Below, piece after piece: positions 1-64,000 of a stretch of DNA of 64,000 bases. The stretch covers positions 1 to 64,000 of IMG/VR virus record IMGVR_UViG_3300025326_000030; one strand, 5' to 3'. How positions within the stretch are numbered: the first letter of the stretch is position 1; every line of letters begins with the position of its first letter. The position numbers were made by a program, and so were the translations under genes. The notes beneath the pieces were generated by a model. It did not search any database. It worked only from the letters and a program-made list of their open reading frames with translations, and had not been told where the DNA came from. Source of the DNA: a virus.

Positions 1-28
1 CTCTTCCTTTATATAGGTGCTTTCACCC

Positions 29-49
29 CAAAAACCCCATTTAAGGGGT
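29..49 (-). terminator. Rho-independent terminator after the small membrane gene pair
   Basis: Read on the minus strand, an ACCCC / GGGGT stem with a six-base loop is followed by a short run of T. It lies about 30 bp past the stop of the gene at 82-360, so it would end the two-gene transcript that starts near 700. Confidence 0.55.
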
Positions 50-81
50 CTATTAGCTAGGGTATTACATGATTTGAAATA

Positions 82-360
82 CTAGTTTTCGCACATAGCA
101 GTCAAGTCAAGGGTTTGACCTGGCATGATAAAGGCTTTCTCTATATGCCCATCAGAACATTGGAATGTGATCTGTTGTGTCATGTTTGATGTGTTGATTG
201 CAGTGGCATGTGGCTTATTGGTTGCCATGATTGCCAGTGTAGCCACGAGTACAACAATCACTAGTACGATGAGCAACCTAGCCTTAGTGGACATTCCGGT
301 ATGGCTTACTACTGCATTCTTGCCACCCACTTTTCTGATTTTGATGGTTTGCGTATTCAT
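82..360 (-). CDS. Small membrane-anchored protein, paralogue of 453-668
   Basis: 92 residues, function unknown. A basic N-terminus of about 27 residues precedes one strong hydrophobic segment (about 28-46), then an outward-facing tail of about 45 residues containing two cysteines. The tail pattern (IT, then C, then DG, then a Gly/Thr stretch and C near the end) matches that of the gene at 453-668, so the two look like paralogues; a disulphide between the cysteines is likely. It is the downstream gene of a two-gene minus-strand unit and follows a hammerhead ribozyme, so its mRNA probably has a ribozyme-generated 5' end. Confidence 0.65.
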   Translation of the reverse strand: MNTQTIKIRKVGGKNAVVSHTGMSTKARLLIVLVIVVLVATLAIMATNKPHATAINTSNMTQQITFQCSDGHIEKAFIMPGQTLDLTAMCEN

Positions 361-389
361 GTGCCTATAACTCCCTTATTGGTGCTTTT

Positions 390-442
390 CCTGTTTCGTC
401 TTATAGAGACTCATCAGTCTACCCTTATAAGGTAGAGACAGG
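390..442 (-). ncRNA. Type III hammerhead ribozyme
   Basis: Read 5' to 3' on the minus strand: stem III CCTG (442-439); NUH cleavage triplet GUC with C at 437; stem I TCTACC (436-431) paired with GGTAGA (423-418); core CTGATGA (417-411); stem II GTCT (410-407) paired with AGAC (401-398); core GAAA (397-394); stem III CAGG (393-390). Every invariant core base is present, including G10.1-C11.1 and A15.1-U16.1. Stem III is open, so this is type III, with only four pairs plus the U-A. Loops TTATAAG and CTATA could form a TATA kissing contact. Cleavage is predicted between 437 and 436, cutting the bicistronic mRNA between the two membrane-protein genes. Confidence 0.88.
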
Positions 443-452
443 GGCATTACCC

Positions 453-668
453 CTAGTTGCAATACTGATTAACTTCAATAGTGCTGTGTGCTGCAATGGT
501 CACTTGTGCCATCGCACCATTCGCGCATGATACGTTGACTGTGATACTGTGCCCTGTGGTGTTTTCCACGTAGTGCGTGCTGTGCGTGGTCGCTAACATG
601 TACCCCACAAAGAGGATTACCGCGATCAGGATGATACAGAGTGCTAATTGTGTGTTTCTGGTAGTCAT
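453..668 (-). CDS. Small membrane-anchored protein, paralogue of 82-360
   Basis: 71 residues, function unknown. A single hydrophobic segment (about 8-26) is followed by a tail of about 45 residues with two cysteines spaced as in the protein at 82-360. It is the first gene after a good minus-strand promoter (TTGACT, 17 bp, TATGAT). The stop codon is only about 10 bases before the ribozyme, so self-cleavage would leave this message with a short 3' end carrying a 2',3'-cyclic phosphate. Confidence 0.65.
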   Translation of the reverse strand: MTTRNTQLALCIILIAVILFVGYMLATTHSTHYVENTTGHSITVNVSCANGAMAQVTIAAHSTIEVNQYCN

Positions 669-709
669 GTTCTATACTCCACTTTCTATATACTCTTGAC
701 TATGATCTA

Positions 710-738
710 ATCATACTATATACGCCGCATATAGTCAA
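710..738 (-). promoter_or_regulatory. Sigma70-type promoter for the membrane pair and ribozyme
   Basis: On the minus strand a -35 TTGACT (738-733), a spacer of exactly 17 bp and a -10 TATGAT (715-710). Transcription would run leftward through 453-668, the hammerhead and 82-360 to the terminator at 29-49. The same AT-rich patch also reads as a weaker plus-strand promoter (TTGACT at 697-702 with TATATA at 718-723), so the region may be bidirectional. Confidence 0.65.
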
Positions 739-740
739 GT

Positions 741-1182
741 GGTTTAGTGTACCTCTTATAGTACAATACAAAACTCTAATCTGTTGTTCTACTATGTTCT
801 AATCGTAAGGGATACATGGCGCACAGTACATAGGCGACGTGAGTTAATCCCCTGTGGTGTTCCCTATGTACGCGCCACTAAGAGACGAGCGCCCATGCGG
901 GCTACCAGATAGCCATGTCATAGGTATGCTAATGTGTCTGTATGGTACACAACTAGCCTATACAACAGTAGACTAGTCTACTTTGTTATTCATGTGCTAG
1001 TAGGTGAATGATACAAACCAATAGGGCATAGTGAAGTAAGCGCAAACGGGCAAGGCTATAAGCGTGAAAGTTTCAGGAGTGTTAGTAGGGAAAGCTGTTA
1101 CTGCATCTCAAGCAATCTCTCATTGTTTTTCTCCATTGTTAGTCGCATAATATAGAAACGGCAATGAGCATAGGAAAGCACA
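741..1182. other. Structured non-coding stretch with nested hairpins and a 16-bp palindrome
   Basis: No convincing gene. It holds a long stem, GGCGC (818-822) plus GTACATAGG (826-834), paired with CCTATGTAC (863-871) plus GCGCC (872-876). This is followed by GCCC/GGGC (891-902) and GGCTA/TAGCC (900-914), two overlapping alternative hairpins. A perfect palindrome AGTAGACTAGTCTACT lies at 967-982. Candidates are an uncharacterised RNA, an operator, or a terminus or packaging element; the sequence alone does not decide. Confidence 0.4.
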
Positions 1183-1545
1183 ATGACCGAAGAAATTGGG
1201 AGTTACTACAAAGAGTTTCAGGATATTTATGAACTTGTTGGAATAATCAATGCCCTATCTTGGGTAGTTGATCATATGACGTATGGTATAACCAATAGCG
1301 AAATAGTAGCATCCTATCGAGATGAAACTTTAGTGGATTTTATAATGGATCTTCGAGGGGACATTGACCGCTATAAGGATTATCTAGTTTTTGGACTTTA
1401 CGATGAGCATAATTTGAGATATAAGGAAAATCTACCAACGATCATTAAGATTCTCAAAGACCACCAAGGGGCACTCGTAAAAAAACAGGAATATGTGGGA
1501 CGGTTAATTGAAAAGTTGGAAAATGGCGAATCTATACGGTTTTAG
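1183..1545 (+). CDS. Hypothetical acidic helical protein
   Basis: 120 residues, no recognised family. The sequence is rich in charged helical stretches, with many Glu, Asp, Lys and Tyr and no membrane segment. The start has an AGGAAAG ribosome-binding site about 5 bases upstream. Its 3' end overlaps the opposing gene at 1532-1816 by 14 bases, a tail-to-tail arrangement. Position and size suit an early-expressed accessory gene. Confidence 0.6.
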   Translation: MTEEIGSYYKEFQDIYELVGIINALSWVVDHMTYGITNSEIVASYRDETLVDFIMDLRGDIDRYKDYLVFGLYDEHNLRYKENLPTIIKILKDHQGALVKKQEYVGRLIEKLENGESIRF

Positions 1546-1816
1546 GGATAGTATGGAGGAGCAACCCGTCCTCATTGATTTCATAGGAATACCCATAGAG
1601 AACCATAAGGGAAGTAGATTCAGGTTCTACGAGGACGATAGAGGGAGCCTGATAATGCCCACAGCAGCACCCGCAGGTAATGATGCCGAGGGCATTCATA
1701 CATTGGACATATTCTGCAATGCAAGCATCAACTGCCATAAGATGCCAGCCACGAGGGACATAGGGGTTGTTCCGCTGGATAACATAAATAAGTTTGTCGG
1801 TTCCCCAAGTGCACAT
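1532..1816 (-). CDS. Small cysteine-rich phage protein with a CCCGH motif
   Basis: 94 residues. It resembles a common small phage family of unknown function in which a segment of the type VD-CIA-LN--GI-T is followed by CCGH and then a short beta-rich end. Here that reads as VDACIA, MNALGIIT, CGCCCGH. The cluster of cysteines plus His suggests a metal site. It is preferred over the plus-strand reading of the same bases because of this family pattern and because a near-perfect extended -10 (TGGTATAAT) sits 6 bases upstream of the ATG. With that spacing the mRNA would be leaderless or nearly so. Confidence 0.65.
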   Translation of the reverse strand: MCTWGTDKLIYVIQRNNPYVPRGWHLMAVDACIAEYVQCMNALGIITCGCCCGHYQAPSIVLVEPESTSLMVLYGYSYEINEDGLLLHTIPKTV

Positions 1817-1822
1817 GCTTGC

Positions 1823-1831
1823 ATTATACCA
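1823..1831 (-). promoter_or_regulatory. Extended -10 promoter placing transcription start at the ATG
   Basis: Minus-strand TGGTATAAT with TTGCGT about 19 bp upstream. Only six bases (1822-1817) separate the -10 from the ATG at 1816, so the +1 falls on or next to the start codon. Confidence 0.5.
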
Positions 1832-1841
1832 TTTCCAACCC

Positions 1842-1873
1842 TGTTAGACGCAAATACGAAATAGTGGTATACT
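1842..1873 (+). promoter_or_regulatory. Promoter with shared TGTTAGACGCAAA element
   Basis: Contains TGTTAGACGCAAA followed by GTATACTTATCT. Read as a promoter it is TAGACG (1845-1850), 17 bp, TATACT (1868-1873). The same two blocks recur at 2796-2828, upstream of the von Willebrand A gene. It would drive the plus-strand genes from 1902, divergently from 1532-1816. Confidence 0.5.
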
Positions 1874-1901
1874 TATCTAAGCTGATTAAGGATAAGGTTC
1901 T

Positions 1902-2114
1902 ATGTTAGAAGATGAGTTATTAGATTATCAGAAACGGGTAGAGACCATTAAAGGTGAAGTTACGTTTTTGGAAGATGCTTATTATAGCGGGAATTCAATA
2001 CGGGGCGCTTATCATTTTGGTGAACTTATACAGGATTTATGCGTTATCTTAAGTATGATGCGTAAAAATCTAGAAGAGAAGATTGAAGAAGTAAGATACA
2101 GGAATACGCAATGA
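1902..2114 (+). CDS. Hypothetical small helical protein
   Basis: 70 residues, strongly helical and acidic (several Glu-rich heptad-like turns), no recognised domain. It is the first gene after the promoter at 1842-1873, and its stop overlaps the next start (2111), indicating co-translation. Confidence 0.55.
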   Translation: MLEDELLDYQKRVETIKGEVTFLEDAYYSGNSIRGAYHFGELIQDLCVILSMMRKNLEEKIEEVRYRNTQ

Positions 2115-2308
2115 TGAATAAATACACAGGATCACTGATAAGGCTCTTCAAGGCTACTGTCCGCTGGATTATCTTTTATATTATCCCTTTTCCACTGGAA
2201 TACCACGAGTACGATGAAGTGCTACCACTAATAGACGGATATTGGCATTTTCGCGGTTGGGTTATTGCTTTTCAAGACAGGAATGGCAAACTCAATTTTA
2301 CCTGGTAA
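2111..2308 (+). CDS. Hypothetical protein with a hydrophobic patch
   Basis: 65 residues. An aromatic, hydrophobic stretch (WIIFYIIPFPLEY, about residues 19-31) could be peripheral or half-membrane; the remainder is polar and aromatic. It starts inside the stop of the previous gene. No family recognised. Confidence 0.5.
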   Translation: MMNKYTGSLIRLFKATVRWIIFYIIPFPLEYHEYDEVLPLIDGYWHFRGWVIAFQDRNGKLNFTW

Positions 2309-2321
2309 GTAGGAGGAAACA

Positions 2322-2510
2322 ATGACAACTATCTTTGTGGTAATTGAGGAATACTATAATGAAGAAGAGACTGAGTGGGTAATAGATGACTTATGGTATA
2401 CACTGGATCGATCCATTGTTGATGAATTCGTTGCTACTCGTAGGACCCTAAAAAGTGGTTATAAGCGTCGCTGGCGCGAGTATGGCGTAAACGAAATGTC
2501 AAACGGATGA
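2322..2510 (+). CDS. Hypothetical small protein
   Basis: 62 residues, soluble, rich in Glu, Asp, Tyr and Trp, ending basic. A strong AGGAGG ribosome-binding site precedes the ATG at good spacing, which supports the gene. It is the third gene in the 1902-2510 unit and converges on the minus-strand gene at 2557-2751. Confidence 0.55.
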   Translation: MTTIFVVIEEYYNEEETEWVIDDLWYTLDRSIVDEFVATRRTLKSGYKRRWREYGVNEMSNG

Positions 2511-2556
2511 CATAGATGTGTTTTTCAGTTCCCCATGCACACATTTGGGGACAATC

Positions 2557-2751
2557 CTAAGCATCAATCCGATAGAGGTGGAAGTGTGGACCAATCCTTG
2601 ATCTAAAGGCAGTACAGCGTGGCGCAATGGTTCTGGCAAATCTGCGCTTGGAGGCTTCTGTAATATTCCGATGGAAGTGAAGCGTATGCTCTCGCCTAAA
2701 GGAAAGAATTGTCATCTCCTTATAATCCAGTACCGCGCTAATCTTTTTCAT
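2557..2751 (-). CDS. Hypothetical basic small protein
   Basis: 64 residues, rich in Arg and His, no recognised family. The start at 2751 is preferred because GGAGG sits six bases upstream of this ATG; the earlier in-frame ATG at 2757 abuts the GGAGG too closely. It is transcribed divergently from the von Willebrand A gene, across a region carrying the shared TTGTTAGACGCAAA element. Confidence 0.5.
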   Translation of the reverse strand: MKKISAVLDYKEMTILSFRREHTLHFHRNITEASKRRFARTIAPRCTAFRSRIGPHFHLYRIDA

Positions 2752-2793
2752 GGTCATCCTCCATAATTATCTACTGTATTTAGTTTATCACAC

Positions 2794-2822
2794 TTGTTAG
2801 ACGCAAAGCAAGAGAGTATACT
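2794..2822 (+). promoter_or_regulatory. Promoter with shared TTGTTAGACGCAAA element
   Basis: TTGTTA (2794-2799), 17 bp, TATACT (2817-2822), 21 bases before the start of the von Willebrand A gene. It embeds the 13-mer also seen at 1842-1854 and ends in GTATACTCATCT, nearly the same as the other copy. An AAGGAG ribosome-binding site follows. Confidence 0.6.
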
Positions 2823-2843
2823 CATCTGAAAAGGAGAACTACC

Positions 2844-3443
2844 ATGAAACAACGAATTGTAATGCTTTTGGACGTAACGGGTTCAATGGGTGCCATTCGA
2901 GAGAATACTATTAAGGCATTCAATGAATATGTCAACGGCTTAAAAAAGGACAGCCCTAAGAAAACGACCTTTTCGCTCATTCTTTTCAGCAGTCTTTGTT
3001 TTGATACGCCGGTTGATAATGTGAAGGTTGCTGACATACCAGAACTTACCAAAGAAACTTATCGTCCCAATGGGTCTACCCCACTGTTGGATTCTGTCGG
3101 CAAGGCAGTTAAGCAAACCGAAAATAGCCTGAAGGAAAAAGAAGACATTCTATTAGTGGTCTTCACTGATGGAGAAGAAAATTCTTCAATGGAATTCTCA
3201 AAGTCTGCGGTTGCTGATTTGGTGAAACGCAAAACTGATGAGGGATGGACTTTCGTTTTTATGGGTGCAAATATGGACGCTTGGAACGAGGGCGAAAGCA
3301 TGGCAGTTCCCAAAGGTAATATTCAAGATTGGGAATCTCAGAATGTTGCTATAGCGTTTTCGAGTTTGAGCGTGGGAACTAAGCGCCATCTCTATCGTAC
3401 GGGTGGTCAATCTGCCAGTTCAAACTTCTGGGAAGAAGATTAG
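2844..3443 (+). CDS. Stand-alone von Willebrand factor A domain protein
   Basis: 199 residues, essentially one vWA fold. The metal-ion-dependent adhesion site is intact: DVTGS at residues 10-14 (Asp10, Thr12, Ser14), GSTPL with Thr79, and FTDGEE with Asp109. Family members bind a divalent metal and a protein partner. There is no signal peptide or membrane segment, so it acts in the cytoplasm. It stands just before the tRNA cluster with its own promoter. The window has a second vWA domain in the TROVE protein at 56077-57645. The partner of this one is unknown. Confidence 0.85.
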   Translation: MKQRIVMLLDVTGSMGAIRENTIKAFNEYVNGLKKDSPKKTTFSLILFSSLCFDTPVDNVKVADIPELTKETYRPNGSTPLLDSVGKAVKQTENSLKEKEDILLVVFTDGEENSSMEFSKSAVADLVKRKTDEGWTFVFMGANMDAWNEGESMAVPKGNIQDWESQNVAIAFSSLSVGTKRHLYRTGGQSASSNFWEED

Positions 3444-3445
3444 CT

Positions 3446-3451
3446 TATAAT
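3446..3451 (+). promoter_or_regulatory. -10 element for the tRNA cluster
   Basis: A perfect TATAAT ends seven bases before the first tRNA base (3458), so the transcription start would coincide with the mature 5' end. No good -35 is visible; the hexamer lies within the last codons and stop of the vWA gene. Confidence 0.45.
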
Positions 3452-3457
3452 ACTTAT

Positions 3458-3531
3458 GGAACTATAGCGCAATTGGCAGAGGCATCTTGCTCAAAACAAG
3501 AATGGTGTGGGTTCGAGTCCCACTAGTTCCA
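3458..3531 (+). tRNA. tRNA-Leu(CAA), type I variable loop
   Basis: Acceptor GGAACTA pairs with TAGTTCC and A follows. Anticodon stem TCTTG/CAAGA with loop CTCAAAA gives anticodon CAA. T-arm GTGGG/CCCAC with TTCGAGT. The variable region is only five bases, whereas bacterial tRNA-Leu normally has a long arm. No CCA is encoded. Confidence 0.8.
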
Positions 3532-3534
3532 TTA

Positions 3535-3619
3535 GGAAGATTGGCAGAGCGGTAATGCCGCGGTCTTGAAAACCGTTGACAACCGAGAGGTTGCGGGGGT
3601 TCGATCCCTCCATCTTCCG
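3535..3619 (+). tRNA. tRNA-Ser(UGA)
   Basis: Acceptor GGAAGAT/ATCTTCC with discriminator G. Anticodon loop CTTGAAA gives TGA. A long variable arm (AACC/GGTT) and a T-arm with TTCGATC make it a normal type II serine tRNA. It starts three bases after the previous tRNA. Confidence 0.9.
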
Positions 3620-3623
3620 TTGG

Positions 3624-3695
3624 TGACAAGTAGCATAACGGCAATGCGCTCGCCTGTTAAGCGAGATAATATTGGTTCGATTCCAATCTTGTCAG
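3624..3695 (+). tRNA. tRNA-Asn(GUU)
   Basis: Acceptor TGACAAG/CTTGTCA with discriminator G. Anticodon stem CTCGC/GCGAG with loop CTGTTAA gives GTT. T-arm ATTGG/CCAAT with TTCGATT. The anticodon loop is identical to that of the tRNA-mimic arm in the first Y RNA at 58105-58230. Confidence 0.9.
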
Positions 3696-3698
3696 TTG

Positions 3699-3783
3699 GG
3701 AAAGTTGGCTGAGTGGCAAAGCACCAGTTTGCTAAACTGTGGTCAATCGTTGTGTTGCATAGGTTCAATCCCTATACTTTCCG
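3699..3783 (+). tRNA. tRNA-Ser(GCU)
   Basis: Acceptor GGAAAGT/ACTTTCC with discriminator G. Stem CAGT/ACTG with loop TTGCTAA gives anticodon GCT. Long variable arm and a T-arm with TTCAATC. This is the second serine isoacceptor in the cluster, reading AGY codons. Confidence 0.88.
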
Positions 3784-3786
3784 CAT

Positions 3787-3865
3787 GTGTTAGAACCCCG
3801 ATTGGCAGGGGAGCAGTCTGTAAAACTGCGGCTTCGGCGTGTAGGTTCGAGTCCTACCTAACACA
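3787..3865 (+). tRNA. tRNA-Tyr(GUA)
   Basis: Acceptor GTGTTAG/CTAACAC with discriminator A. D-stem CCCC/GGGG. Stem GCAGT/ACTGC with loop CTGTAAA gives GTA. Short variable arm closed by a TTCG loop. T-arm GTAGG/CCTAC with TTCGAGT. Confidence 0.88.
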
Positions 3866-3869
3866 TTAT

Positions 3870-3944
3870 GCCACTGTAGCCCAATCTGGTAGAGGCGATG
3901 GTCTTAGGAACCATGCGGTGAAAGTTCGAGTCTTTCCAGTGGCA
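3870..3944 (+). tRNA. tRNA-Leu(UAG), type I variable loop
   Basis: Acceptor GCCACTG/CAGTGGC with discriminator A. Stem ATGGT/ACCAT with loop CTTAGGA gives anticodon TAG (reads CUA, not the amber codon). Variable region of five bases, then T-arm GAAAG/CTTTC with TTCGAGT. As with the first tRNA, a long variable arm is missing. Confidence 0.8.
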
Positions 3945-3995
3945 CTTCCTAGTTATAATCCTGAATCTGTGATATGATGCTTTTAGAGGTTAGTA

Positions 3996-4190
3996 ATGAA
4001 AAATCGTAAAGCAAGATTTGGAATACGAAATGGTAAAGCCATCCTCACCTACGAGAAAGTCCGGCAGATTCGCTCGCTTCTTAAGCAGGGACTTTCTCAA
4101 CAACAAATCGCGGACCGATACCATGTCTCGCGTTCCAATATTGCCCAGATTGCCACAGGTAGAATATGGAAAGAAGTGAGTCATGAGTGA
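3996..4190 (+). CDS. Small helix-turn-helix DNA-binding protein
   Basis: 64 residues. A helix-turn-helix fills residues about 20-58: a VRQIRSLL helix, then LSQQQIADRYHVSRSNIAQIATGR, which has the QQIA-x(4)-VS-x-(S/T)-x-I pattern of resolvase/Hin-type and small phage regulators. It follows the tRNA cluster and overlaps the next gene by eight bases. It may regulate this left-end unit or act in a recombinase-like context, but no catalytic domain is present. Confidence 0.7.
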   Translation: MKNRKARFGIRNGKAILTYEKVRQIRSLLKQGLSQQQIADRYHVSRSNIAQIATGRIWKEVSHE

Positions 4191-4719
4191 TGCTCAAATA
4201 TGGGTTGCTATTGTAGGCAGCTTGGCTTCCTTTGGATTGGCTTTTCTAAAACTCGGACAGTTTATTGCGAAACGCGGATTTGATTACCTTAAGCTAGAAT
4301 CCCAACAACGCCATTCCCTATTTAAAGAACAGCAAGAAGAGGTCTCTAACCTTTTTAGAGAGACTCATGAAGATAGTCATCAACTCTCTTTATCGGTGAA
4401 TGAATTGGTCACAAAGGTTGCTACCAATATTGATGAATTGGGTAAAATAATGAAGGTCGGTATTACTAACCTTGAGGCACAGAACAAAACTCAGGTCCAG
4501 CAAGCAGAAGTGCTAAACAGTTTAAAAGTGGAGATCAAGACCCATGATGCCAATGTAACAGGTATCAAGAATGATATTATTGCCGAAATTAAAGTGGTCG
4601 CCACCAAACTCGAATCTCTCTTAGAGGTTGCCAATGGACTCTCTGCTGATATGACCACCAAAGTTATTCCTGTTCTTCATGAACTTCAAGAGAATTTAAA
4701 TATGAAGGAAACTGTCTAA
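4183..4719 (+). CDS. Membrane-anchored coiled-coil protein
   Basis: 178 residues. An N-terminal hydrophobic segment (about 6-27) is followed by roughly 140 residues of predicted coiled coil (heptad-spaced Leu, Val and Ile with many Gln, Glu and Lys). Start overlaps the upstream HTH gene and its stop overlaps the next start (4719). One membrane helix plus a long rod and a secreted-looking neighbour could fit a lysis function such as a holin or spanin-like pair, but no diagnostic motif is present. Confidence 0.55.
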   Translation: MSDAQIWVAIVGSLASFGLAFLKLGQFIAKRGFDYLKLESQQRHSLFKEQQEEVSNLFRETHEDSHQLSLSVNELVTKVATNIDELGKIMKVGITNLEAQNKTQVQQAEVLNSLKVEIKTHDANVTGIKNDIIAEIKVVATKLESLLEVANGLSADMTTKVIPVLHELQENLNMKETV

Positions 4720-5096
4720 TGTTTTCTCTTTTTCTTGGTCTTTTGTTTGCACTCCTTCAAAAAGAAACCGTTCTCTGTACCCATGCCCAGCAACTTACCG
4801 AGTGGCAGAACCAGTCTATTCAGATTGCCTATGATGCCACTGTCGAAACCGCTCAGTTTAAGGACATGCCTACCTTTTATAAAGAATTGGTAGATATTGA
4901 AGCGGAAATTCGAGCGGAGGAATACTGCGAGAAAGAACTATTAGAGGTTGATCTTACTCTTGAGGCGATTGGTCATCTTCAGCATGGTTTGGCATTCCTC
5001 ATCTTTCTAAATACTCCCAGTAATTATACCTCTGAAGAATTGATGGGTTTTTTCAGTGAGGAAGTTCAGCAAGCCATTGACCTCTACAGCATGTAG
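4719..5096 (+). CDS. Hypothetical protein with N-terminal signal sequence
   Basis: 125 residues. Residues 1-16 are hydrophobic, as in a signal peptide or anchor, with a Cys near residue 20; the rest is acidic and helical. It is translationally coupled to the membrane coiled-coil gene, and its end overlaps the terminase gene tail-to-tail by 13 bases. An exported partner of the preceding protein is plausible; function unknown. Confidence 0.5.
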   Translation: MFSLFLGLLFALLQKETVLCTHAQQLTEWQNQSIQIAYDATVETAQFKDMPTFYKELVDIEAEIRAEEYCEKELLEVDLTLEAIGHLQHGLAFLIFLNTPSNYTSEELMGFFSEEVQQAIDLYSM

Positions 5097-6589
5097 GGGT
5101 TTTTAATTTCCTTAAAGGAACTTCTTATCACATTCTTGGTAAAGAGATAATTTGCCGCCTGAGCAATAGTGTCTACTGCATCATCTCCCTCAGCACCCGA
5201 ATTGGGGAAAGAAAGTAGTTGAGACCGCAATTGATTTGCCCAGGATTGTTCCCAGTCGGCAAAGAACTTCATCCGACTACACAAAACCTCAAAAGACTGT
5301 GCCTTCTGTACTTTATCCCCAGGGTAATTCACCCCCAGAACTGGCAGATTGGAAGTTTCATCAATTACACGCTCAACCACTAGGGTTTGTTGTCCGGCTT
5401 TCTCAATAAGAACTTTATCGCAGCGAGCATAACTATGCACTGCATCAGTATGGATAATCTGAAGCAGAATACTCAAATCCTTGGGATGCAACTTTCGTAG
5501 CCATAAGCCCAGAAGATAAAGATTCTGCTGTGCATCTGTTCCGCACAGACAAATAGCCGTATAGTTGCTGGCTTTCTTCACGGTTACAGCGGGGTCAACG
5601 CTAATTACTACTTGCGTCATTTCTGGAAGGGGTTCGGGCAAATGATTGTTTAACCATTCCAGTTGGAAACGCTCACCGGATAAGGCGTTAATATCATTTA
5701 GATAGGAAGCGCGATAAAACTTTAGTCCATTGACTTCAATTATCTGGTCAAGTTTCTCAATAGGGTATTCTTCTTCCCAATTAGAAATGCGCTCTCCTTC
5801 TTCATTGGTGTATTCCGCAGGGGTTTCTGTTATGGTATAGACAGAAGGATTGTTCTTGATGTCACCTGCCAAGTCCCCCGCGTGCCATCGGGTAGTAAGC
5901 AGAATGCGTTTGGCACCTCCGATAAAGATGGGCAAATAATTAAAGTGATACCAATCTATTTTTCTCTGTCTTTTAGTGGGGGAGTAGGCATCTTCAAAAT
6001 CGTGAATGTCATCAATAATGCCAATCCCATTTACGCGATGTCCTGTAACCGAACCGCCCCCTGCTCCGGTCACAAATACACTCGGCGTATTGGGGGTTTT
6101 ATTTCTAGCTTGCACAAAAGCATTATAAGGAATGCGCGTATCCACAATATTGATCTCGGTCTCGTTCCATGCCTTACGGGTATCAGGCTCAATCCAGGGG
6201 AAGACGGTTTTATAACGCGGATTGTAGAGAATAATATCCTTGAGAGAAGTTAACCGTTTTTTAGCTGCGTCCTCATTACTACAGGTAATGTTATAACTGA
6301 AATGAGGGTAGCGACCAATAAACCAGGAAAGCGTTGCAATGGTACAGGTCGTCTTGGCATATCCACGTGAAGCAATATTGAGAATATAATAAAGCATCGG
6401 GTTTTGATAAAGACTAAACCATTCCTTTTGGAAATTGGTTGCTGTAAACCCAGTAAGAAATTCAAAGTAAAATGCTAGATCATGCTGAGAACGATTGATG
6501 ACATATTCATGTGCGCGTTGAATAGTAAAAGGAATGTCTTGTTCGCCAACCTTAATGGTCGGTACTTGAAACTTCTCAATTTCCATCAA
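5084..6589 (-). CDS. terL: Terminase large subunit
   Basis: 501 residues, the usual size. The DNA-packaging motor docks on the portal and cuts concatemers. The N-terminal ATPase has a Walker A-like SRGYAKTT (about residues 74-81) and a Walker B with hydrophobic residues before DD (IIDD, 191-194). The C-terminal RNase H-like nuclease has ISVDPAV (first catalytic Asp), an LIEKAGQ strand and a late GDDAVD carrying the final Asp. It overlaps the small-subunit gene by 14 bases. Transcription is opposite to the virion genes it serves. Confidence 0.92.
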   Translation of the reverse strand: MMEIEKFQVPTIKVGEQDIPFTIQRAHEYVINRSQHDLAFYFEFLTGFTATNFQKEWFSLYQNPMLYYILNIASRGYAKTTCTIATLSWFIGRYPHFSYNITCSNEDAAKKRLTSLKDIILYNPRYKTVFPWIEPDTRKAWNETEINIVDTRIPYNAFVQARNKTPNTPSVFVTGAGGGSVTGHRVNGIGIIDDIHDFEDAYSPTKRQRKIDWYHFNYLPIFIGGAKRILLTTRWHAGDLAGDIKNNPSVYTITETPAEYTNEEGERISNWEEEYPIEKLDQIIEVNGLKFYRASYLNDINALSGERFQLEWLNNHLPEPLPEMTQVVISVDPAVTVKKASNYTAICLCGTDAQQNLYLLGLWLRKLHPKDLSILLQIIHTDAVHSYARCDKVLIEKAGQQTLVVERVIDETSNLPVLGVNYPGDKVQKAQSFEVLCSRMKFFADWEQSWANQLRSQLLSFPNSGAEGDDAVDTIAQAANYLFTKNVIRSSFKEIKNPYML

Positions 6590-7061
6590 TAACCTTTAGT
6601 GGAGGAAGATAAGTTGGATCAGACTGGGCGGCTTCTAAATACTTGGTGTATTCTGCGGACCCAGAAGTAAAGACATTAATTTGATTATACTGTCCCTGTT
6701 CCTTCTGAATTCCGCTCATATCGTTGTAACTTAAAAGCATTTTGTTCTGCAAGCTGATATATCGCTCAACGCGGTCAATAGCCGCGTAGTTGGTGCCTTC
6801 TTTGCCCTCTACTAAGAAAATTTCTTCCATCAGGCGATCAAGAATGGTCTCGGTGCGATAATAATTCTTAACCCATAACTCCCTGGCGGTATCTTCGTAT
6901 TCTAATCTGGCAATCTTTAGCGCATCTACAATAATCTTATTTACGTGTGATACGCTCAGTTCAAACTGCTCGGCGATAGCCTTTAAGCCCCTACCATCCT
7001 TACTCATTTGAATGATTTGAAGGTTGCGCTCGGTTAATTCTAGTTCCTTGCTGTTTTTCAT
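6576..7061 (-). CDS. terS: Terminase small subunit
   Basis: 161 residues. The N-terminal third carries a helix-turn-helix (ERNLQIIQMSKDGRGLKAIA then FELSVSHVNKII) of the type used to recognise the packaging site; the rest is helical, suited to ring oligomerisation. Position directly upstream of the large subunit with overlapping frames supports the call. The intergenic space to the divergent portal gene (7062-7135) would hold both promoters. Confidence 0.8.
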   Translation of the reverse strand: MKNSKELELTERNLQIIQMSKDGRGLKAIAEQFELSVSHVNKIIVDALKIARLEYEDTARELWVKNYYRTETILDRLMEEIFLVEGKEGTNYAAIDRVERYISLQNKMLLSYNDMSGIQKEQGQYNQINVFTSGSAEYTKYLEAAQSDPTYLPPLKVIDGN

Positions 7062-7083
7062 CTCAACTTAAAACTTTCTTCAC

Positions 7084-7112
7084 TTGCCTATTTCCGAAGT
7101 ATAAGCTACTCT
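7084..7112 (+). promoter_or_regulatory. Candidate promoter for the virion operon
   Basis: TTGCCT (7084-7089), 17 bp, TACTCT (7107-7112), 24 bases before the portal ATG. The TTGCCT -35 is the same hexamer as in the promoter at 16648. A minus-strand TATACT in the same gap could serve the terminase genes. Confidence 0.4.
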
Positions 7113-7135
7113 ATAAATAAAGTGATACTAACCTT

Positions 7136-9178
7136 ATGGTAAGTGATAAAGTGGCAGAAGGCAAGTTAAAACCTGATCAAGAAATCATTCGCAATTTTAT
7201 TGGTCGAATGCAACTTGTGGCGCAACGACCCATGTTTGCATCGGGTATCACTTACCAGTCTGCGGTTAAGACCGGAGCGAGTATTCGGGATATTTGGCTG
7301 CATCGCTATTCTATTCTCCCTGGCGCAACCAATACCTATATAAATATTGCAACCTCAAGAGAGTGGGCAATTCTTGGTTCTCCCCGTCAGGCGTCACGGG
7401 TTTTAGATCGCTTGAATCGGACCTACTTTATGGACGAACTGGGTATTCGTCATGAAGGATGGGAAGATGTTATGTCCCGTATGTGTATGGACTGGCTCTC
7501 TATTGGTCGCTGTATGATTTCTTCCAAGATTCTGGTTGATAATGACTGGGAACCCTTAGAATATATAGATTCTGCTGATGTTTTACCCCAAAATTCCAGA
7601 AATTCCAGAAAAAACATTATCTGGAACTATAACCATTTGTACTCTGGGTTAAGAGATATACCTCAAGAAAATATGTTCTTTCTGGATTGTTTTCGCATTG
7701 GCAAAACGGGAGTTCCAGTTGGTATTATTCCTTATCTTATCCCTGTTGCTCATCTGGATTGGTTACTCCGCGAACATGACTCGATGCAACTGGACGGTAG
7801 AAAAATCCGTGATATTTTCTTTGTTGACGAGGGCATGGATGAGAATGTTGAAAAGGCAATTCTGGCGTCAATGGCAATGTCTAGCGGAGAAGACCCTTCT
7901 AAATGGCACATTCCATTAGTTGCCGTAGATCGCACAGATGCTTCAGTACCCCTTTCTAATTATTTTGCCAGATTTGGACTCTCTGAAATTCCGCGTGACT
8001 TTGATCGAGAAGATTTTCTTTCACGTTATGCCAAAGAGATTTCCTCTACACTTGGATTACCACTGGGACAGTTCTGGCATGATCCGCGTGGAACCAATCG
8101 CTCTCTTGAGCAAGTTACACAAGAACGCGCAACCCTCAAAGGTCCAAGTTATTTCGTTCGTTCAGTTGAGCGTCTTATCAACAATTCTCCTTTTATGGGT
8201 CGTACCCCTAAAACGCGCTGTATTATCCAGTTTGAAGAAGAAACAGATACGAGCGCCTTACAGAACCAGGCTGCCGCATTCAAGGCTTATCTTGAAGGAC
8301 TTGAAAAACTCCAAACCATTATGATGAATGCTCCTGAAAGTGAAAAACAGCAGTTCGATGCGGACCGCTGGATTGGTTTTATTGAAAAAAAGATGTTGAT
8401 TCCTGCCAATGTAACGTTGGCAGATGTGGTTGCCAGAGAAGAGATGTCCCTTCAACGCAGTGCCGATGAAACCATGCAGAAGGGATGGGTCCGCATGAAT
8501 CAGTATGGTTTGATTACCGAACGCAGACCGGATTTCCTAATTTCAAGACCCCCCATCCGACAAGTAACCGAAGAAGAAGGTATTGAGGGTTATTTCCTGC
8601 TTTCTTTTGCTAATTGCCCCGAACTTATCAATGTGGTGAATGAGAAGATTAAGCCCTTCTTTAGTGGTATTGAATGGGCAAGTCCTGAAACTTACCACTG
8701 CACGCTCGTGCATGGCACCTTCTCATGGATGGGACTGTCCCAGATTCAACAAGCTATGAAGACCTTTAAGGTAGACCACATGGGTTCGGTAGATATAGAC
8801 CAACTTGGTATCTTCACTAATGAGGAAAATCAACAGACTCTTCACTTAAAGGTTCTTCCTTCTACCTATGGGTCCGTCCAGAGCAATCTGTTCACCCTTG
8901 CTTCACTCTGTGCTGAAAGTATTTCGGAATTTTCGCAACCCGAACTCTGGAAACCTCATATCACCCTTGGTAGAGGTATGGATATTGCCATTCCTGAAGT
9001 ACAGCACTTATTTGATTACTTCTCTGCTCAACCCACAGGAATCATCTTTAATATCGAAATCGCTGACCATCGTTATGAAGTGCTTTCTGCTCTTGGTGGT
9101 CAATATCGTAGTATAGACTTAGAAACTATAAAACATGACAGCTTACAACAAGTTAGCGCCCCAAGCCTCCCACTTTAA
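7136..9178 (+). CDS. Portal protein with C-terminal 2H phosphoesterase domain
   Basis: 680 residues, clearly longer than a typical siphovirus portal (about 400-550). Residues 1 to about 470 read as a portal: TNTYINIATSREW near the N-terminus and a wing/stem region ending in helices (VTQERATLKG, LQNQAAAFKAYLEGLEKLQ). Residues about 490-660 form a 2H phosphoesterase (2'-5' RNA ligase-like) domain with both signature motifs intact: YHCTLVHG with His521 and PHITLGRG with His608. The family hydrolyses 2',3'-cyclic or 2'-5' phosphodiesters; some phage members degrade immune cyclic nucleotides. It lies between terminase and the maturation protease, as expected for a portal. Confidence 0.85.
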   Translation: MVSDKVAEGKLKPDQEIIRNFIGRMQLVAQRPMFASGITYQSAVKTGASIRDIWLHRYSILPGATNTYINIATSREWAILGSPRQASRVLDRLNRTYFMDELGIRHEGWEDVMSRMCMDWLSIGRCMISSKILVDNDWEPLEYIDSADVLPQNSRNSRKNIIWNYNHLYSGLRDIPQENMFFLDCFRIGKTGVPVGIIPYLIPVAHLDWLLREHDSMQLDGRKIRDIFFVDEGMDENVEKAILASMAMSSGEDPSKWHIPLVAVDRTDASVPLSNYFARFGLSEIPRDFDREDFLSRYAKEISSTLGLPLGQFWHDPRGTNRSLEQVTQERATLKGPSYFVRSVERLINNSPFMGRTPKTRCIIQFEEETDTSALQNQAAAFKAYLEGLEKLQTIMMNAPESEKQQFDADRWIGFIEKKMLIPANVTLADVVAREEMSLQRSADETMQKGWVRMNQYGLITERRPDFLISRPPIRQVTEEEGIEGYFLLSFANCPELINVVNEKIKPFFSGIEWASPETYHCTLVHGTFSWMGLSQIQQAMKTFKVDHMGSVDIDQLGIFTNEENQQTLHLKVLPSTYGSVQSNLFTLASLCAESISEFSQPELWKPHITLGRGMDIAIPEVQHLFDYFSAQPTGIIFNIEIADHRYEVLSALGGQYRSIDLETIKHDSLQQVSAPSLPL

Positions 9179-9443
9179 GAGGATGTATTTGCAAACCGAT
9201 AAACAGCGACAGGTGTTTATCGAAGTTTGTCTGGAAACTGGCTCCATTTCAACGGCTGCCTATTTTGTGACTGTTTATATCGAACTCCTGCGTGGTATCC
9301 GTAATGCCAAGGAATTGGGCTTTAAAGCCAATATGACCAATAGTGCCAGTCTTTATCATCTCAAGCGCTTGTCGGTCTATGGCTTTGTCACACGAATTGG
9401 TCGCTGTAAATGGCAAATGGAAGAAAAATCCAAACAAATATAA
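9135..9443 (+). CDS. Small winged-helix-like protein
   Basis: 102 residues. The segment from about residue 25 has helix-turn-helix character (RQVFIEVCLETGSISTAAY, then a basic second half), reminiscent of small-terminase or DNA-binding modules; no firm family. Two starts are possible: ATG 9135, overlapping the portal end by 44 bases, or ATG 9183 just after the portal stop. The longer one is given. Confidence 0.5.
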   Translation: MTAYNKLAPQASHFKRMYLQTDKQRQVFIEVCLETGSISTAAYFVTVYIELLRGIRNAKELGFKANMTNSASLYHLKRLSVYGFVTRIGRCKWQMEEKSKQI

Positions 9444-9449
9444 GACCTT

Positions 9450-9455
9450 TATACT
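9450..9455 (+). promoter_or_regulatory. -10-like TATACT before the protease gene
   Basis: The block CTTTATACTGTGA resembles CTTTATACTGAGA at 32327-32339; both lie 25-60 bases before a virion gene. No consensus -35 is visible, so it could be a phage-specific promoter or an activator-dependent one. Confidence 0.35.
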
Positions 9456-9515
9456 GTGAGCCTGATGGTATTGTTTATTATAGTAATGTAAGAACAAATG
9501 TATGTGTGAGGTTTT

Positions 9516-10697
9516 ATGCCATACGGCGGTCCAAATGACCCCGATTTGCCAACTGGTGTCCAAAAACTATCACTTCAGCAGAGAAAGCGATTCGTCGCCG
9601 CCTTCAATAATGTGATGGCAGATTGTGGTTCTGGACCAAAGTGTGAAGAAAAGGCATTCAAGATTGGATATAGTGCAGCTAAAGGTCAAAAAGACATGGA
9701 AGATGAGTTCGTGATTGAGCGCGTAGGGGATACCATACGCTGTGTAGGGGGTTGCTTACAACGCTCAAAGGTGGATGGGAAAATCCATTATTTCGATTAT
9801 TTGGGTTTTCCGTATGAAGGACCCATGCTCGGAGGATTGGATTTGCACCGAACACGCTTTACCCCGAATACTGATTTGGGGTGGCTCGGACATGTCATGC
9901 CTGTCTATTTCGATCATGGGCTGTTCCCTGAAATTCGGTCTACCGTGATCGGGGAAGCAAGAATCGGGGAGGAAACTCCTACTGGAAGATTGGTACAAAT
10001 TGCTATCGATGAAGCTAATCGTTATTGGGACTTCATTGATGAACTGGATCACATGGGACTCCTTCGTGGCAGTGGACAGGCTATCTCAACACTCTATGAG
10101 ATAGATGAAAACAGCCGCGAGATTGTCCGCTTTCACCCAGGGGAATACAGTCTTACCATTCGTCCCTCAAATTTTCTGGCAGAACCCGCACGGAGTGTGT
10201 TCACTAAACATGGAGTAAGTTATAAAGGACTGGAAAAAGTCATGGAATCAGAAGTTCAAGTTGAAGAGACTCGCGCAATGACAGACGAAGAGAAGAAAAA
10301 GATGGAAGAGGAAATGGCAAAGAAAGATGCCGGAACCACTCGCCATGCTGATGAAGTTGCGGCAGTCTTTAAGCAATCTGAAGAAACTTTGCGTACCGTT
10401 GATAATCAGGCAGTTCTGGATTTGCTGAGAACTGTGGAAACTGGTGTTCAGCAGTTGACGCGGCGATTGGATACGCTTGATAGCGAAATCAAAGACATTA
10501 AGACTGCCAATATCGAGAATGCGCGGCATTATGTTGCCGCGATGGAACAGGCGGTTACTCGTGTACGCGCTATGTCTGGTTCCGAAATTGACGTGGTGCG
10601 TTCTCAGTCCGAGCAGTCAGTTCCCGCTCGCACGTCTGTTTCAGGTGCGCGGTTGGGTTCACCTGGCGCGTATAACACAAGAGGAAATGGACGATGA
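9516..10697 (+). CDS. Capsid maturation protease with N-terminal ChaB-like and C-terminal scaffold regions
   Basis: 393 residues in three parts. Residues 1-55 resemble a ChaB domain (LPTGVQKLSLQQRKRFVAAF, then a Cys-Cys variant and IGYSAAKG). Residues about 65-240 fit a prohead protease of the S78 type: YFDHG with His134, IGEARIGEETPTGRLVQIAI, and LLRGSGQAIS with Ser186, the His/Ser spacing expected of the catalytic pair. Residues about 250-345 are a charged coiled coil that could act as scaffold delta domain. The stop overlaps the capsid start by four bases. It cleaves capsid or scaffold during head maturation. Confidence 0.75.
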   Translation: MPYGGPNDPDLPTGVQKLSLQQRKRFVAAFNNVMADCGSGPKCEEKAFKIGYSAAKGQKDMEDEFVIERVGDTIRCVGGCLQRSKVDGKIHYFDYLGFPYEGPMLGGLDLHRTRFTPNTDLGWLGHVMPVYFDHGLFPEIRSTVIGEARIGEETPTGRLVQIAIDEANRYWDFIDELDHMGLLRGSGQAISTLYEIDENSREIVRFHPGEYSLTIRPSNFLAEPARSVFTKHGVSYKGLEKVMESEVQVEETRAMTDEEKKKMEEEMAKKDAGTTRHADEVAAVFKQSEETLRTVDNQAVLDLLRTVETGVQQLTRRLDTLDSEIKDIKTANIENARHYVAAMEQAVTRVRAMSGSEIDVVRSQSEQSVPARTSVSGARLGSPGAYNTRGNGR

Positions 10698-12184
10698 CCG
10701 TTACTCAACTCCCACAGAACTATAATCCTATAGGTCTGCCACAAGAACTTATTCATGATTATCTGCGTTATGCGGCGGATCATGGATATAATCTCAAAGA
10801 CCCTGTAAGCATCAATCGCGCCTGGGGTCAGTTTTCCAATGAGGCGATGGGTAATAACTGGTATCAATCCGGACAAGAAGCCCGTAATGTTTTAGTGGGT
10901 CCCTATACCCAGGCTAATAAGCTCTATGATAGCGGTCCCTTCTCATGGCAGCAGGAAGATATTCTTTCTGATGTAGTGCCTCCTGGTTCTGATCTGGTCC
11001 GGTGGATTCCCACTTCTCAAACCAATGTGCAGAATGCGGTTGTAACGCATATTTCATGGGTAGCTCCTAATGGTTGGGGTGGTACAGACTATGCGGCATT
11101 TCTGGCAGGTCTGGATATTGCCGAATGCGAATATGGTCCTGACTCAAAATGGAACGGCTTCCAGTACCAGGTTGGATATGGAACTTTCAGTTTTACTTCT
11201 CCTACCTTTCATATCCTTGAAACCCATGTGATGCAGTTCGCCTATGAACGTTCTCCACGCTTCTACTTCCGAGGTCCCAACGCAGGTCTGAAAATCATGA
11301 ATGACGAAGACCTGGGCGTGGCAATGACCATGATCAACGCACAGGCTCACTTGCACTATGTAACCATTTATGGCGACGTGTCCAATTCTGTCATGGAATA
11401 TGATGGACTGGATACCATTATTGTGAATGGGTATGTGTTAGCTCGTGTGGTGCCTGGTTCTGGTGGTACGGTAGACTTCGCTAATCCGCTGATCATTGAT
11501 GGTTCCGTTCTGGCAACCATTGGTGACGTAGTGCAGACTATCCGCCGTGCCGTTCGTTTCCAGCGCAAACGCCTCTCTATCCGACAAGAAACTCTAAACG
11601 ATGGTGATATGGCAGTAGTCATGTCCACTGCCCATTGGCACGCGATTGCCGAACACCTAGCCGCCAGTCCAATGGTGACGGGAATAGGTGCTGCTCTCTA
11701 TGTGGTGCCTGGTGATGCTGAAGAGCGTTTGAATCGGCTGATTTCGGATAAGACCTTCAATGTAGATGGTCGTCCGGTTGCGGTCCTGATTGAAGATGCG
11801 TTGGCAACTGCCAGCAATAATGACACAACCGCTACGGGTGAAATTCAGCTTCTAGTGCGGTCTATCAGTGGTATGAATATTCTCGAACATGAGTTTATCA
11901 ATTGGGATGTTGGCAATAACAACAATGCCAATATTCAGATTCAGACCATGCGTACTGGTCTGGGTGGTATCGCCCGATATGGATGGATTCAGGAAAATCA
12001 GGAATGCTACTACTTCTTCGTGAAGATGGGTGGACGCCTCCTGACTCGCGCCAATCCCTATCAGTGCCGTATCACATCGGTTACGGTGCCTCTGGAAGAA
12101 CCTGCTATGCTGGAAAGTGCTACCTTTACTGATGGCTACTATGCAACTGTAGTAGCGGGTGGTGCTTTGGGTGCAGGAGTCTAA
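10694..12184 (+). CDS. Major capsid protein
   Basis: 496 residues. It starts within the last codons of the protease gene, the classical protease-capsid order. Composition is typical of HK97-fold capsids: mixed alpha/beta, few cysteines, many Asn, Gly and Val, and an internal basic helix (RRAVRFQRKRLSIRQ, about residues 288-302). The N-terminal 60 or so residues are charged and helical and may be trimmed. Assigned from synteny, size and composition; a structure prediction would confirm the fold. Confidence 0.8.
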   Translation: MTVTQLPQNYNPIGLPQELIHDYLRYAADHGYNLKDPVSINRAWGQFSNEAMGNNWYQSGQEARNVLVGPYTQANKLYDSGPFSWQQEDILSDVVPPGSDLVRWIPTSQTNVQNAVVTHISWVAPNGWGGTDYAAFLAGLDIAECEYGPDSKWNGFQYQVGYGTFSFTSPTFHILETHVMQFAYERSPRFYFRGPNAGLKIMNDEDLGVAMTMINAQAHLHYVTIYGDVSNSVMEYDGLDTIIVNGYVLARVVPGSGGTVDFANPLIIDGSVLATIGDVVQTIRRAVRFQRKRLSIRQETLNDGDMAVVMSTAHWHAIAEHLAASPMVTGIGAALYVVPGDAEERLNRLISDKTFNVDGRPVAVLIEDALATASNNDTTATGEIQLLVRSISGMNILEHEFINWDVGNNNNANIQIQTMRTGLGGIARYGWIQENQECYYFFVKMGGRLLTRANPYQCRITSVTVPLEEPAMLESATFTDGYYATVVAGGALGAGV

Positions 12185-12187
12185 TTG

Positions 12188-12568
12188 ATGGAAATCTATA
12201 ACCTGGCACATCCCATGCCTGGTCAACCTGTGAAGGCGGGGGGATTAGTTGTTCTAGTCCCCCCACAGGGGGAATCTACTGGCGATATTGTTCAAGATGA
12301 AATTCGCAAGTATAAACCCCAGGATGCCAAGCAAGAACAGGCGTTGCGAAAACTGACCGAAAAGCGAATCTTGCAAATTGTGGATTGGACACGGACTAAA
12401 GAAGGTAAGATGTTGCTCTCTATCTATCCCCCTGGTTCTAAACAGAACCATCAGGAAGATGTGGTGACGGAACTGCAACGTCAAATTCAAGAACTTCAAG
12501 CAAAACTAAGTGAATCGCCTGCTCCCAAGCGGCGCGGGCGTCCTAAGAAAGAGGTTGTAAATGGCTGA
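12188..12568 (+). CDS. Hypothetical head-region protein with AT-hook-like tail
   Basis: 126 residues. Residues 1-90 have a beta-rich start and a helical middle ending in a coiled coil (TELQRQIQELQAKL). The C-terminus carries KRRGRPKK, an AT-hook-like basic motif that could touch DNA. ATG 12188 is preferred over the TTG three bases upstream because AGGAG lies eight bases before it. It follows the capsid gene and overlaps the next gene by eight bases; a head-completion role is possible. Confidence 0.55.
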   Translation: MEIYNLAHPMPGQPVKAGGLVVLVPPQGESTGDIVQDEIRKYKPQDAKQEQALRKLTEKRILQIVDWTRTKEGKMLLSIYPPGSKQNHQEDVVTELQRQIQELQAKLSESPAPKRRGRPKKEVVNG

Positions 12569-13016
12569 TATTCATTTGTACCCCAATATGCTGTTTGGGC
12601 GAAATCGTGATGAACCCGAACTGTGGGTTGGTTATGTTGAGGCTGATGCCGGAACCGTATCCAGTCCAACCAAGCTAGATTTGGCGCAAACTGATCAGGC
12701 AGGTAATCAGGACGATCTGGCAATCACGTTTGATGCCGTAAATAACGAACTGGATTTAGCAGCCAGTAACGCTTATCTGATTATCATTCAGGTTGATCAA
12801 ACTGGTGCATCTGGCTCCATCGAAGTCTATAATGTAACGGGTTCTGCTATCCTCTTTACGACTGCCGATGAAGAGGGCGAAAAGATTCTGGTTCGATATT
12901 TGCGAACGACTACGGCTATCTCCATCTCCATCAGGGCAGATGACCAAACCGCGAATAGCACAGGCGCAGACGAATCCGTAATCATGGTTTATCGTCTTGG
13001 TGCAGTGCAGACCTAA
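12561..13016 (+). CDS. Probable head decoration or Ig-like virion protein
   Basis: 151 residues, almost entirely beta-strand-like (alternating hydrophobic and Thr/Ser/Asp residues), with no cysteine and no signal peptide. The composition resembles decoration or cement proteins, and it lies two genes after the capsid. No specific family recognised. Confidence 0.5.
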   Translation: MADIHLYPNMLFGRNRDEPELWVGYVEADAGTVSSPTKLDLAQTDQAGNQDDLAITFDAVNNELDLAASNAYLIIIQVDQTGASGSIEVYNVTGSAILFTTADEEGEKILVRYLRTTTAISISIRADDQTANSTGADESVIMVYRLGAVQT

Positions 13017-13019
13017 TGT

Positions 13020-13328
13020 ATGGCTAATTGCTCGAAATGTCGCAGTCGGCGGCGTAGTGGTGGCAGACTATCACCCCATTTTGCGGTGAATCCGAATACT
13101 GGATTAGAGTCTGCCACCATTATTTTCGATGCAGATCGGGTACTTTGTTCTGAATCCAACTTTCGTTGTGTAAGGGTTACTCCTAAAGGCGGAAGTGTTG
13201 TGGTCTACCTGCGAGACCTGGTTTACTGGATTCAGCATGGCGTATCAGGCATTACTTTTGTCCATTCTAAGGAAGAAGCGCGTTTTTTGGCGCTCTATCC
13301 AACCATTAGGCAGAGTGATTATGCGTGA
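13020..13328 (+). CDS. Small virion-region protein with N-terminal CxxC
   Basis: 102 residues. It begins with ANCSKCRSRRRSGG, a CxxC followed by a basic stretch, and continues as a small beta-rich domain. Its stop overlaps the ATG of the next gene (ATGCGTGA). Its place among connector genes is suggestive but gives no clear function. Confidence 0.5.
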   Translation: MANCSKCRSRRRSGGRLSPHFAVNPNTGLESATIIFDADRVLCSESNFRCVRVTPKGGSVVVYLRDLVYWIQHGVSGITFVHSKEEARFLALYPTIRQSDYA

Positions 13329-13707
13329 ACTTATTCTCTATTTACTAACCATTGGTTTCCTTGCACGGATTGCCTCAATCGAGTATGAGGGTCCTCTGGC
13401 AAGTTCGGTGAGGACTGTCCTCTGGAAAGACGCAGACCAATTTCCTTTTAGCAGACCCTTGAATCTATTTGATTGGTTGCGTAGACCATTTGGCATTTAT
13501 ACCATTAATGGTTATGTCTGGGAAGTTAAGGACAAAGTGTATCTGTGGTTTTGTCCCTTCTGCCTATCTTTTCGTATTAACCTGGTTTTACTGGTTCCCT
13601 ATTTATTGGTTTCTGCTAACTCTTACAACTTGTTAGAGGTTGTGCTTCTGGTCTTTGCCCCCTCTGCGTTGGCGGGCTTTATGATAGGGAGTCTAAACCA
13701 TGAGTGA
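13321..13707 (+). CDS. Membrane protein with FCPFC motif
   Basis: 128 residues. Hydrophobic segments at about 1-13 and about 82-122 suggest two or three membrane helices; between them lies a soluble stretch ending in FCPFCLSF, a CxxC pair that looks like a zinc or redox site. The arrangement resembles small DUF1360-type membrane proteins often found in phage structural operons. ATG 13321 overlaps the previous stop, so translation is coupled. A longer in-frame reading from 13195 is unlikely because it would overlap the previous gene extensively. Confidence 0.6.
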   Translation: MRELILYLLTIGFLARIASIEYEGPLASSVRTVLWKDADQFPFSRPLNLFDWLRRPFGIYTINGYVWEVKDKVYLWFCPFCLSFRINLVLLVPYLLVSANSYNLLEVVLLVFAPSALAGFMIGSLNHE

Positions 13708-15091
13708 CTTCTTTGATGCTTACAATATCAATCGCCGTATTGTAAAAGATGATTTTGAGTTAACTCTCAATGCGCTGCCCGTGAATCTACTGGACTTTGC
13801 TCTAATATCCAATATGCGGGAGCGCGTCTATGGTGTTCGCATTTTTGGTGGTGAGGAATGTTCAAGTTCATGTTGCCTCAATAACAAAGCGCGGCAAGCC
13901 CTCTGGCGTATCCTTTTCAATATTCAACAGATGATTATTTCCAAGAAACGATTGCTTGCTGGTCCAGCCTATATTCAAGATACGGTTTTTATTGACCATT
14001 CGACGCGCTCTATCTATACGCGCCTGAGTGGAGTAGAAACGATTAATGTAGTAGAAACCCTTGAATTTGTGACCAATCTTGTTATCTCGCCTTTTCTTAT
14101 TCATGATGTTGAATTGAAACTTGAACCTGATGGTGAATTTGTTGAGGCGCATTTTGATAGTACGATTGCCCTAAATCCTCATGAAACGATTCTAAGAGAT
14201 GCCAGTTCTTATGCTCAATTTGACTGGCAACTTCAGGCTAATTATCCCGCCGAGGATGGATTCAACTGGGTGATGCCTGTGGGTACTTCCATGCCCCTTA
14301 GTTACGCAGCTAATCCAGCGGTAGAGATTAATTTGCAATCCTATGAATATATGATGGCAGAAGTTGATCCCATTAGTGGTGTAACCTTGAGCAATTGTGT
14401 GGTCATGCACCCCAATACTCAACAGATATTGCCTTTTGCGAAATCACCAGAGGAAGTATTGAGTCAGGGCAAATTGCGTTGGCGCTTCTGGTTTTATTCC
14501 TGGACGCTAGGCAGACCTGAATTTGCCAATGACACAATTGATCTGGTAGAAGGCGAATTCTACAAATTGTACCGCGTTCTTGAACTCTACGAACGGAAAG
14601 AAGAAGAATTAACTGGTACGATTTACTATCAGGAATATCTGAATGACTGCCAACCAGAAGAAATCGAGTATAAGTCTGAGGATACTGACTTCCATATCAT
14701 TGATGGTTATTCGGGCATCGTGAAATATGATGAACTTAGCAATGACGTGTTATCGGTTCCCCATAAGCGATACCGCGCCAGAGTTTATTACAAAGTTAAC
14801 CCCCTGGTTAGAGAAGACCTCTTTCAGGACTCCATAGAGGAATTGCGGAGAGCGATTGTTGCCAAAACTGCGGCAACCATTAATCTCGAAAGCTGCGATT
14901 GCGTGTGTAATGTCGATGGTGAGCATAAGGACTATATCAGTCAAATGCAACAGTCTTATACTAAGCAATCCTCGAATCCCTTCACGGGTCAAACTACGGT
15001 AAACTACTTCTATGGACACCGCGAAGGCGATCTGCTATTCGCTGAAGTGATGAAGGGTATCAAGTTACGCAATAAAGTGGTAACGATATAA
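13700..15091 (+). CDS. Large virion protein, probable neck or tail connector
   Basis: 463 residues, mixed alpha/beta, no recognised domain. Two cysteine-rich spots stand out: EECSSSCCLNN near residue 55 and ESCDCVCNVDG near residue 400. They could bind metal or cross-link. The gene overlaps the previous stop by eight bases and sits between head genes and the tail tube, where connector, neck or tail-terminator proteins are usually encoded. Function assigned from position only. Confidence 0.5.
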   Translation: MSDFFDAYNINRRIVKDDFELTLNALPVNLLDFALISNMRERVYGVRIFGGEECSSSCCLNNKARQALWRILFNIQQMIISKKRLLAGPAYIQDTVFIDHSTRSIYTRLSGVETINVVETLEFVTNLVISPFLIHDVELKLEPDGEFVEAHFDSTIALNPHETILRDASSYAQFDWQLQANYPAEDGFNWVMPVGTSMPLSYAANPAVEINLQSYEYMMAEVDPISGVTLSNCVVMHPNTQQILPFAKSPEEVLSQGKLRWRFWFYSWTLGRPEFANDTIDLVEGEFYKLYRVLELYERKEEELTGTIYYQEYLNDCQPEEIEYKSEDTDFHIIDGYSGIVKYDELSNDVLSVPHKRYRARVYYKVNPLVREDLFQDSIEELRRAIVAKTAATINLESCDCVCNVDGEHKDYISQMQQSYTKQSSNPFTGQTTVNYFYGHREGDLLFAEVMKGIKLRNKVVTI

Positions 15092-15103
15092 TCGGAGTAA
15101 CAC

Positions 15104-16639
15104 ATGTCAACGATTAATTCAAGAATTCCCTCTCAGTGGGGTCCAAAAGTCACCAATAAGAGTTATGTCTTGTTGATGAAAGATGCGGATTATCATGATC
15201 CGGTCATCCCCCTTCCTGGTTTTGCAGTTGGCACGCCTGATCTACAGAGACAAGATGCGGTAACTATTCGCGACTTCTCTTATACTGGCGGTTATGTGGT
15301 GGAACGCGAGTTTTATGCAAAGGCATCCTTCGTTCGTTCTTCTGCCTTCCAGATCAACTTTCTTCCAGGTGCAGTGTGGACCCCAATTGACCAGGTGGCA
15401 AATGCTGGTCGGCGCGGCGGCGCACCTTGTAAGCGCGATTTTTTTGCGGTTGCAAAGTGTACCGATGATGATGCGCGTTATGCTCACTTCTATGCTTTCC
15501 CTCGATCTGTACTAGATGAATCCGAACAAGCTAATGAATTGATTGTTACTACGGGTGACGCAGTAGCAGTAGATCGCCAAGCCATGCTTCATACTCCCCG
15601 AACCAATCTCTATTGGGCTTTGGGCGTAGATGAACAGCAGACCGATACTGAAGCTCTCTATGCGATTGCCTTCCGTTTTGCAGATTGCCAGTCCTGCCCG
15701 CTAGACCCGCACCAACTGGGTGTTTATGGTGGTGGCGATGGAACGGGAGTGCCTATCTATAAATCCACAGATGATCGCTTTGCGACAAGCTCTGCAATCT
15801 CCAACTCAATTCCCTCTGGGTCTATCATCACCGATCTATTCACCAACGGTAATGTAATTGTAGCGACCTATGCGGATACCATTGATCCTGTGACAGCCAC
15901 CACTGGTGGCATTGCCTACAGCACAGATGGTGGCACAACGGTTTCTGTGGCTTCGGGTATCACCAATGCACTTTATGGTGTGACTCAAGGCGCGGGATAC
16001 TACTGGGCAGTGGGCAAGGATGGCGTTATTGTCCGCGCTCGTAATCTTGCTTCGTGGTCTACCTTTACACAAACCGTCTTTGCTACGCCCGATGCACTCT
16101 ATAAGATTGCCCATGATCCAAATACCAACTATCTGTATGTTTGTGGATGGACTGGGGCTGATGGTGTGGCAGGTCGCATCAATGGCAACTCCATCACAGA
16201 CATCAGCACTGATGTGAATGTGACGGGTAAGAAACTATACGATGTGGCAGTTCTCGGCAATGAAGGCAGCGCACCAATTGAAGACTTCAATCATGTGGTC
16301 TTTGTTGGTCAGGCTGGCACCATGCGCGAGAATGAAGATGCTGCCAGTGGCGGAACCTATACCTCAGTAGCAGTTGCCGCAACCACTGATGACCTCTACT
16401 TTGTTGGTGGAGATAAGATACGTACCATCGTAGCAGGCGGAACGCGTGTTTATGAGCGTTCACCTCTCTATGAAGACGACACTATTTTCACTGCTCTTCC
16501 AGTCAATCCTGGAACTACGGTAACTGGCAACATTCGTGGTGGCGCAACAGGCGAAACCTGGGAAGGTGCCTCGCACTTTGCTTTTGTCACTTCCACTGGC
16601 GAAGTCATTGTAGTAGCGCCGTATACACCTGACGACTAA
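15104..16639 (+). CDS. Major tail tube protein fused to a beta-propeller-like domain
   Basis: 511 residues. Residues 1 to about 225 fit a tail tube protein in position and composition. From about 230 to 490 are repeated blade-like units of the BNR/YCF48 type: GGIAYSTDGGTTVSVASG, YWAVGKDGVIVRARN, YKIAHDPNTNYLYVCG, VVFVGQAGTMRENED, LYFVGGDKIRTIVAGG. Such repeats form propellers that often bind carbohydrates or proteins. As tube subunits are present in many copies, this would decorate the whole tail. The gene is followed by a terminator and a promoter before the chaperone and tape measure genes, which fits high-level expression. Confidence 0.65.
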   Translation: MSTINSRIPSQWGPKVTNKSYVLLMKDADYHDPVIPLPGFAVGTPDLQRQDAVTIRDFSYTGGYVVEREFYAKASFVRSSAFQINFLPGAVWTPIDQVANAGRRGGAPCKRDFFAVAKCTDDDARYAHFYAFPRSVLDESEQANELIVTTGDAVAVDRQAMLHTPRTNLYWALGVDEQQTDTEALYAIAFRFADCQSCPLDPHQLGVYGGGDGTGVPIYKSTDDRFATSSAISNSIPSGSIITDLFTNGNVIVATYADTIDPVTATTGGIAYSTDGGTTVSVASGITNALYGVTQGAGYYWAVGKDGVIVRARNLASWSTFTQTVFATPDALYKIAHDPNTNYLYVCGWTGADGVAGRINGNSITDISTDVNVTGKKLYDVAVLGNEGSAPIEDFNHVVFVGQAGTMRENEDAASGGTYTSVAVAATTDDLYFVGGDKIRTIVAGGTRVYERSPLYEDDTIFTALPVNPGTTVTGNIRGGATGETWEGASHFAFVTSTGEVIVVAPYTPDD

Positions 16640-16647
16640 ACCTGTAA

Positions 16648-16676
16648 TTGCCTAACTAAGAACAACTTGCTACAAT
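16648..16676 (+). promoter_or_regulatory. Promoter overlapping the tail-tube terminator
   Basis: TTGCCT (16648-16653), 17 bp, TACAAT (16671-16676). The predicted +1 (about 16683) falls inside the left arm of the terminator hairpin, so transcripts that start here would lack a full hairpin and pass into the chaperone and tape measure genes. Confidence 0.55.
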
Positions 16677-16708
16677 AAATCTGAGGAATCCCCTCAGATT
16701 TAGTTTTT
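16677..16708 (+). terminator. Rho-independent terminator after the tail tube gene
   Basis: A perfect 10-bp stem AAATCTGAGG (16677-16686) / CCTCAGATTT (16692-16701) with a five-base loop, followed by AGTTTTT. It would cap transcription of the abundant head and tail-tube genes. Confidence 0.85.
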
Positions 16709-16728
16709 CTTAAGGAGTTCTTAAGGTT

Positions 16729-17484
16729 ATGGCAAAGCAAATCAAAAGAAAAGGCACTTCTCGTAACAAGTCTCTTGAGGTGTTGAATGAGCAAGTGTTT
16801 GTAGAAGTAAAAGATATTGGCAAAATAGAAATTTCTCTCAATGAAAAGGCTGCCAAGCGCATTCAGGATTATTTTGATATTATCTGTGAACAGCGATTGG
16901 TTAAGCAAATTAGTCCCGATGCGTTAGTCTCACAATATCAGAATGATGTTATTGTAAAGGGATTTATGAGTCAGGGACATGCTTTGGTAGATGCCTTTGA
17001 ACGCGCAAAGTTATATTATCAAAAGCGAACCAATGAAGCACAGGTTCATGCTACAATGGTTGCCCTCATGGATAACAATTTTGAAATCGATAAGGTTTAC
17101 TCTCCCAGTGGTCGCGTATTATGGAAAGCGCGTCTGCGAAATGATCTGGGGCAGATAGAATTACCCAATGAAGAGACCGATGAAGAAGAAGAATATATGC
17201 GCTCAATGGGTAAGGCTCCCGATTTAAAACATAATCTGGATAATCCGCTGGAACAAAAGCTCGCCATTATTGATGAACTGATTCGCCTTCATGCTGAAAC
17301 AAAATCTACTGCTGAATCTTCCATGATGGATATTGTAATGGATATGTTTACCCGTATTGCAGAGCGTATTGGTCGGGGCGATTTTACACCGGAGGCAACT
17401 GAAGTTGACGAGGCGGGGTTTCAGCCTGAACGATTGGATAACGATTCACTTGCGGAGATTAATGCCATTAGTGAAACGGTATAA
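16729..17484 (+). CDS. Tail assembly chaperone
   Basis: 251 residues, soluble, helical and acidic, between tail tube and tape measure, the standard place for tail assembly chaperones (lambda gpG-like). The first 40 residues are basic with a short beta segment; the middle has a low-complexity EETDEEEEY stretch. The end overlaps the next gene by 23 bases in the +1 frame, where many phages use a programmed frameshift. Confidence 0.6.
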   Translation: MAKQIKRKGTSRNKSLEVLNEQVFVEVKDIGKIEISLNEKAAKRIQDYFDIICEQRLVKQISPDALVSQYQNDVIVKGFMSQGHALVDAFERAKLYYQKRTNEAQVHATMVALMDNNFEIDKVYSPSGRVLWKARLRNDLGQIELPNEETDEEEEYMRSMGKAPDLKHNLDNPLEQKLAIIDELIRLHAETKSTAESSMMDIVMDMFTRIAERIGRGDFTPEATEVDEAGFQPERLDNDSLAEINAISETV

Positions 17485-17827
17485 CGATGACGGCAGTGCA
17501 TCAATTGAAACCCTTGGGGAACGCTATGAAAGAGTTATCGATCTTATCTGGGGTGAAAAAGCAGAGGATGAACAGAATAAAAATTACCGCGAACGTCTTC
17601 TGGGCCCCGATCTGATAGTCGCGGTTCCCAGTCGATACTCAATTGTTGATTTCAAGAAACAATACCTTGGAGAGTGGGCCGCAATGAGCTTTGAAGAAAA
17701 AGGCGAGTTGATTGCCCACTCAATTTTGAATAATCAAGCGGAATTGGTAAAGGAACATCTGAGATTACAGTCACAAATTCGGAAAGAAAACGAAGCAAAG
17801 GTGCAGCGTGAGCGTAAAGGTAAATAA
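17462..17827 (+). CDS. Second tail chaperone-region protein
   Basis: 121 residues, helical and charged, no domain recognised. ATG 17462 has GGAG four bases upstream, so independent initiation is feasible. The frame stays open for about 105 bases upstream of the ATG inside the preceding gene, so production as a +1 or -2 frameshift extension, as for gpGT-type chaperones, cannot be excluded. It overlaps the next gene by 20 bases. Confidence 0.5.
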   Translation: MPLVKRYNDDGSASIETLGERYERVIDLIWGEKAEDEQNKNYRERLLGPDLIVAVPSRYSIVDFKKQYLGEWAAMSFEEKGELIAHSILNNQAELVKEHLRLQSQIRKENEAKVQRERKGK

Positions 17828-18440
17828 GGCAAACCTGGCAGAACTTGTTAGAGAAGTCAAACAGGATGCTAAACGACTGGTTAAAAAGGACGTAAAACGA
17901 ATCAACCAGGAGATTAAGGATGTGGTAGATCGCTGGTTTGACGATTTTGGTCGAAACTGGACACCTACCTACACGCCTATCACCGACTCACGTAACTTTA
18001 AGGGTAAGAATGCCGCCAAAATCGCGGGTGTCTTTGACCGACGCCAACAAATTTGGCAAGGTATCCAGGTAAATTATGATATTGGGGACAGTCCCCAAGT
18101 AAGTCCCATTGCCTTGAATGTAGACTGGGAAATTGGGATTACTGTCCTCAATAATGAAGGCAAGACCCATAATCTGTGGTATTGGTTGGATCGAGGAACA
18201 CAACCCTTTACCCAACAAGCTACCAGTCCTTTTCTAGGTCCCCAATACGCTGGACCCATAAAAGCAGGAAAAACCAGACCTGCCTTAGAAGCACGTGCAT
18301 GGTCTTACGATATTAAGGATGCAGTTGTCGCTCATTTCAATCGGATGAAAGGCACCCTCGAAGATGATGGATGGGTCATCAGGTTTAGAATAGATGACCC
18401 AGAATACTCGGTTTATCCTGAAACCAAGGCGATTCGCTAA
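17808..18440 (+). CDS. Tail completion or terminator-like protein (HK97 gp10-like)
   Basis: 210 residues beginning at a GTG. A basic N-terminal helix (about 1-45) leads into a beta-rich core with WYWLDRGTQPF, ending in KAGKTRPALEARAWS and a C-terminal helix. This resembles the HK97 gp10-type tail-component layout (WLDxGT followed by an Arg-Pro-rich turn). It overlaps the tape measure start by one base. Residues 93-97 (GDSPQ) are encoded by one of the near-palindromic GGGGACAGTCCCC motifs. Confidence 0.55.
   Translation: MSVKVNKANLAELVREVKQDAKRLVKKDVKRINQEIKDVVDRWFDDFGRNWTPTYTPITDSRNFKGKNAAKIAGVFDRRQQIWQGIQVNYDIGDSPQVSPIALNVDWEIGITVLNNEGKTHNLWYWLDRGTQPFTQQATSPFLGPQYAGPIKAGKTRPALEARAWSYDIKDAVVAHFNRMKGTLEDDGWVIRFRIDDPEYSVYPETKAIR
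18082..18098. repeat. Dispersed near-palindrome, copy in the gp10-like gene
   Basis: TTGGGGACAGTCCCCAA, a perfect 17-bp odd palindrome in coding sequence. Same family as 40362-40380. Confidence 0.75.
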
Positions 18441-21400
18441 TGGCTGGCTTAACCTTTGAACTAAAGAACATTAGACCCTTTGAGGAAGAACTCAAGAATC
18501 TTGCTCAGATAGTGGATCGCGTCAATGCCACATTGGTATCTTCTCAAACAGGGTTTAATAATTTCAGTGAGTTTCTCGATACCGTAAAAGGGAAAATGGC
18601 AACCACTGGCGGACTAGATAAATCCACTGCCAACTTTACCCAGGTTTTTGATTCTATCGTAGGTTCTCTTAAAGGTGCAGGATTAGTTACTACTGGTAGT
18701 TCGACTATTCTCCAAAGTGCCAAGGCAATTCAAATACTAATTTCTAGTATTGGGCAAATCAACACAGCAATTGCCTCAATGCCTGCCGAAGTCGATGCTG
18801 AACGAATTACACGCATGTCTACTATGTTAACTGCTATCTCAAAAGCCTTGTCAGGATTTTCACAGATTAGCGGTGTTTCTATACAAGGTGTTGGTTCTGG
18901 CTTGCAGTCTATTATTTCCGCGCTTCAAGAGATTATGGCATTTTTTACCCAATATGCAGTAGTTATTGGTAATCGTTCCTTTCTTGATAGACTATTTGGT
19001 AGAAACCCTCAAACCGATCCAGTTGTACAAGCAATACAAAGATTAGGTCCCATAGTATCTGTCATTTCAACTGCCTTGATTCCATTATCAAGGTTTAACT
19101 TTTCAAATCTAGTTAATGTTGGACCCACATTAAATGGCATCCTAAATTTCTTAAGAGACTTCGCGCTTTTTTCGTCCAATGTAGAGTTGACCAAAACGGT
19201 TCAGACCACGCGCTTCTTTTTTTTCAAAAAGACAACTATCGAAGCGGCTGATTTCATCCAATCACTTATACCTGTTATGTCGGTATTGACCAAGGCGCTT
19301 TCTGCATTATCGGGAGTGACCATTAGTAGTGGTTCAGCCGCCAATTTTACTAACTTATTACATGCCATAAGTCAAATAATTAATACTTTTGCAACACTAG
19401 ATTTAACTAAGGCAGACACACAAACTTCTCGTGGTGGATTTCTTGGTTTCTTTAAACGAGAAGCAGGTTCTATTGGTATTATGGTTGAAACCTTTAAAGT
19501 TATTGGGAAAGCCCTAGATCAACTGGGATCATCTACCAAAAAATTGGGAACTAATCAAATCAAAAACTTAGATGATTTATCTAATGTTCTCGGACGCATT
19601 GCCAGAGTCTTTGAGAAATTTAAAGGAATAGGTGATGTTTCTGGAATGGCAAAACAAATTACTCTTGCAATGTCCGAGTTTTCTAAAATTGCTATGCCTA
19701 CATCTGCAAAAACATCCTTTTCTACTAAATTGCTTGGAGGATTAACTGAAGGATTATCGGATATTGTTCGAGTAGGGGGTACTCTTACAAAATTTGGGAT
19801 AACGGCGACAACAGCAATTGCCAAGGGATTAACTCATCCAACCGTTTTGGGCGTCTTAAAAAAGGCGGGCAGCTTTCTCTTTGACGATTTTATTCAAGCC
19901 GCCAGAGACAAACTTGAAATGAGTTCTCCCTCACGAGTATTTATGCGAATGGGGACTTCTATAATTGATGGCCTTAGACAAGGTTTGACTGGACTCGCTT
20001 CACTTGCTACTGGTATGGCAAAAGGATTTGTAGATGCTTTCACTAACGGTCTACGCAGTCTGCAAACGCAAATAGGAAATATAGGACAGTCCCTAACCAC
20101 TACTGGGCGCAGCATGTTCTACGGAGGGCGAAATCTTGCTATCGCTGGCGGTATCGGTGCACTCATTGCGGGTAATCGCACTCAGATGGTTGCCGAGTTT
20201 GACCAAACCCTTAATCAGATTCGTATCTTCGGAAACCTTCAGGGTGAAGCCCTTCAGGAAGTCTCGGATAAGGTTCTTCAGTTTAGTGCTGAAACTATCT
20301 TCGACCCACAACAAAGTGCAGCGGCATTCCTTGGTTTACAAAAAGCAGGTCTGAGCGTAATTGAATCGCTTCGCGTCTTGCCAGAAGTAGGCAATCTGGC
20401 AGCGGCGGGCAATATGGACCTGACACAGGCTACTATGGCAGTTGTGAGTGCAATGCAAGCCTTTGGGTTATCTGTTGAAAATACTACGGACATCGTAGAC
20501 AGTTATTCACAGGCAGCTAATCTCTCCACTGCTGAAGTAGCTGGACTTCAAGAAGGCATGTCTAATGTAGGTCCTATCGCTCACTCTTTTGGCTTATCTT
20601 TTGACCAGACGGTAGCAATTCTTTCCATGTTCAACGATGCAGGCGTTCGTGGTGCTGAAGCAGGCACCCAATTAAAGAGCATGTTGACCAATCTGACTCG
20701 TCCAACCAATGATGTGCAAAATGCCTTTAAGGAACTGGGGGTCTCACTTACCGATTCTGAGGGTAACTTTAAGGGTATCCAGCAGATTATCAATGAACTC
20801 TCTCACAGCATGTATGATATGAAAACCATTACGGTACAGGTTGGGGGAGGAATTGCTGAAGAAAATAAGCAAATGCTAGAAGATGCGGGTGATGCTTATG
20901 CCGCTGCTGATCGACAATTGCGCCTAACCGACGCGGGCTTGCGAACTACTTCTGCTCGTCGGCGTACAGAACTAGAAGCCATTCGCGTCAATGCAACAGG
21001 AGTTATTGCCGAAATTACGGGTAGTCAAGAAAAAGCCCAATATGTTACTACTCAAATTACTCGCTCTCAGTCTGAGAACTTCCGTACTATTCAGGAGTTG
21101 GCAGGTCGCTATGGTCAGATTGGCTTAAGTATTTTGCTCTCTCAAGATGCTGATGCAATTGACAAATTCGTAGCTGAAATGGACACGGTTCCCACTGCGG
21201 CAAAAGTAGCCTCTGAAATGATGAATACCTTTAAGGGCAGAATCGAATCTCTCAAGGGTTCTATTCAGACCTTAACTATTAAGGCGTTCATGCCCCTTAT
21301 GAATCATGTACTGAAACCCATCTTTGATGTTCTGATTCGAGTAGTGAATGCCTTTGCATCGTTACCAGGACCGATCTTAGCAATCTTCGCTGGCATTCTT

Positions 21401-24400
21401 GTATTGGGAGCAGCCCTTACTACCTTTATTGGAATTGGTATGTTGCTAATCAGTGCTGTATTGATACCATTGGGAATTATGTTTACGGCAGTTAGCATGG
21501 CTATTGGTGCAGTTCTCTTTGTTATCACTAACCCATTAGGGTTAATTGCCATGTTCGCAGGTGTTGTTTTAGCAGGAGGAGCATTAATCATTTTCTTTAC
21601 TGCCCTAACAGGCGCAATTGCCTTTGTTGGTGGTGCATTTGCTATTTTCATTAATGAATTTCGCAAGAGTGAAGAGGCAATGGATTCTCTTAAGCGATTT
21701 ACAGATGCTATCAAGAATTTCTTTAGTGCCGTGAAGGAGGCTATTAGTACACTATTTGATTTTATTGGTGCCTTTAGTGATGTGATGGGACAGTCCTCAA
21801 GTGTAAACAATGCAATGCAACCCGTTACCAACTTCTTCGATGGCATTACAGAGAAAATTAATAAAGCTACTCAGGGCTTACAAGAATTCAAACAATTCCT
21901 AGACCTACTATCAGATACTCACGCATTTACTCAGGGCGGTATTCCAGATACAACGGCTGCCATTAGTGATCAGATAAATGCACTAGATAGGGCAATTGAC
22001 GCTTATGACCAATTAGAGGGAGCTACTACGCAAGCCCAGACTACGCAACCAACTCATACCGTTGCATCAGGAGAGAGCATTTGGTCAATTGCCCAAGCTA
22101 ATAACATGACTGTTCCAGAATTACTTGCACTTAATCCAGATATTCCAACTATACAAACACAAGGAACAATTAGCACTTCTCAAGAGGCTGTTCAGGGGTT
22201 AACCGCACCAAGAACTATTCCAATTATTCGTCCTGGTCAGCAAATTAATCTCGCCCCTGCGCAGTCTCAAAATCAGGAATTATCAGACCTGATTAAACAA
22301 CGACAAGACCTTATTGAAAGACAGCGGTTTATCCAGAAAGACGAAGAGGCTTTCTACAGCGGCATTTCGGAAGAACAACGTTTTACCACAGGACTGCAAT
22401 CACGAATTGAGGCTTTCTCGAAAACTGGATTGGGGCAAAAAATATTTGGTATGTTTGGTATCAAGGGAGATGATATTGGAAGTTTCCTTTTTGCTCTAGC
22501 ACCCATAGAAGGAACCTTTAAGGATATTGGTGTCGCAATAGATAAAGTTAAGAAAAGTATTGTTGGTCTTTTCACTGGGAAAAATGGATTAGGCGATATT
22601 GCGCTCAATATACAACGCCTTTTTGGTGAAGGCAGTGTCCTTTTTGAGCAACTTACCGGAGCAGATATTTCAGACAGATTACAGAAAATCCTACTTGAGG
22701 GAACCACTAAGGATTTGTTGGGATATATTGGCGACATAGTTCTAAACTTCTTTATTTCACTTGGTGGTCTTATTGTTGAAGGCATGTTATCACTTATCCG
22801 TTCTATGGCAAAAAGCTTGATAACTTCTTTAACCAGAATGTTTAGAGAAGCGGTGGGAGAAGAAGTTTATGGCAATGTTCTGGCTGGCTTTTCGCGGTTA
22901 GGTGAAAAATTCAGAGAATTTCGGGATTCACTTGCAGAGTTCGCACAATCTGAACAAGGGCAAGCACTTATTTGGCTACTTAAACAAATTGGGGCAGGAT
23001 TACTTATCGTTGCGGGAATTCTTGGCGGTATTCTAATTGTAAATATTACCATGATGATGAGTGTTATCCGTCCCATTCTGGACGTATTGGGTAATCTTGC
23101 ACTTATCATTCAGGGTATTGCTCAGGGAGATTGGACTAAAGTTACAACTGGTCTGTCTGGACTGGGAGAAGCCCTTATAGACCTGCCTTTGTCCATTCTT
23201 GCTGGAATTACTGATGGGCTTTCCATTATCGCAACTTTTCTGGGTGATGAAGAACTCGCTGGCAAATTTGATCGCGCCGGAGTATCTATCAAAAAGTTTG
23301 GCGAGGATGTTAAAGCTACCGCAGGTGAGGGCTTTGATAAGATTATTGCTTTTGTGGCAGGTCTCAATATTGACTGGGAAGGAATTGGCACGAGCATCAG
23401 CGGCTTCTTTGATAAGATAAAAGTTGCGGTTGGCGAATTTGATTTTGGATACAACTGGACTAAGCTTAAAGAGTTTGTCAGTGCGGTTGGTGATTATGTC
23501 AGCACCCTAAATCTTGAAAAACTGGGAACTGATATTGCCACCTTCTTTACAGCTATCAAAAATTCAGTTGCGACCATTAATTTTGGGGACGCATGGGGAG
23601 ATGTAAAAGAATTCCTTAGTGGTATGCTAACTGCAATTAGTGGGTTTACATTACCAGTTGGCATAAGTGATTTGTCTGGGGTACTGGCTCCTATTTCGAG
23701 TTTTATTGATACCCTTCAGGGCATTATTGATAAAGTTGATGATACCTTTATAGCAGGTTTCAATGAAGTTAAAGGCGTTATCAATAGCGCAAGCGGATTA
23801 TTGGGCTTGGGCGGGGGAGTAGAGGAAAGACCACAAGGTCCTAGACAACCTACTACTGGCATAGACACCTTTGCGCTGGCAACTCAAGGAATAACAACCT
23901 TGATAGATCAGGAATCTATTGACGCAGCTATGCAACCTCTCATTGATAAGCTAATAGAAATTGGCACTCTCGCAGATACGACAGTCTCTAACATTTTAAC
24001 TTACTTCTTCAATATGCCCACCAGTCTGACCATTAGCGTGGATAATATTAGCGCCACACTGCAACCACTTATCACCAAGTTTCAGGCGGTTGAATCGGCA
24101 GTGCGCGGAGCAGCAGATTCTATTAATCTCTTCCGACAACTAATGGGCGGCGGGGCAACTGTTCCTATTCCACAACATGCCTATGGCGGCAGTATTCCAG
24201 CAGGTCAATTAGTTGAGTTTAATGAACAACGCAAGAATGTACCTTTTGAAACCTTTCAGGTTGGTAATCGCAATTATCTGCTTTCCTCACAACCTGGGTA
24301 TATGCACTCACCTTTAGGGGGAGGCATGACTGGCGGTAACATTACTGGGGATACCTATTATTCCGAAACTGTTCAAGTAGAGATTAATGGGACCAACCTA

Positions 24401-24496
24401 TCACCCGATCAGTTGGCTTCTGCGGTAGAAGAAGGTATCAATCGCAGAAATCAGCGCGATCCGGCGCGTTTGAGATTGCTGAGGGCAGGAAAATGA
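18440..24496 (+). CDS. Tape measure protein with internal LysM domain
   Basis: 2018 residues. The tape measure sets tail length and helps DNA cross the envelope; at roughly 0.15 nm per residue it predicts a tail near 300 nm. Long helical and Ala/Ile/Ser-rich tracts are typical. Several hydrophobic clusters, notably about residues 975-1070, could insert in a membrane. The segment from about residue 600 (FDQTLNQIRIFG) to about 930 fits the phage tail tape-measure core. A LysM peptidoglycan-binding unit lies near 1205-1255 (HTVASGESIWSIAQANNMTV, then NPDI and a later PGQQINL). No lytic catalytic motif was recognised. Confidence 0.88.
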   Translation: MAGLTFELKNIRPFEEELKNLAQIVDRVNATLVSSQTGFNNFSEFLDTVKGKMATTGGLDKSTANFTQVFDSIVGSLKGAGLVTTGSSTILQSAKAIQILISSIGQINTAIASMPAEVDAERITRMSTMLTAISKALSGFSQISGVSIQGVGSGLQSIISALQEIMAFFTQYAVVIGNRSFLDRLFGRNPQTDPVVQAIQRLGPIVSVISTALIPLSRFNFSNLVNVGPTLNGILNFLRDFALFSSNVELTKTVQTTRFFFFKKTTIEAADFIQSLIPVMSVLTKALSALSGVTISSGSAANFTNLLHAISQIINTFATLDLTKADTQTSRGGFLGFFKREAGSIGIMVETFKVIGKALDQLGSSTKKLGTNQIKNLDDLSNVLGRIARVFEKFKGIGDVSGMAKQITLAMSEFSKIAMPTSAKTSFSTKLLGGLTEGLSDIVRVGGTLTKFGITATTAIAKGLTHPTVLGVLKKAGSFLFDDFIQAARDKLEMSSPSRVFMRMGTSIIDGLRQGLTGLASLATGMAKGFVDAFTNGLRSLQTQIGNIGQSLTTTGRSMFYGGRNLAIAGGIGALIAGNRTQMVAEFDQTLNQIRIFGNLQGEALQEVSDKVLQFSAETIFDPQQSAAAFLGLQKAGLSVIESLRVLPEVGNLAAAGNMDLTQATMAVVSAMQAFGLSVENTTDIVDSYSQAANLSTAEVAGLQEGMSNVGPIAHSFGLSFDQTVAILSMFNDAGVRGAEAGTQLKSMLTNLTRPTNDVQNAFKELGVSLTDSEGNFKGIQQIINELSHSMYDMKTITVQVGGGIAEENKQMLEDAGDAYAAADRQLRLTDAGLRTTSARRRTELEAIRVNATGVIAEITGSQEKAQYVTTQITRSQSENFRTIQELAGRYGQIGLSILLSQDADAIDKFVAEMDTVPTAAKVASEMMNTFKGRIESLKGSIQTLTIKAFMPLMNHVLKPIFDVLIRVVNAFASLPGPILAIFAGILVLGAALTTFIGIGMLLISAVLIPLGIMFTAVSMAIGAVLFVITNPLGLIAMFAGVVLAGGALIIFFTALTGAIAFVGGAFAIFINEFRKSEEAMDSLKRFTDAIKNFFSAVKEAISTLFDFIGAFSDVMGQSSSVNNAMQPVTNFFDGITEKINKATQGLQEFKQFLDLLSDTHAFTQGGIPDTTAAISDQINALDRAIDAYDQLEGATTQAQTTQPTHTVASGESIWSIAQANNMTVPELLALNPDIPTIQTQGTISTSQEAVQGLTAPRTIPIIRPGQQINLAPAQSQNQELSDLIKQRQDLIERQRFIQKDEEAFYSGISEEQRFTTGLQSRIEAFSKTGLGQKIFGMFGIKGDDIGSFLFALAPIEGTFKDIGVAIDKVKKSIVGLFTGKNGLGDIALNIQRLFGEGSVLFEQLTGADISDRLQKILLEGTTKDLLGYIGDIVLNFFISLGGLIVEGMLSLIRSMAKSLITSLTRMFREAVGEEVYGNVLAGFSRLGEKFREFRDSLAEFAQSEQGQALIWLLKQIGAGLLIVAGILGGILIVNITMMMSVIRPILDVLGNLALIIQGIAQGDWTKVTTGLSGLGEALIDLPLSILAGITDGLSIIATFLGDEELAGKFDRAGVSIKKFGEDVKATAGEGFDKIIAFVAGLNIDWEGIGTSISGFFDKIKVAVGEFDFGYNWTKLKEFVSAVGDYVSTLNLEKLGTDIATFFTAIKNSVATINFGDAWGDVKEFLSGMLTAISGFTLPVGISDLSGVLAPISSFIDTLQGIIDKVDDTFIAGFNEVKGVINSASGLLGLGGGVEERPQGPRQPTTGIDTFALATQGITTLIDQESIDAAMQPLIDKLIEIGTLADTTVSNILTYFFNMPTSLTISVDNISATLQPLITKFQAVESAVRGAADSINLFRQLMGGGATVPIPQHAYGGSIPAGQLVEFNEQRKNVPFETFQVGNRNYLLSSQPGYMHSPLGGGMTGGNITGDTYYSETVQVEINGTNLSPDQLASAVEEGINRRNQRDPARLRLLRAGK

Positions 24497-25605
24497 TTCG
24501 TCTTTTTCAAATCGGACATGTTCGCCTTACCCATACCATGTTCCCATCAGACCAATATGATTTGGTCTATGCACCACGAATCAGTGCTTTGGGACAGTCC
24601 CAGGATATGAGTTGGACACCCAACAAGCGCCTTTCTTTTGGTGGTCGTGGATTTAAGAGCGAATCTTTTACCATTAGAGAAGTGCTTATCAATAACAGTC
24701 GCTATATGGCTGATCAGCGCAAGGCTAAATTTGACCAACTTATTGGCTTGCCAGTAGTAGACTTTATCGCCTATATTCCTCTTAATGAATGTGCCGAATG
24801 GGATATATTGGGAAATTATGATGCACTTTATGATGCTGGTGTTCTATGGGTTTATAACACAGGATATATAAAGTCGGTAAAACCAGACCATAAGAACCAT
24901 TCAATTGAGATAGAATGCGAGGTTCAGAATTTCTGGGAACCCATCAATCGTTTCTTATGGCAATTTACTCCTACTCCTGGTGGAATGGCATTTAGTTCAG
25001 AGGACGGAACACTTTCTGCATTGCCCATCACCTACAACGATTTTACTTTTGCAGCAGATTGGATGTGGTCGAGGAAGTTTTATGAGAATGCTTTTTACTT
25101 ATTTGACCCTGATATTTGGGAAACTTGGCATACTGAATTGCCAGAAGGGTATCCTATTACTGGATGGGGAACCAATTGGACCACTGAAACAGCTTTCTCA
25201 TTTACCAATCCTTTTAGCGGTTTATTTGCTGGACTTTCTCGTTCGCTTTATCAGTGGACGGGATTACCTGACGGTGGGTCTATTATACTTTCTGTCACGC
25301 ATGGTGAGAATTTATGGAATACACGTACCTCTATTGCCTCTTTGCATCTCGGCATTTTGAATACGGACTTGAATGATGCGGGATATACTGGCTTGTTAGA
25401 TGACGATATTCTTGTGGTTGCGAATTATAACCAATACAATTCCTTTGTGCTTCGAGATAATGTTATCATTACTGAGGTGTATCCGCGTTGGAATTATAAC
25501 TCGCCGCTCTTGGGATCAACCGGAATGGGAAATAATATCCTTTCACTTACTTATCCAATTGAGGGTGTCTTAAGCGCCCAATTGCATAACTTCAGAATTA
25601 TTTAG
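24493..25605 (+). CDS. Distal tail protein
   Basis: 370 residues, overlapping the tape measure stop by four bases. It is beta-rich and aromatic, and its place straight after the tape measure is that of Dit-type proteins that connect the tube to the tip. Residues about 150-300 could be a carbohydrate-binding or galectin-like insertion. The stop codon merges with a GGACTGTCCCC motif that fills the gap to the next gene. Confidence 0.6.
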   Translation: MIRLFQIGHVRLTHTMFPSDQYDLVYAPRISALGQSQDMSWTPNKRLSFGGRGFKSESFTIREVLINNSRYMADQRKAKFDQLIGLPVVDFIAYIPLNECAEWDILGNYDALYDAGVLWVYNTGYIKSVKPDHKNHSIEIECEVQNFWEPINRFLWQFTPTPGGMAFSSEDGTLSALPITYNDFTFAADWMWSRKFYENAFYLFDPDIWETWHTELPEGYPITGWGTNWTTETAFSFTNPFSGLFAGLSRSLYQWTGLPDGGSIILSVTHGENLWNTRTSIASLHLGILNTDLNDAGYTGLLDDDILVVANYNQYNSFVLRDNVIITEVYPRWNYNSPLLGSTGMGNNILSLTYPIEGVLSAQLHNFRII

Positions 25606-25615
25606 GACTGTCCCC
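25604..25615. repeat. Dispersed near-palindrome filling an intergenic gap
   Basis: AGGACTGTCCCC occupies the whole gap between the distal tail gene stop and the tip gene start. One of the few copies not buried in a coding region. Confidence 0.65.
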
Positions 25616-28600
25616 ATGCTATATGCTTATGTTGGCGATGTGTTTTGCGAGGCAGAGAATGTCAAAATTGAGCGTTCCATTGATGGCGTTGGAACCTGTA
25701 GTTTTACTGCATCGGCTTATCGGTTTTTGAATGATGATGATCCGGCTAAAATACTTAGTTTGCCACGACAATTGCAAAATCAGGTCTATACACTCTACTT
25801 TGGCAATACATTAGTATCCAGTGGCATTGTCGAAAATGGAGTTCCAACCTTTATTGAAAGTAGCGATATAGATACTATCCAATTTAATTGTACGGCTGAG
25901 TTGGGATTGCTTTATAGAGAGCGCGGATTCTCAGGCGCAAGTTATAATGATGAACCCGTGTTATTTATTGTTGCAGACTTGCTATCGCAATCTGAAGAAT
26001 CAGATTGGCAGGTCGGATATTTTGAGGGTTTGGATGAGACTATTGTCACTACAATAGACTTACGAGACAAAGAAACACTTTATGCTCAACTAAAAGCCTT
26101 GACTGAGCGTGTACCAGAATTTTACATTCGTTATGGTAGTATTTTTGAGGGATTTTATCGTCTTGATGTAGGACCATTAGGAGATAAGTCTGGGGCTAGT
26201 TTTATTCAGGGGCTTAATCTGGTTAGTTCTAAGCAAATTGCACTTGCCAAGAAGCAACTTTATGAAATAGAAGCCTTTGGCGGTAGTGCGGTTAGCAGAG
26301 AAGTTTACCTTAAAGATGCTTACGATTATGACAACGCGCTTGCAACTCACTACCGTTATCCAGTGGTTGAGAAAGATGATGGCACATGGGTAGTTCGAGA
26401 TTTGCTTTTTTCTGATGGAGACAAAGTTATTAAACGCTTCAAAGATATTGTACCTGCCAATCTGGATCGCCTGATTCCCAGTGCAGTTCAGGCAGCGGGA
26501 TATGGATTATGGCAAGCCTGTGTAAATGAGTTCATTTCTGTTAACGGAGAGATTGAAAATTACACCATTGAAATTGTCGAGAGTCCATCTGAGGGTAATA
26601 CCAATGTTCTAAGTAGTGACATTGATTACATCGTTAATGACACAAATGACTACATCTCAAATGATGATGGAGATTTACTTGCGCGGTTAGGTAGTGGAAG
26701 TTATAGCACGGTTACATTATCATCTTCCACTCTGGGAGAACACAATTCTGAAATCATGGTGGATACCGATGTGTTTCTAATGGGGAATGTATTGGATGAA
26801 ACCTATGCCAGTGCTAATCAAGACACTGATACCAACTTGACTCGTGCAACTTCTTATCTAGATAAATTAGCTCAACCCGTTTCTATTGGTACGGCGCAAA
26901 ATATTACACAGATTCGCCTCTGGATGAAGAAGATTGGTTCTCCAACTGGAACCATGACTCTACGACTTGAAACCAATAGTGCGGGAGAACCATCAGGTAC
27001 GCTTGCCCATGCGAATGCTACTACTACTGTTGCCGAAAGCGGCTTGGCAGTTGGATATGACTGGATTGCTTTTGATTTTACGGATTTTTCTGTATCTGCT
27101 GGTACTTATTGGTTAGTGCTTACTACTACCCGCGCACCTTCAGCCACAAACTATATCGCATGGGGAACTGACGCAAGTGCTCCAAGTTATGCCAGTGGCG
27201 GAATGCTTGGCAGAGATGCGCGATACATTTGGTCGGATAGTCATGGAACCAATCATCTCTCTGACGTTACTGGCGTTTTCCCAACTACAGGCATTCAAGG
27301 CAATGCCGCGCAGTTCGTGGCGGCGAATACGAATTATTTGTACTGCGCCTCAAATGCGGATTTAGCGGGCGCAGATGCAAAATTTGCTTTTATTGGGTGG
27401 GTCAATTTTGATTCACTTGCTACACTGCAATGTATTCTGAGCAAGTATGGCAACGCGGGTGATAGAGAATATCTTCTTTGGATGGATCAAAGCACCAGTA
27501 AAATGCGATTCACCGTCAGCAACGATGGCACGGCAACCAGTGGGGTTGTCTCTACGGTCGTGCTTGCACCCAGCACAAATTATTTAGTGGCGGCGTGGCA
27601 TGATTCGGTGGCAAATGTACTAGGAATAGCAGTGAATGGCACAATCACAACCGCTTCCTATAGCAACGGTGTCTGGACTGGAACTTACAATTTTCAGATT
27701 GGCAAATATGCAGCCGCTTCGGGTTATCTTGGTGCTCATCTAGATGAGTGGGGAAAATGGAATGGTTGGGTACCAGATGCGACAGCCTTAGCCGCGCTCT
27801 ACAATGGCGGGGCGGGCGTGACCTATGCAGAATTAGCGGGGTTGGGACTGGACACCGGGCTGGTAAGCTATTGGAAGCTAGATGATACCAATCCTAATCC
27901 CTATACTGTTCTTGCTGTAGATGGATGTTTTGAGATCTATTCATCACTAAGTGGATTAGCTCAATCTTTTACTCTTAGTTCTTCAAAAACCATTGACAGG
28001 TTAAGATTGTGGCTAAAGAAGATTGCTCTTCCAACAGGAATAGCAACCATCGAGGTCCAAACTAATAATGCAGGGGTGCCTTCGGGAACCCTGGTAGACA
28101 CTAATGCCACAACCACAGTAAATGAGACCGATCTGGATACTGCCTATGAGTGGATTCTGGCAAATTTTAGCAATTTTAATCTTGATGCTGGAATTTACTG
28201 GATTGTATTAACTACTGATAGGGCATTAGACGCTGCTAATTATATTGCGTGGGGGACGGTAGCTACTACGCCTGCTTATTCTGGGGGAGAGATGAAATCT
28301 TATACATCTCTATGGTCTGCCGAAAACAAGGATGCCGCGTTTGGGGTTTTCTATATTCTTTCAGAATCTATTACACTTTTTCTTGCTCAGACATTTACCT
28401 TTGATTCCAATTTGGTTAATGAACTTAGCAATCCGGTTCTTACCTTACAACCCGCCAGTGATGCCTATTTCCACAGCCTGTTACAGGTTCCATTGTTCAA
28501 TCTTCATACACAATCCTACCAATGGATTGATATGTTAGAGATTAATGATTACTTTCCTATTGCGAACATAAAGTTGGAATTTACCAAAGAACAGTTAATC

Positions 28601-29479
28601 AAAGTAACCATCACCACGGGCATTGAATCATTAGAGAAACTATTTGATACTGATCTGGTTTTAGCCGAACGACAGAAGGCGGAATCGTCTTCTATATTGG
28701 GAATTGGCGAATATCCGTTGCCCAACAGTGTGGTATGCGAAATAGTTTCTGATACAGCTTCAATGGTTCCACCTGATACCATGATGAGCGATGGGGCAGA
28801 TGGCAAACTATTTTCTTTGGCTATTCCATCTCATCCTACTGGTGGGTCTTTGGCTTCGGGAGTAGTGCTTTTAACCAATGCAGTAGTGGGGACTTTTACG
28901 GGTTATTATAATATGGTCGCTCAACCCTTCACACTTGGTGGTAGGCTTACCACTCTTAGTTTTAAATTGGGGGCAGCGGTAAATAGTCCTGAGAATTCTC
29001 TCACCTGGGAGATTCGACGAGATGAAAATGGATTGCCAGGACTCATTTTACAAACAGGCAGTTTTACACCTGTGGCAAGTTCAACCAATACCATTACGAT
29101 TGAGCATGGCGTTGGGCTTAAGGATGCTACTCAATATTGGGCAGTTTTGCGAACCACTTCTAATCAGGCAGTAGAAATTGGAGGCAGTCGATATTGGATA
29201 TGGGAAGTTTCCAATGCCAGTTCGTTGGGGTCTTATGCAGTAAGCCCAGATGGAGCAACTTGGATAGAAGTGCCAGGGTCTACCGATCTTATTTTTTCAG
29301 TTGAAACTGATTTGCCAAGCCTACTATTCAGTGTCTTTTCTCCCAACAAGAATGTTATAATTGAAACTGTTCAAGCTCCCAGTTCACCGTTGGGAGGATG
29401 GATTGGCAAAGTTGCCTTTCCTGGTGGATGGACTAGTAATTCCGAAGCGACTGTAAGGGGATTATTTATCTTCAAATGA
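25616..29479 (+). CDS. Tail tip (Tal-like) protein with LamG and three repeated beta-sandwich domains
   Basis: 1287 residues. The first 330 or so fit a tail-tip hub. Then come three related units with the pattern I--(I/L)RLW(L/M)KKI---TG----(V/L)-TN-AG-PSGTL, near residues 435-535 and 790-895 with a more divergent copy near 1105-1225. Such choice-of-anchor-type beta-sandwiches are common in adhesins. Copy one is followed directly by a LamG/concanavalin-like domain (about residues 540-755, from DSHGTNHL to LYNGGAGVTY) whose local base composition is richer in G+C. Probable receptor-binding component at the tail tip. Confidence 0.65.
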   Translation: MLYAYVGDVFCEAENVKIERSIDGVGTCSFTASAYRFLNDDDPAKILSLPRQLQNQVYTLYFGNTLVSSGIVENGVPTFIESSDIDTIQFNCTAELGLLYRERGFSGASYNDEPVLFIVADLLSQSEESDWQVGYFEGLDETIVTTIDLRDKETLYAQLKALTERVPEFYIRYGSIFEGFYRLDVGPLGDKSGASFIQGLNLVSSKQIALAKKQLYEIEAFGGSAVSREVYLKDAYDYDNALATHYRYPVVEKDDGTWVVRDLLFSDGDKVIKRFKDIVPANLDRLIPSAVQAAGYGLWQACVNEFISVNGEIENYTIEIVESPSEGNTNVLSSDIDYIVNDTNDYISNDDGDLLARLGSGSYSTVTLSSSTLGEHNSEIMVDTDVFLMGNVLDETYASANQDTDTNLTRATSYLDKLAQPVSIGTAQNITQIRLWMKKIGSPTGTMTLRLETNSAGEPSGTLAHANATTTVAESGLAVGYDWIAFDFTDFSVSAGTYWLVLTTTRAPSATNYIAWGTDASAPSYASGGMLGRDARYIWSDSHGTNHLSDVTGVFPTTGIQGNAAQFVAANTNYLYCASNADLAGADAKFAFIGWVNFDSLATLQCILSKYGNAGDREYLLWMDQSTSKMRFTVSNDGTATSGVVSTVVLAPSTNYLVAAWHDSVANVLGIAVNGTITTASYSNGVWTGTYNFQIGKYAAASGYLGAHLDEWGKWNGWVPDATALAALYNGGAGVTYAELAGLGLDTGLVSYWKLDDTNPNPYTVLAVDGCFEIYSSLSGLAQSFTLSSSKTIDRLRLWLKKIALPTGIATIEVQTNNAGVPSGTLVDTNATTTVNETDLDTAYEWILANFSNFNLDAGIYWIVLTTDRALDAANYIAWGTVATTPAYSGGEMKSYTSLWSAENKDAAFGVFYILSESITLFLAQTFTFDSNLVNELSNPVLTLQPASDAYFHSLLQVPLFNLHTQSYQWIDMLEINDYFPIANIKLEFTKEQLIKVTITTGIESLEKLFDTDLVLAERQKAESSSILGIGEYPLPNSVVCEIVSDTASMVPPDTMMSDGADGKLFSLAIPSHPTGGSLASGVVLLTNAVVGTFTGYYNMVAQPFTLGGRLTTLSFKLGAAVNSPENSLTWEIRRDENGLPGLILQTGSFTPVASSTNTITIEHGVGLKDATQYWAVLRTTSNQAVEIGGSRYWIWEVSNASSLGSYAVSPDGATWIEVPGSTDLIFSVETDLPSLLFSVFSPNKNVIIETVQAPSSPLGGWIGKVAFPGGWTSNSEATVRGLFIFK

Positions 29480-30543
29480 GTACCGTTAATGGAATCGCAG
29501 TCACCAATCTGCGTGGTTTGCAATATGAGATTCAAGCCAATCAACCACGCATTGAATCAGACGTAGACCACGAGGTCTGGTATCGCGGTCCTACAAGTTG
29601 GTCCACCCTTGATGAAAACGGTGATGTTCTACGTCTTGTTCCCAAACATAATTTAGATGCAAGTGCCGCGCCTCTCGTTACAGATGACAGCGGAGATGGA
29701 TATGATGTTGGTTCCCTATGGATTTATAGTGGGGCAATCTATTTTTGCACAGACGCTACTGTTGGTGCGGCAGTTTGGGAAAACGTCACCGGATTTGGGA
29801 CCGCTACCGCCAATACAGTCTTTGCGGGTCCTTCAACTGGCGGACCAGCGACACCAGGTTTTCGCGCTCTAGTTGCCAGTGATCTCGCCAGTGCCTTGGC
29901 TATTCCCCCTGCCATTGGTGGCACTACACCTTCTACGGGCAAATTCACCACTATAGAAACCACTAGCAATGCCAGCTTTGGGGCTGGCGCAGCGCCTTCT
30001 GCTAGGGTGCATATCATTCGCACAACAGAACAATTGCGAGTAGGATATGATGGTAGCAATTACCTTTCGGTTACAATTGGCGCAACGGGGAATGCGACTA
30101 TGGCTCCTACCGGAAGTACAACGGTTCTCACCAAACAGACCACATTACGAACGACCGATGCCGCAACCAATACAATCGTCTATCCGTTGGCTATTAATCA
30201 TGATTCAAGTGATACTCCAACAGTGGGCTTTGGCACCGGAGTGTCTATCACTGGAAAATCCAGTACAACCTCTACTCAATCCATGTTTTTACAAAATGTA
30301 TATTGGACCGAAGCTACCCACGCCACCAGAAAAGCGCGTGTTGATTTTCGTGTATTTGATACCGCATCTCGATTAGCTTTTTCCATCGCCGCTGATGGCA
30401 GCGTCGCCAATGTGGGATTCTACGGAACTGCCCCCGCAGTTAAGCAAGAGGTTACGGGCTCTCGTGGTGGCAATGTGGCATTGGCAAGCCTCTTGACAGG
30501 TTTAGCAACAATTGGTCTAATTACCGACAGTAGTTCAGCATAA
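29476..30543 (+). CDS. Tail fibre protein
   Basis: 355 residues. The N-terminal part (about 1-120) resembles virion-attachment segments; the middle is Ala/Gly/Thr-rich and repetitive, with TPSTGKFTTI as in many phage fibre shafts. The C-terminus has the recurrent fibre ending VGFYGTAPAVKQEVTGSRGG followed by an ALASLL...GLIT stretch. It overlaps the tip gene by four bases. Confidence 0.7.
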   Translation: MSTVNGIAVTNLRGLQYEIQANQPRIESDVDHEVWYRGPTSWSTLDENGDVLRLVPKHNLDASAAPLVTDDSGDGYDVGSLWIYSGAIYFCTDATVGAAVWENVTGFGTATANTVFAGPSTGGPATPGFRALVASDLASALAIPPAIGGTTPSTGKFTTIETTSNASFGAGAAPSARVHIIRTTEQLRVGYDGSNYLSVTIGATGNATMAPTGSTTVLTKQTTLRTTDAATNTIVYPLAINHDSSDTPTVGFGTGVSITGKSSTTSTQSMFLQNVYWTEATHATRKARVDFRVFDTASRLAFSIAADGSVANVGFYGTAPAVKQEVTGSRGGNVALASLLTGLATIGLITDSSSA

Positions 30544-30556
30544 AAAGGAAATTCTA

Positions 30557-30838
30557 ATGGCACAACAAGCTCAAGTTGATAATCTCGTTACCCTCACCAA
30601 GCAACAGTTGGTCCAGTTTTTAGCAACTGCTGTTCACCTTCAGGCAATCTCAGATATGTACACCGCCGTGAAGACTGCCGATCCAGATATTTTTATCGAC
30701 AATCCGCCCGCTGGCGAGAATTCAAATGTCAATGACGCCAATCTTGCTAACATCGTGGCGCATATTAATGCTGTATTGGCAGACATTGATGGTCGCAAGG
30801 CTGCCTTTTCTGAAATCATTGATACGGTACCATTCTGA
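30557..30838 (+). CDS. Hypothetical tail-region protein
   Basis: 93 residues, helical and acidic, no family recognised. An AAAGGA ribosome-binding site precedes the ATG, and the stop overlaps the next start by one base. It lies in the fibre region and may be a fibre chaperone or small tail component. Confidence 0.5.
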   Translation: MAQQAQVDNLVTLTKQQLVQFLATAVHLQAISDMYTAVKTADPDIFIDNPPAGENSNVNDANLANIVAHINAVLADIDGRKAAFSEIIDTVPF

Positions 30839-31038
30839 TGAAAGACACTTCAGTTGTGTCCGCCTCGAAAGGGGCGGACTTACTTGAACTAAACAAGCAG
30901 GCATTTTTGAAAGAACTGGATAACCTTTGTAAGAAGTATCTGGTACGCCTTGAGGTTGAGTTGCTTCACGAAACTCCTAATGCTCAAATGATTATTACTC
31001 GACCTGTTGTAAAATGGATATTTGAGGACCCGCTATGA
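30838..31038 (+). CDS. Hypothetical small protein
   Basis: 66 residues, soluble, alternating basic and acidic, no recognised domain. Translationally coupled on both sides, overlapping 30557-30838 and 31035-31868. Confidence 0.45.
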   Translation: MKDTSVVSASKGADLLELNKQAFLKELDNLCKKYLVRLEVELLHETPNAQMIITRPVVKWIFEDPL

Positions 31039-31868
31039 GCTTTCTTTCATGGTTGCAAGGTTTTGGTAATCCGCCCAGTGATTATCGTCAATTTGTTCCT
31101 TGGGGAGAAACCCTCAAAAACAACCTAGGGAATTATTTGGTTCAGGTTCGCCGTGTGGCAGGTGGTACTGCCTCGGCAGATTTTGACCTACAGTGGACTA
31201 ATTATGGGTTTGCTGTTCCCGATGTGGCAATTGTGGTAGAGGGTGATAATCACTGGCATACCTATGACAATGGCGCAAATTGGAGTCCCGCAACAGCAGC
31301 AGACGCCGAACAAACTGGACACATGCGTATTAGCCTGGATACGACTCTCAAAACTGGATACCTATGGTGTGATAGTTCAGCACAACTCATAGCCAGTTAT
31401 AGTGACCTCAATGACTATCTGATTGCGAATTTGGCAGATGATGAACTTCGCAGATGGATCACTCAGGCAACCTGGACAAGTACCTCGGAGGCAACTTTTG
31501 ATCTGCGTCGTCCGATGGATGGCATGGCAAACGCTGATATAATTGACCTCTACTGGAATAGTGGAACCGCCTCACGCTTAGGCATGGATGCCGATACTGT
31601 CACGACTAGCAGTTTCGGGTTAAGTGGCGGTGTTGGAGATGCCATTCCCAATGATGTGGGCAGCGATTTCCAATTCCAGTTTGGGTCAACCAAATTTCTG
31701 CTACCTGACTACCGAGAATTACTACTCATGGGGGCTTCCGCCTTTGGTGGTGGAACTGACGTTGCTCAAAATGCCCTCTTTGGGGTAGATGCGATTCTTT
31801 CACCAGCGGGCAAAGGGAATAAGACGCCCTCCTTCCTTGGTGGCATTTCTGTTCAAATTAGGGCTTAG
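31035..31868 (+). CDS. Virion protein, probable fibre or tip accessory
   Basis: 277 residues, beta-rich, Trp- and Gly-rich. A C-terminal block resembles Gly-rich receptor-binding regions (MGASAFGGGTDVAQNALFGV). No enzymatic motif seen. It follows the fibre gene in an overlapping array, so it is likely a fibre-associated virion component. Confidence 0.5.
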   Translation: MSFLSWLQGFGNPPSDYRQFVPWGETLKNNLGNYLVQVRRVAGGTASADFDLQWTNYGFAVPDVAIVVEGDNHWHTYDNGANWSPATAADAEQTGHMRISLDTTLKTGYLWCDSSAQLIASYSDLNDYLIANLADDELRRWITQATWTSTSEATFDLRRPMDGMANADIIDLYWNSGTASRLGMDADTVTTSSFGLSGGVGDAIPNDVGSDFQFQFGSTKFLLPDYRELLLMGASAFGGGTDVAQNALFGVDAILSPAGKGNKTPSFLGGISVQIRA

Positions 31869-31879
31869 GAGAACTGTTC

Positions 31880-32317
31880 ATGGGTATACCTATTGGTGGA
31901 ATATGGGGGTCCTATCCCAAACCCTTTTTTGAGGCATATATAAGCGGGTCCGTACAGAACCTAACCTCTGGGGTAGAGTTGGGTAAATTCAGCACCATAT
32001 TGGTAGATAGTCTGGGCTATTATATAGGTGCTTCTTCTTGGCGCTATACACCCCTTGTGGCGGGTTACTACAAACTTTATGTACGAATGCGTATAGATGG
32101 GGGCGGGACCATTGACAACTGGGGAATTTACAAAAACGCAGGCATTATCACTGATACTCTCTCAGTAGTCGCTTCGGGATACCATATTGTCTTGCACAAA
32201 ATGGTTCATGCAGATGGTGTTACAGACTTTTTCGATACCCGCATCGAACTTACTGCGGGTGCATGTAACATTGCAATCAATTCGGTCTTTGGCGGTTATT
32301 ATTTGGGCAATCCCTAA
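31880..32317 (+). CDS. Probable C1q/TNF-like beta-sandwich virion protein
   Basis: 145 residues. The pattern of aromatic and glycine strands (FEAYISG, YIGASSWRYTPLVAGYYKLYV, then IYKNAGI and a late Tyr-Leu-Gly end) resembles C1q-like jelly rolls found at fibre tips. It is given as a resemblance, not a firm family. It is the last gene before the TATACT element at 32330. Confidence 0.5.
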   Translation: MGIPIGGIWGSYPKPFFEAYISGSVQNLTSGVELGKFSTILVDSLGYYIGASSWRYTPLVAGYYKLYVRMRIDGGGTIDNWGIYKNAGIITDTLSVVASGYHIVLHKMVHADGVTDFFDTRIELTAGACNIAINSVFGGYYLGNP

Positions 32318-32329
32318 GTAGAAGGTCTT

Positions 32330-32335
32330 TATACT
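32330..32335 (+). promoter_or_regulatory. -10-like TATACT before the 32360/32420 genes
   Basis: CTTTATACTGAGA matches the element at 9450. It lies 25 bases before the ATG of the short reading frame at 32360. Confidence 0.35.
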
Positions 32336-32359
32336 GAGAAGCACCATTAAGGTTTTACA

Positions 32360-32413
32360 ATGAGAACCATCGTAAACCCTATAGTAACAGGAGGCGGCGC
32401 GAAAGCGCCCTGA
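32360..32413 (+). CDS. 17-codon reading frame, in frame with the next gene through one TGA
   Basis: Reads MRTIVNPIVTGGGAKAP then TGA. An AAGG ribosome-binding site precedes it. It is in the same frame as 32420-32788, separated only by TGA ACC CTA. A perfect hairpin GGCGC-GAAA-GCGCC sits immediately before the TGA. It may be a translated leader, the true N-terminus with stop readthrough, or a gene broken by one substitution. Confidence 0.45.
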   Translation: MRTIVNPIVTGGGAKAP

Positions 32414-32419
32414 ACCCTA

Positions 32420-32788
32420 ATGAATAGTGGTGCATTTCTATACCCCCGTACTCTCATTTTTGATGCTGGCGAAAACGTAACGGACGAATATGTTCGCTTT
32501 CTTACCCCTGGTGATATTAACGGTGATGCGACCTGGCATTGTCGTCGGACCACTGGGGCATGGACAGCCGCGACGCTTGGTATTCAAGGATCGGTTGACG
32601 GATTGAGCTATTTCCCACTGAAGAGTGGGGCTGATTACATTGGTGGCAGTCTGGTAACGGACGAGTGGCTATCTTTTGATGCCCCCGTTTTCCCATTCAT
32701 GCGCCTGTGGAGTCACAATGGTAGTGGGGTTAGTGTTAACCAAATTGCTGAAGAGCAAGTGCAAGTTTATCTAACCTACGCCGAATAG
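32420..32788 (+). CDS. Small virion-region protein
   Basis: 122 residues, beta-rich, resembling small fibre or decoration components; no cysteine clusters or signal peptide. The ATG has no ribosome-binding site at normal spacing; AGGAGG lies about 25 bases upstream with a GNRA-type hairpin between, so initiation may depend on that fold or on the leader frame at 32360. A terminator follows at once. Confidence 0.55.
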   Translation: MNSGAFLYPRTLIFDAGENVTDEYVRFLTPGDINGDATWHCRRTTGAWTAATLGIQGSVDGLSYFPLKSGADYIGGSLVTDEWLSFDAPVFPFMRLWSHNGSGVSVNQIAEEQVQVYLTYAE

Positions 32789-32796
32789 ATTGTTTT

Positions 32797-32826
32797 GAGG
32801 TCTCTTTCTGAGAGACCTCCATTTTC
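32797..32826 (+). terminator. Rho-independent terminator at the end of the virion operon
   Basis: Nine-base-pair stem GAGGTCTCT (32797-32805) / AGAGACCTC (32811-32819) with loop TTCTG, then CATTTTCT. It closes the plus-strand structural block before the glycosyltransferase genes. Confidence 0.75.
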
Positions 32827-32842
32827 TAAATAGAGGTTTACG

Positions 32843-33997
32843 ATGAAGATTTTTATACTTTCTGATAATCCATTCTCAAAATCCGCCTATGCCCAATCTG
32901 CTGTGGGACTGTCCCACAAATTGCTCCAATGGGGACATGATGTTTTGTACATGGGAGCATCCTATTATGGGACAGACCACGAGGTAAACGGGCTGAAGAT
33001 TTGTGGCAATAATAAGTTGCACGAAAATCGCCTCACGCTTTCTCCCCATCTGGAACGTTTTCAACCCGATATTATAGTAACCATTGCAGACCCGCTGAGA
33101 TTTCCCATTGAACTCTTTGCACGATACCGAGTTCCTTGGGTTTCTTTTTGCGCTACGGATACCGAACCCTTGCCAATTTCGCTAGAGCATGAATATCGTG
33201 GTGTCTATCGTGTATTAACCCCAAGCAAATTCATTCAGTCCCAACTGAAGAATGAACTGGATTGTAAGGCGGATTATTGTCCGCTCTGGTTAGATGCGGC
33301 TTACAAAGCCGGAGACAAAAAGTCTCTACGCGAGAAGTTGCATATTCCACAGGACGACTTTGTGGTTTGCATGGTGGCAGACAATAAGGAATATCCATCT
33401 CGTAAAAACTTTGAACCATTGCTCATTGCGTGGGCTTCGTTCATACATGAATATCCTAAAAGTAGGCTCATCCTTCATACCAATCTGGGAGCAGAGGCAG
33501 GTGGTGTAAATCTGTATCCACTGATTGAGATTTTCAAAATTCCGCAATATAACATTCTAGCGCCAAATCAAAATGCCTATCCACTGGAATTTGATAATGA
33601 GTACATGGCAAGTATGTATCAAGTTTCTGATGTATTCATTACCCCCTCTGGCGGCGAGGGTTTCTGTTCGCCTATTATTGAAGCATCTGCTTGTGGGATA
33701 CCCGTAATCGCCTCACACTTTACTGCGATGCGAGATCATCAGGTCGCCTGGTGGTTAGAAGATGGAGAAACCATTTGGAATCATCGCTATAACGCATTCC
33801 GTTATTTACCGACCAAGAAGGCAATTTATCAGAGGTTGCTTGATGCACTGGAAGCCAAGGCAAGTGGCACTATTGAGGCGAAGGGGCAAGAAGCCCTCGC
33901 GTATGCTCAAAATTTTGAGAAGGAGAAGGTCTTAGAGACTTACTGGAAACCTGTCTTTGAGGATATTCAAAAATGCCTAGAGGGAGGATTAGTATGA
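32843..33997 (+). CDS. Glycosyltransferase family 4-like (GT-B fold)
   Basis: 384 residues. It transfers sugar from a nucleotide donor; cytoplasmic. The C-terminal Rossmann half has the family signature: VFITPSGGEGFCSPIIEASACGIPVIAS (about residues 264-291), with the E-x(7)-E donor-binding pattern near GEGF...EASA. The N-terminal half has the acceptor-domain start KIFILSDNPFSKSAYAQS. It overlaps the next glycosyltransferase by four bases. Residues about 22-26 are encoded by a GTGGGACTGTCCCAC motif. Likely substrate: virion glycoprotein or host surface glycan. Confidence 0.85.
   Translation: MKIFILSDNPFSKSAYAQSAVGLSHKLLQWGHDVLYMGASYYGTDHEVNGLKICGNNKLHENRLTLSPHLERFQPDIIVTIADPLRFPIELFARYRVPWVSFCATDTEPLPISLEHEYRGVYRVLTPSKFIQSQLKNELDCKADYCPLWLDAAYKAGDKKSLREKLHIPQDDFVVCMVADNKEYPSRKNFEPLLIAWASFIHEYPKSRLILHTNLGAEAGGVNLYPLIEIFKIPQYNILAPNQNAYPLEFDNEYMASMYQVSDVFITPSGGEGFCSPIIEASACGIPVIASHFTAMRDHQVAWWLEDGETIWNHRYNAFRYLPTKKAIYQRLLDALEAKASGTIEAKGQEALAYAQNFEKEKVLETYWKPVFEDIQKCLEGGLV
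32903..32917. repeat. Dispersed near-palindrome, copy in the GT4 gene
   Basis: GTGGGACTGTCCCAC, a perfect 15-bp odd palindrome in coding sequence. Same family as 40362-40380. Confidence 0.75.
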
Positions 33998-34956
33998 ACA
34001 TCGTCTATATTGGAAAATCCACAGATGATGGGTCTGCTTATGGAATTATCAACCACAATTTTATCTTTTCCCTACTAAAGATGGGACACAACATTTTTCG
34101 CAATTGGCATAATCAGGGAATGGAGGTTCCCGATATTGCAATTGCTAACCAATATCCACCCCAACCTCTCAACTATTGGCATGAGTTCAATGTTTGTCTG
34201 ACCAATTGGGAATTTGCTACCCCTGAAGGGTATCCCCGGCGCAAAGTAGAGGCAATCAATCAGTATCATTTGCTTTGTGTCCCTTGCGAGTGGACCAAGG
34301 AACAGATCGGACCCGCGCTAGACATACCCATAGGGGTTATCCGCTATGGTGTGGATAGCAACCTCTACCATCCTTACAACTCCACCTATGAATTTGAAGG
34401 CGTACCACAGGATGCTATCAAAGTCCTGTGGGTAGGCGGAACTGATAAGCGACATGGTTTTGATATTGCCCTTGAGGTTTTGGATCGCCTACCAGATAAC
34501 TATTATCTGATTGCCAAACAAAGCACCCATTACCCAGAACATGAAGCAGAACACCCGCGCCTGAAGATTTTACGAGAAGAATTTAAGAATCTCGCCTTTC
34601 TCTATAATGCCTGTGATTTGTTTCTCCAATCGGGTAGAGGAGTTGGGTTTTGCTTGCCAGCATTAGAGGCATTGGCTTGTGGACTGCCTGTAGTAAGTAC
34701 GCCATTGCCACCCTTAAAAGAATTCCAACACTGTCAGATTCATTTTAGTTCTGGTGGTCAATGGGAACGAACACAACATAACCTTTTTGATGACTGCTCG
34801 CCTTCATGGTTCGAGCCTGATGTAGAAGACCTGTTGGGGACTGTCCTCAAATCACCCTTAGAAAAACAAAAGCCCACAAAGGAATTCGTGGACTTCTATT
34901 CTTGGGAAAGTGCAACTCAAAGATTATTGGACGTGATTACTGAGGCTAAGGGTTAG
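33994..34956 (+). CDS. Glycosyltransferase family 4-like (GT-B fold), second copy
   Basis: 320 residues. The start at 33994 overlaps the previous stop (ATGA) and has AGGGAGG upstream; a longer reading from 33973 lacks one. The C-terminal donor site reads DLFLQSGRGVGFCLPALEALACGLPVVST, matching the family pattern but with a shortened loop. The earlier GVDSNLYHPY and VGGTDKRHG blocks are typical of group 1 transferases. It overlaps the opposing lysin gene by 11 bases. It probably acts in sequence with the upstream transferase. Confidence 0.85.
   Translation: MNIVYIGKSTDDGSAYGIINHNFIFSLLKMGHNIFRNWHNQGMEVPDIAIANQYPPQPLNYWHEFNVCLTNWEFATPEGYPRRKVEAINQYHLLCVPCEWTKEQIGPALDIPIGVIRYGVDSNLYHPYNSTYEFEGVPQDAIKVLWVGGTDKRHGFDIALEVLDRLPDNYYLIAKQSTHYPEHEAEHPRLKILREEFKNLAFLYNACDLFLQSGRGVGFCLPALEALACGLPVVSTPLPPLKEFQHCQIHFSSGGQWERTQHNLFDDCSPSWFEPDVEDLLGTVLKSPLEKQKPTKEFVDFYSWESATQRLLDVITEAKG
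34834..34850. repeat. Dispersed near-palindrome, copy in the second GT4 gene
   Basis: TTGGGGACTGTCCTCAA in coding sequence; one mismatch from a perfect palindrome. The same 17-mer occurs at 54217-54233. Confidence 0.7.
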
Positions 34957-35680
34957 CTTCCACTACGGCAATATACTTGCCTGATTCGGGTTCGGGAATA
35001 AATGCGCGTTGCGCATCTTCCTTGGGGTAGATTTTGTTTTCACCACCACGACGATTGATTCCGCCTAGACCCCAATTGGGGTCATGGACGCGAACATCAT
35101 CTTCCATCCACTGCAAAACTACCAACCAATGCCATCCTCTGAACCCCTTATCCTGGACATGCTCTCTGTCTAATCCGCCATAATACATGAGCCAAATGGC
35201 GGGCAGCGGAATATCTGCAATATCTGAAACAACCATTGTCTTGAGGGGCAGTCCGATTTTCTTCCCATTCTTCACCAATTGCGCTCCATTGGTGTACCCC
35301 TTCTGACTGCGATAGGGTAAGTCATTAATATGGACTTTAATGCCATACCACGAGGCAAACATGCCTACACAAGCAGGTCCGCAGTCAGAAGGATCGCCAT
35401 TAGCGTCGGGGTCCCATTGAGAACGGTAGGGAGGCTCGGCAAGGACTTTAAAGCTCGTTACAATAGGTTCGGCAAGTTCCTTTACCACACTTTCGTGGAC
35501 ATATCCCCCCTCCACGAGAATCCACCACAAACCCTCAGTGGTTGCCAGAACATTAACTGCCAATACTTCAGTTCCCCTTTTTTTAATCCATCTCAAGAGG
35601 TTTTTGTTGGGCGGTTGGGTAAACTCTGGCGTACTACGTACTCGGACCTTATCGTAAAGGGTTTTGATAACACTGCTCAT
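34946..35680 (-). CDS. SH3b plus C39-type cysteine peptidase, probable lysin
   Basis: 244 residues. Residues about 8-70 form an SH3b-like domain (KVRVRSTP at the start, LWWILVEGGYVHES). A papain-like C39-type peptidase follows, with DCGPAC (Cys100), RGWHWLVVLQW (His184) and VHDPN (Asp200) as the catalytic triad order. In phages this pairing usually makes a peptidoglycan-cleaving endolysin. There is no signal peptide, so it would need a holin or act on the particle. It is the last gene of the minus-strand run and overlaps the glycosyltransferase at 35677 by four bases. Confidence 0.8.
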   Translation of the reverse strand: MSSVIKTLYDKVRVRSTPEFTQPPNKNLLRWIKKRGTEVLAVNVLATTEGLWWILVEGGYVHESVVKELAEPIVTSFKVLAEPPYRSQWDPDANGDPSDCGPACVGMFASWYGIKVHINDLPYRSQKGYTNGAQLVKNGKKIGLPLKTMVVSDIADIPLPAIWLMYYGGLDREHVQDKGFRGWHWLVVLQWMEDDVRVHDPNWGLGGINRRGGENKIYPKEDAQRAFIPEPESGKYIAVVEANP

Positions 35681-36366
35681 TTAAAAACTCCTTTGTCTTT
35701 CCACTTGGCGGCAAATTTTATACGGTTCTTAAGGTATTGATTATCTCCTCGATTCCAAGTCCCACCCCAGTCATGGCGAATACCCAAGGGGATTTGATGG
35801 ACTTCTAAACCTGCATTCCAGAATTGAGCGCACCAATCATCATCCTCTGCGCCGCCATAGTTGTAAGATTCGTCAATGGCAATATTATGGCGTTCTATAT
35901 CCTTGCGTCTGAAAAATTGGCAGAAACCGCTGACAATGGCAACTGGACCTGTAAAGTCTTCGGGCATAGGTTCGACGTTCCACTTGGTTGTGAGATGATG
36001 ACCGCCTTTTCCCGCTAACCCTATTTTATGGTCGCTTAATAGATAATTAGTGACTTGCTCTAACCACTGGTGGTCAAGCACTTCTACGTCTGTATCCAGA
36101 AAACCAAGTATCGGAGCGGAGGCGCGTTTCAACAATTCAATCCGTCCGCCTGCTACCCCAAGATTATCTGAGGATAACAGTACCTTTACTTGAGGAAAAT
36201 ATTTGTCTTGCACTTTCAGCAACCATTGGGAAGTTTGGTCCGTGCTGCAATTGTCCAGAATAAGCCAAGAGACTTGACTATTGGTGAGTGTGTGTGCCAT
36301 TGAAGTTAAACAGCGCATCGTGACGCCCAGTCGATTGTAAGTAAGAAAAAGTAATTCAGTTCTCAT
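35677..36366 (-). CDS. Glycosyltransferase family 2 (GT-A fold)
   Basis: 229 residues. The GT2 layout is plain: ELLFLTYNRL at the N-terminus, WLILDNCSTDQT for the nucleotide-binding loop, ILGFLDTDVEV with the DxD metal site, then GGAEDDDWCAQFW as the ED-type catalytic segment. Cytoplasmic, metal-dependent transfer from a nucleotide sugar. It overlaps the HNH gene upstream and the lysin gene downstream, so it is part of the same minus-strand unit. Confidence 0.88.
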   Translation of the reverse strand: MRTELLFLTYNRLGVTMRCLTSMAHTLTNSQVSWLILDNCSTDQTSQWLLKVQDKYFPQVKVLLSSDNLGVAGGRIELLKRASAPILGFLDTDVEVLDHQWLEQVTNYLLSDHKIGLAGKGGHHLTTKWNVEPMPEDFTGPVAIVSGFCQFFRRKDIERHNIAIDESYNYGGAEDDDWCAQFWNAGLEVHQIPLGIRHDWGGTWNRGDNQYLKNRIKFAAKWKDKGVFK

Positions 36367-36676
36367 TTTGCTCTTTCCGAATAAGGGATAAAAACTTTAG
36401 GTATGGCATATCACCTCTCCGAGTGTTGCAAGATGCACAAGCAATCACCAGATTATAGAGCCTATCTGTTCCGCCCCGACTTATAGGTTTCTTGTGGTCA
36501 AGTGTTAGGCGCTGATACTCATTCAAAATTCTCAGCGACCTATAATATTCTAAAGGCAATCCATCATCACGTAAACTTAGCTTCTTGCCACAGTAGTGAC
36601 ATTTCAGACCATCTCTTTTGATAAGTGCCCTTATTTTTTGCCGAAGCTCACTACCACCAATGGTGCTATTTGACAT
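36356..36676 (-). CDS. HNH endonuclease
   Basis: 106 residues. Zinc-finger HNH core: CHYCGKKLS, then TLDHKKPISRGG (catalytic His), NLVIACASCNTRRGD. The start at 36676 is chosen because GGAAG lies just upstream; a longer reading exists. Free-standing HNH genes in phages act in packaging, as homing endonucleases, or in DNA degradation. No intron boundary is visible around it. Confidence 0.85.
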   Translation of the reverse strand: MSNSTIGGSELRQKIRALIKRDGLKCHYCGKKLSLRDDGLPLEYYRSLRILNEYQRLTLDHKKPISRGGTDRLYNLVIACASCNTRRGDMPYLKFLSLIRKEQNEN

Positions 36677-36690
36677 TTTTCTTCCTTTCT

Positions 36691-36849
36691 TTAGGGTGTT
36701 TCCATCTCCCACAGAATATCCTGATCATAACCTTTGGGGTCTTTCTCTTCAAAATTAGTCTTGGTAAAGACGTAGACCGTCGCATCGGCACATTCAGCAT
36801 TTCCTAGGTCTACAGATATGATATAGGCTTTCTCTTGGTTTTCGGTCAT
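36691..36849 (-). CDS. Hypothetical small acidic protein
   Basis: 52 residues (starts MTENQEKAYIISVDLG, ends DILWEMETP). The ATG overlaps the stop of the virion protein at 36846 as ATGA, which supports co-translation. No family recognised. Confidence 0.55.
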   Translation of the reverse strand: MTENQEKAYIISVDLGNAECADATVYVFTKTNFEEKDPKGYDQDILWEMETP

Positions 36850-38168
36850 AGCAATTCTCTCCATACCATTGCTGAATATATATTCAAGTTAGACGCTCCC
36901 CCAATAGGCATAACTGCCAATACCATACTATCTGGAACACCCGCAATAGTTGATCCCAAAGCCAGTGCATTGATTATAGATTCTGTTAGAGAAGATTGCT
37001 CGGCGGCATATCCCGAATTGATAAGCGTACCACCAGATACAGTATTGGCAGTTGCGCCTGCGGCTCTCTGGCACGCGCTATTGGTGATGTCAGCATAATT
37101 GAAGGTGCCTGCTACGGTAGGATTCAACAACAATTGCCAGTGAAAATAATCATTGGCAGTAGTTCCCATGATGCTCATTGATAGATTCACGATGGTGGCA
37201 GATAGATGAGTTGATTTTAGTCTCAATCCCAAGCAAGCATATAATGTCCCCGCCACATTTGCATCAATGTGGGTGTTTCCATTGGAAGTGCTAAGAACAA
37301 GTCCATTGAATTCCTGTCCGCCTTCCGAGATAACGGTGCTACAAATATGAATGAGAGAAGAAGCGCCCCCCGTTCCATCATTGCTAATTTCATATCTTAA
37401 GGGAAGGTTCGGGGTACTCATATAAACAGTTGCCAGCGCATTGGCATTTAACATTTCATGGCAATAGACTAACATGCCATCTACCACAAAACCAAAACGA
37501 GCACGTCCAACACCAAGCCACTCGAAATCAATAACTAAAATCTGTGTCTTGGTGGTATCTAGGTCAATGCCACTTGTTCCTTCACCATCAAGGGTATCCA
37601 GATTCCAATTTGCCTGAGTAACAACAGTGTCTACGGGAGAACCACTGGTTTTAGTGCGCCGCCCTACACTGAGGACTGTCCCAGAAAGTTGGAAGAACAA
37701 TCCATTGTTTTCATCAAAATATCCTACACGGCGAGTGATACCCGAAGCACCCGCGCCAAGTACGCCAGTCATGAATATCAACTGTCCTTTTCCTGGTTGA
37801 TAATTGAATCGCCGCTTGGTCTGTCTCACGCGTTGCCCTGCGGTACTGGCTCCTACGCTCATAGTGGTAGCCGCCAGATCAACGCTATGCACCGATGAGG
37901 TTCCACTCCCAGAGGTTTCTGCGTCATCCCAAAAAAGCGGGGCGGCATCGTAGAGTTGCTTGCTATCGAACACTGTGTAAGGTGCCGAGGTTCGCAACCG
38001 ACCAAAGGGATCAATGATAGGACTGTCCCCATAGGTGATTCCTACTGGGATGACCGCCTCTAGGGTTACTGCCACTGGAACATCAAGTGATACAGAGAGA
38101 GGAGTATTATCAACAGAAACAGAAAGAGGAATGTTTTCAACAGTTACTACTTTTGCGGTCATATCCAA
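36846..38168 (-). CDS. Fibre-like virion structural protein
   Basis: 440 residues. The segment DPFGRLRTSAPYTVFDSKQLY (split here for length at YTV) followed by LFWDD and a beta-rich body is characteristic of a widespread phage structural protein of unknown detailed role. The first 45 residues are repetitive Val/Pro/Ser strands (IPLSVSVD, TPLSVSLD) that may build a shaft. Encoded on the minus strand amid modification genes, away from the main virion block. A GGAG-type ribosome-binding site precedes the ATG. Confidence 0.7.
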   Translation of the reverse strand: MDMTAKVVTVENIPLSVSVDNTPLSVSLDVPVAVTLEAVIPVGITYGDSPIIDPFGRLRTSAPYTVFDSKQLYDAAPLFWDDAETSGSGTSSVHSVDLAATTMSVGASTAGQRVRQTKRRFNYQPGKGQLIFMTGVLGAGASGITRRVGYFDENNGLFFQLSGTVLSVGRRTKTSGSPVDTVVTQANWNLDTLDGEGTSGIDLDTTKTQILVIDFEWLGVGRARFGFVVDGMLVYCHEMLNANALATVYMSTPNLPLRYEISNDGTGGASSLIHICSTVISEGGQEFNGLVLSTSNGNTHIDANVAGTLYACLGLRLKSTHLSATIVNLSMSIMGTTANDYFHWQLLLNPTVAGTFNYADITNSACQRAAGATANTVSGGTLINSGYAAEQSSLTESIINALALGSTIAGVPDSMVLAVMPIGGASNLNIYSAMVWRELL

Positions 38169-38242
38169 AACTTTCTTCTCCCTGTTGGTTCGGCGTATCT
38201 ACGATAGGGAAAGTAAAAGGAAAAGTTGATTTATTTTACCAC

Positions 38243-38267
38243 AAAAAGGCAGCGGCTACCCGCCGCC
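38243..38267 (-). terminator. Rho-independent terminator between 38274 and the fibre-like gene
   Basis: On the minus strand GGCGGCGG (38267-38260), loop GTAG, CCGCTGCC (38255-38248) with one G-T pair, then TTTTT. It separates the 38274-45482 gene run from 36846-38168. Confidence 0.7.
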
Positions 38268-38273
38268 GTCGTC

Positions 38274-38609
38274 CTATGCAAACCCCATATTTGAGCTAAT
38301 CAGCACCCACTTGTTTTTTTCATGCCGCTGGTAAATTTCGCCATGTAGCGGGCCGTAGAATTCCACTCGCCAATCGTGATCAGGGTCGCGCCGCGCCTTG
38401 TTCTCGAATTTGCGTAGCGTGGGTGGTTCGGGATCATCAGGTCTACCGATATACTCGAACACAGTCTCGCCATCTTTCTTGACTGTTACCTGCCCAAAGC
38501 CTACATCCAAAACGCGGCTGAGAGGACAGGTTAATTCAATATGGCTACAGTTTAGGCAACCATGATGAATCCGTTTAGGGTCTAGTGACAATTCTTTCTT
38601 CCAATTCAT
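38274..38609 (-). CDS. Hypothetical protein with CxxC-type site
   Basis: 111 residues. HHGCLNCSHIELTCPLS near the N-terminus carries three cysteines and two histidines, a probable zinc site; the rest is charged with a short beta end. No family recognised. Confidence 0.5.
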   Translation of the reverse strand: MNWKKELSLDPKRIHHGCLNCSHIELTCPLSRVLDVGFGQVTVKKDGETVFEYIGRPDDPEPPTLRKFENKARRDPDHDWRVEFYGPLHGEIYQRHEKNKWVLISSNMGFA

Positions 38610-38667
38610 TTCAGACTCCTTTTTACTTATGTGAGAGTACGTATAAGGGCACCACTACTGCGAACCA

Positions 38668-38859
38668 TTATTGATGCTCATCATAAGAATCAAGCTCGTC
38701 GTCGTAGTCGTTGTTGTCACGAATATTGATCGGATTGCCGCCGCCATCGAGTTCCCATTCGTGGTCACAATGAGGGCAGTTAAACCATACCAGCGAAGCC
38801 CTTTCAGATCGGCGAATATCAGCATTGCCACATACTGGACAGATTCCTTTTGCCATCAC
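38668..38859 (-). CDS. Small zinc-ribbon protein
   Basis: 63 residues. CPVCG (about residues 7-11) and CPHCDHEW (about 28-35) form two CxxC knuckles spaced as in a zinc ribbon; the tail is acidic. It overlaps the next upstream gene by four bases. It probably binds nucleic acid or a protein partner. Confidence 0.65.
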   Translation of the reverse strand: MMAKGICPVCGNADIRRSERASLVWFNCPHCDHEWELDGGGNPINIRDNNDYDDELDSYDEHQ

Positions 38860-39158
38860 CCATCTCCTTCCAACTCTTTCAGTAGCGCGGCGGCGGATTC
38901 TAAATCTACCAAGTCTAGAATTGCGCGCCCCGACCGAGTAATCACGGCTATAGAACCATAGCCTTCATCAAATGAAGTTGCATCATCAAGCGCAAACGGG
39001 CGCAATACCTCGCATACCCGCGCTATCAGGGCAGTGTGTTCATTCTGTAAAGCCTTCGTAAACTTAACCCATTTCTCATAATCATCAACTGACATGGCGA
39101 GTTCACCTTCAGCGCGTTGAATGGTTTTTATGGTTATAGGTTGCAGATATTTATTCAT
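38856..39158 (-). CDS. Hypothetical protein
   Basis: 100 residues, mostly helical with leucine and alanine repeats and an acidic end; no recognised domain. Overlaps the zinc-ribbon gene by four bases. Confidence 0.45.
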   Translation of the reverse strand: MNKYLQPITIKTIQRAEGELAMSVDDYEKWVKFTKALQNEHTALIARVCEVLRPFALDDATSFDEGYGSIAVITRSGRAILDLVDLESAAALLKELEGDG

Positions 39159-39178
39159 TTTTCTTTCCCTCCTATGGG

Positions 39179-39991
39179 TTATTCTTCTTTTTGCAAAACT
39201 ACCGAGACGGGTATTAGATGATACCCATTGTAATCCAGAGCAATATGTGGTGTGGGAACATCCTGTTCCTGACGAATCAGATCATCCGTCAACGTAAGGG
39301 TGATAAGCGTATCACGGGTATCCTGATCCACATGATAATCAGGTTCGTCCACCACAAAGCATTCAGAGGGGTCAATGATGAGTTCATAAAGGCTTTCAGG
39401 GGTGAACATATAGGTATTGGGTATCCATCCCGCCTTGTCGTTAATTTTGAATTCTGTGGAAAGGGCGATGATACCACCAGGTTTGAGGACCCGATACATC
39501 TCGCGCACTGCCTGTTGAATATCTTCTGGTTCTCCAAAATGCTCGATGGAACTACTGCTATAGATTGCGTCAAAGGTTTCATCACGAAACTTGAGATAGC
39601 GTCCATCCATTGCTTTCACCACAAGGCGTTTTTCTTCATAGGGATAAGGCGCATATTTGCCAGGATTCTCAGGCATGTCCTTGGGAGACCAAGCATTCCA
39701 TACTTCTTGGTCATAAATGTCAGTTGCTACCACTTGCTTGACGTGTTTGGTCAAGTAAAAGGAGGTGACTCCTGCGCCAGCACCAACCCCCAGAATGGTT
39801 GCCTTGCGGGTGAGTTTGTCATAGCGGTCAAAGGCTCGAATTGCCATCGTGTTTTCCCACAGCTTACGATACCGATAATCGCCTTGCACATGGGGGAAAA
39901 CATGCCGTTCGGCAAAATGGGGAAAGATTTCCTTAATGTCTTCTAAGAGGAAATCAAAGTCGGATAGATTACACACTTTGTTGAAATTCAT
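39179..39991 (-). CDS. Class I SAM-dependent methyltransferase
   Basis: 270 residues. The Rossmann motif I reads ATILGVGAGAGVTSFYLTKH, with the acidic residue after strand two (VVATDIY), the DAIYSSSSIEHFGEP segment for motif IV and VLKPGGIIALST for post-motif. This is the methyltransferase type 11 pattern. The start overlaps the GT2 gene, and the neighbourhood suggests glycan or surface methylation. Confidence 0.85.
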   Translation of the reverse strand: MNFNKVCNLSDFDFLLEDIKEIFPHFAERHVFPHVQGDYRYRKLWENTMAIRAFDRYDKLTRKATILGVGAGAGVTSFYLTKHVKQVVATDIYDQEVWNAWSPKDMPENPGKYAPYPYEEKRLVVKAMDGRYLKFRDETFDAIYSSSSIEHFGEPEDIQQAVREMYRVLKPGGIIALSTEFKINDKAGWIPNTYMFTPESLYELIIDPSECFVVDEPDYHVDQDTRDTLITLTLTDDLIRQEQDVPTPHIALDYNGYHLIPVSVVLQKEE

Positions 39992-40713
39992 GGAAGCTCT
40001 CTCTCAAATTTCACTACGCGCTGATTTTCCCAAATGGAACGATACAGCACACGATTCTTTTCAAATGCCCCAACCCCCTTATTGGTGGTTCCGGCATAGG
40101 TATGCTGGATGGGCAGACTGGCAACTTGCCAAACCTCATATCCAGCTTGGATTGCTACAGCACAGGCATTGTCATCCCCGCTGCCACAATATCCACCTTT
40201 ATCATACCTTATGTCCATAAAATCTGGGAGGTTAAACACAGGAGACCGGACTGCCATACAATATCCCGATACGCAATCTACTGCACCCGTAAGGTCTAGC
40301 GGCGCTTCATCTTTCCACCAGTCCGGTCTAACAAACCAACCATGTGCGCCTGTAATTCCTATTTGGGGACTGTCCCCAAAGGGAGCAAGAAGGCGATCCA
40401 ACCATGAGTCGTCCAGAAAGAGAACGTCACTATCAAGGAATATTATGAAGTCCATAGCTTTGGCAAAATATATAAGTTCCATTCGTCTGCGATGGGCATT
40501 CAGGGTAAACTGATAAAGATGAACATCCATTTTTGCCAATGGGTAAATGAATGGCAAGTCTGCCACATGTTCTTCAGTTCCGTCTCCCGATCCGTCATCC
40601 ATTACGAATGTCGTAATATTCTTGCGCTGCATCGTGGGATAGAGAGAGTGGAAGCAACGTTTTACCAAATCTAATCGATTGAAGGTCGAGATACATAATC
40701 CGATATTTACCAT
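39988..40713 (-). CDS. Glycosyltransferase family 2
   Basis: 241 residues. N-terminal NIGLCISTFNR, nucleotide-binding TTFVMDDGSGDGT, DxD metal site in FIIFLDSDVLFL, and GSGDDNACAV as the acceptor-side acidic motif. The start at 40713 (MVNIGLC) is preferred to an upstream ATG. A TTTGGGGACTGTCCCCAAA palindrome lies inside the coding region at 40362-40380. Confidence 0.85.
   Translation of the reverse strand: MVNIGLCISTFNRLDLVKRCFHSLYPTMQRKNITTFVMDDGSGDGTEEHVADLPFIYPLAKMDVHLYQFTLNAHRRRMELIYFAKAMDFIIFLDSDVLFLDDSWLDRLLAPFGDSPQIGITGAHGWFVRPDWWKDEAPLDLTGAVDCVSGYCMAVRSPVFNLPDFMDIRYDKGGYCGSGDDNACAVAIQAGYEVWQVASLPIQHTYAGTTNKGVGAFEKNRVLYRSIWENQRVVKFERELP
40362..40380. repeat. Dispersed near-palindrome, best copy (TTTGGGGACTGTCCCCAAA)
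   Basis: A perfect odd-length palindrome of 19 bp inside the GT2 gene at 39988. It is one of about twenty copies of a GGGACTGTCCC core between 8731 and 58673. Confidence 0.8.
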
Positions 40714-41246
40714 GCTTTTCTCAGCATTCTTAAACCCGCCCACGCGGACCCATAACTGTCATTGTTCCCATAGATACTGAGAATACCGCAATCCACAAAA
40801 CCATCAAGGTTATCGTCAATGGCTCTTTTAATGGCTTCATGGAAAGCATCATGGAAAATCAGAACTGCTTTGGGGGTACACAACGGACGACAAGCCTGAA
40901 TATCGGCGGTCACGCCTGCGCAAGAGTGATCGCCATCAATGAAGAAGAAGTCAAAGTTAACGCCAAGCGCGGGGATTACTTCACTACTGTTCCCAATATG
41001 CAATTCTGCCCATCGTAATCCCTCAATGGTTTTTCTTCCTTCATTTACGGGGTTAATATCCACACACCATAAATGTCCCTTTCCATTGGCAATCATAGCG
41101 GCATGAATAAGTTGAGCAGACCCCCCATAAAAGGAACCAATCTCCAAAAGGTTGGTAGGACGCAAACCCCGAACCAGTGCATAAAGCATTAGACGTTCTT
41201 CCCACAGAAGTTGGGCGGGTGTATTTAGCACATCATTGAGACTCAT
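40707..41246 (-). CDS. Class I SAM methyltransferase, CmcI/rhamnosyl O-methyltransferase-like
   Basis: 179 residues. Motif I LLEIGSFYGGSAQLIHAAM, WCVDINP after strand two, FFIDGDHSCAGVTADI for the metal or substrate site, and VLIFHDAFHEAI. This matches cephalosporin-hydroxylase (CmcI) and macrocin/rhamnosyl O-methyltransferase-like enzymes that act on sugars. A close paralogue is at 42323-42880. Confidence 0.82.
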   Translation of the reverse strand: MSLNDVLNTPAQLLWEERLMLYALVRGLRPTNLLEIGSFYGGSAQLIHAAMIANGKGHLWCVDINPVNEGRKTIEGLRWAELHIGNSSEVIPALGVNFDFFFIDGDHSCAGVTADIQACRPLCTPKAVLIFHDAFHEAIKRAIDDNLDGFVDCGILSIYGNNDSYGSAWAGLRMLRKAW

Positions 41247-41518
41247 GGTTCAGACTCTTTTCCGAGATATAGATATTGAAACCAAGATGCGCCCAAATCG
41301 TTTCGGTTGGTGTAACCTGTTAACAACACAACATCCCCATCTTGCAATTCCGAATCTGCGTTTTCTACTGTTCTTATAGGAATAAACCCATAATCTTCAG
41401 TCAAGAACGCATCATACATTAGATCATTATATAAGCAAGTGATTGCTCGAATAACGGATCGGCGCAAATTAGGATGTGCCTTGTAGAAATCGTAGACCTC
41501 TTTAAGTTTCTCGTTCAT
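41243..41518 (-). CDS. Hypothetical protein
   Basis: 91 residues, mixed charge with an N-terminal helix and a beta C-terminus (DGDVVLLTGYTNR). It overlaps both neighbours by four bases. No family recognised. Confidence 0.5.
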   Translation of the reverse strand: MNEKLKEVYDFYKAHPNLRRSVIRAITCLYNDLMYDAFLTEDYGFIPIRTVENADSELQDGDVVLLTGYTNRNDLGASWFQYLYLGKESEP

Positions 41519-41751
41519 TCTTGCAACTCCGCCAACTTATTTTTTAGATAGTTTATGTACTTTTCCATTTTGACCTTATCTTCTCGCATAGCATCTTGCT
41601 TCAACGCTTCTTGTATCACTATTTTCGTAGCCTCTTCTTTTCTCTGAACGCTATAGGCGTAAGCCTCCGTACTTCTTATGAACAGAAGGTTGTAATGTTC
41701 AAGTTGACCACGAATGATAAGTTCCGCAATTGCCTTGTTATCAACTTCCAT
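41515..41751 (-). CDS. Small coiled-coil protein, tandem paralogue of 41741-41983
   Basis: 78 residues: a short N-terminal block (VDNKAIAELIIRGQLEHYN) followed by a long charged coiled coil. The adjacent upstream gene has the same layout (TDNKTVLEFLIRGRIDDYG), so the pair arose by tandem duplication. Function unknown. Confidence 0.55.
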   Translation of the reverse strand: MEVDNKAIAELIIRGQLEHYNLLFIRSTEAYAYSVQRKEEATKIVIQEALKQDAMREDKVKMEKYINYLKNKLAELQE

Positions 41752-41983
41752 TTTCAGCTTCCCCCAGAGCGGCTTTCATTGCTTTTATTACTCCTTCAAG
41801 TACGGCATTTTCTTTTTCAAGGGATTCTTGTTTCTCGCGCTCACGAACTAGAAACTCAATGGCATCTTTTTCTAATCGTCGGCTCCGATCAAGTTCGTAC
41901 CTATTCCTCATAAGCATAATGCCGTAATCATCAATACGACCACGAATCAGGAATTCCAGAACCGTCTTGTTATCGGTTTCCAT
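41741..41983 (-). CDS. Small coiled-coil protein, tandem paralogue of 41515-41751
   Basis: 80 residues from ATG 41983, which has AGGAAG upstream. The same N-terminal block and Arg/Glu-rich coiled coil as its neighbour, diverged to about half identity by eye. It may form a hetero-oligomer with the other copy. Confidence 0.55.
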   Translation of the reverse strand: METDNKTVLEFLIRGRIDDYGIMLMRNRYELDRSRRLEKDAIEFLVREREKQESLEKENAVLEGVIKAMKAALGEAENGS

Positions 41984-42326
41984 TTTCAGCTTCCTTATAC
42001 TTGATAAATTGTTCACAAAGGAACAGTGCGGCGTCTTCTCTTCTCAACCCATAAAGATGAACCATGTCCTTAGTGGTTAATCGGTCGTTCTGTAGATACC
42101 ACAAGAGTTCCCATGCAGCATCTAGGCTCTGGGTATAATGAGGCAATAATCTATATTCTTTCCCATTATCAGTAACGTAAACATCCACTGTATATTCCCA
42201 ACTATGAACCGGAAAGCTAACTTTCAATCCAGATAATTCTGCAACTCTTATATCAATTTTTCTTTCCTGTCTAAGAAGTTCGATCTCTTTTTCTTCTGCC
42301 TCTTTGGTATAAATTTTCTGTCTCAT
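41970..42326 (-). CDS. Hypothetical protein, ABA-sandwich-like
   Basis: 118 residues from ATG 42326, which overlaps the methyltransferase stop. The C-terminal half (TQSLDAAWELLWYL then EDAALFLCEQFIKY) resembles the small phage ABA-sandwich proteins also seen at 48049 and 53802. The first 30 residues are a charged helix. Confidence 0.45.
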   Translation of the reverse strand: MRQKIYTKEAEEKEIELLRQERKIDIRVAELSGLKVSFPVHSWEYTVDVYVTDNGKEYRLLPHYTQSLDAAWELLWYLQNDRLTTKDMVHLYGLRREDAALFLCEQFIKYKEAENGNR

Positions 42327-42880
42327 TTCAGCCTCAACATTCTCAGACCACCCCAAGTGGTATTGGTATTCTTATCTACGGGTGCATGAACTGTCAAGAT
42401 TCCGCAATCTACCCCGAAGTAGTGCAATGAATCACTAATGGCACGCTTAACTTCTGGATTATGAGCATCATGGAAGAGCAGCACTGCCCCCAGTTCTGAC
42501 ATTGAAAGCGCACACTCAATATCTTGCTTCACCCCTCGATAGGAATGGTCGCCATCAATGAACACGAAGTCAAATAGAATATTAGCCTCAGTATCTCGTC
42601 GGCTTGCATACAAGTCCCAGCTACTACCCTTAATCAGGGCAACATCGGGTAAGGCGTCGACAAAAACTTCCAATTCTGGCTGCGGGTTAATATCTACGCA
42701 ATGCAGATTCCCGCAACCATTAGCAAGCATAGCTTGATGTATGATTCTGGCAGACCCGCCAAAGGCAGAACCAATTTCAAGGATATTTGTTGGTCGCAGT
42801 CCTCGAACCAATGCGTAGAGCATAATCTTCTCATCGGGTTCAAGTAAGGCGCGAATGTCTAAAATTTTATTTATATCCAT
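42323..42880 (-). CDS. Class I SAM methyltransferase, CmcI-like, paralogue of 40707-41246
   Basis: 185 residues. Shares MLYALVRGLRPTN, ILEIGSAFGGSARIIHQAM, CVDINP, FVFIDGDHSYRGVKQDI and LLFHDAHNPEVKRAI with the enzyme at 40707. The two probably methylate different positions of one glycan. About 1 kb of small genes separates the copies. Confidence 0.82.
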   Translation of the reverse strand: MDINKILDIRALLEPDEKIMLYALVRGLRPTNILEIGSAFGGSARIIHQAMLANGCGNLHCVDINPQPELEVFVDALPDVALIKGSSWDLYASRRDTEANILFDFVFIDGDHSYRGVKQDIECALSMSELGAVLLFHDAHNPEVKRAISDSLHYFGVDCGILTVHAPVDKNTNTTWGGLRMLRLK

Positions 42881-43212
42881 TTTGCCAAATCCTCTTTAAT
42901 CCTCGCTAGAGTTTCACCCGCCAGGCACTTTGTTTTAAGCCACTCAATAGCATCCTCAGATGTCCAAAAGCTATGCTCAACTGCTACCTTAAGAGCATCA
43001 AACAGTTCTTCGGTCTCTTCATTGGTAAGGCGCATAATCAATTTAATTTCGCCTTTGGTTTGTTCCCATCTGGAATAAATGGGATGACTAAAGACAAAAA
43101 CAGGAATGGCGAATGCGCTAGTAATTAGTTCAGTAACCTTCTTTTCAAATTCATTTCTGTCGAAACCTTCTGGTGGTTCCGGAAGTCCTATCTCCAAGAG
43201 AATGTCATTCAT
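42871..43212 (-). CDS. Hypothetical protein
   Basis: 113 residues from ATG 43212 (MNDILLEIG), overlapping the previous stop. Helical, with several Glu/Lys stretches and no recognised family. An alternative longer start at 43269 overlaps the membrane gene more and has no ribosome-binding site. Confidence 0.45.
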   Translation of the reverse strand: MNDILLEIGLPEPPEGFDRNEFEKKVTELITSAFAIPVFVFSHPIYSRWEQTKGEIKLIMRLTNEETEELFDALKVAVEHSFWTSEDAIEWLKTKCLAGETLARIKEDLAKWI

Positions 43213-43390
43213 AGCGGCTTTTTCTACTATTGGTATAGTAATTGTTGAGAAAACCCCATGACCAAACAACTATCAATGCCCACCAAGGGCGATCTGATGC
43301 TACCAAAAACGCTGGTATGCCATAAGCAATTGCGAGATTGAAGACCAATACTGACACAATTATCATTATTGCTTGTGTTTTATCTATCAT
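43205..43390 (-). CDS. Small membrane protein
   Basis: 61 residues with two hydrophobic segments (about 7-27 and 34-49) and a Tyr/Asn/Lys-rich end. It overlaps both neighbours by a few bases. Holin-like size and layout, but nothing diagnostic. Confidence 0.5.
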   Translation of the reverse strand: MIDKTQAIMIIVSVLVFNLAIAYGIPAFLVASDRPWWALIVVWSWGFLNNYYTNSRKSRYE

Positions 43391-43584
43391 AACCCCATAA
43401 ATCCTTCCGACTTAACTTCAAACAAGATATTTTGCAACACTGATTTTTTCATCTCTCTATTAAGTGGACAAAGCATCCTATGAGTATAGCGCAACCACAG
43501 GGGAAGTTGCCCACGCTTCTGAATGTCTGCCAGTAAATACCACCGATGAATTGCCGCGAGCAATTCTGGGGTGAATGCCATCAT
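43387..43584 (-). CDS. Hypothetical small protein
   Basis: 65 residues, with aromatic and basic residues and no domain recognised. It overlaps 43205-43390 and 43581-43859 by four bases each. Confidence 0.45.
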   Translation of the reverse strand: MMAFTPELLAAIHRWYLLADIQKRGQLPLWLRYTHRMLCPLNREMKKSVLQNILFEVKSEGFMGL

Positions 43585-43859
43585 TTATCTTCTCCGTTCA
43601 TAATGGAGTTAACGACATCCTTAGCAATCTCTTGGGCAAGACTTTGCAATGCTGATACTGCTGCTAGTATTGCCCTTATCTGATTTTCTCGGTTGTTGGA
43701 ATCATATCCATCTGGTACGCCATACATCTTAATGAAATTCTTCAAGAATAACTTACCCTTAGCAGTCATTTCTATAGGTCTTTCCCCTTTGGAAAAGATA
43801 ATATATCCGAGAGCGTATGCCTGTAAGAGTAATTCTACTTGTCGTTTCTTATTCATCAT
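43581..43859 (-). CDS. Hypothetical protein
   Basis: 92 residues from ATG 43859, which has GGAG upstream. Helical; the KGKLFLKNFIKMYGV and EIAKDVVNSIMN segments look like short packing helices. No family recognised. Confidence 0.45.
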   Translation of the reverse strand: MMNKKRQVELLLQAYALGYIIFSKGERPIEMTAKGKLFLKNFIKMYGVPDGYDSNNRENQIRAILAAVSALQSLAQEIAKDVVNSIMNGEDK

Positions 43860-44116
43860 ACCAACTCCAACAAAACCAAGCACAATTCCTGCATTTCTTT
43901 GAGGGTTAAGTCTGTTCGTATAGCGCCAATTCCACCACGATAAACCAGGAGTTTAGCTTTTTGTTCGGTGCTGTATTTAGAGATTTCAATATATCCAGTT
44001 CCTTCTGTATCGCGTCGATAATAAAGGCTTCCATCAGGGACATATCCACTACCATGACAAAACCCGCAAAAAGATATGGGTTCTCCTTCCTCTGGGTGAC
44101 ATTTAGGACACTGCAT
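43856..44116 (-). CDS. Small protein with DnaJ-type zinc-finger motifs
   Basis: 86 residues from ATG 44116, preceded by AGGAAAA. CPKCHPEEGEP and CGFCHGSGYV are CxxCxGxG-like repeats as in the DnaJ cysteine-rich domain, with only two units instead of four. The rest is a small beta domain. Possible co-chaperone-like or RNA-binding role. Confidence 0.6.
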   Translation of the reverse strand: MQCPKCHPEEGEPISFCGFCHGSGYVPDGSLYYRRDTEGTGYIEISKYSTEQKAKLLVYRGGIGAIRTDLTLKEMQELCLVLLELV

Positions 44117-44375
44117 TTTTCCTAATCCATTCCTCTCCATCAATAAAGATACTTAACAACCATTCGTACTCATGCAAAGATTCATCTAATTCCCATACAC
44201 AGATAGCATCCTCTGGTTCAATCCCTGAAATTTCGAGCGCGTAACTACGAGCAACCTCAAGGTCCAAAAAGGCTTCACTCCAAGAAGCACCCATCACAAT
44301 ATCATCAACTAAATACGCTGTGCGACCATGCTTCTGGATTGCCGCCTCTGTCTGAAATTCCTTTGCGGTTAACAT
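44103..44375 (-). CDS. Hypothetical protein
   Basis: 90 residues, acidic, alternating helix and strand. Overlaps both neighbours. No family recognised. Confidence 0.45.
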   Translation of the reverse strand: MLTAKEFQTEAAIQKHGRTAYLVDDIVMGASWSEAFLDLEVARSYALEISGIEPEDAICVWELDESLHEYEWLLSIFIDGEEWIRKNAVS

Positions 44376-45175
44376 TAGAACATCTTCTCCTGTTTAGTTT
44401 CTCTTAATTCTTGCGGGTATTCTTCGCGCCAGTGGGCGAGGACAGTCCCCAGAGAGGGCTTCAGATTACCCTTGAAAAAAACTTTGGTCTTATGCCCATC
44501 TAGCACGGATAATACATTTCGAAGGTGTTGTGGATCAGGTTGGTAATATGTATTTCCCCGACTGGCAGCACCAACCACTGCCCATTGGATACAATCAGAT
44601 GCTTTGCGGTTTAGGACGATACTCATATCCCATGAAAATGGTTCAATAGAGAGCCAGCGGACCGCTACGGGCAATTTCGCCAAAATGTCCAAGATATAAT
44701 CCAGAAATTTCTCTTGTTTGTGCAAGGTTAATTTTTTACCATTAATCTCGCTTGGGGGTACTGATGCGCCAAGCCACACATTTGGCGGAAACTTGAAATC
44801 TCTATATCTTAAAGGGTTTTTGGTCAAGAAAAGAAAAGTGTGCCAATGAGCGCGTTCGCACATATCTAAGATTTGCTGAATTTGCCATTCGGGCACCCAC
44901 CAACCAAATACATCAGCCATTGAACCATTAAAGATACGAGCAGGCTCCTTAACCTTTAAAGGTTCTTCTATCCGATTAGGATGCCAGTAATGATGAGCAA
45001 ACCCCTGTGGGTAAAAAGGAGAAGCCACGCCTTCTGCAATATCTTCTGCATAACAATTGGCAGACTGACCATCAGGCATAGTCCAATGACAATCATGCTG
45101 ACAACCTGCCACAATGTTATGCGTATAATGAACGTATTCAATTCCACGTCCCTTATTGGTCTGTTGTTTCTGCAT
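44375..45175 (-). CDS. DUF5131 (phage Gp37/Gp68) family protein
   Basis: 266 residues from ATG 45175, with GGGGGGAAAG upstream. The N-terminus has the signature HNIVAGCQHDCHW then ANCYAED, three cysteines that in this family are thought to hold an iron-sulphur cluster (radical-SAM-like). WIFNGSMADVFG-like and WLGASVPPSE blocks follow (here RIFNGSMADVFG, VWLGASVPP). The enzyme's activity is not established. It is common in phages and mobile elements. Confidence 0.82.
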   Translation of the reverse strand: MQKQQTNKGRGIEYVHYTHNIVAGCQHDCHWTMPDGQSANCYAEDIAEGVASPFYPQGFAHHYWHPNRIEEPLKVKEPARIFNGSMADVFGWWVPEWQIQQILDMCERAHWHTFLFLTKNPLRYRDFKFPPNVWLGASVPPSEINGKKLTLHKQEKFLDYILDILAKLPVAVRWLSIEPFSWDMSIVLNRKASDCIQWAVVGAASRGNTYYQPDPQHLRNVLSVLDGHKTKVFFKGNLKPSLGTVLAHWREEYPQELRETKQEKMF

Positions 45176-45482
45176 CTTTCCCCCCTGATTCATTACCCTC
45201 AGTATCCTTTTCCGCAAAGGCTTGTAACGGATCGACTTTCTTAATGGTTTCTTCTGGGTAGAAGATCACACCATCAAAACAAATCGCTATCATGCGTTTA
45301 TCTTCTTTAGCGGGGGGGTGCCAAATAGTGCTTTCCTCAATAAGAAGACAAACACCATTGGGATCATAGCGAATCTTTTCTACTGCCTTCAGAACCATAA
45401 TGCGTTCTGCTTCCGTGTTGTCTGTTACATCAGCTAGAATACAAGGGTCTTCGCCAACAAATTCGATACTAACTCTGCTCAT
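45153..45482 (-). CDS. Hypothetical protein
   Basis: 109 residues, mixed alpha/beta with an acidic C-terminus, no recognised domain. Its start overlaps the stop of the kinase-like methyltransferase gene by four bases, and its C-terminal coding end overlaps the start of the DUF5131 gene. Confidence 0.45.
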   Translation of the reverse strand: MSRVSIEFVGEDPCILADVTDNTEAERIMVLKAVEKIRYDPNGVCLLIEESTIWHPPAKEDKRMIAICFDGVIFYPEETIKKVDPLQAFAEKDTEGNESGGKDAETTDQ

Positions 45483-46528
45483 TTTCTTTCTCCATGAACC
45501 ACTAAGCGTTTATAATCCGCCGAACGATAACTCTTTAGAATTTCAAAGTGCTTCTCTACCCATTGCATTCCTTCCTCTTGCTCAGAAGCGTGAAACTCAC
45601 AGATAATTCGCTTCTGAGCAACTCGCCTTACCCATTGGGGAAGACCAATGTGATGCGATACGTTCAGGAATAATACGAGATCATATTGCTCAAAGGGTCC
45701 AGCTTGGTACTGGTTCAAATCTTCTGCTTGATAATCCACGTTCCACGCACCAGTAAAAATAGAGTATTCTCTAGCTGCCTCAATAGTCTTGGCGTGGTCA
45801 ATTCCCAAACCGCGCCCAAAGTAATTAAGGAACATACCACCAGAACACCCCACATCTAAGATGCGTTCTGGCACAAATCCAAGATTATCCAATCCCAAGT
45901 CACTGATGCGCGTCCGTGTATCCCGACAGGTATCTACTTCCCCCACATCCTCTAAGGGGTATTGATAGGGGCGATCTCCAAATTTGGTGCTTGCCCAAAA
46001 GCGGTTCATCATGCGCCATTCATAGTCTGGCGCAAGCCTAAACCCCTGAAAATCAACCCACTTACCACCAACAAAGTTGACTACACTGTTATCAAAGCCA
46101 GGATAAGTAAATCCAAGCAAGTCTCCCAACTGCATGATTTGGTCGTAGACTGTCTTCGCACTATCAACAGAAGCAGACCAATCGGATTCTCCGGCGTCTT
46201 CAACTACTTGCACCGGACGCCTCATGCCGTAGTGGTCAGTCCATGTTTCAAGTCCATACACTCGTGGCGCAAGTCCGCGCATCGCGCAAAGATTTTGTAC
46301 CACAAGGGTTTCTCTTAAGGGTGAATACTGGGCTTCTGGCAAATAGAAGGTTCCCCATAGGTATTCTTCCATAGTTTCATCTGGTCTTAGGGGTCGATGA
46401 TGAATCTTGAGTGCGATATTCTTTCGGTTATATTTCTGACTAACCTTTTCTACGCCTTCTCCTCGGTACATAAAAGCCCATGTGCCAACTTGTAAGGGAA
46501 GCGTAATGACATCATTCAGTCTTAGCAT
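45479..46528 (-). CDS. Kinase-like domain fused to a class I methyltransferase
   Basis: 349 residues. Residues about 15-190 have features of a small kinase-like fold: ALKIHH with Lys41 as the ATP-binding lysine candidate, a Glu-rich helix, then FDNSVVNFVGGKWVDFQGF in the place of the catalytic and DFG-type loops. The usual HRD is replaced by FDN, so activity is uncertain. From about 222 a SAM methyltransferase follows: ILDVGCSGGMFLNYFG, GIDHAK, DLVLFLNVSHHI. Similar fusions are linked to lipopolysaccharide-type sugar modification. It overlaps both neighbours. Confidence 0.65.
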   Translation of the reverse strand: MLRLNDVITLPLQVGTWAFMYRGEGVEKVSQKYNRKNIALKIHHRPLRPDETMEEYLWGTFYLPEAQYSPLRETLVVQNLCAMRGLAPRVYGLETWTDHYGMRRPVQVVEDAGESDWSASVDSAKTVYDQIMQLGDLLGFTYPGFDNSVVNFVGGKWVDFQGFRLAPDYEWRMMNRFWASTKFGDRPYQYPLEDVGEVDTCRDTRTRISDLGLDNLGFVPERILDVGCSGGMFLNYFGRGLGIDHAKTIEAAREYSIFTGAWNVDYQAEDLNQYQAGPFEQYDLVLFLNVSHHIGLPQWVRRVAQKRIICEFHASEQEEGMQWVEKHFEILKSYRSADYKRLVVHGERK

Positions 46529-47534
46529 TAGTTGGCTCCGTATTATCTGGGATTAAGAATTGCCAGTTCACAATAGTGGTGGCATAAGACCCATGTTCTA
46601 CCCGAAAGAATGTGCCACGAGTCATCAGGAAATTAGCTACACCGATGCTTCCTGAATATTCGTAGTAACCCCGAAGGAGTTCGGCATAGACTTCCAGATT
46701 TCCCTTGAGGTATTCTCCCGTCTTGTACCCAGTGGGGGCAAGTACACTGGCTTGTTTCTGGGGAACGCTGATTGCATTGGTAGCATGGTTAGATGGATCG
46801 GGCTTTTCCTCAAGATAATCATAGGCAACTTGCCATGCTATTTCATAGATTTGATTGTAACTTTCGGTGCTGATAAGGGCTGTGTGCTGACTGTTGATTG
46901 CCCATTTGTCTGTACCGCCAAGCCAACTTGCAACAGATTCCCACTTTGCATTGAGTACGGCGAAATAGAGGTCATCACCTCCAACCTGATAAACGTGTCT
47001 GGTGGTTGCCAAAGCGTTAAACACGACCCAAGAGAGCATTGCACTAAAGCCATCTCCAAATTCTCCTTCACTCGACTCATGGTAAACCACCAAAGCAACA
47101 AGTCTCACCTCTTTTTCGGAAAGAGACAGTAAGCGACTGGGAGTTTTGAGGACAGTCCTATTGTATTGGTCTATGCCTCTCCCATATTCAAACCCCGAAG
47201 CCGCTTCGCGCAAGACCAACAGCTTCACTTGCTCTGGGGTGAGGTCATCCACATCTCTCAAGGCGCGATTTCCGAAAGCCATCGCACATTGATAGGGGAA
47301 ATACAGCTTGGGCATAACCATTGTTTCCTGTTCCCACTCCTGGTTCGATTCCCCTGCGGTATCTTCTGCCAACTTAATCTCATCTCCCATTTGCAAGGAA
47401 AGATAATATTGCTGCCAGTATTCGTAGGGGTTATACGAAAATTGTGGAACAGATTCAATCTTGCACCAATCACCATTAATGGTCATGTTCTGCGGTCCAA
47501 CTAGTAAAGATAGGATAAGCATCCATTTCAGCAA
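46512..47534 (-). CDS. Secreted protein, possible cell-wall hydrolase
   Basis: 340 residues. A cleavable-looking signal sequence (residues 1-20, hydrophobic). A central stretch VVYHESSEGEFGDGFSAMLS then WVVFNALATT resembles SleB-type cell-wall hydrolases, in which a Glu-rich loop and a helix with a conserved Asn form the site; the match is weak. The C-terminal 100 residues are aromatic and beta-rich. A role in lysis or envelope penetration is a reasonable guess. Confidence 0.45.
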   Translation of the reverse strand: MLKWMLILSLLVGPQNMTINGDWCKIESVPQFSYNPYEYWQQYYLSLQMGDEIKLAEDTAGESNQEWEQETMVMPKLYFPYQCAMAFGNRALRDVDDLTPEQVKLLVLREAASGFEYGRGIDQYNRTVLKTPSRLLSLSEKEVRLVALVVYHESSEGEFGDGFSAMLSWVVFNALATTRHVYQVGGDDLYFAVLNAKWESVASWLGGTDKWAINSQHTALISTESYNQIYEIAWQVAYDYLEEKPDPSNHATNAISVPQKQASVLAPTGYKTGEYLKGNLEVYAELLRGYYEYSGSIGVANFLMTRGTFFRVEHGSYATTIVNWQFLIPDNTEPTNAKTE

Positions 47535-48062
47535 CTACAATTCCTTCGGAATCGTCACCTTGGTTTTGGGGACGGTCTTCACTTCAAGATTCGCTTGTAT
47601 TTCAGGAGCAAGTCTGGATAGAATATCCTTGACTTCCTTCTCGTCCAACTTCACACATGCCCACAGGTTTTGTTCCAAGAGATACGCAATTAGCCTGGGG
47701 GTATTGTATGAATACTCCAACTCGATATAAACCTCTAGGGGCGCGGGAACTTCTTCGCCATTCTCGTGGGCTTTGGCTGCCAGAGAGCGAACATTGCGCT
47801 CTTCTGACGTTACGAGTTTCGTAATAAAATCCTTTTCTGCTTCCAACTTTTTGAGTTGGGGAATTTCTTCATAAATATCATGAATTTCCTGATTCACAAT
47901 CATTTTGTGGGTACGCGCATAGCGTAAAGAGACCAAGGCACCCTCAAGCGGATCGGCTGCCACCAAGCCAATTTGGGCTTTGACAATTTCGCCATCGGGG
48001 GTGAAATATTTCCCATCTTGTTCGAGCAGATATTCATTATCTTCTGTTTTATAGACTCTCAT
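47535..48062 (-). CDS. Hypothetical coiled-coil protein
   Basis: 175 residues from ATG 48062, preceded by AGGAG. The N-terminal 35 residues are a small beta unit (YLLEQDGKYFTPDGEIV); a helical, charged middle follows, then a basic C-terminus. No recognised family. Confidence 0.5.
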   Translation of the reverse strand: MRVYKTEDNEYLLEQDGKYFTPDGEIVKAQIGLVAADPLEGALVSLRYARTHKMIVNQEIHDIYEEIPQLKKLEAEKDFITKLVTSEERNVRSLAAKAHENGEEVPAPLEVYIELEYSYNTPRLIAYLLEQNLWACVKLDEKEVKDILSRLAPEIQANLEVKTVPKTKVTIPKEL

Positions 48063-48480
48063 TTTTACTCTCCTCTTGATAATCCCTAAACAACAGCCAC
48101 GCCTCGCACAAGGCGCGGGCAGCATTAGAGTTGTTGGTATATCCTATTGTGTATTCATTTCCACTTTTCGTTTTGTAAATAAACGCCTCTGTGTCATGTC
48201 CTTCCCGCTGTTCAAGTCGGTGCTTACAACCAATAGCAAGTGGCAAACTCCATGCCATATCCAATTCCTGCGTATGATTGCCTTGTACATCATAATGGCG
48301 ATACCAAAAATCATCTGGCTTAGGTATTCCCTCAATTGGCTCCCGCCACCTATCTTTACCTTCTGGATTAACTAGAAACCAGTTATACGCATCGGTACGA
48401 AGCGTCCAGCCCAAGCGCGTCAATACCTCGCGCTCAAGTTCCCAATCTTCTAATTGACTATATTTATTGGCTATTACCAT
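48049..48480 (-). CDS. ABA-sandwich-like phage protein, paralogue of 53802-54200
   Basis: 143 residues. Begins with YSQLEDWELEREVLTRLGW, shared almost exactly with the protein at 53802 (YSKLEDWELEREVLKALGW). The C-terminal half has the LDMAWSLPLAIG and AARALCEAWLLF helices typical of small phage ABA-sandwich domains. Function unknown. Confidence 0.6.
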   Translation of the reverse strand: MVIANKYSQLEDWELEREVLTRLGWTLRTDAYNWFLVNPEGKDRWREPIEGIPKPDDFWYRHYDVQGNHTQELDMAWSLPLAIGCKHRLEQREGHDTEAFIYKTKSGNEYTIGYTNNSNAARALCEAWLLFRDYQEESKNESL

Positions 48481-48492
48481 TTTCCCTCTCCT

Positions 48493-48729
48493 CTAACTTG
48501 GGCAAGCCTGATGAAAACCAACAGAAGTATCGGTAATGCCTTCTCCATCGCGGTTTATTTCAATACGCTGAGTCATGTAATTACAAACCCATGTTTGATG
48601 GTCCTGTGTTGCTTCTATCCTCTGGATCAGGATAAAGAACATGAGACCGATGAACACCAACAGGAAACACATCATGAGATACATCTCTGATGGTTCACGC
48701 GAATGAAGGATTACTGGTTCGTTTTCCAT
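48493..48729 (-). CDS. Small membrane protein
   Basis: 78 residues. One or two hydrophobic segments (about 17-38, MYLMMCFLLVFIGLMFFILI) and a polar, Cys-containing tail. No family recognised. Confidence 0.5.
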   Translation of the reverse strand: MENEPVILHSREPSEMYLMMCFLLVFIGLMFFILIQRIEATQDHQTWVCNYMTQRIEINRDGEGITDTSVGFHQACPS

Positions 48730-49022
48730 TAGTTCACATTCTTTTCTCTAGCATAGATATTGGCTAACATTAAAAGCTCAAGAGAAACCACAAAGAAAAT
48801 CCTCGTGTTCTGTGAGCGCAGTGCTTGTTGAAGCGCATAGCAATCCAATTTCTTAAGGCATTGATGCGCCGCTTCGTGAGGGGTCCTATAGGCATACTCC
48901 TCAATAGACAATAGGAAACTGAGATCAACATTTTTATCACCTTCATATCCAGTTTCTACTGAATAGAGACCCCTATCGTCTTCTGTCACCTCAAAGTGAA
49001 TGGCTATCACGCTTTGGCTCAT
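48729..49022 (-). CDS. Hypothetical protein
   Basis: 97 residues from ATG 49022 (MSQSVIAIHF), which overlaps the end of 48991-49260. Mixed alpha/beta; no family recognised. A longer start at 49067 would overlap the neighbour by 77 bases. Confidence 0.45.
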   Translation of the reverse strand: MSQSVIAIHFEVTEDDRGLYSVETGYEGDKNVDLSFLLSIEEYAYRTPHEAAHQCLKKLDCYALQQALRSQNTRIFFVVSLELLMLANIYAREKNVN

Positions 49023-49260
49023 ACTGCTGGTCAGGATGCTCCTCATTGTAAATATCAATAACCACAAGGTGCAAGAGATATTTCTCCGGTAGGCTCAACT
49101 TTAAGAACGAATAAAGAATAGCTATCGGTTCTCCCTCACGGTTGATTCGAATTTCATCCGGCGCATCCAATGGAACGTCAACCGCCGTAATGCTTGCGCT
49201 GTCTTCTACGCCCTCTGATTCAAGGTAGTTTTCATTTTCGTAAACGTAGTAAGTGGTCAT
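48991..49260 (-). CDS. Hypothetical protein
   Basis: 89 residues, beta-rich N-terminus, acidic, no recognised family. It overlaps 49257-49475 by four bases. Confidence 0.45.
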   Translation of the reverse strand: MTTYYVYENENYLESEGVEDSASITAVDVPLDAPDEIRINREGEPIAILYSFLKLSLPEKYLLHLVVIDIYNEEHPDQQYEPKRDSHSL

Positions 49261-49475
49261 GACTTAAACTTCCCTTCGGTTAGGATAACGAAGTTAACCC
49301 AGACCACTATGAGAGTGAAGATAATATTGATAACCACAATCACGGCAGTCAAAAAGGCGAAGCGACCTAGCGAAAGCCTATTGGTGATGTAGTAAATCAA
49401 AACTATTACTTCTACAAGCCACGCGGGAATAGATACCGCAATGGCTTCCAACAAGGATAAGGTTCGTTCGGTCAT
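49257..49475 (-). CDS. Small two-helix membrane protein
   Basis: 72 residues with two long hydrophobic segments (about 10-30 and 43-66). Overlaps both neighbours by four bases, within the run leading to recA. Holin-like topology, unproven. Confidence 0.5.
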   Translation of the reverse strand: MTERTLSLLEAIAVSIPAWLVEVIVLIYYITNRLSLGRFAFLTAVIVVINIIFTLIVVWVNFVILTEGKFKS

Positions 49476-49720
49476 GCTTTTTCCTTAATGGCTACTAGCA
49501 CCTCTAGCCCCAAATCAGATAAGAAATAATGGGCTGCTTTGTTGTCTCCCGAACGCTCCAACATGCCCGCCGCCTCTAAACCATAAACAATCTTCCTGGC
49601 TTGAGACTGTGACATGTCCCACTTCTGGTAGAAGTCGTGGGCAAAGCGTTCGGTTCGCACACCAGCCTTATTATAAAACCATTCCAAAACTTCGATTAAC
49701 TTTTGTCGGTCTTTGTTCAC
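49472..49720 (-). CDS. Winged helix-turn-helix protein
   Basis: 82 residues. Recognition-helix region QSQARKIVYGLEAAGMLER followed by a wing-like strand pair (AHYFLSDLG), as in MarR/PadR-type winged helices. Directly downstream of recA with overlapping codons; a local regulator or a recombination accessory. Confidence 0.6.
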   Translation of the reverse strand: MNKDRQKLIEVLEWFYNKAGVRTERFAHDFYQKWDMSQSQARKIVYGLEAAGMLERSGDNKAAHYFLSDLGLEVLVAIKEKA

Positions 49721-50748
49721 TTCATTTTCTCCTTTAACGCTGTCAATACTTGCTCTCGTAGGGGCACATTTTCATAGAGAAGGGATACGGTGGCATCCCG
49801 ACCCACAGCCAATTCCGTTTCACCAAAGAGCCACTTGGCATTCCCTGAAATCTTCTCCCCATCCTTATTGGTGAACACCATAAGTTCCTTGCTAATATCC
49901 ACTGCCTCTGCCACATAGTCAAAGTCTAAACCATGTGAGAATTGGCGCAAGTACACTTCGGATTCGCTCACCAACAGTGGCGCAGTTTTGTTCTTGGTTG
50001 CTCGTGCCTTGAAGATATATCCCTGAATTACATCAGATTCAATGGTCTTTGGCTTACCATTCACCACAAGGGTAGTTCGGTCTCGGAGGATTTCAGGTTT
50101 GTTCAGGCGGACCCGAACAGAAAAGTAGTGCTGCTTGGCTTGCCCCCCTGGTGTGGTAGTGGGGTCCCCTCCCATTACACCAATCTTATAACGCATCTGA
50201 TTGGTAAAGATGAGACAGGCTTTGTAATCCAGACCCATGATACGAGGAAAGAACTTCTGGCTTAGAAGTCGAGCCAAGAGGGAAATACTACTATCTCCCA
50301 TTGTCTTATCTTCTACCTCGGAAGGCGAGAGTGCGGCAATACTATCCAGAATGATGAGGTCGAACAAATCTTCTTTGACAAGAGCAATTAATTCCTCAAG
50401 GGTATCTTCAGCAGTTTGTTTGCCACGTTTAACCACAAAGCGGTCAATGTCGGCACCATAGCGTTTCTCTAATTCCTCACGAGTGAGAGACCCTTCTACA
50501 TCAAAGTAAGCTACCGTTGCTTGGGGGTCCGAGCGCAGCAGATGAGCCGCACTCGTTCCCAGTAGGGTAGACTTCCCATAGCTCTCAAAGCCAAAGACTT
50601 CTATCATACGACCACGAGGAAATCCGCCGCCAAGCAGGTGGTTGAAGGCAATACTACCCGTATCAATACGTTCCACATGGTCGTATCGGTCAATGGTTTG
50701 TAATGCCTTCAGGCGCTTCTGAATGGCTTCAGACAGTTGGTTTGACAT
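49717..50748 (-). CDS. recA: RecA recombinase
   Basis: 343 residues, near the bacterial RecA length. The P-loop reads GFESYGKST (residues 53-61), a variant of GPESSGKTT. LIILDSIAALSPS carries the Walker B segment, and loop-region ATPase residues are present (CLIFTNQMRYKIG, the RecA motif for the QMR segment; VMGGDPTTTPGGQA, the MAW/TTPGG region). It catalyses strand exchange on ssDNA for phage recombination-dependent replication. It overlaps the upstream gene at 50729. Confidence 0.92.
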   Translation of the reverse strand: MSNQLSEAIQKRLKALQTIDRYDHVERIDTGSIAFNHLLGGGFPRGRMIEVFGFESYGKSTLLGTSAAHLLRSDPQATVAYFDVEGSLTREELEKRYGADIDRFVVKRGKQTAEDTLEELIALVKEDLFDLIILDSIAALSPSEVEDKTMGDSSISLLARLLSQKFFPRIMGLDYKACLIFTNQMRYKIGVMGGDPTTTPGGQAKQHYFSVRVRLNKPEILRDRTTLVVNGKPKTIESDVIQGYIFKARATKNKTAPLLVSESEVYLRQFSHGLDFDYVAEAVDISKELMVFTNKDGEKISGNAKWLFGETELAVGRDATVSLLYENVPLREQVLTALKEKMK

Positions 50749-51154
50749 AATCTTTGGTGAACTCTTCCCAGAGAACCTTTAGTGCAGATACGAAGTCTTC
50801 ATTAGAAACTGAGATACTTGTACCCTCTCGACCATGTTCCACATCTACAATGGGTTCTTTAAGGGTAGATACTTTTGCCATCTCTAAGAACCGAATATAG
50901 CACTTGGAATAAAAGATATAAAGGTCAATTGACTCAAGGGTCTCGACAACTACGTCAATGCCTACTGCGTCATGTAAAGCGTTAATGACAAAGACAGACG
51001 CTTCATCAAACCCTTCGCTGACGCGCATATCGAACTTAGCTTTCTTAAAACTCACTTCATCGAACATTTCGTCAGCGATTCCTTGAGCAAGCTGATGAAT
51101 AAGGTCCTCTACTGTTTCAGATAATTCAACCGAGTTTTGCGAGATTTTCTTCAT
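50729..51154 (-). CDS. Hypothetical recombination-region protein
   Basis: 141 residues, helical and acidic, no recognised domain. It overlaps recA by 20 bases and the HNH gene upstream by 29, so its product is made in step with RecA. Confidence 0.5.
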   Translation of the reverse strand: MKKISQNSVELSETVEDLIHQLAQGIADEMFDEVSFKKAKFDMRVSEGFDEASVFVINALHDAVGIDVVVETLESIDLYIFYSKCYIRFLEMAKVSTLKEPIVDVEHGREGTSISVSNEDFVSALKVLWEEFTKDYVKPTV

Positions 51155-51503
51155 TTAATTCCTCCATTATTTCAAAGTAAACTTTTAGACCTGAACAATA
51201 GGGCTTCAGGGTTTCCAGAGCCTTGAGGACAGTCCCATAACCACAGGACTGAATCTTCAGACTCAAGATCGCCTTCTGCCCACTTCTCGTGTGCGCTTTA
51301 TCATGGCACACACGGCATAACACACAGCTTAATTCGGGGACAAAGCTCAACCTTCTCGCTTCCCCAGTGGTTCTCCCCCGATTGACAATCTCATGGAGAT
51401 CGTCAGCGGGGACAGTCCCACACCATTCACAGAGACCAGCAGACTCACGCAGGAGTTTCGACTTCAGCTTCATGCGTTGGTAAGCAAGTGCGGAGTTCTT
51501 CAT
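51126..51503 (-). CDS. HNH endonuclease
   Basis: 125 residues from ATG 51503; earlier ATG codons at 51533 and 51560 are possible. CEWCG, LHEIVNRGRTTGEA, then CRVCHDKAH form the HNH site with zinc-binding pairs. The coding region holds two of the GRGGACAGTCCC repeat motifs (51223-51237 and 51407-51419). Confidence 0.8.
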   Translation of the reverse strand: MKNSALAYQRMKLKSKLLRESAGLCEWCGTVPADDLHEIVNRGRTTGEARRLSFVPELSCVLCRVCHDKAHTRSGQKAILSLKIQSCGYGTVLKALETLKPYCSGLKVYFEIMEELNEENLAKLG

Positions 51504-51825
51504 TCGGTATCCATTTCTGCTGGTCTTGGTCATAAATATAGAAGGTTCGGAAAATGGCAATTGCCTCTGCTAACTTCAGGCTCTTGGTGGTCGAAATATC
51601 AGCACCAATAAGGTCAGCGAGGAACACTAACCGCTCTGCTCGATCCACATGAACAAAAATTTGATTCACCATGAGCAACCAGTAGCGAGATGCGCTAGTG
51701 GGCAAATCCCGTAACAGAACATCAGGATTGTCACACTGCCCCTTAGCAACTTCATAGTGGGTTTTATAAATCTTCTGAAGGTCTAGCATAAATACTCTCC
51801 TTATAGATTTAATTATATACTGCAT
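51445..51825 (-). CDS. Hypothetical replication-region protein
   Basis: 126 residues, helical, with a mid-sequence LFVHVDRAERLVF-like strand (actual IFVHVDRAERLVF). No family recognised. It lies between the helicase and the HNH gene and overlaps the latter. Confidence 0.45.
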   Translation of the reverse strand: MQYIIKSIRRVFMLDLQKIYKTHYEVAKGQCDNPDVLLRDLPTSASRYWLLMVNQIFVHVDRAERLVFLADLIGADISTTKSLKLAEAIAIFRTFYIYDQDQQKWIPNEELRTCLPTHEAEVETPA

Positions 51826-51836
51826 TCAGAACTGGG

Positions 51837-53312
51837 TCAATAACCAACTTTGGGAAAAGTAAAATACTCATTAATGGTACGAATTGGATGGGGCAGTTTC
51901 CCCTTCTTGATGTTATTCCCGATGTAGAAGTTGAAGACCAAGAAGGATTCCCAATCGCCTTCCTTGTGCCAGAACATCTCTTCGCCGAGAGCGTTTCTGG
52001 CTATCTTGCCTCTTTTACGGTCTTCTGCGGTTTCATAGAAAGGCAGGTCTTTCAGGGCGACTAACCGCTCGATACGAAGAATAGCTTGCGCTCGGATAGC
52101 AGCATCTTTGGCATAGCGGATAGAAATTTCATCGGTTTCGTAGTTGGTTTTGGGATCACCCTGAGCAGACATGATAATAGGAACGTCATGAATTTCAGCC
52201 AATTCCTTCACTGCGCTGGCAACCTGATTAGTGCCTTCCACTATGTCTTTGGAATACTGCTGCCAACGTATCAGTTGGTAGTAGTCAATCATCACCACGA
52301 GGATGCGTCCCTTGGCTTCTGCCAGCAGTTTACGCTTGGCAATTTCCACACTTATATCCTCTGGGGTGGCACCCACACAATGGAAGTAACTAATGGCTCC
52401 CATTGTTTTCTCGGCGCGGGCAATGTCTTCGTCCAACTTATCTGCCAACTCTTTCCAGGGTGGCGCTCCAAGGTCGAGGAATATCTGTTCTCCATTTTTG
52501 TAGTAGAACCCTTGCTCAAGGTAGTTAAAGGGGATTTTCATGCGACGGGACATATAGCGACTGTGCATGGTGAGCGCATCAGTTTCGAGGTGGCAGAACA
52601 ATACATCGAAACCACCAAGGCGATGGGCAATATAGTCTGCCGAATACGCCATGATGTTGGTCTTCCCCATTTTGGAGATGGCTTCGATGATAAGGACTTC
52701 CTTGCGCTTGATGAAAGGCACGATTTCCCATGTGGCTTCAAAGGGTAGGCGTGGACCAATGGCATTTCCAGCACGCGCTTGCGCCAGATTGCCCGCTACA
52801 TACTTTCGCCAGTCTTTTGCCAGATCATGCCCACCAACTGAAGAAAAAGACTTCTTCTTAGGTGCGGCTTTGTGAAGTCCCGTTACCAACTTATCATAAG
52901 CAGCAGTAATCCCCACCTTGCCATCTTCAAGGTCTGCAATCCCCTTTTCGAGGACTGTCCTCAAACGAATGGCTTCCTGATAATCTCTGAAGGCAATTAC
53001 GTAAGAAGTGATAAGTCCGTCAGTGGTGGAAAAACCAAGAAGGGTTTCCAATAAAACCCTTCCATTCTCTTGCCAGTGAGGGTCATTATCCAGAAAGGGG
53101 ATAACCTCTTTGGGTAAGGGTATCCCCCCTGCCGCAGCAAGTTTGAGCAAGACCTCAAAGACAAAGCGTTCAAATGCCATGTCTGAGGGGAAAATGTCGG
53201 GGTCAAGTTGGCGCAACTCATAGAGCTTGGTAGTATCCTCCCCAAAAGAGTTCGCCAACATCCTCTTAAGGTTCTCTTTTTGGTTATCGGTTAACATCAT
53301 TTTCTGATTCAT
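51837..53312 (-). CDS. Replicative helicase, DnaB-type
   Basis: 491 residues. The RecA-like core has Walker A AISKMGKT (residues 211-218), Walker B LVVMIDYYQL and a later IIMSAQGDPK segment for motif H3. The N-terminal 150 residues form a DnaB-like helical domain. It unwinds duplex DNA at forks. A GAGGACTGTCCTC motif lies inside at 52950-52962. An alternative start 12 bases downstream is possible. Confidence 0.85.
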   Translation of the reverse strand: MNQKMMLTDNQKENLKRMLANSFGEDTTKLYELRQLDPDIFPSDMAFERFVFEVLLKLAAAGGIPLPKEVIPFLDNDPHWQENGRVLLETLLGFSTTDGLITSYVIAFRDYQEAIRLRTVLEKGIADLEDGKVGITAAYDKLVTGLHKAAPKKKSFSSVGGHDLAKDWRKYVAGNLAQARAGNAIGPRLPFEATWEIVPFIKRKEVLIIEAISKMGKTNIMAYSADYIAHRLGGFDVLFCHLETDALTMHSRYMSRRMKIPFNYLEQGFYYKNGEQIFLDLGAPPWKELADKLDEDIARAEKTMGAISYFHCVGATPEDISVEIAKRKLLAEAKGRILVVMIDYYQLIRWQQYSKDIVEGTNQVASAVKELAEIHDVPIIMSAQGDPKTNYETDEISIRYAKDAAIRAQAILRIERLVALKDLPFYETAEDRKRGKIARNALGEEMFWHKEGDWESFLVFNFYIGNNIKKGKLPHPIRTINEYFTFPKVGY

Positions 53313-53472
53313 GCGGAGTGTGTTCTTTCACATATGCTTCGGCAAGAACAAGGATTTCTTCTAATTGCTCAGTTCGGAGTCTGATATACGGAACATCCAA
53401 ACCAACCAACACGCGCATCTGACGGACATGCCGTATAACGTCATTGTTTAGAAACTCTGGATTACTGTCCAT
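53284..53472 (-). CDS. Hypothetical small protein
   Basis: 62 residues, helical, ending acidic. It overlaps the helicase start by 29 bases. No family recognised. Confidence 0.45.
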   Translation of the reverse strand: MDSNPEFLNNDVIRHVRQMRVLVGLDVPYIRLRTEQLEEILVLAEAYVKEHTPHESENDVNR

Positions 53473-53805
53473 TTATTTCAACTCAAGATTAATAGTTGCC
53501 CATCGAATTCCTTCTTTTTCTTGGAGGGCTTTACGCAAGAGAACCTCAATTTCATATTTGAGATCGCGGCATTCCTGTTCTATTTCACGATAGTTGCTGT
53601 GTTCATCGCTTTCACGAAGCCTCTGCATTTCTTCTTCAACGCGATAAACACAGCAACTATCGTGAAATAGGCGTTTTTCTAGCACTTCCATTTGAGACCG
53701 ATAGGCAACCCTAAGTTGTTCCAATCGCGCATCAGCATTTCGCCATTTTGCCAACAGGCTCTCATAAGTTTGCGTATCAGCATCATCAAGCATTATGTCA
53801 TTCAT
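53473..53805 (-). CDS. Coiled-coil protein
   Basis: 110 residues from ATG 53805, preceded by GGAAG. Nearly all helix, with Glu/Arg/Leu heptads. Ends one base before 53284-53472. Function unknown. Confidence 0.5.
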   Translation of the reverse strand: MNDIMLDDADTQTYESLLAKWRNADARLEQLRVAYRSQMEVLEKRLFHDSCCVYRVEEEMQRLRESDEHSNYREIEQECRDLKYEIEVLLRKALQEKEGIRWATINLELK

Positions 53806-54200
53806 TTTCTTCCTCTCCATTTTAACCACGCCAAACATATTGCAAGACATGGATCATCATTATCTACTTCAACCAAGGGAAAGTTAAATTGAGCGTGCCA
53901 ATAATATTCTCGTTTGCCATCAACAAGAAAATGAGGTTCTCGAACAAGGCGGAAAGGATTGTCGCCCACCAGAGAAAGCGCCTCTTCCATGTTGTCGGTG
54001 TAGTTGTTCTGGCAAACTACCCAGTGGCGCTTCCATGCACCATCAAGAGTATTCTCAGGCACATCATGAATTTCAACATATTTATTTCCATTAGGGTCAA
54101 CCAAGAAGAAAGAATCCATGTTGGAATCCTTAACACTCCACCCCAGTGCTTTCAGAACTTCTCGTTCGAGTTCCCAATCTTCAAGTTTAGAGTAATTCAT
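53802..54200 (-). CDS. ABA-sandwich-like phage protein, paralogue of 48049-48480
   Basis: 132 residues from ATG 54200, preceded by AAGGAG. The opening LEDWELEREVLKALGW is almost identical to that of 48049-48480, and the C-terminal CLAICLAWLKW helix corresponds too. The two diverge in the middle. Confidence 0.6.
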   Translation of the reverse strand: MNYSKLEDWELEREVLKALGWSVKDSNMDSFFLVDPNGNKYVEIHDVPENTLDGAWKRHWVVCQNNYTDNMEEALSLVGDNPFRLVREPHFLVDGKREYYWHAQFNFPLVEVDNDDPCLAICLAWLKWRGRK

Positions 54201-54495
54201 TTTCTTTCTCCTTTTCTTGGGGACTGTCCTCAACCACAAAGCGCATTAAGTCATTAAGAATGTCTTCCATGAGAGATTGCATTTCTTCAAGTGCGCTGAT
54301 AACACACAGGTCATATTCAGGGGAATTGCGAAATTCTTCTTCGCCCCATCCCTCAAAACTAGGTTCGCTGTCTACGGCAAGAGACCCATAACGACAACTT
54401 ACCCAGTAAATGTGAGGCTCCTGTACGGTCTGCAAACGGATACTCACGCACACATCGTTAGGGGTTAATTTACGGATTCGCATTGTATCACTCAT
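54187..54495 (-). CDS. Hypothetical protein
   Basis: 102 residues from ATG 54495, which overlaps the stop of 54488-54634 as ATGAGTGA. Beta-rich N-terminal half, acidic helix at the end. No recognised family. TTGGGGACTGTCCTCAA lies near its 3' end. Confidence 0.5.
   Translation of the reverse strand: MSDTMRIRKLTPNDVCVSIRLQTVQEPHIYWVSCRYGSLAVDSEPSFEGWGEEEFRNSPEYDLCVISALEEMQSLMEDILNDLMRFVVEDSPQEKEKENELL
54217..54233. repeat. Dispersed near-palindrome, copy in 54187-54495
   Basis: TTGGGGACTGTCCTCAA, identical to the copy at 34834-34850 although the two genes are unrelated, which argues for a DNA-level role. Confidence 0.7.
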
Positions 54496-54634
54496 TCTTT
54501 CGGACTTGTTGCTCATCGTCAACGGCAACCGCTTCATCGCAAAGTTTTTCTAACTCTTCGCCGTAATCATTCAAGAAGATATTTAGAGTAGTTACGGCAT
54601 TAATCGCTTCCTTAAAACGCTCAAGGGGCATCAT
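54488..54634 (-). CDS. Small helical protein
   Basis: 48 residues (starts MMPLERFKEAINAVTTLNIF, ends QVRKNE). The start lies just before the end of 54631-55236 and its stop overlaps 54187-54495, so the whole stretch is contiguous and co-translated. Acidic, helical, unknown function. Confidence 0.55.
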   Translation of the reverse strand: MMPLERFKEAINAVTTLNIFLNDYGEELEKLCDEAVAVDDEQQVRKNE

Positions 54635-55236
54635 TCTATTTCTCTCCCATAATTCAGTAAATACTTCACATATTCACTTGGTTCCTTTGGTTCTTGTGGT
54701 TTTTTTGAACTCAATGCAAGAACTTCTTCGGCTAAATATTCTAGCTGGTCTAACGAAATGATTGTAACAACTCCATCAACAGAGTAAAGCACTTCGTAAG
54801 TCCACGATTTAACACCATAAGACTGTCCCATATCACTGACTGTCATATAGTGAGGTTGTTTGCGAAGTGTAATAGTACGGATTTCGCCACTGGGGAATCG
54901 AGCAGTCAATTGGGCAGTTTCATCTGCCATTTCAATCCGAGGACAATTCCGATAATAGTCACCTAATGGATAACTAAGAATAACCAGATGGTTATACCCC
55001 CAATCGTTATAAATAGTTAAGCTAATCCAATTGGGGCTGAGTTTTTCCTTGATTTCCAGAACGCGTTCTGCTTTGTGATAGACAGTACAATCAGCATTTT
55101 CGCATTGCCCATCCCTAAGCGAAGCATAGCAAAATCCGCAGCAAGATTGTCCTGTAGTCGGATGGGATACCTGTGTAGGACAGTCCTCTAGGTGTTTCAA
55201 TTCTTCATGCAACTGAATAAAAGTTTCTTGGTTCAT
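54631..55236 (-). CDS. Hypothetical protein with zinc-type cysteine cluster
   Basis: 201 residues. GQSCCGFCYASLRDGQCENA near residues 29-48 and a following DC give about five cysteines in a CxxC-type cluster. The rest is a beta-rich domain. It overlaps both neighbours by four bases. Confidence 0.5.
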   Translation of the reverse strand: MNQETFIQLHEELKHLEDCPTQVSHPTTGQSCCGFCYASLRDGQCENADCTVYHKAERVLEIKEKLSPNWISLTIYNDWGYNHLVILSYPLGDYYRNCPRIEMADETAQLTARFPSGEIRTITLRKQPHYMTVSDMGQSYGVKSWTYEVLYSVDGVVTIISLDQLEYLAEEVLALSSKKPQEPKEPSEYVKYLLNYGREIE

Positions 55237-55808
55237 TCTATTTCTCCTCCGTAATGGTCTTCTAATTCTTGTCTCATTCTATCCTCAAGGTCCCGTTTCG
55301 CATAGTAGGCTTCAAGCTGAAGTTCCTGATTACGCCTTGAAGTTAATTGGGCATAATCGAAAAATAAACCACGAACTGCCTGAATGATTGATTTGCGTTC
55401 TTTTAGGAACTCCATTGCCTTAACTGAGCGCCTATTCATGCGTGTGATAATCGCTGCAACAGTTTCCTCGTCGAAGAAAGTCAACTCAACTTCACGACCA
55501 GACCGATCACGACTTAACAATCTGTTAAGTGACACGAATTCTGACAAATCGCTTTCCATAAGACGCTTAATCGCCATTGCAATAGCAGGTTCGCTCATGT
55601 CAGTAGCACGAGCAATTTCCGCCTCGTTCATCCAAATCTGACCCGCACTATCAAAAAGTACCTTTGCTCCACGTACTTCTGCTAGATAGAAAACATGAAA
55701 CTCCTGAGTTTCTTGATTAAGCAGTTCTATCTTCTGAAGAAATTCAATACCCCGAAGGTGCTGAAGCTCAGAAAAGACTGATTCTATAAGAGTTAATTCG
55801 TTTACCAT
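55233..55808 (-). CDS. Helix-turn-helix antirepressor- or RhuM-like protein
   Basis: 191 residues from ATG 55808, preceded by AAAGGA. Residues about 55-100 carry QIWMNEAEIARATDMSEPAI, a helix-turn-helix with the layout of RhuM/BRO-N-like phage proteins, followed by a helical linker and a charged coiled coil. It is the first gene of the 46512-55808 minus-strand run and could regulate it. Confidence 0.55.
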   Translation of the reverse strand: MVNELTLIESVFSELQHLRGIEFLQKIELLNQETQEFHVFYLAEVRGAKVLFDSAGQIWMNEAEIARATDMSEPAIAMAIKRLMESDLSEFVSLNRLLSRDRSGREVELTFFDEETVAAIITRMNRRSVKAMEFLKERKSIIQAVRGLFFDYAQLTSRRNQELQLEAYYAKRDLEDRMRQELEDHYGGEIE

Positions 55809-56003
55809 CGCATTATCCTTTTGTTCCGATTGCTTTTCGTCGCTGGATAAGGTAAACTCCTTGCTACCTCGTAATTGAAATCTAGCGACTAACCGCACCT
55901 AGCGGTTCTTTGTTTTATGGTTCTATCTGAACAAGTGAGTGATTCAGGTTCGTTTACAAGGCGAAGTAGTCCAAATCTTCGGCTCAGATACCAATAAGGA
56001 TAC

Positions 56004-56027
56004 CAAAAAGAACTTGCGTATGCAAGT
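56004..56027 (-). terminator. Terminator downstream of the TROVE gene
   Basis: On the minus strand ACTTGC (56027-56022), loop ATAC, GCAAGT (56017-56012), then TCTTTTT. It ends the Y RNA-TROVE transcript and separates it from the replication run. Between here and 55808 a second hairpin, ACCGC/GCGGT near 55890-55906, faces the plus strand. Confidence 0.6.
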
Positions 56028-56076
56028 CCTCTTTGTGGTAGGTAAAGCCCAAATAAAGAATTCAGAGATGATTATA

Positions 56077-57645
56077 TCAGAGTTCGTACTTATTTACAGC
56101 ATCTACCTGTGTACCCAGACCATTAGCGGTTAGCGCAATGAACTTTAGGATGCTATCACTCCATCCGTAGATGTAATACACATCTGGCTCGTTTTGTGGT
56201 GCAACCGCATGGCGATAGGGAGCCAACTGGATCAAGAAGGCTTTTGCCTTGGGCGAAACATGGCGCTTATACTGCTGCCACAGTTCCACGAAGCCACTGC
56301 CTACCCATTCCGCGCTGTCGGTGATACCAATGAAAATGTCCACTTTGGTCCGATCATCTATCAATTGTTTGATGGGCGCACTCAGACTAGTACCCCCGCC
56401 ACCAATGGCGGCAAGGCGATTAGCAGTAGTCATCATGCTATCCTGTGCGGAGAGCTTGATAGGCACCACGCGAGACTCAAAGGGCAAGACCAAGCTCATC
56501 TTGCTCTTCTTCAGGAGCGCAGCCGCGAAAATACCCGCCACGTCAATGAAGCGCGTAGCACCCTTATCAGTCAGTTGCCCACTCATGCTCCCGCTTACGT
56601 CTGGGGCAATGCAGATTACGCCCTCAAGGTCAGGCAGGTTCACAAAACTTTTGTCAATTGCACTGACCAACGACTCACTAACCGCCTGCTCAACATGATT
56701 CTGAGGGTTGAACATCTTATAAGCCGTGAACAAACGGAAGGGCAGAATCTTGGCTTTATGGATATTCTCTGCGTCATTCATGCGCGTTGCCACATACGCG
56801 GCGTTATCTTGATCTGCCAAGACCCCTGCCTTTTGCAAGGTATTCAGGTGGCGCATGAGTGCCATATAAGGCATTTGACGCATGAGAGAAGACCACAGGG
56901 ATTTGTCGGGTTGAATCACCCCCGTGACAATCTCGTAGGGCAGCTTGCCAGAGGCAATCAATCCCTCGTATTCGTCAGGGGGTGATTTCTTAAGCATTTC
57001 AAATGCCTCTAGCTGAGGCGTAAGTGCGCGACTGCGGGTATCAAGCCACTTATCGGGTTGAGTTAGATACATGAAAATAGTGTTCTGCTTCTCACTGGTG
57101 GTCTTGGGATGCACTAGACGCAGAATATCCCGAATAGCATACCCCTGACCACCTGTAGCGTACTTCAGGGCGTGGTATTCACTCAAATTCAGAAGCCAAT
57201 TGGCAATCATGCGTTTAATGGCACGTCCCATGCCCTTAGAGCCCACCACGCCACCCCGAACAATCTCCACGAAGTCCGCCAGATCACCAGGAGTTAGAAT
57301 CACACGACTGAAAATCTGTCGGGCAATCTGGGGGTGTCGTTTAGCCAGATGCGCCAACCCAATAACGGGTTGCATACGCATCAATCCCTCATTGCGGGCA
57401 TAGACAATTGCCTTTGCCGCAAACTGGGGACTGTCCTGCGTCATTTGGGCATGGAGACCCAGAGATTCTCGGAGCAACTTCTCTTCAGACGCATAGAACG
57501 TACCCCCAAGCGTATTGGTGAGAAGCACCTGAAGGTAAGCCTCTTCATCACTGCGTTGGAAAGTAGGAAACCCTTCATAATTCACCTCAGTGGTTGCATC
57601 GTAAGGATTCAAATTTTTAACGAACTTATTTTGTACGCGCCCCAT
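56077..57645 (-). CDS. rsr: TROVE domain protein, Ro60/Rsr orthologue
   Basis: 522 residues, the standard Rsr size. Residues about 25-330 are the HEAT-like TROVE ring that grips Y RNA and structured RNA ends; residues about 340-520 are a von Willebrand A domain with DVSGS (Asp349, Ser351, Ser353), GGGGTSLSAP (Thr) and GITDSAEW (Asp), so the metal site is complete. In bacteria Rsr works with Y RNA and PNPase in RNA quality control. Here it follows an array of four Y RNA-like units in the same orientation, supporting one transcript. GGTTAAC precedes the ATG with AGGAAGG as ribosome-binding site. Confidence 0.92.
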   Translation of the reverse strand: MGRVQNKFVKNLNPYDATTEVNYEGFPTFQRSDEEAYLQVLLTNTLGGTFYASEEKLLRESLGLHAQMTQDSPQFAAKAIVYARNEGLMRMQPVIGLAHLAKRHPQIARQIFSRVILTPGDLADFVEIVRGGVVGSKGMGRAIKRMIANWLLNLSEYHALKYATGGQGYAIRDILRLVHPKTTSEKQNTIFMYLTQPDKWLDTRSRALTPQLEAFEMLKKSPPDEYEGLIASGKLPYEIVTGVIQPDKSLWSSLMRQMPYMALMRHLNTLQKAGVLADQDNAAYVATRMNDAENIHKAKILPFRLFTAYKMFNPQNHVEQAVSESLVSAIDKSFVNLPDLEGVICIAPDVSGSMSGQLTDKGATRFIDVAGIFAAALLKKSKMSLVLPFESRVVPIKLSAQDSMMTTANRLAAIGGGGTSLSAPIKQLIDDRTKVDIFIGITDSAEWVGSGFVELWQQYKRHVSPKAKAFLIQLAPYRHAVAPQNEPDVYYIYGWSDSILKFIALTANGLGTQVDAVNKYEL

Positions 57646-57742
57646 GTTAACCTTCCTTTTGGGGTATAATCAAACCGAACCTTAGATAATTGCCTTATTC
57701 TCTATTGTGACGCCACTGTAAGGCGTTCTCTTGATGATTGCG

Positions 57743-57843
57743 CCATGAAGAAGGTTTTTTGAGAATCATTGCGGATTTGAACCGCTAATGGCATAGAGCC
57801 ATTCGTTAACCGATACGAAGCAGACCCCCAACTCACCTCATGG
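57743..57843 (-). ncRNA. Y RNA-like unit D
   Basis: 5' stem CCATGAGG (57843-57836) pairs with 3' CTTCATGG (57750-57743). Inside: a TTCGT/ACGAA hairpin, then TGGC/GCCA (a variable-arm-like hairpin), then a T-arm copy GCGG-TTCAAAT-CCGC. No clear D-arm copy. It is followed by the conserved GCGCAATCAT block. Last of four units before the TROVE gene. Confidence 0.72.
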
Positions 57844-57854
57844 TGATAATACCG

Positions 57855-57990
57855 CTACGAAGAAGTTGTCTGTACAGGACTTTCATAACCGCTGCTTTGA
57901 AGACTTAGCTACATCCCAATTTGGAATGGACGGATTTCATACCGTCGATCACGGTTTGTCGTCGAAGCACCCCATACATGCACCTCGTAG
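57855..57990 (-). ncRNA. Y RNA-like unit C
   Basis: 5' stem CTACGAGG (57990-57983) pairs with 3' CTTCGTAG (57862-57855), a compensatory variant of the stems in units A, B and D. Inside, a T-arm-like GACGG/CCGTC hairpin with an eight-base loop, a closed acceptor-like CATTCC/GGGATG stem, then TAGCT...AGC as a degenerate D-arm, in the permuted order of unit A. Followed by GCGGTATTAT-type sequence. Confidence 0.72.
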
Positions 57991-58006
57991 TTCTTAAATA
58001 ATTGCG

Positions 58007-58078
58007 CTGTGAAGAATTGTGTGTGGAGAGGCACATTTTGATTTTCAGTCGGAGTAGCCCCGTCCATTCGCCTCACAG
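58007..58078 (-). ncRNA. Y RNA-like unit B, short form
   Basis: 5' stem CTGTGAGG (58078-58071) pairs with 3' CTTCACAG (58014-58007). Only 72 nt. Inside are CGG/CCG and TGTG/CACA hairpins, with no tRNA-like arms recognised. The 3' flank GCGCAATTAT matches that of the other units. Confidence 0.68.
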
Positions 58079-58104
58079 TCGTGAATCTAAACCATATAAT
58101 AGCG

Positions 58105-58230
58105 CCATGAAGAAGTTGGTTCGGAAACAGCTTTTTATGCTCTGCCGATTGAGCTACGCATTTCTGCGGCGAGACTCGAACTCGCATACTTCGATTAACA
58201 GTCGATGAAGTCCCCGATAGCACCTCATGG
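58105..58230 (-). ncRNA. YrlA-type Y RNA, unit A with permuted tRNA mimic
   Basis: 5' stem CCATGAGG (58230-58223) pairs with 3' CTTCATGG (58112-58105). Between lie, in order: an anticodon-like hairpin with loop CTGTTAA (as in tRNA-Asn), a T-arm GCGAG/CTCGC with TTCGAGT (58185-58169), an acceptor stem CGCA-GAAA-TGCG (58168-58157) closed by a GNRA tetraloop, and a D-arm TAGCTCAATCGGCAGAGCA (58156-58138). Arms occur in circularly permuted order, the hallmark of bacterial YrlA RNAs, which bind Rsr through the end stem. Confidence 0.8.
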
Positions 58231-58237
58231 TATCACC

Positions 58238-64000: not shown

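Follow-up and report, generated by a model that had tools for sequence, protein, structure and literature searches.

A type III hammerhead ribozyme and upstream hairpin in a two-gene phage operon gap: a putative mRNA splitter with protected ends

A type III hammerhead ribozyme lies on the minus strand between two genes for small predicted membrane proteins in an IMG/VR virus record (IMGVR_UViG_3300025326_000030), and its sequence and setting suggest that it probably acts as a built-in mRNA splitter within a two-gene phage operon, with both resulting ends protected. The window analyzed here comprises the first 64,000 nucleotides of this record. The ribozyme itself is of a kind already known and represents a new example of the phage type III hammerhead. 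Sequence comparisons further indicate that a GC-rich hairpin usually sits directly before phage type III hammerheads, abutting stem III and located just after the stop codon of the upstream gene; the window carries a compact form of this layout. The ribozyme, the hairpin and the arrangement of the genes can be read from the nucleotide sequence, as can the repeated occurrence of this arrangement in other phages.

The ribozyme and its gene pair

The elements of the locus, listed in the direction of transcription, are:
710–738, minus strand: promoter-like TTGACT-17-TATGAT preceding the gene pair (10 of 12 matches, weak candidate)
453–668, minus strand: upstream gene, 71-aa predicted single-pass membrane protein (ORF, hydropathy)
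439–455, minus strand: hairpin UAGGGGU-AAU-GCCCCUG, overlapping stem III (minimum-free-energy fold, overlap count)
390–442, minus strand: type III hammerhead ribozyme (RF00008 and independent model R1)
442–438/394–390, minus strand: stem III, five pairs, open
439–437, minus strand: GUC cleavage triplet (NUH)
437, minus strand: C17
436–437, minus strand: predicted cleavage site, between 437 (C17) and 436 (from the hammerhead consensus)
436–431/423–418, minus strand: stem I, six pairs, loop-closed
417–411, minus strand: core CUGAUGA
410–407/401–398, minus strand: stem II, four pairs, loop-closed
397–395, minus strand: GAA (GAAA, 397–394)
371–377, minus strand: Shine-Dalgarno-like AAGGGAG before the start codon at 360 (read from the sequence)
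82–360, minus strand: downstream gene for a predicted single-pass membrane protein of 92 aa, possibly paralogous to the upstream gene (ORF, BLASTP, shuffles)
28–54, minus strand: ACCCC-UUAAAU-GGGGU followed by a U-rich stretch, a candidate weak terminator past the end of the downstream gene (read from the sequence)

Positions 442–390 of the minus strand read CCUGU-C-UCUACC-UUAUAAG-GGUAGA-CUGAUGA-GUCU-CUAUA-AGAC-GAA-ACAGG, with the consensus letter at every core position and the triplet GUC, as the preliminary description of this DNA had stated. Rfam model RF00008 scores the element at 49.2 bits (E 8.7e-8 over 4227 families), just over the curated gathering score of 48.5, and the window shares core, three stems, GUC triplet and topology with the type III members of that family. 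Covariance model R1, built from 43 phage type III hammerheads excluding the window sequence, yields 40.5 bits (E 1.5e-8) with no other match in the 64 kb up to E 10; its alignment was pre-filtered for paired stems I and II, so pair counts there are no independent evidence for these two stems. A search of the whole 64,752-base record for a second hammerhead found none. By sequence, 442–390 is a genuine canonical type III hammerhead rather than a chance match, with the coordinates and strand first proposed for it, and the RNA between the two membrane-protein genes is very probably self-cutting. The predicted cleavage position agrees with the one given earlier. Stems I (up to eight pairs with a triloop) and II have the lengths initially described, whereas stem III had been counted as four pairs and comprises five.

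The loops of the window hammerhead are unlike the usual UGUGUG/AAAA pair of the phage set. A kissing contact between them had been suggested, and a UAUA/UAUA pairing of four Watson-Crick pairs is indeed possible from the sequence, but it is no family feature in our sample: loop-loop matches of at least four pairs occur in 6% of 67 phage type III hammerheads, compared with 1.5% when the loops are re-dealt. Loop kissing as a family rule was consequently discarded as unsupported in this sample.

The ribozyme resides in the 92-nt gap of the codirectional pair 668–453 and 360–82 (minus strand). Each flanking protein contains one strong hydrophobic segment (19-residue mean hydropathy of 3.0 and 3.1), in line with the membrane proteins described at first, and two aligned cysteines are present in the short C-terminal part of both. 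Aligned with each other by BLASTP, the proteins show 23% identity (E 3e-5, single pair), and 7 of 5000 ectodomain-only shuffles match the observed score; the paralogy that had been asserted is likely, if weakly supported. Family searches with the upstream 71-aa protein returned weak matches only. Promoter-like sites are no commoner in the region than in its shuffles, and a terminator scan made no call at 28–54 (minus strand). The contig encodes a terminase large subunit, a tape measure protein, a RecA/UvsX-like recombinase and a DnaB-like helicase, and is assigned to a tailed phage because of these families. Close relatives were found neither by protein scans (both flanking genes, terminase, portal; exact 8-residue patterns, which reach close relatives only) nor by the IMG/VR ribozyme pattern scan. 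Among 27 window proteins scanned, none had a Pfam match to an RNA ligase or RtcB as a partner for hammerhead ends.

Other regions of the window harbor a von Willebrand factor A-domain protein gene (2844–3945, plus strand) directly before a six-tRNA gene cluster, and a series of glycosyltransferase-like and methyltransferase genes (32843–46528). Two minus-strand regions, 56077–57645 and 57690–58340, hold a Ro60/TROVE protein gene (PF05731, E 3e-19) together with a YrlA-like stretch upstream of it at 58186–58139, which scores 30.5 bits, below the cutoff of 69, and four spaced copies of a CUUCUUC-AUGGCGCUAUUAU-like repeat. This ensemble looks like an array of tRNA-like Y RNAs next to a phage Ro60; Ro60 homologues were detected in 391 phage records.

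A hairpin upstream of type III hammerheads

Type III hammerheads were gathered from IMG/VR using patterns that fix only core and stem III letters, filtered for paired stems and cleared of near duplicates; both resulting sets are samples, not censuses, and over-represent the stem III letters that the patterns fix. The hairpin idea arose from the first set (67 hammerheads). A second scan, with the stem III pattern changed to CCGUC/ACGG, then gave 42 further hammerheads dissimilar to the first set. A strong hairpin running up to stem III is present in 69% of the 67 matches listed in the first set; dinucleotide shuffles give 17%, and no single shuffle exceeds 28%. The mean folding z of these 67 is −2.74; both neighboring windows (−40 to −80 and −80 to −120) are shuffle-like, as is the downstream side. 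In the second set, the hairpin is found in 83% of the 42 matches listed versus 20% in shuffles (mean z −2.97), with adjacent windows at 20% and 17% versus about 11%, far under the hairpin signal. A scan of bacterial genome contigs yielded chance matches for the most part, and no more than about 15 type III hammerheads, many in Patescibacteria, passed the stem filter; the hairpin occurs in 77% of 13 further type III hammerheads from such contigs, where the next window out is also raised.

The hairpin arms have a GC content of 72% versus 44% for their loci. Hairpins start at a median of 7–8 nt after the upstream stop codon and type III ribozymes at about 21–30 nt after it, so that the hairpin fills the room in between. 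The window has this layout as well, with hairpin 455–439 following the upstream stop in an overlapping form, a feature that was missed in the preliminary description together with its involvement of the stop codon and of stem III. No mention of such an upstream hairpin was found in the open-access papers searched.

In Patescibacteria and similar contigs (L246, L247, L265, L267, L282, L299 and L325), TGTTCTTT or GATCTTTGA was noticed by eye within about 10 nt after type III hammerheads. These motifs resemble the boxA antitermination element, and the hammerheads often occur in several copies per contig. In some contigs (L108, L040, L090 and L325), three to five hammerheads lie within a few kilobases, each in front of a different gene.

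Type I hammerheads of these collections lack such a hairpin (13% versus 9.5% in shuffles). Like the window kind, they occupy gaps between codirectional genes, with the next start about 20 nt away, and the distance to the next ORF start is about 20–25 nt for both types; the type I ribozyme, however, begins right at the upstream stop codon (median −1 nt). After cleavage, the closed stem III of a type I hammerhead remains on the upstream message beside the cut, and the ribozyme body stays on the upstream rather than the downstream message, whereas with type III the upstream message retains only a few bare nucleotides. The extra hairpin of type III may therefore represent a 3′ end structure that type I already has: both layouts would end the upstream message in a hairpin, because the cleaved type I product keeps its own stem III hairpin.

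Orientation was evaluated for 109 type III hammerheads, leaving out 44 inside naive ORF calls and 13 between non-codirectional ORFs. Among the matches listed, and with a simple ORF caller, 43 hammerheads between codirectional ORFs (32 + 11) are in sense and none is antisense. Codirectional gaps dominate phage genomes, and hence the strand agreement is the informative part of this count. The location that the preliminary description had implied to be special is accordingly neither new nor rare, since sense-strand hammerheads in short phage gene gaps are also described in an earlier study (PMC3088659).

Operon splitting and alternative readings

In the model that we infer, a transcript spanning both genes would be cut between 437 and 436. 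Hammerhead self-cleavage generates a 2′,3′-cyclic phosphate and a 5′-OH. The upstream message would thus end in hairpin 455–439 and a short tail with the 2′,3′-cyclic phosphate, an end that would shield it from 3′ exonucleases. The downstream message would start about 75 nt ahead of its start codon, with a 5′-OH and with stems I and II folded, and this end may shield it from 5′-end-dependent decay. The notion of a split operon put forward in the preliminary description holds up on the level of sequence.

The sequence directly 5′ of stem III on the minus strand, UAGGGGUAAUGCCCCUGUC, has as its best fold the seven-pair hairpin 455–439. Its first three bases, in the 5′ arm, are the UAG stop codon of the upstream gene, and its 3′ arm uses up four of the five bases that form the 5′ strand of stem III. 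When stems I and II are retained, a folding model that leaves out tertiary contacts and coaxial stacking gives −16.8 kcal/mol for the hairpin state and −12.7 kcal/mol for the ribozyme state; hairpin and stem III are thus predicted to compete, the energies showing the competition and not its outcome. As the hairpin fold surpasses the ribozyme fold in this model, cleavage in the window could be slow. Across 88 scored hairpins, 33 are flush with stem III without gap or overlap and 19 share one nucleotide with it (0–1 nt in 52), whereas eight, including the window, share at least 3 nt. In this subclass, hairpin and stem III are mutually exclusive, and the overlap could reflect compaction, a means of making cleavage irreversible, or a switch.

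The hairpin might instead assist folding of an active hammerhead, by insulating it from upstream sequence or by stacking coaxially on a short stem III, and have no part in 3′ end protection. The predominance of flush hairpins is what stacking needs, and stem III has only 4–6 pairs in many phage type III hammerheads. Yet open-ended type I hammerheads, whose open stem is equally exposed, lack a flanking hairpin, and in the overlap subclass, window included, the hairpin disrupts the very stem it would have to support, leaving this reading rather unlikely compared with protection of the 3′ end.

The overlap itself allows for a translation-gated switch, in which a ribosome at the UAG would occupy the 5′ arm of the hairpin and free CCUGU, such that the message is cut only when gene 1 is translated. 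This is suggested by the stop codon at the very start of the hairpin, by the 4 nt common to hairpin and stem III and by the greater predicted stability of the hairpin fold; the seven other hammerheads with at least 3 nt shared point the same way, one of which (L110) has a UAA stop that also extends into the hairpin. In most phage modules, nevertheless, the hairpin lies next to stem III and does not interfere with it, so the overlap may be no more than compaction, and that a terminating ribosome would free exactly these bases is an estimate from typical footprints. We consider such gating a long shot; if true, translation of gene 1 would control operon splitting, and a small subclass of phage hammerheads would be conditional likewise.

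A hammerhead that is decayed or inactive and persists as a simple structural RNA could account for the predicted minimum-energy fold of the ribozyme alone, which is not the hammerhead (−14.2 versus −12.4 kcal/mol, in a model without tertiary contacts). Energy models of this type often misplace hammerheads, and decay should have left changes in the core, whereas all core positions and the three stems are intact, rendering decay very improbable. Finally, type III hammerheads are a typical feature of viroid-like RNAs and of plant retrozymes, but a circular-RNA or retrozyme-like element would need two hammerheads or a circular unit, and the single copy of this record, inside a gene pair of a tailed phage with terminase and tape measure genes, leaves that origin a negligible chance. 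We hence retain the operon splitter with protected ends as the preferred reading.

Relation to known phage hammerheads

In 2011, Perreault et al. (PMC3088659) reported hammerheads in the intergenic gaps of phages and proposed that they process long phage transcripts into shorter mRNAs. Their study describes prophage hammerheads at the flanks of genes or gene blocks as well as cleavage by tandem phage hammerheads, both in vitro and in E. coli, and its supporting text lists a hammerhead of phage PaP3 among the active variants. The window shares with these examples the sense strand and the short gap between codirectional phage genes; the upstream hairpin, however, is not mentioned in the text passages of PMC3088659 on hairpins, terminators and start codons.

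In PaP3, R1 identifies a type III hammerhead at 45468–45418 (minus strand) with 53 bits, and scores of 51–56 bits were obtained in five phages of the PaP3/LUZ24 type (Bruynoghevirus). The PaP3 stretch has blastn matches in 72 Pseudomonas phage records. When five phages are aligned, the CUGAUGA and GAAAC letters are identical and other positions vary. These hammerheads resemble that of the window in their type III layout just before a gene. They differ from it in a 10.1/11.1 pair that is not the consensus G-C, in the next gene's start codon, which touches or sits in stem III (L467, L471–L475), and in the lack of an annotated gene end just upstream. Rfam reports nothing above cutoff for type III in PaP3 and Bcep176, whereas R1 finds the PaP3 element. 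RF00008 under-calls phage type III hammerheads, with L110, L040, L123 and L467 (PaP3) below cutoff or absent although found by R1. A blastn search for a named phage with two strong modules found none, and a Rhizobium phage match was rejected as a type III module, as it reads as a type I hammerhead. The PaP3/LUZ24-type Pseudomonas phages offer a laboratory-tractable hammerhead system.

Collectively, the recurrent order of stop codon, hairpin, type III ribozyme and start codon provides a testable answer to the question of what hammerheads do in phages, their proposed role being to make defined, protected mRNA ends, and the comparison further singles out a subclass whose hairpin and ribozyme would be mutually exclusive.

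What the first reader, a model, noticed from the sequence alone, without database searches (positions are those of the whole stretch)
58105..58230. Unit A is a circularly permuted tRNA mimic, and the four units mimic different tRNA parts
Unit A contains, in order, an Asn-type anticodon hairpin (loop CTGTTAA), a canonical T-arm, an acceptor stem closed by a GAAA tetraloop, and a D-arm. This is the permuted order known for bacterial YrlA RNAs. Unit C repeats the plan in degenerate form, unit D has a T-arm plus a variable-arm-like hairpin but no D-arm, and unit B (72 nt) lacks tRNA arms. The phage also encodes a tRNA-Asn with the same anticodon loop (3624-3695). A graded set of mimics could recruit different tRNA-handling enzymes to the TROVE ring.
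Basis: partly seen in the sequence, partly recalled or inferred. Interest (0 to 1): 0.8.

Follow-up and report, generated by a model that had tools for sequence, protein, structure and literature searches.

The report
Phage Y RNA mimicking whole tRNA
Next to its Ro60-like ring protein gene, this phage encodes a small RNA that is a complete tRNA cut open and rejoined in a new order, anticodon arm included; such RNAs turn out to be common near phage and bacterial Ro60 genes, although the published RNA-family model leaves the anticodon arm out.

Summary
On the minus strand, directly upstream of a TROVE/Ro60 gene (56077-57645), lie four tandem Y-RNA-like units. Unit A (58105-58230) reads anticodon hairpin, T-arm, acceptor stem closed by GAAA, D-arm: a tRNA opened at 26/27, with the Ro60-binding stem at the opening. 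It is a YrlA-type Y RNA (Rfam YrlA partial match 30.5 bits, below the 69-bit cut-off; 61 bits with a model from 43 homologues that excludes the window). Unit C is a degenerate copy (19 bits). Unit D has one credible T-arm; unit B has none. In 156 non-redundant Ro60-linked homologues the tRNA Levitt pair 15-48 covaries (G-C 108, A-U 40, 8 exceptions; p=2e-29). In 47 of them a 7-nt-loop hairpin sits exactly 5 nt before the T-stem (about 4 expected). So the anticodon arm is a widespread feature missing from Rfam's model, not a peculiarity of this phage. Its loops are mostly U36-A37 or G36-G37, as tRNA position-37 modification enzymes require. Most likely role: Ro60 RNP scaffold whose tRNA-like end binds a tRNA-recognising protein. 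'Different units recruit different enzymes' has no support. Chen et al. 2014, which founded the field, could not be read, so novelty of the arm is uncertain.

The parts
56077..57645 (-). Ro60-like ring protein (TROVE + Ro60 vWA), 522 aa, downstream gene on the same strand
   Evidence: Pfam TROVE 69.9 bits and vWA_Ro60 62.9 bits, both over cut-off; PDB Ro60 E 1e-23 and Deinococcus Rsr E 3e-20; MIDAS motif DVSGS at residue 349
58105..58230 (-). Unit A: YrlA-type Y RNA with a complete circularly permuted tRNA module
58223..58230 (-). Unit A closing (Ro60-binding) stem, 5' strand CCAUGAGG; pairs with 58105-58112
   Evidence: fold; compensatory changes between the four units
58105..58112 (-). Unit A closing stem, 3' strand CUUCAUGG
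58191..58205 (-). Anticodon-type hairpin UCGA-CUGUUAA-UCGA (U33, pseudo-anticodon GUU, A37 A38)
   Evidence: homologous position in 47 of 156 Ro60-linked YrlAs
58169..58185 (-). T-arm GCGAG-UUCGAGU-CUCGC; U48 at 58186 matches A15 at 58149
58157..58168 (-). Shortened acceptor stem (positions 4-7:66-69) closed by GAAA
58139..58156 (-). U8 A9 and D-arm GCUC-AAUCGGCA-GAGC with A14, A15, G18, G19, A21
58002..58082 (-). Unit B: Y-RNA-like unit with closing stem CUGUGAGG; no tRNA arms
   Evidence: fold z -2.6; no significant model match
57851..57991 (-). Unit C: degenerate YrlA-type unit; model match at 57886-57972 (T-arm with 8-nt loop, acceptor hairpin, D-arm-like GUAGCUAAG without GG)
   Evidence: 19.0 bits, E 1.5e-4 in 751 nt; 0.013 over the window
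57739..57844 (-). Unit D: Y-RNA-like unit with T-arm GCGG-UUCAAAU-CCGC (57771-57785) and hairpin AAUGGC-UCUAU-GCCAUU (57787-57803)
   Evidence: fold z -3.2; T-arm 6.7 bits, E 0.07
3624..3695 (+). Phage tRNA-Asn(GUU) with the same anticodon loop; one of six tRNAs at 3457-3945

Best explanation
Unit A is the tRNA-like Y RNA (YrlA type) of a phage-encoded Ro60 ribonucleoprotein. Its closing stem, shared with units B-D, binds the outside of the Ro60 ring. The other end is a tRNA opened between positions 26 and 27, its acceptor ends joined by GAAA, which folds into the normal tRNA core and keeps the anticodon arm. The four units are probably co-transcribed as the leader of the Ro60 mRNA and cut into separate Y RNAs. 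The tRNA-like end then docks a host protein that recognises tRNA (a modification enzyme such as TruB/Dus, or an exonuclease such as PNPase in the RYPER complex) and so aims or gates the Ro60 ring. Shown here: Ro60 gene, units, arms, core covariation, conservation. Known for other YrlA RNAs from the literature: Ro60 tethering, D and pseudouridine modification, PNPase complex. Inferred: co-transcription, processing, the partner and the purpose during infection.
For: Ro60 gene directly downstream on the same strand. Four units with a covarying closing stem. Unit A matches YrlA and, better, an independent homologue model. Homologues sit next to Ro60 genes in phages and bacteria. Four helices pair in 98% of cells, with 183 both-side changes against 51 in shuffles (the anticodon helix was part of the selection). 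Levitt pair 15-48: 148 of 156 as G-C or A-U, Fisher p 2e-29; unit A fits with A15-U48. Cultured phages carry the same arrangement, e.g. Xanthomonas phage Olaya with three graded units and Microbacterium phage FuzzBuster. YrlA is a substrate of DusA and TruB and part of RYPER (PMC8394870).
Against: Rfam's gathering score for YrlA is not reached (30.5 of 69 bits). No promoter-like or terminator-like site was found on the minus strand here, so transcription is not shown. The homologue model also scores tandem tRNA genes, up to about 40 bits in this window and near 60 in genomes, so its bits alone do not prove a YrlA; the 12-nt acceptor hairpin does the separating. No partner protein is indicated by the sequence. 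The shared Ro60-site bases were compared only by eye and a small k-mer count.
Confidence: 0.75

Rival explanations
1. Decoy: the permuted tRNA with an anticodon arm is an uncharged target held on Ro60 that soaks up host anticodon nucleases or other tRNA-attacking defences during infection.
For: The anticodon arm is retained at its exact tRNA position in many phage YrlAs; phages with Ro60 often carry tRNA genes nearby, as here. A competitive-inhibitor role against an anticodon nuclease was proposed for Salmonella YrlA (PMC7790460).
Against: Pseudo-anticodons are very mixed, not matched to one nuclease. Actinobacterial and other bacterial genome contigs carry the arm too. The Salmonella YrlA was not cleaved by the nuclease (PMC7790460).
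Confidence: 0.2
2. The anticodon arm is a docking site for anticodon-loop modification enzymes: U36-A37-A38 loops for the t6A37 complex (TsaBDE) and G36-G37 loops for TrmD (m1G37), giving the RNA a modified, stabilised or sensing loop.
For: U33 in 43 of 47; of those 43, 31 are U36-A37 and 7 are G36-G37, against 1231 of 2545 real tRNAs in the same loci (p 8e-8), while 34-35 vary.
Against: Found after looking at the data and only partly independent samples; the attempted replication set held one arm (U36-A37). G37 among G36 loops is not significantly enriched by itself (7 of 8 against 308 of 539, p 0.15). A purely structural preference would look alike.
Confidence: 0.2
3. Unit A is a decayed or captured tRNA fragment (pseudo-tRNA) with no Y RNA function.
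For: Anticodon plus T-arm alone score 15.5 bits as tRNA; ARAGORN calls the equivalent RNA in phage Olaya a tRNA-Asn.
Against: The Ro60-type closing stem shared and covarying with three neighbours, the acceptor stem closed by GAAA, and the Levitt covariation across phages are not expected of a decaying fragment.
Confidence: 0.03
4. The graded set B, C, D are specialised mimics that recruit different tRNA enzymes.
For: Units differ in which tRNA parts they keep; phage Olaya also has three graded units.
Against: C has lost G18-G19 and has an 8-nt T-loop; the D T-arm match is marginal (E 0.07); no homologue of C or D was found that conserves its particular part set. Decay of duplicates explains it as well.
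Confidence: 0.1

Closest known systems
YrlA (Y RNA-like A, Rfam RF02553; Salmonella, proteobacteria)
   Same: Next to a Ro60 gene; closing stem; T-arm, acceptor hairpin and D-arm in permuted order
   Different: Unit A has an anticodon arm that the Rfam consensus lacks; Rfam score below the family cut-off; different closing-stem sequence
Phage and bacterial Y RNAs described by Chen et al. 2014 (RNA 20:1715; not held, cited from PMC12282133 and PMC9569102)
   Same: tRNA-like Y RNAs next to Ro60 in mycobacteriophages and many bacteria
   Different: Could not be checked whether the anticodon arm was noted there
Deinococcus Rsr-Y RNA-PNPase complex (RYPER)
   Same: Ring protein with Y RNA scaffold
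   Different: Partner unknown here; bacterial host protein versus phage Ro60
Circularly permuted tRNA genes of algae
   Same: 3' half of the tRNA precedes the 5' half
   Different: Those are processed into working tRNAs; here the acceptor stem has 4 bp, no CCA and a closed end

Membership tests
YrlA-type Y RNA | Encoded next to a Ro60/Rsr gene | tested here: met
   Unit A lies about 460 nt upstream of the TROVE/vWA gene, same strand
YrlA-type Y RNA | Stem joining 5' and 3' ends as Ro60 site | tested here: met
   8-bp stem, compensatory changes among four units; actual binding not testable
YrlA-type Y RNA | T-arm, acceptor hairpin, D-arm in this order with tRNA signature bases | tested here: met
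Rfam RF02553 | Score at or above the gathering cut-off of 69 bits | tested here: not met
   30.5 bits; none of 18 scanned homologue loci reaches it either, so the Rfam model covers only part of the type
YrlA-type Y RNA | Dihydrouridine and pseudouridine added by DusA and TruB | not testable with these tools
   target loops present; needs RNA
YrlA-type Y RNA | Binds Ro60 and tethers an effector such as PNPase | not testable with these tools
   needs biochemistry
tRNA (RF00005) | Linear cloverleaf with free acceptor ends, score 29 bits or more | tested here: not met
   15.5 bits; ARAGORN finds no tRNA there; acceptor closed by GAAA
Ro60/TROVE protein | TROVE domain plus vWA domain with MIDAS | tested here: met

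The most novel reading that the evidence does not exclude
YrlA RNAs with a full anticodon arm are a large, unmodelled subclass, common in phages, whose loop is kept under selection to be read by anticodon-loop enzymes (t6A37/m1G37 modification, or anticodon nucleases), so that Ro60 particles sense or compete in tRNA modification and damage during infection.
Probability: 0.3. Interest if true: 0.75.

Novelty: new variant of a known kind. Interest (0 to 1): 0.52.

Why it matters
The partners of most bacterial and phage Y RNAs are unknown. A Y RNA that keeps an anticodon arm, with loops restricted at 36-37, narrows the candidates to proteins that read that loop and can be tested in cultured phages (Xanthomonas phage Olaya, Microbacterium phage FuzzBuster, Gordonia phage BearBQ). 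It also shows that the Rfam YrlA model misses this type and that tRNA finders can mistake it for tRNA-Asn.

Tried and rejected
Close relatives of this phage: none by protein pattern in viral contigs or by megablast of 24 kb in phages. The first anticodon-arm pattern was off by one and found nothing. Genome survey with the homologue model: every one of 198 genomes rings because tandem tRNA genes match it, so it cannot count YrlAs. Replication of the loop statistics with T-loop GTTCAA: only 9 Ro60-linked domains, one with an arm; too few. A second hairpin peak at V=1 (27 of 156) seems to come largely from G-U pairs with the G-rich variable loop and was not followed further. Folding energy of unit A alone is uninformative. 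Chen 2014 and the YrlA structure paper are not in the library; searches for YrlA with anticodon or permuted tRNA gave nothing on point.

Full report
What is there. The window is part of a 64,752-base virus record with no close relative found. A 522-aa TROVE plus Ro60-vWA protein is encoded at 56077-57645 on the minus strand; solved Ro60 and Rsr structures match at E 1e-23 and 3e-20. In the 585 nt before it, on the same strand, lie four units, each closed by a stem of one pattern. The variable pairs change together: CCAUGA/UCAUGG in A and D, CUGUGA/UCACAG in B, CUACGA/UCGUAG in C. Each unit is followed by GCG, two bases and an AU-rich stretch.

Unit A. Free folding of 58101-58233 gives closing stem, second stem, anticodon-type hairpin, T-arm, acceptor stem closed by GAAA and D-arm. 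In tRNA numbering it has U8, A14, A15, G18, G19, A21, U33, G34-U35-U36, A37, A38, U48, G53-C61, U54, U55, C56, A58. It is a tRNA opened between 26 and 27, with acceptor positions 4-7:66-69 joined by a tetraloop. Rfam YrlA covers T-arm to D-arm at 30.5 bits. A covariance model from 43 homologues, without the window, gives 61.3 bits for A, 19.0 for C, a T-arm only for D and nothing for B.

Are the arms real in relatives? Contigs were fetched by patterns that specify only T-arm and D-arm or acceptor loop. Kept were non-redundant hits with a self-complementary acceptor hairpin and a Ro60 reading frame on the same strand within 3.5 kb: 156 cases, with a few from named phage records. The patterns demand canonical arms, so the set says nothing about how many Y RNAs lack them. 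A hairpin of 4 or more pairs with a 7-nt loop lies exactly 5 nt before the T-stem in 47, against 4.2 in shuffles and about 5 at most other offsets. Base 15 and base 48, far apart in this permuted order, are G-C in 108 and A-U in 40, with 8 exceptions (p 2e-29); the same holds without the anticodon arm (102 of 109) and with it (46 of 47). This is the Levitt pair of tRNA and is direct evidence for a tRNA-like tertiary core. In 44 aligned sequences, 98% of helix cells pair and 13 of 19 pairs show changes on both sides; the anticodon helix was a selection criterion there, so its percentage is not independent, while its compensatory changes (4 of 5 pairs) are informative.

The loop. Of 47 arms, 43 have U33. 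Positions 36-37 are U-A in 31, G-G in 7, A-A in 2 and others in 3; real tRNAs in the same loci have U-A or G-G in 1231 of 2545 (p 8e-8). The wobble and middle positions vary: GUU 11, UGU 4, GCU 4, GUG 3 and 15 more kinds. The arm thus imitates a class of anticodon loops rather than one tRNA. U36-A37-A38 and G36-G37 are the contexts read by the t6A and m1G37 enzymes (established tRNA biology, from my own knowledge); docking of those enzymes is inference, and the statistic was found after looking.

Relation to what is known. YrlA is described as mimicking the D, T and acceptor arms, is modified by DusA and TruB, and takes part in RYPER (PMC8394870); phage Y RNAs are known (PMC12282133). In Rfam's model the anticodon arm has no place: in one bacterial contig it appears as a 13-nt insert, and 18 homologue loci give no YrlA match at the cut-off; two give weak tRNA matches that overlap the YrlA domain. 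Cultured phages carry it: Xanthomonas phage Olaya has three units in a row, one without the arm, one degenerate and one full, with Ro60 behind them, and ARAGORN calls the full one tRNA-Asn; Microbacterium phage FuzzBuster and Gordonia phage BearBQ have the arm; two mycobacteriophages show a 3-bp version.

Mechanism. Best supported is a Ro60 particle in which the closing stem holds the ring and the tRNA-like end binds a tRNA-recognising protein. Which protein, and why the anticodon arm is kept, is open: docking of anticodon-loop enzymes, a decoy for anticodon nucleases, or plain core stability.

Limits. No expression data; no promoter-like or terminator-like site on this strand passed the scan. 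The 2014 paper that defined bacterial and phage Y RNAs could not be read, so the anticodon arm may already be described there.

Noticed in passing
window 388-444 (-): Rfam hammerhead ribozyme type III, 49.2 bits, just over the cut-off of 48.5.
   Followed up: no
L125:2797-2867: ARAGORN reports a tRNA-Asn(gtt) that is really the anticodon and T-arm half of a YrlA-type Y RNA in Xanthomonas phage Olaya; such calls may be frequent in phage genomes. Two other YrlA loci (L040, L519) reach Rfam's tRNA cut-off.
   Followed up: partly
L125:2339-2906: Three tandem YrlA-type units before the Ro60 gene of phage Olaya: arm-less, degenerate and full, a parallel to units A-D.
   Followed up: partly
window 57730-58105: Each Y unit is followed by GCG, two bases and an AU-rich stretch (GCGCUAUUAU, GCGCAAUUAU, GCGGUAUUAU, GCGCAAUCAU), possibly a cleavage site.
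   Followed up: no
window 39179-42880 (-): A cluster of methyltransferase and glycosyltransferase genes.
   Followed up: no
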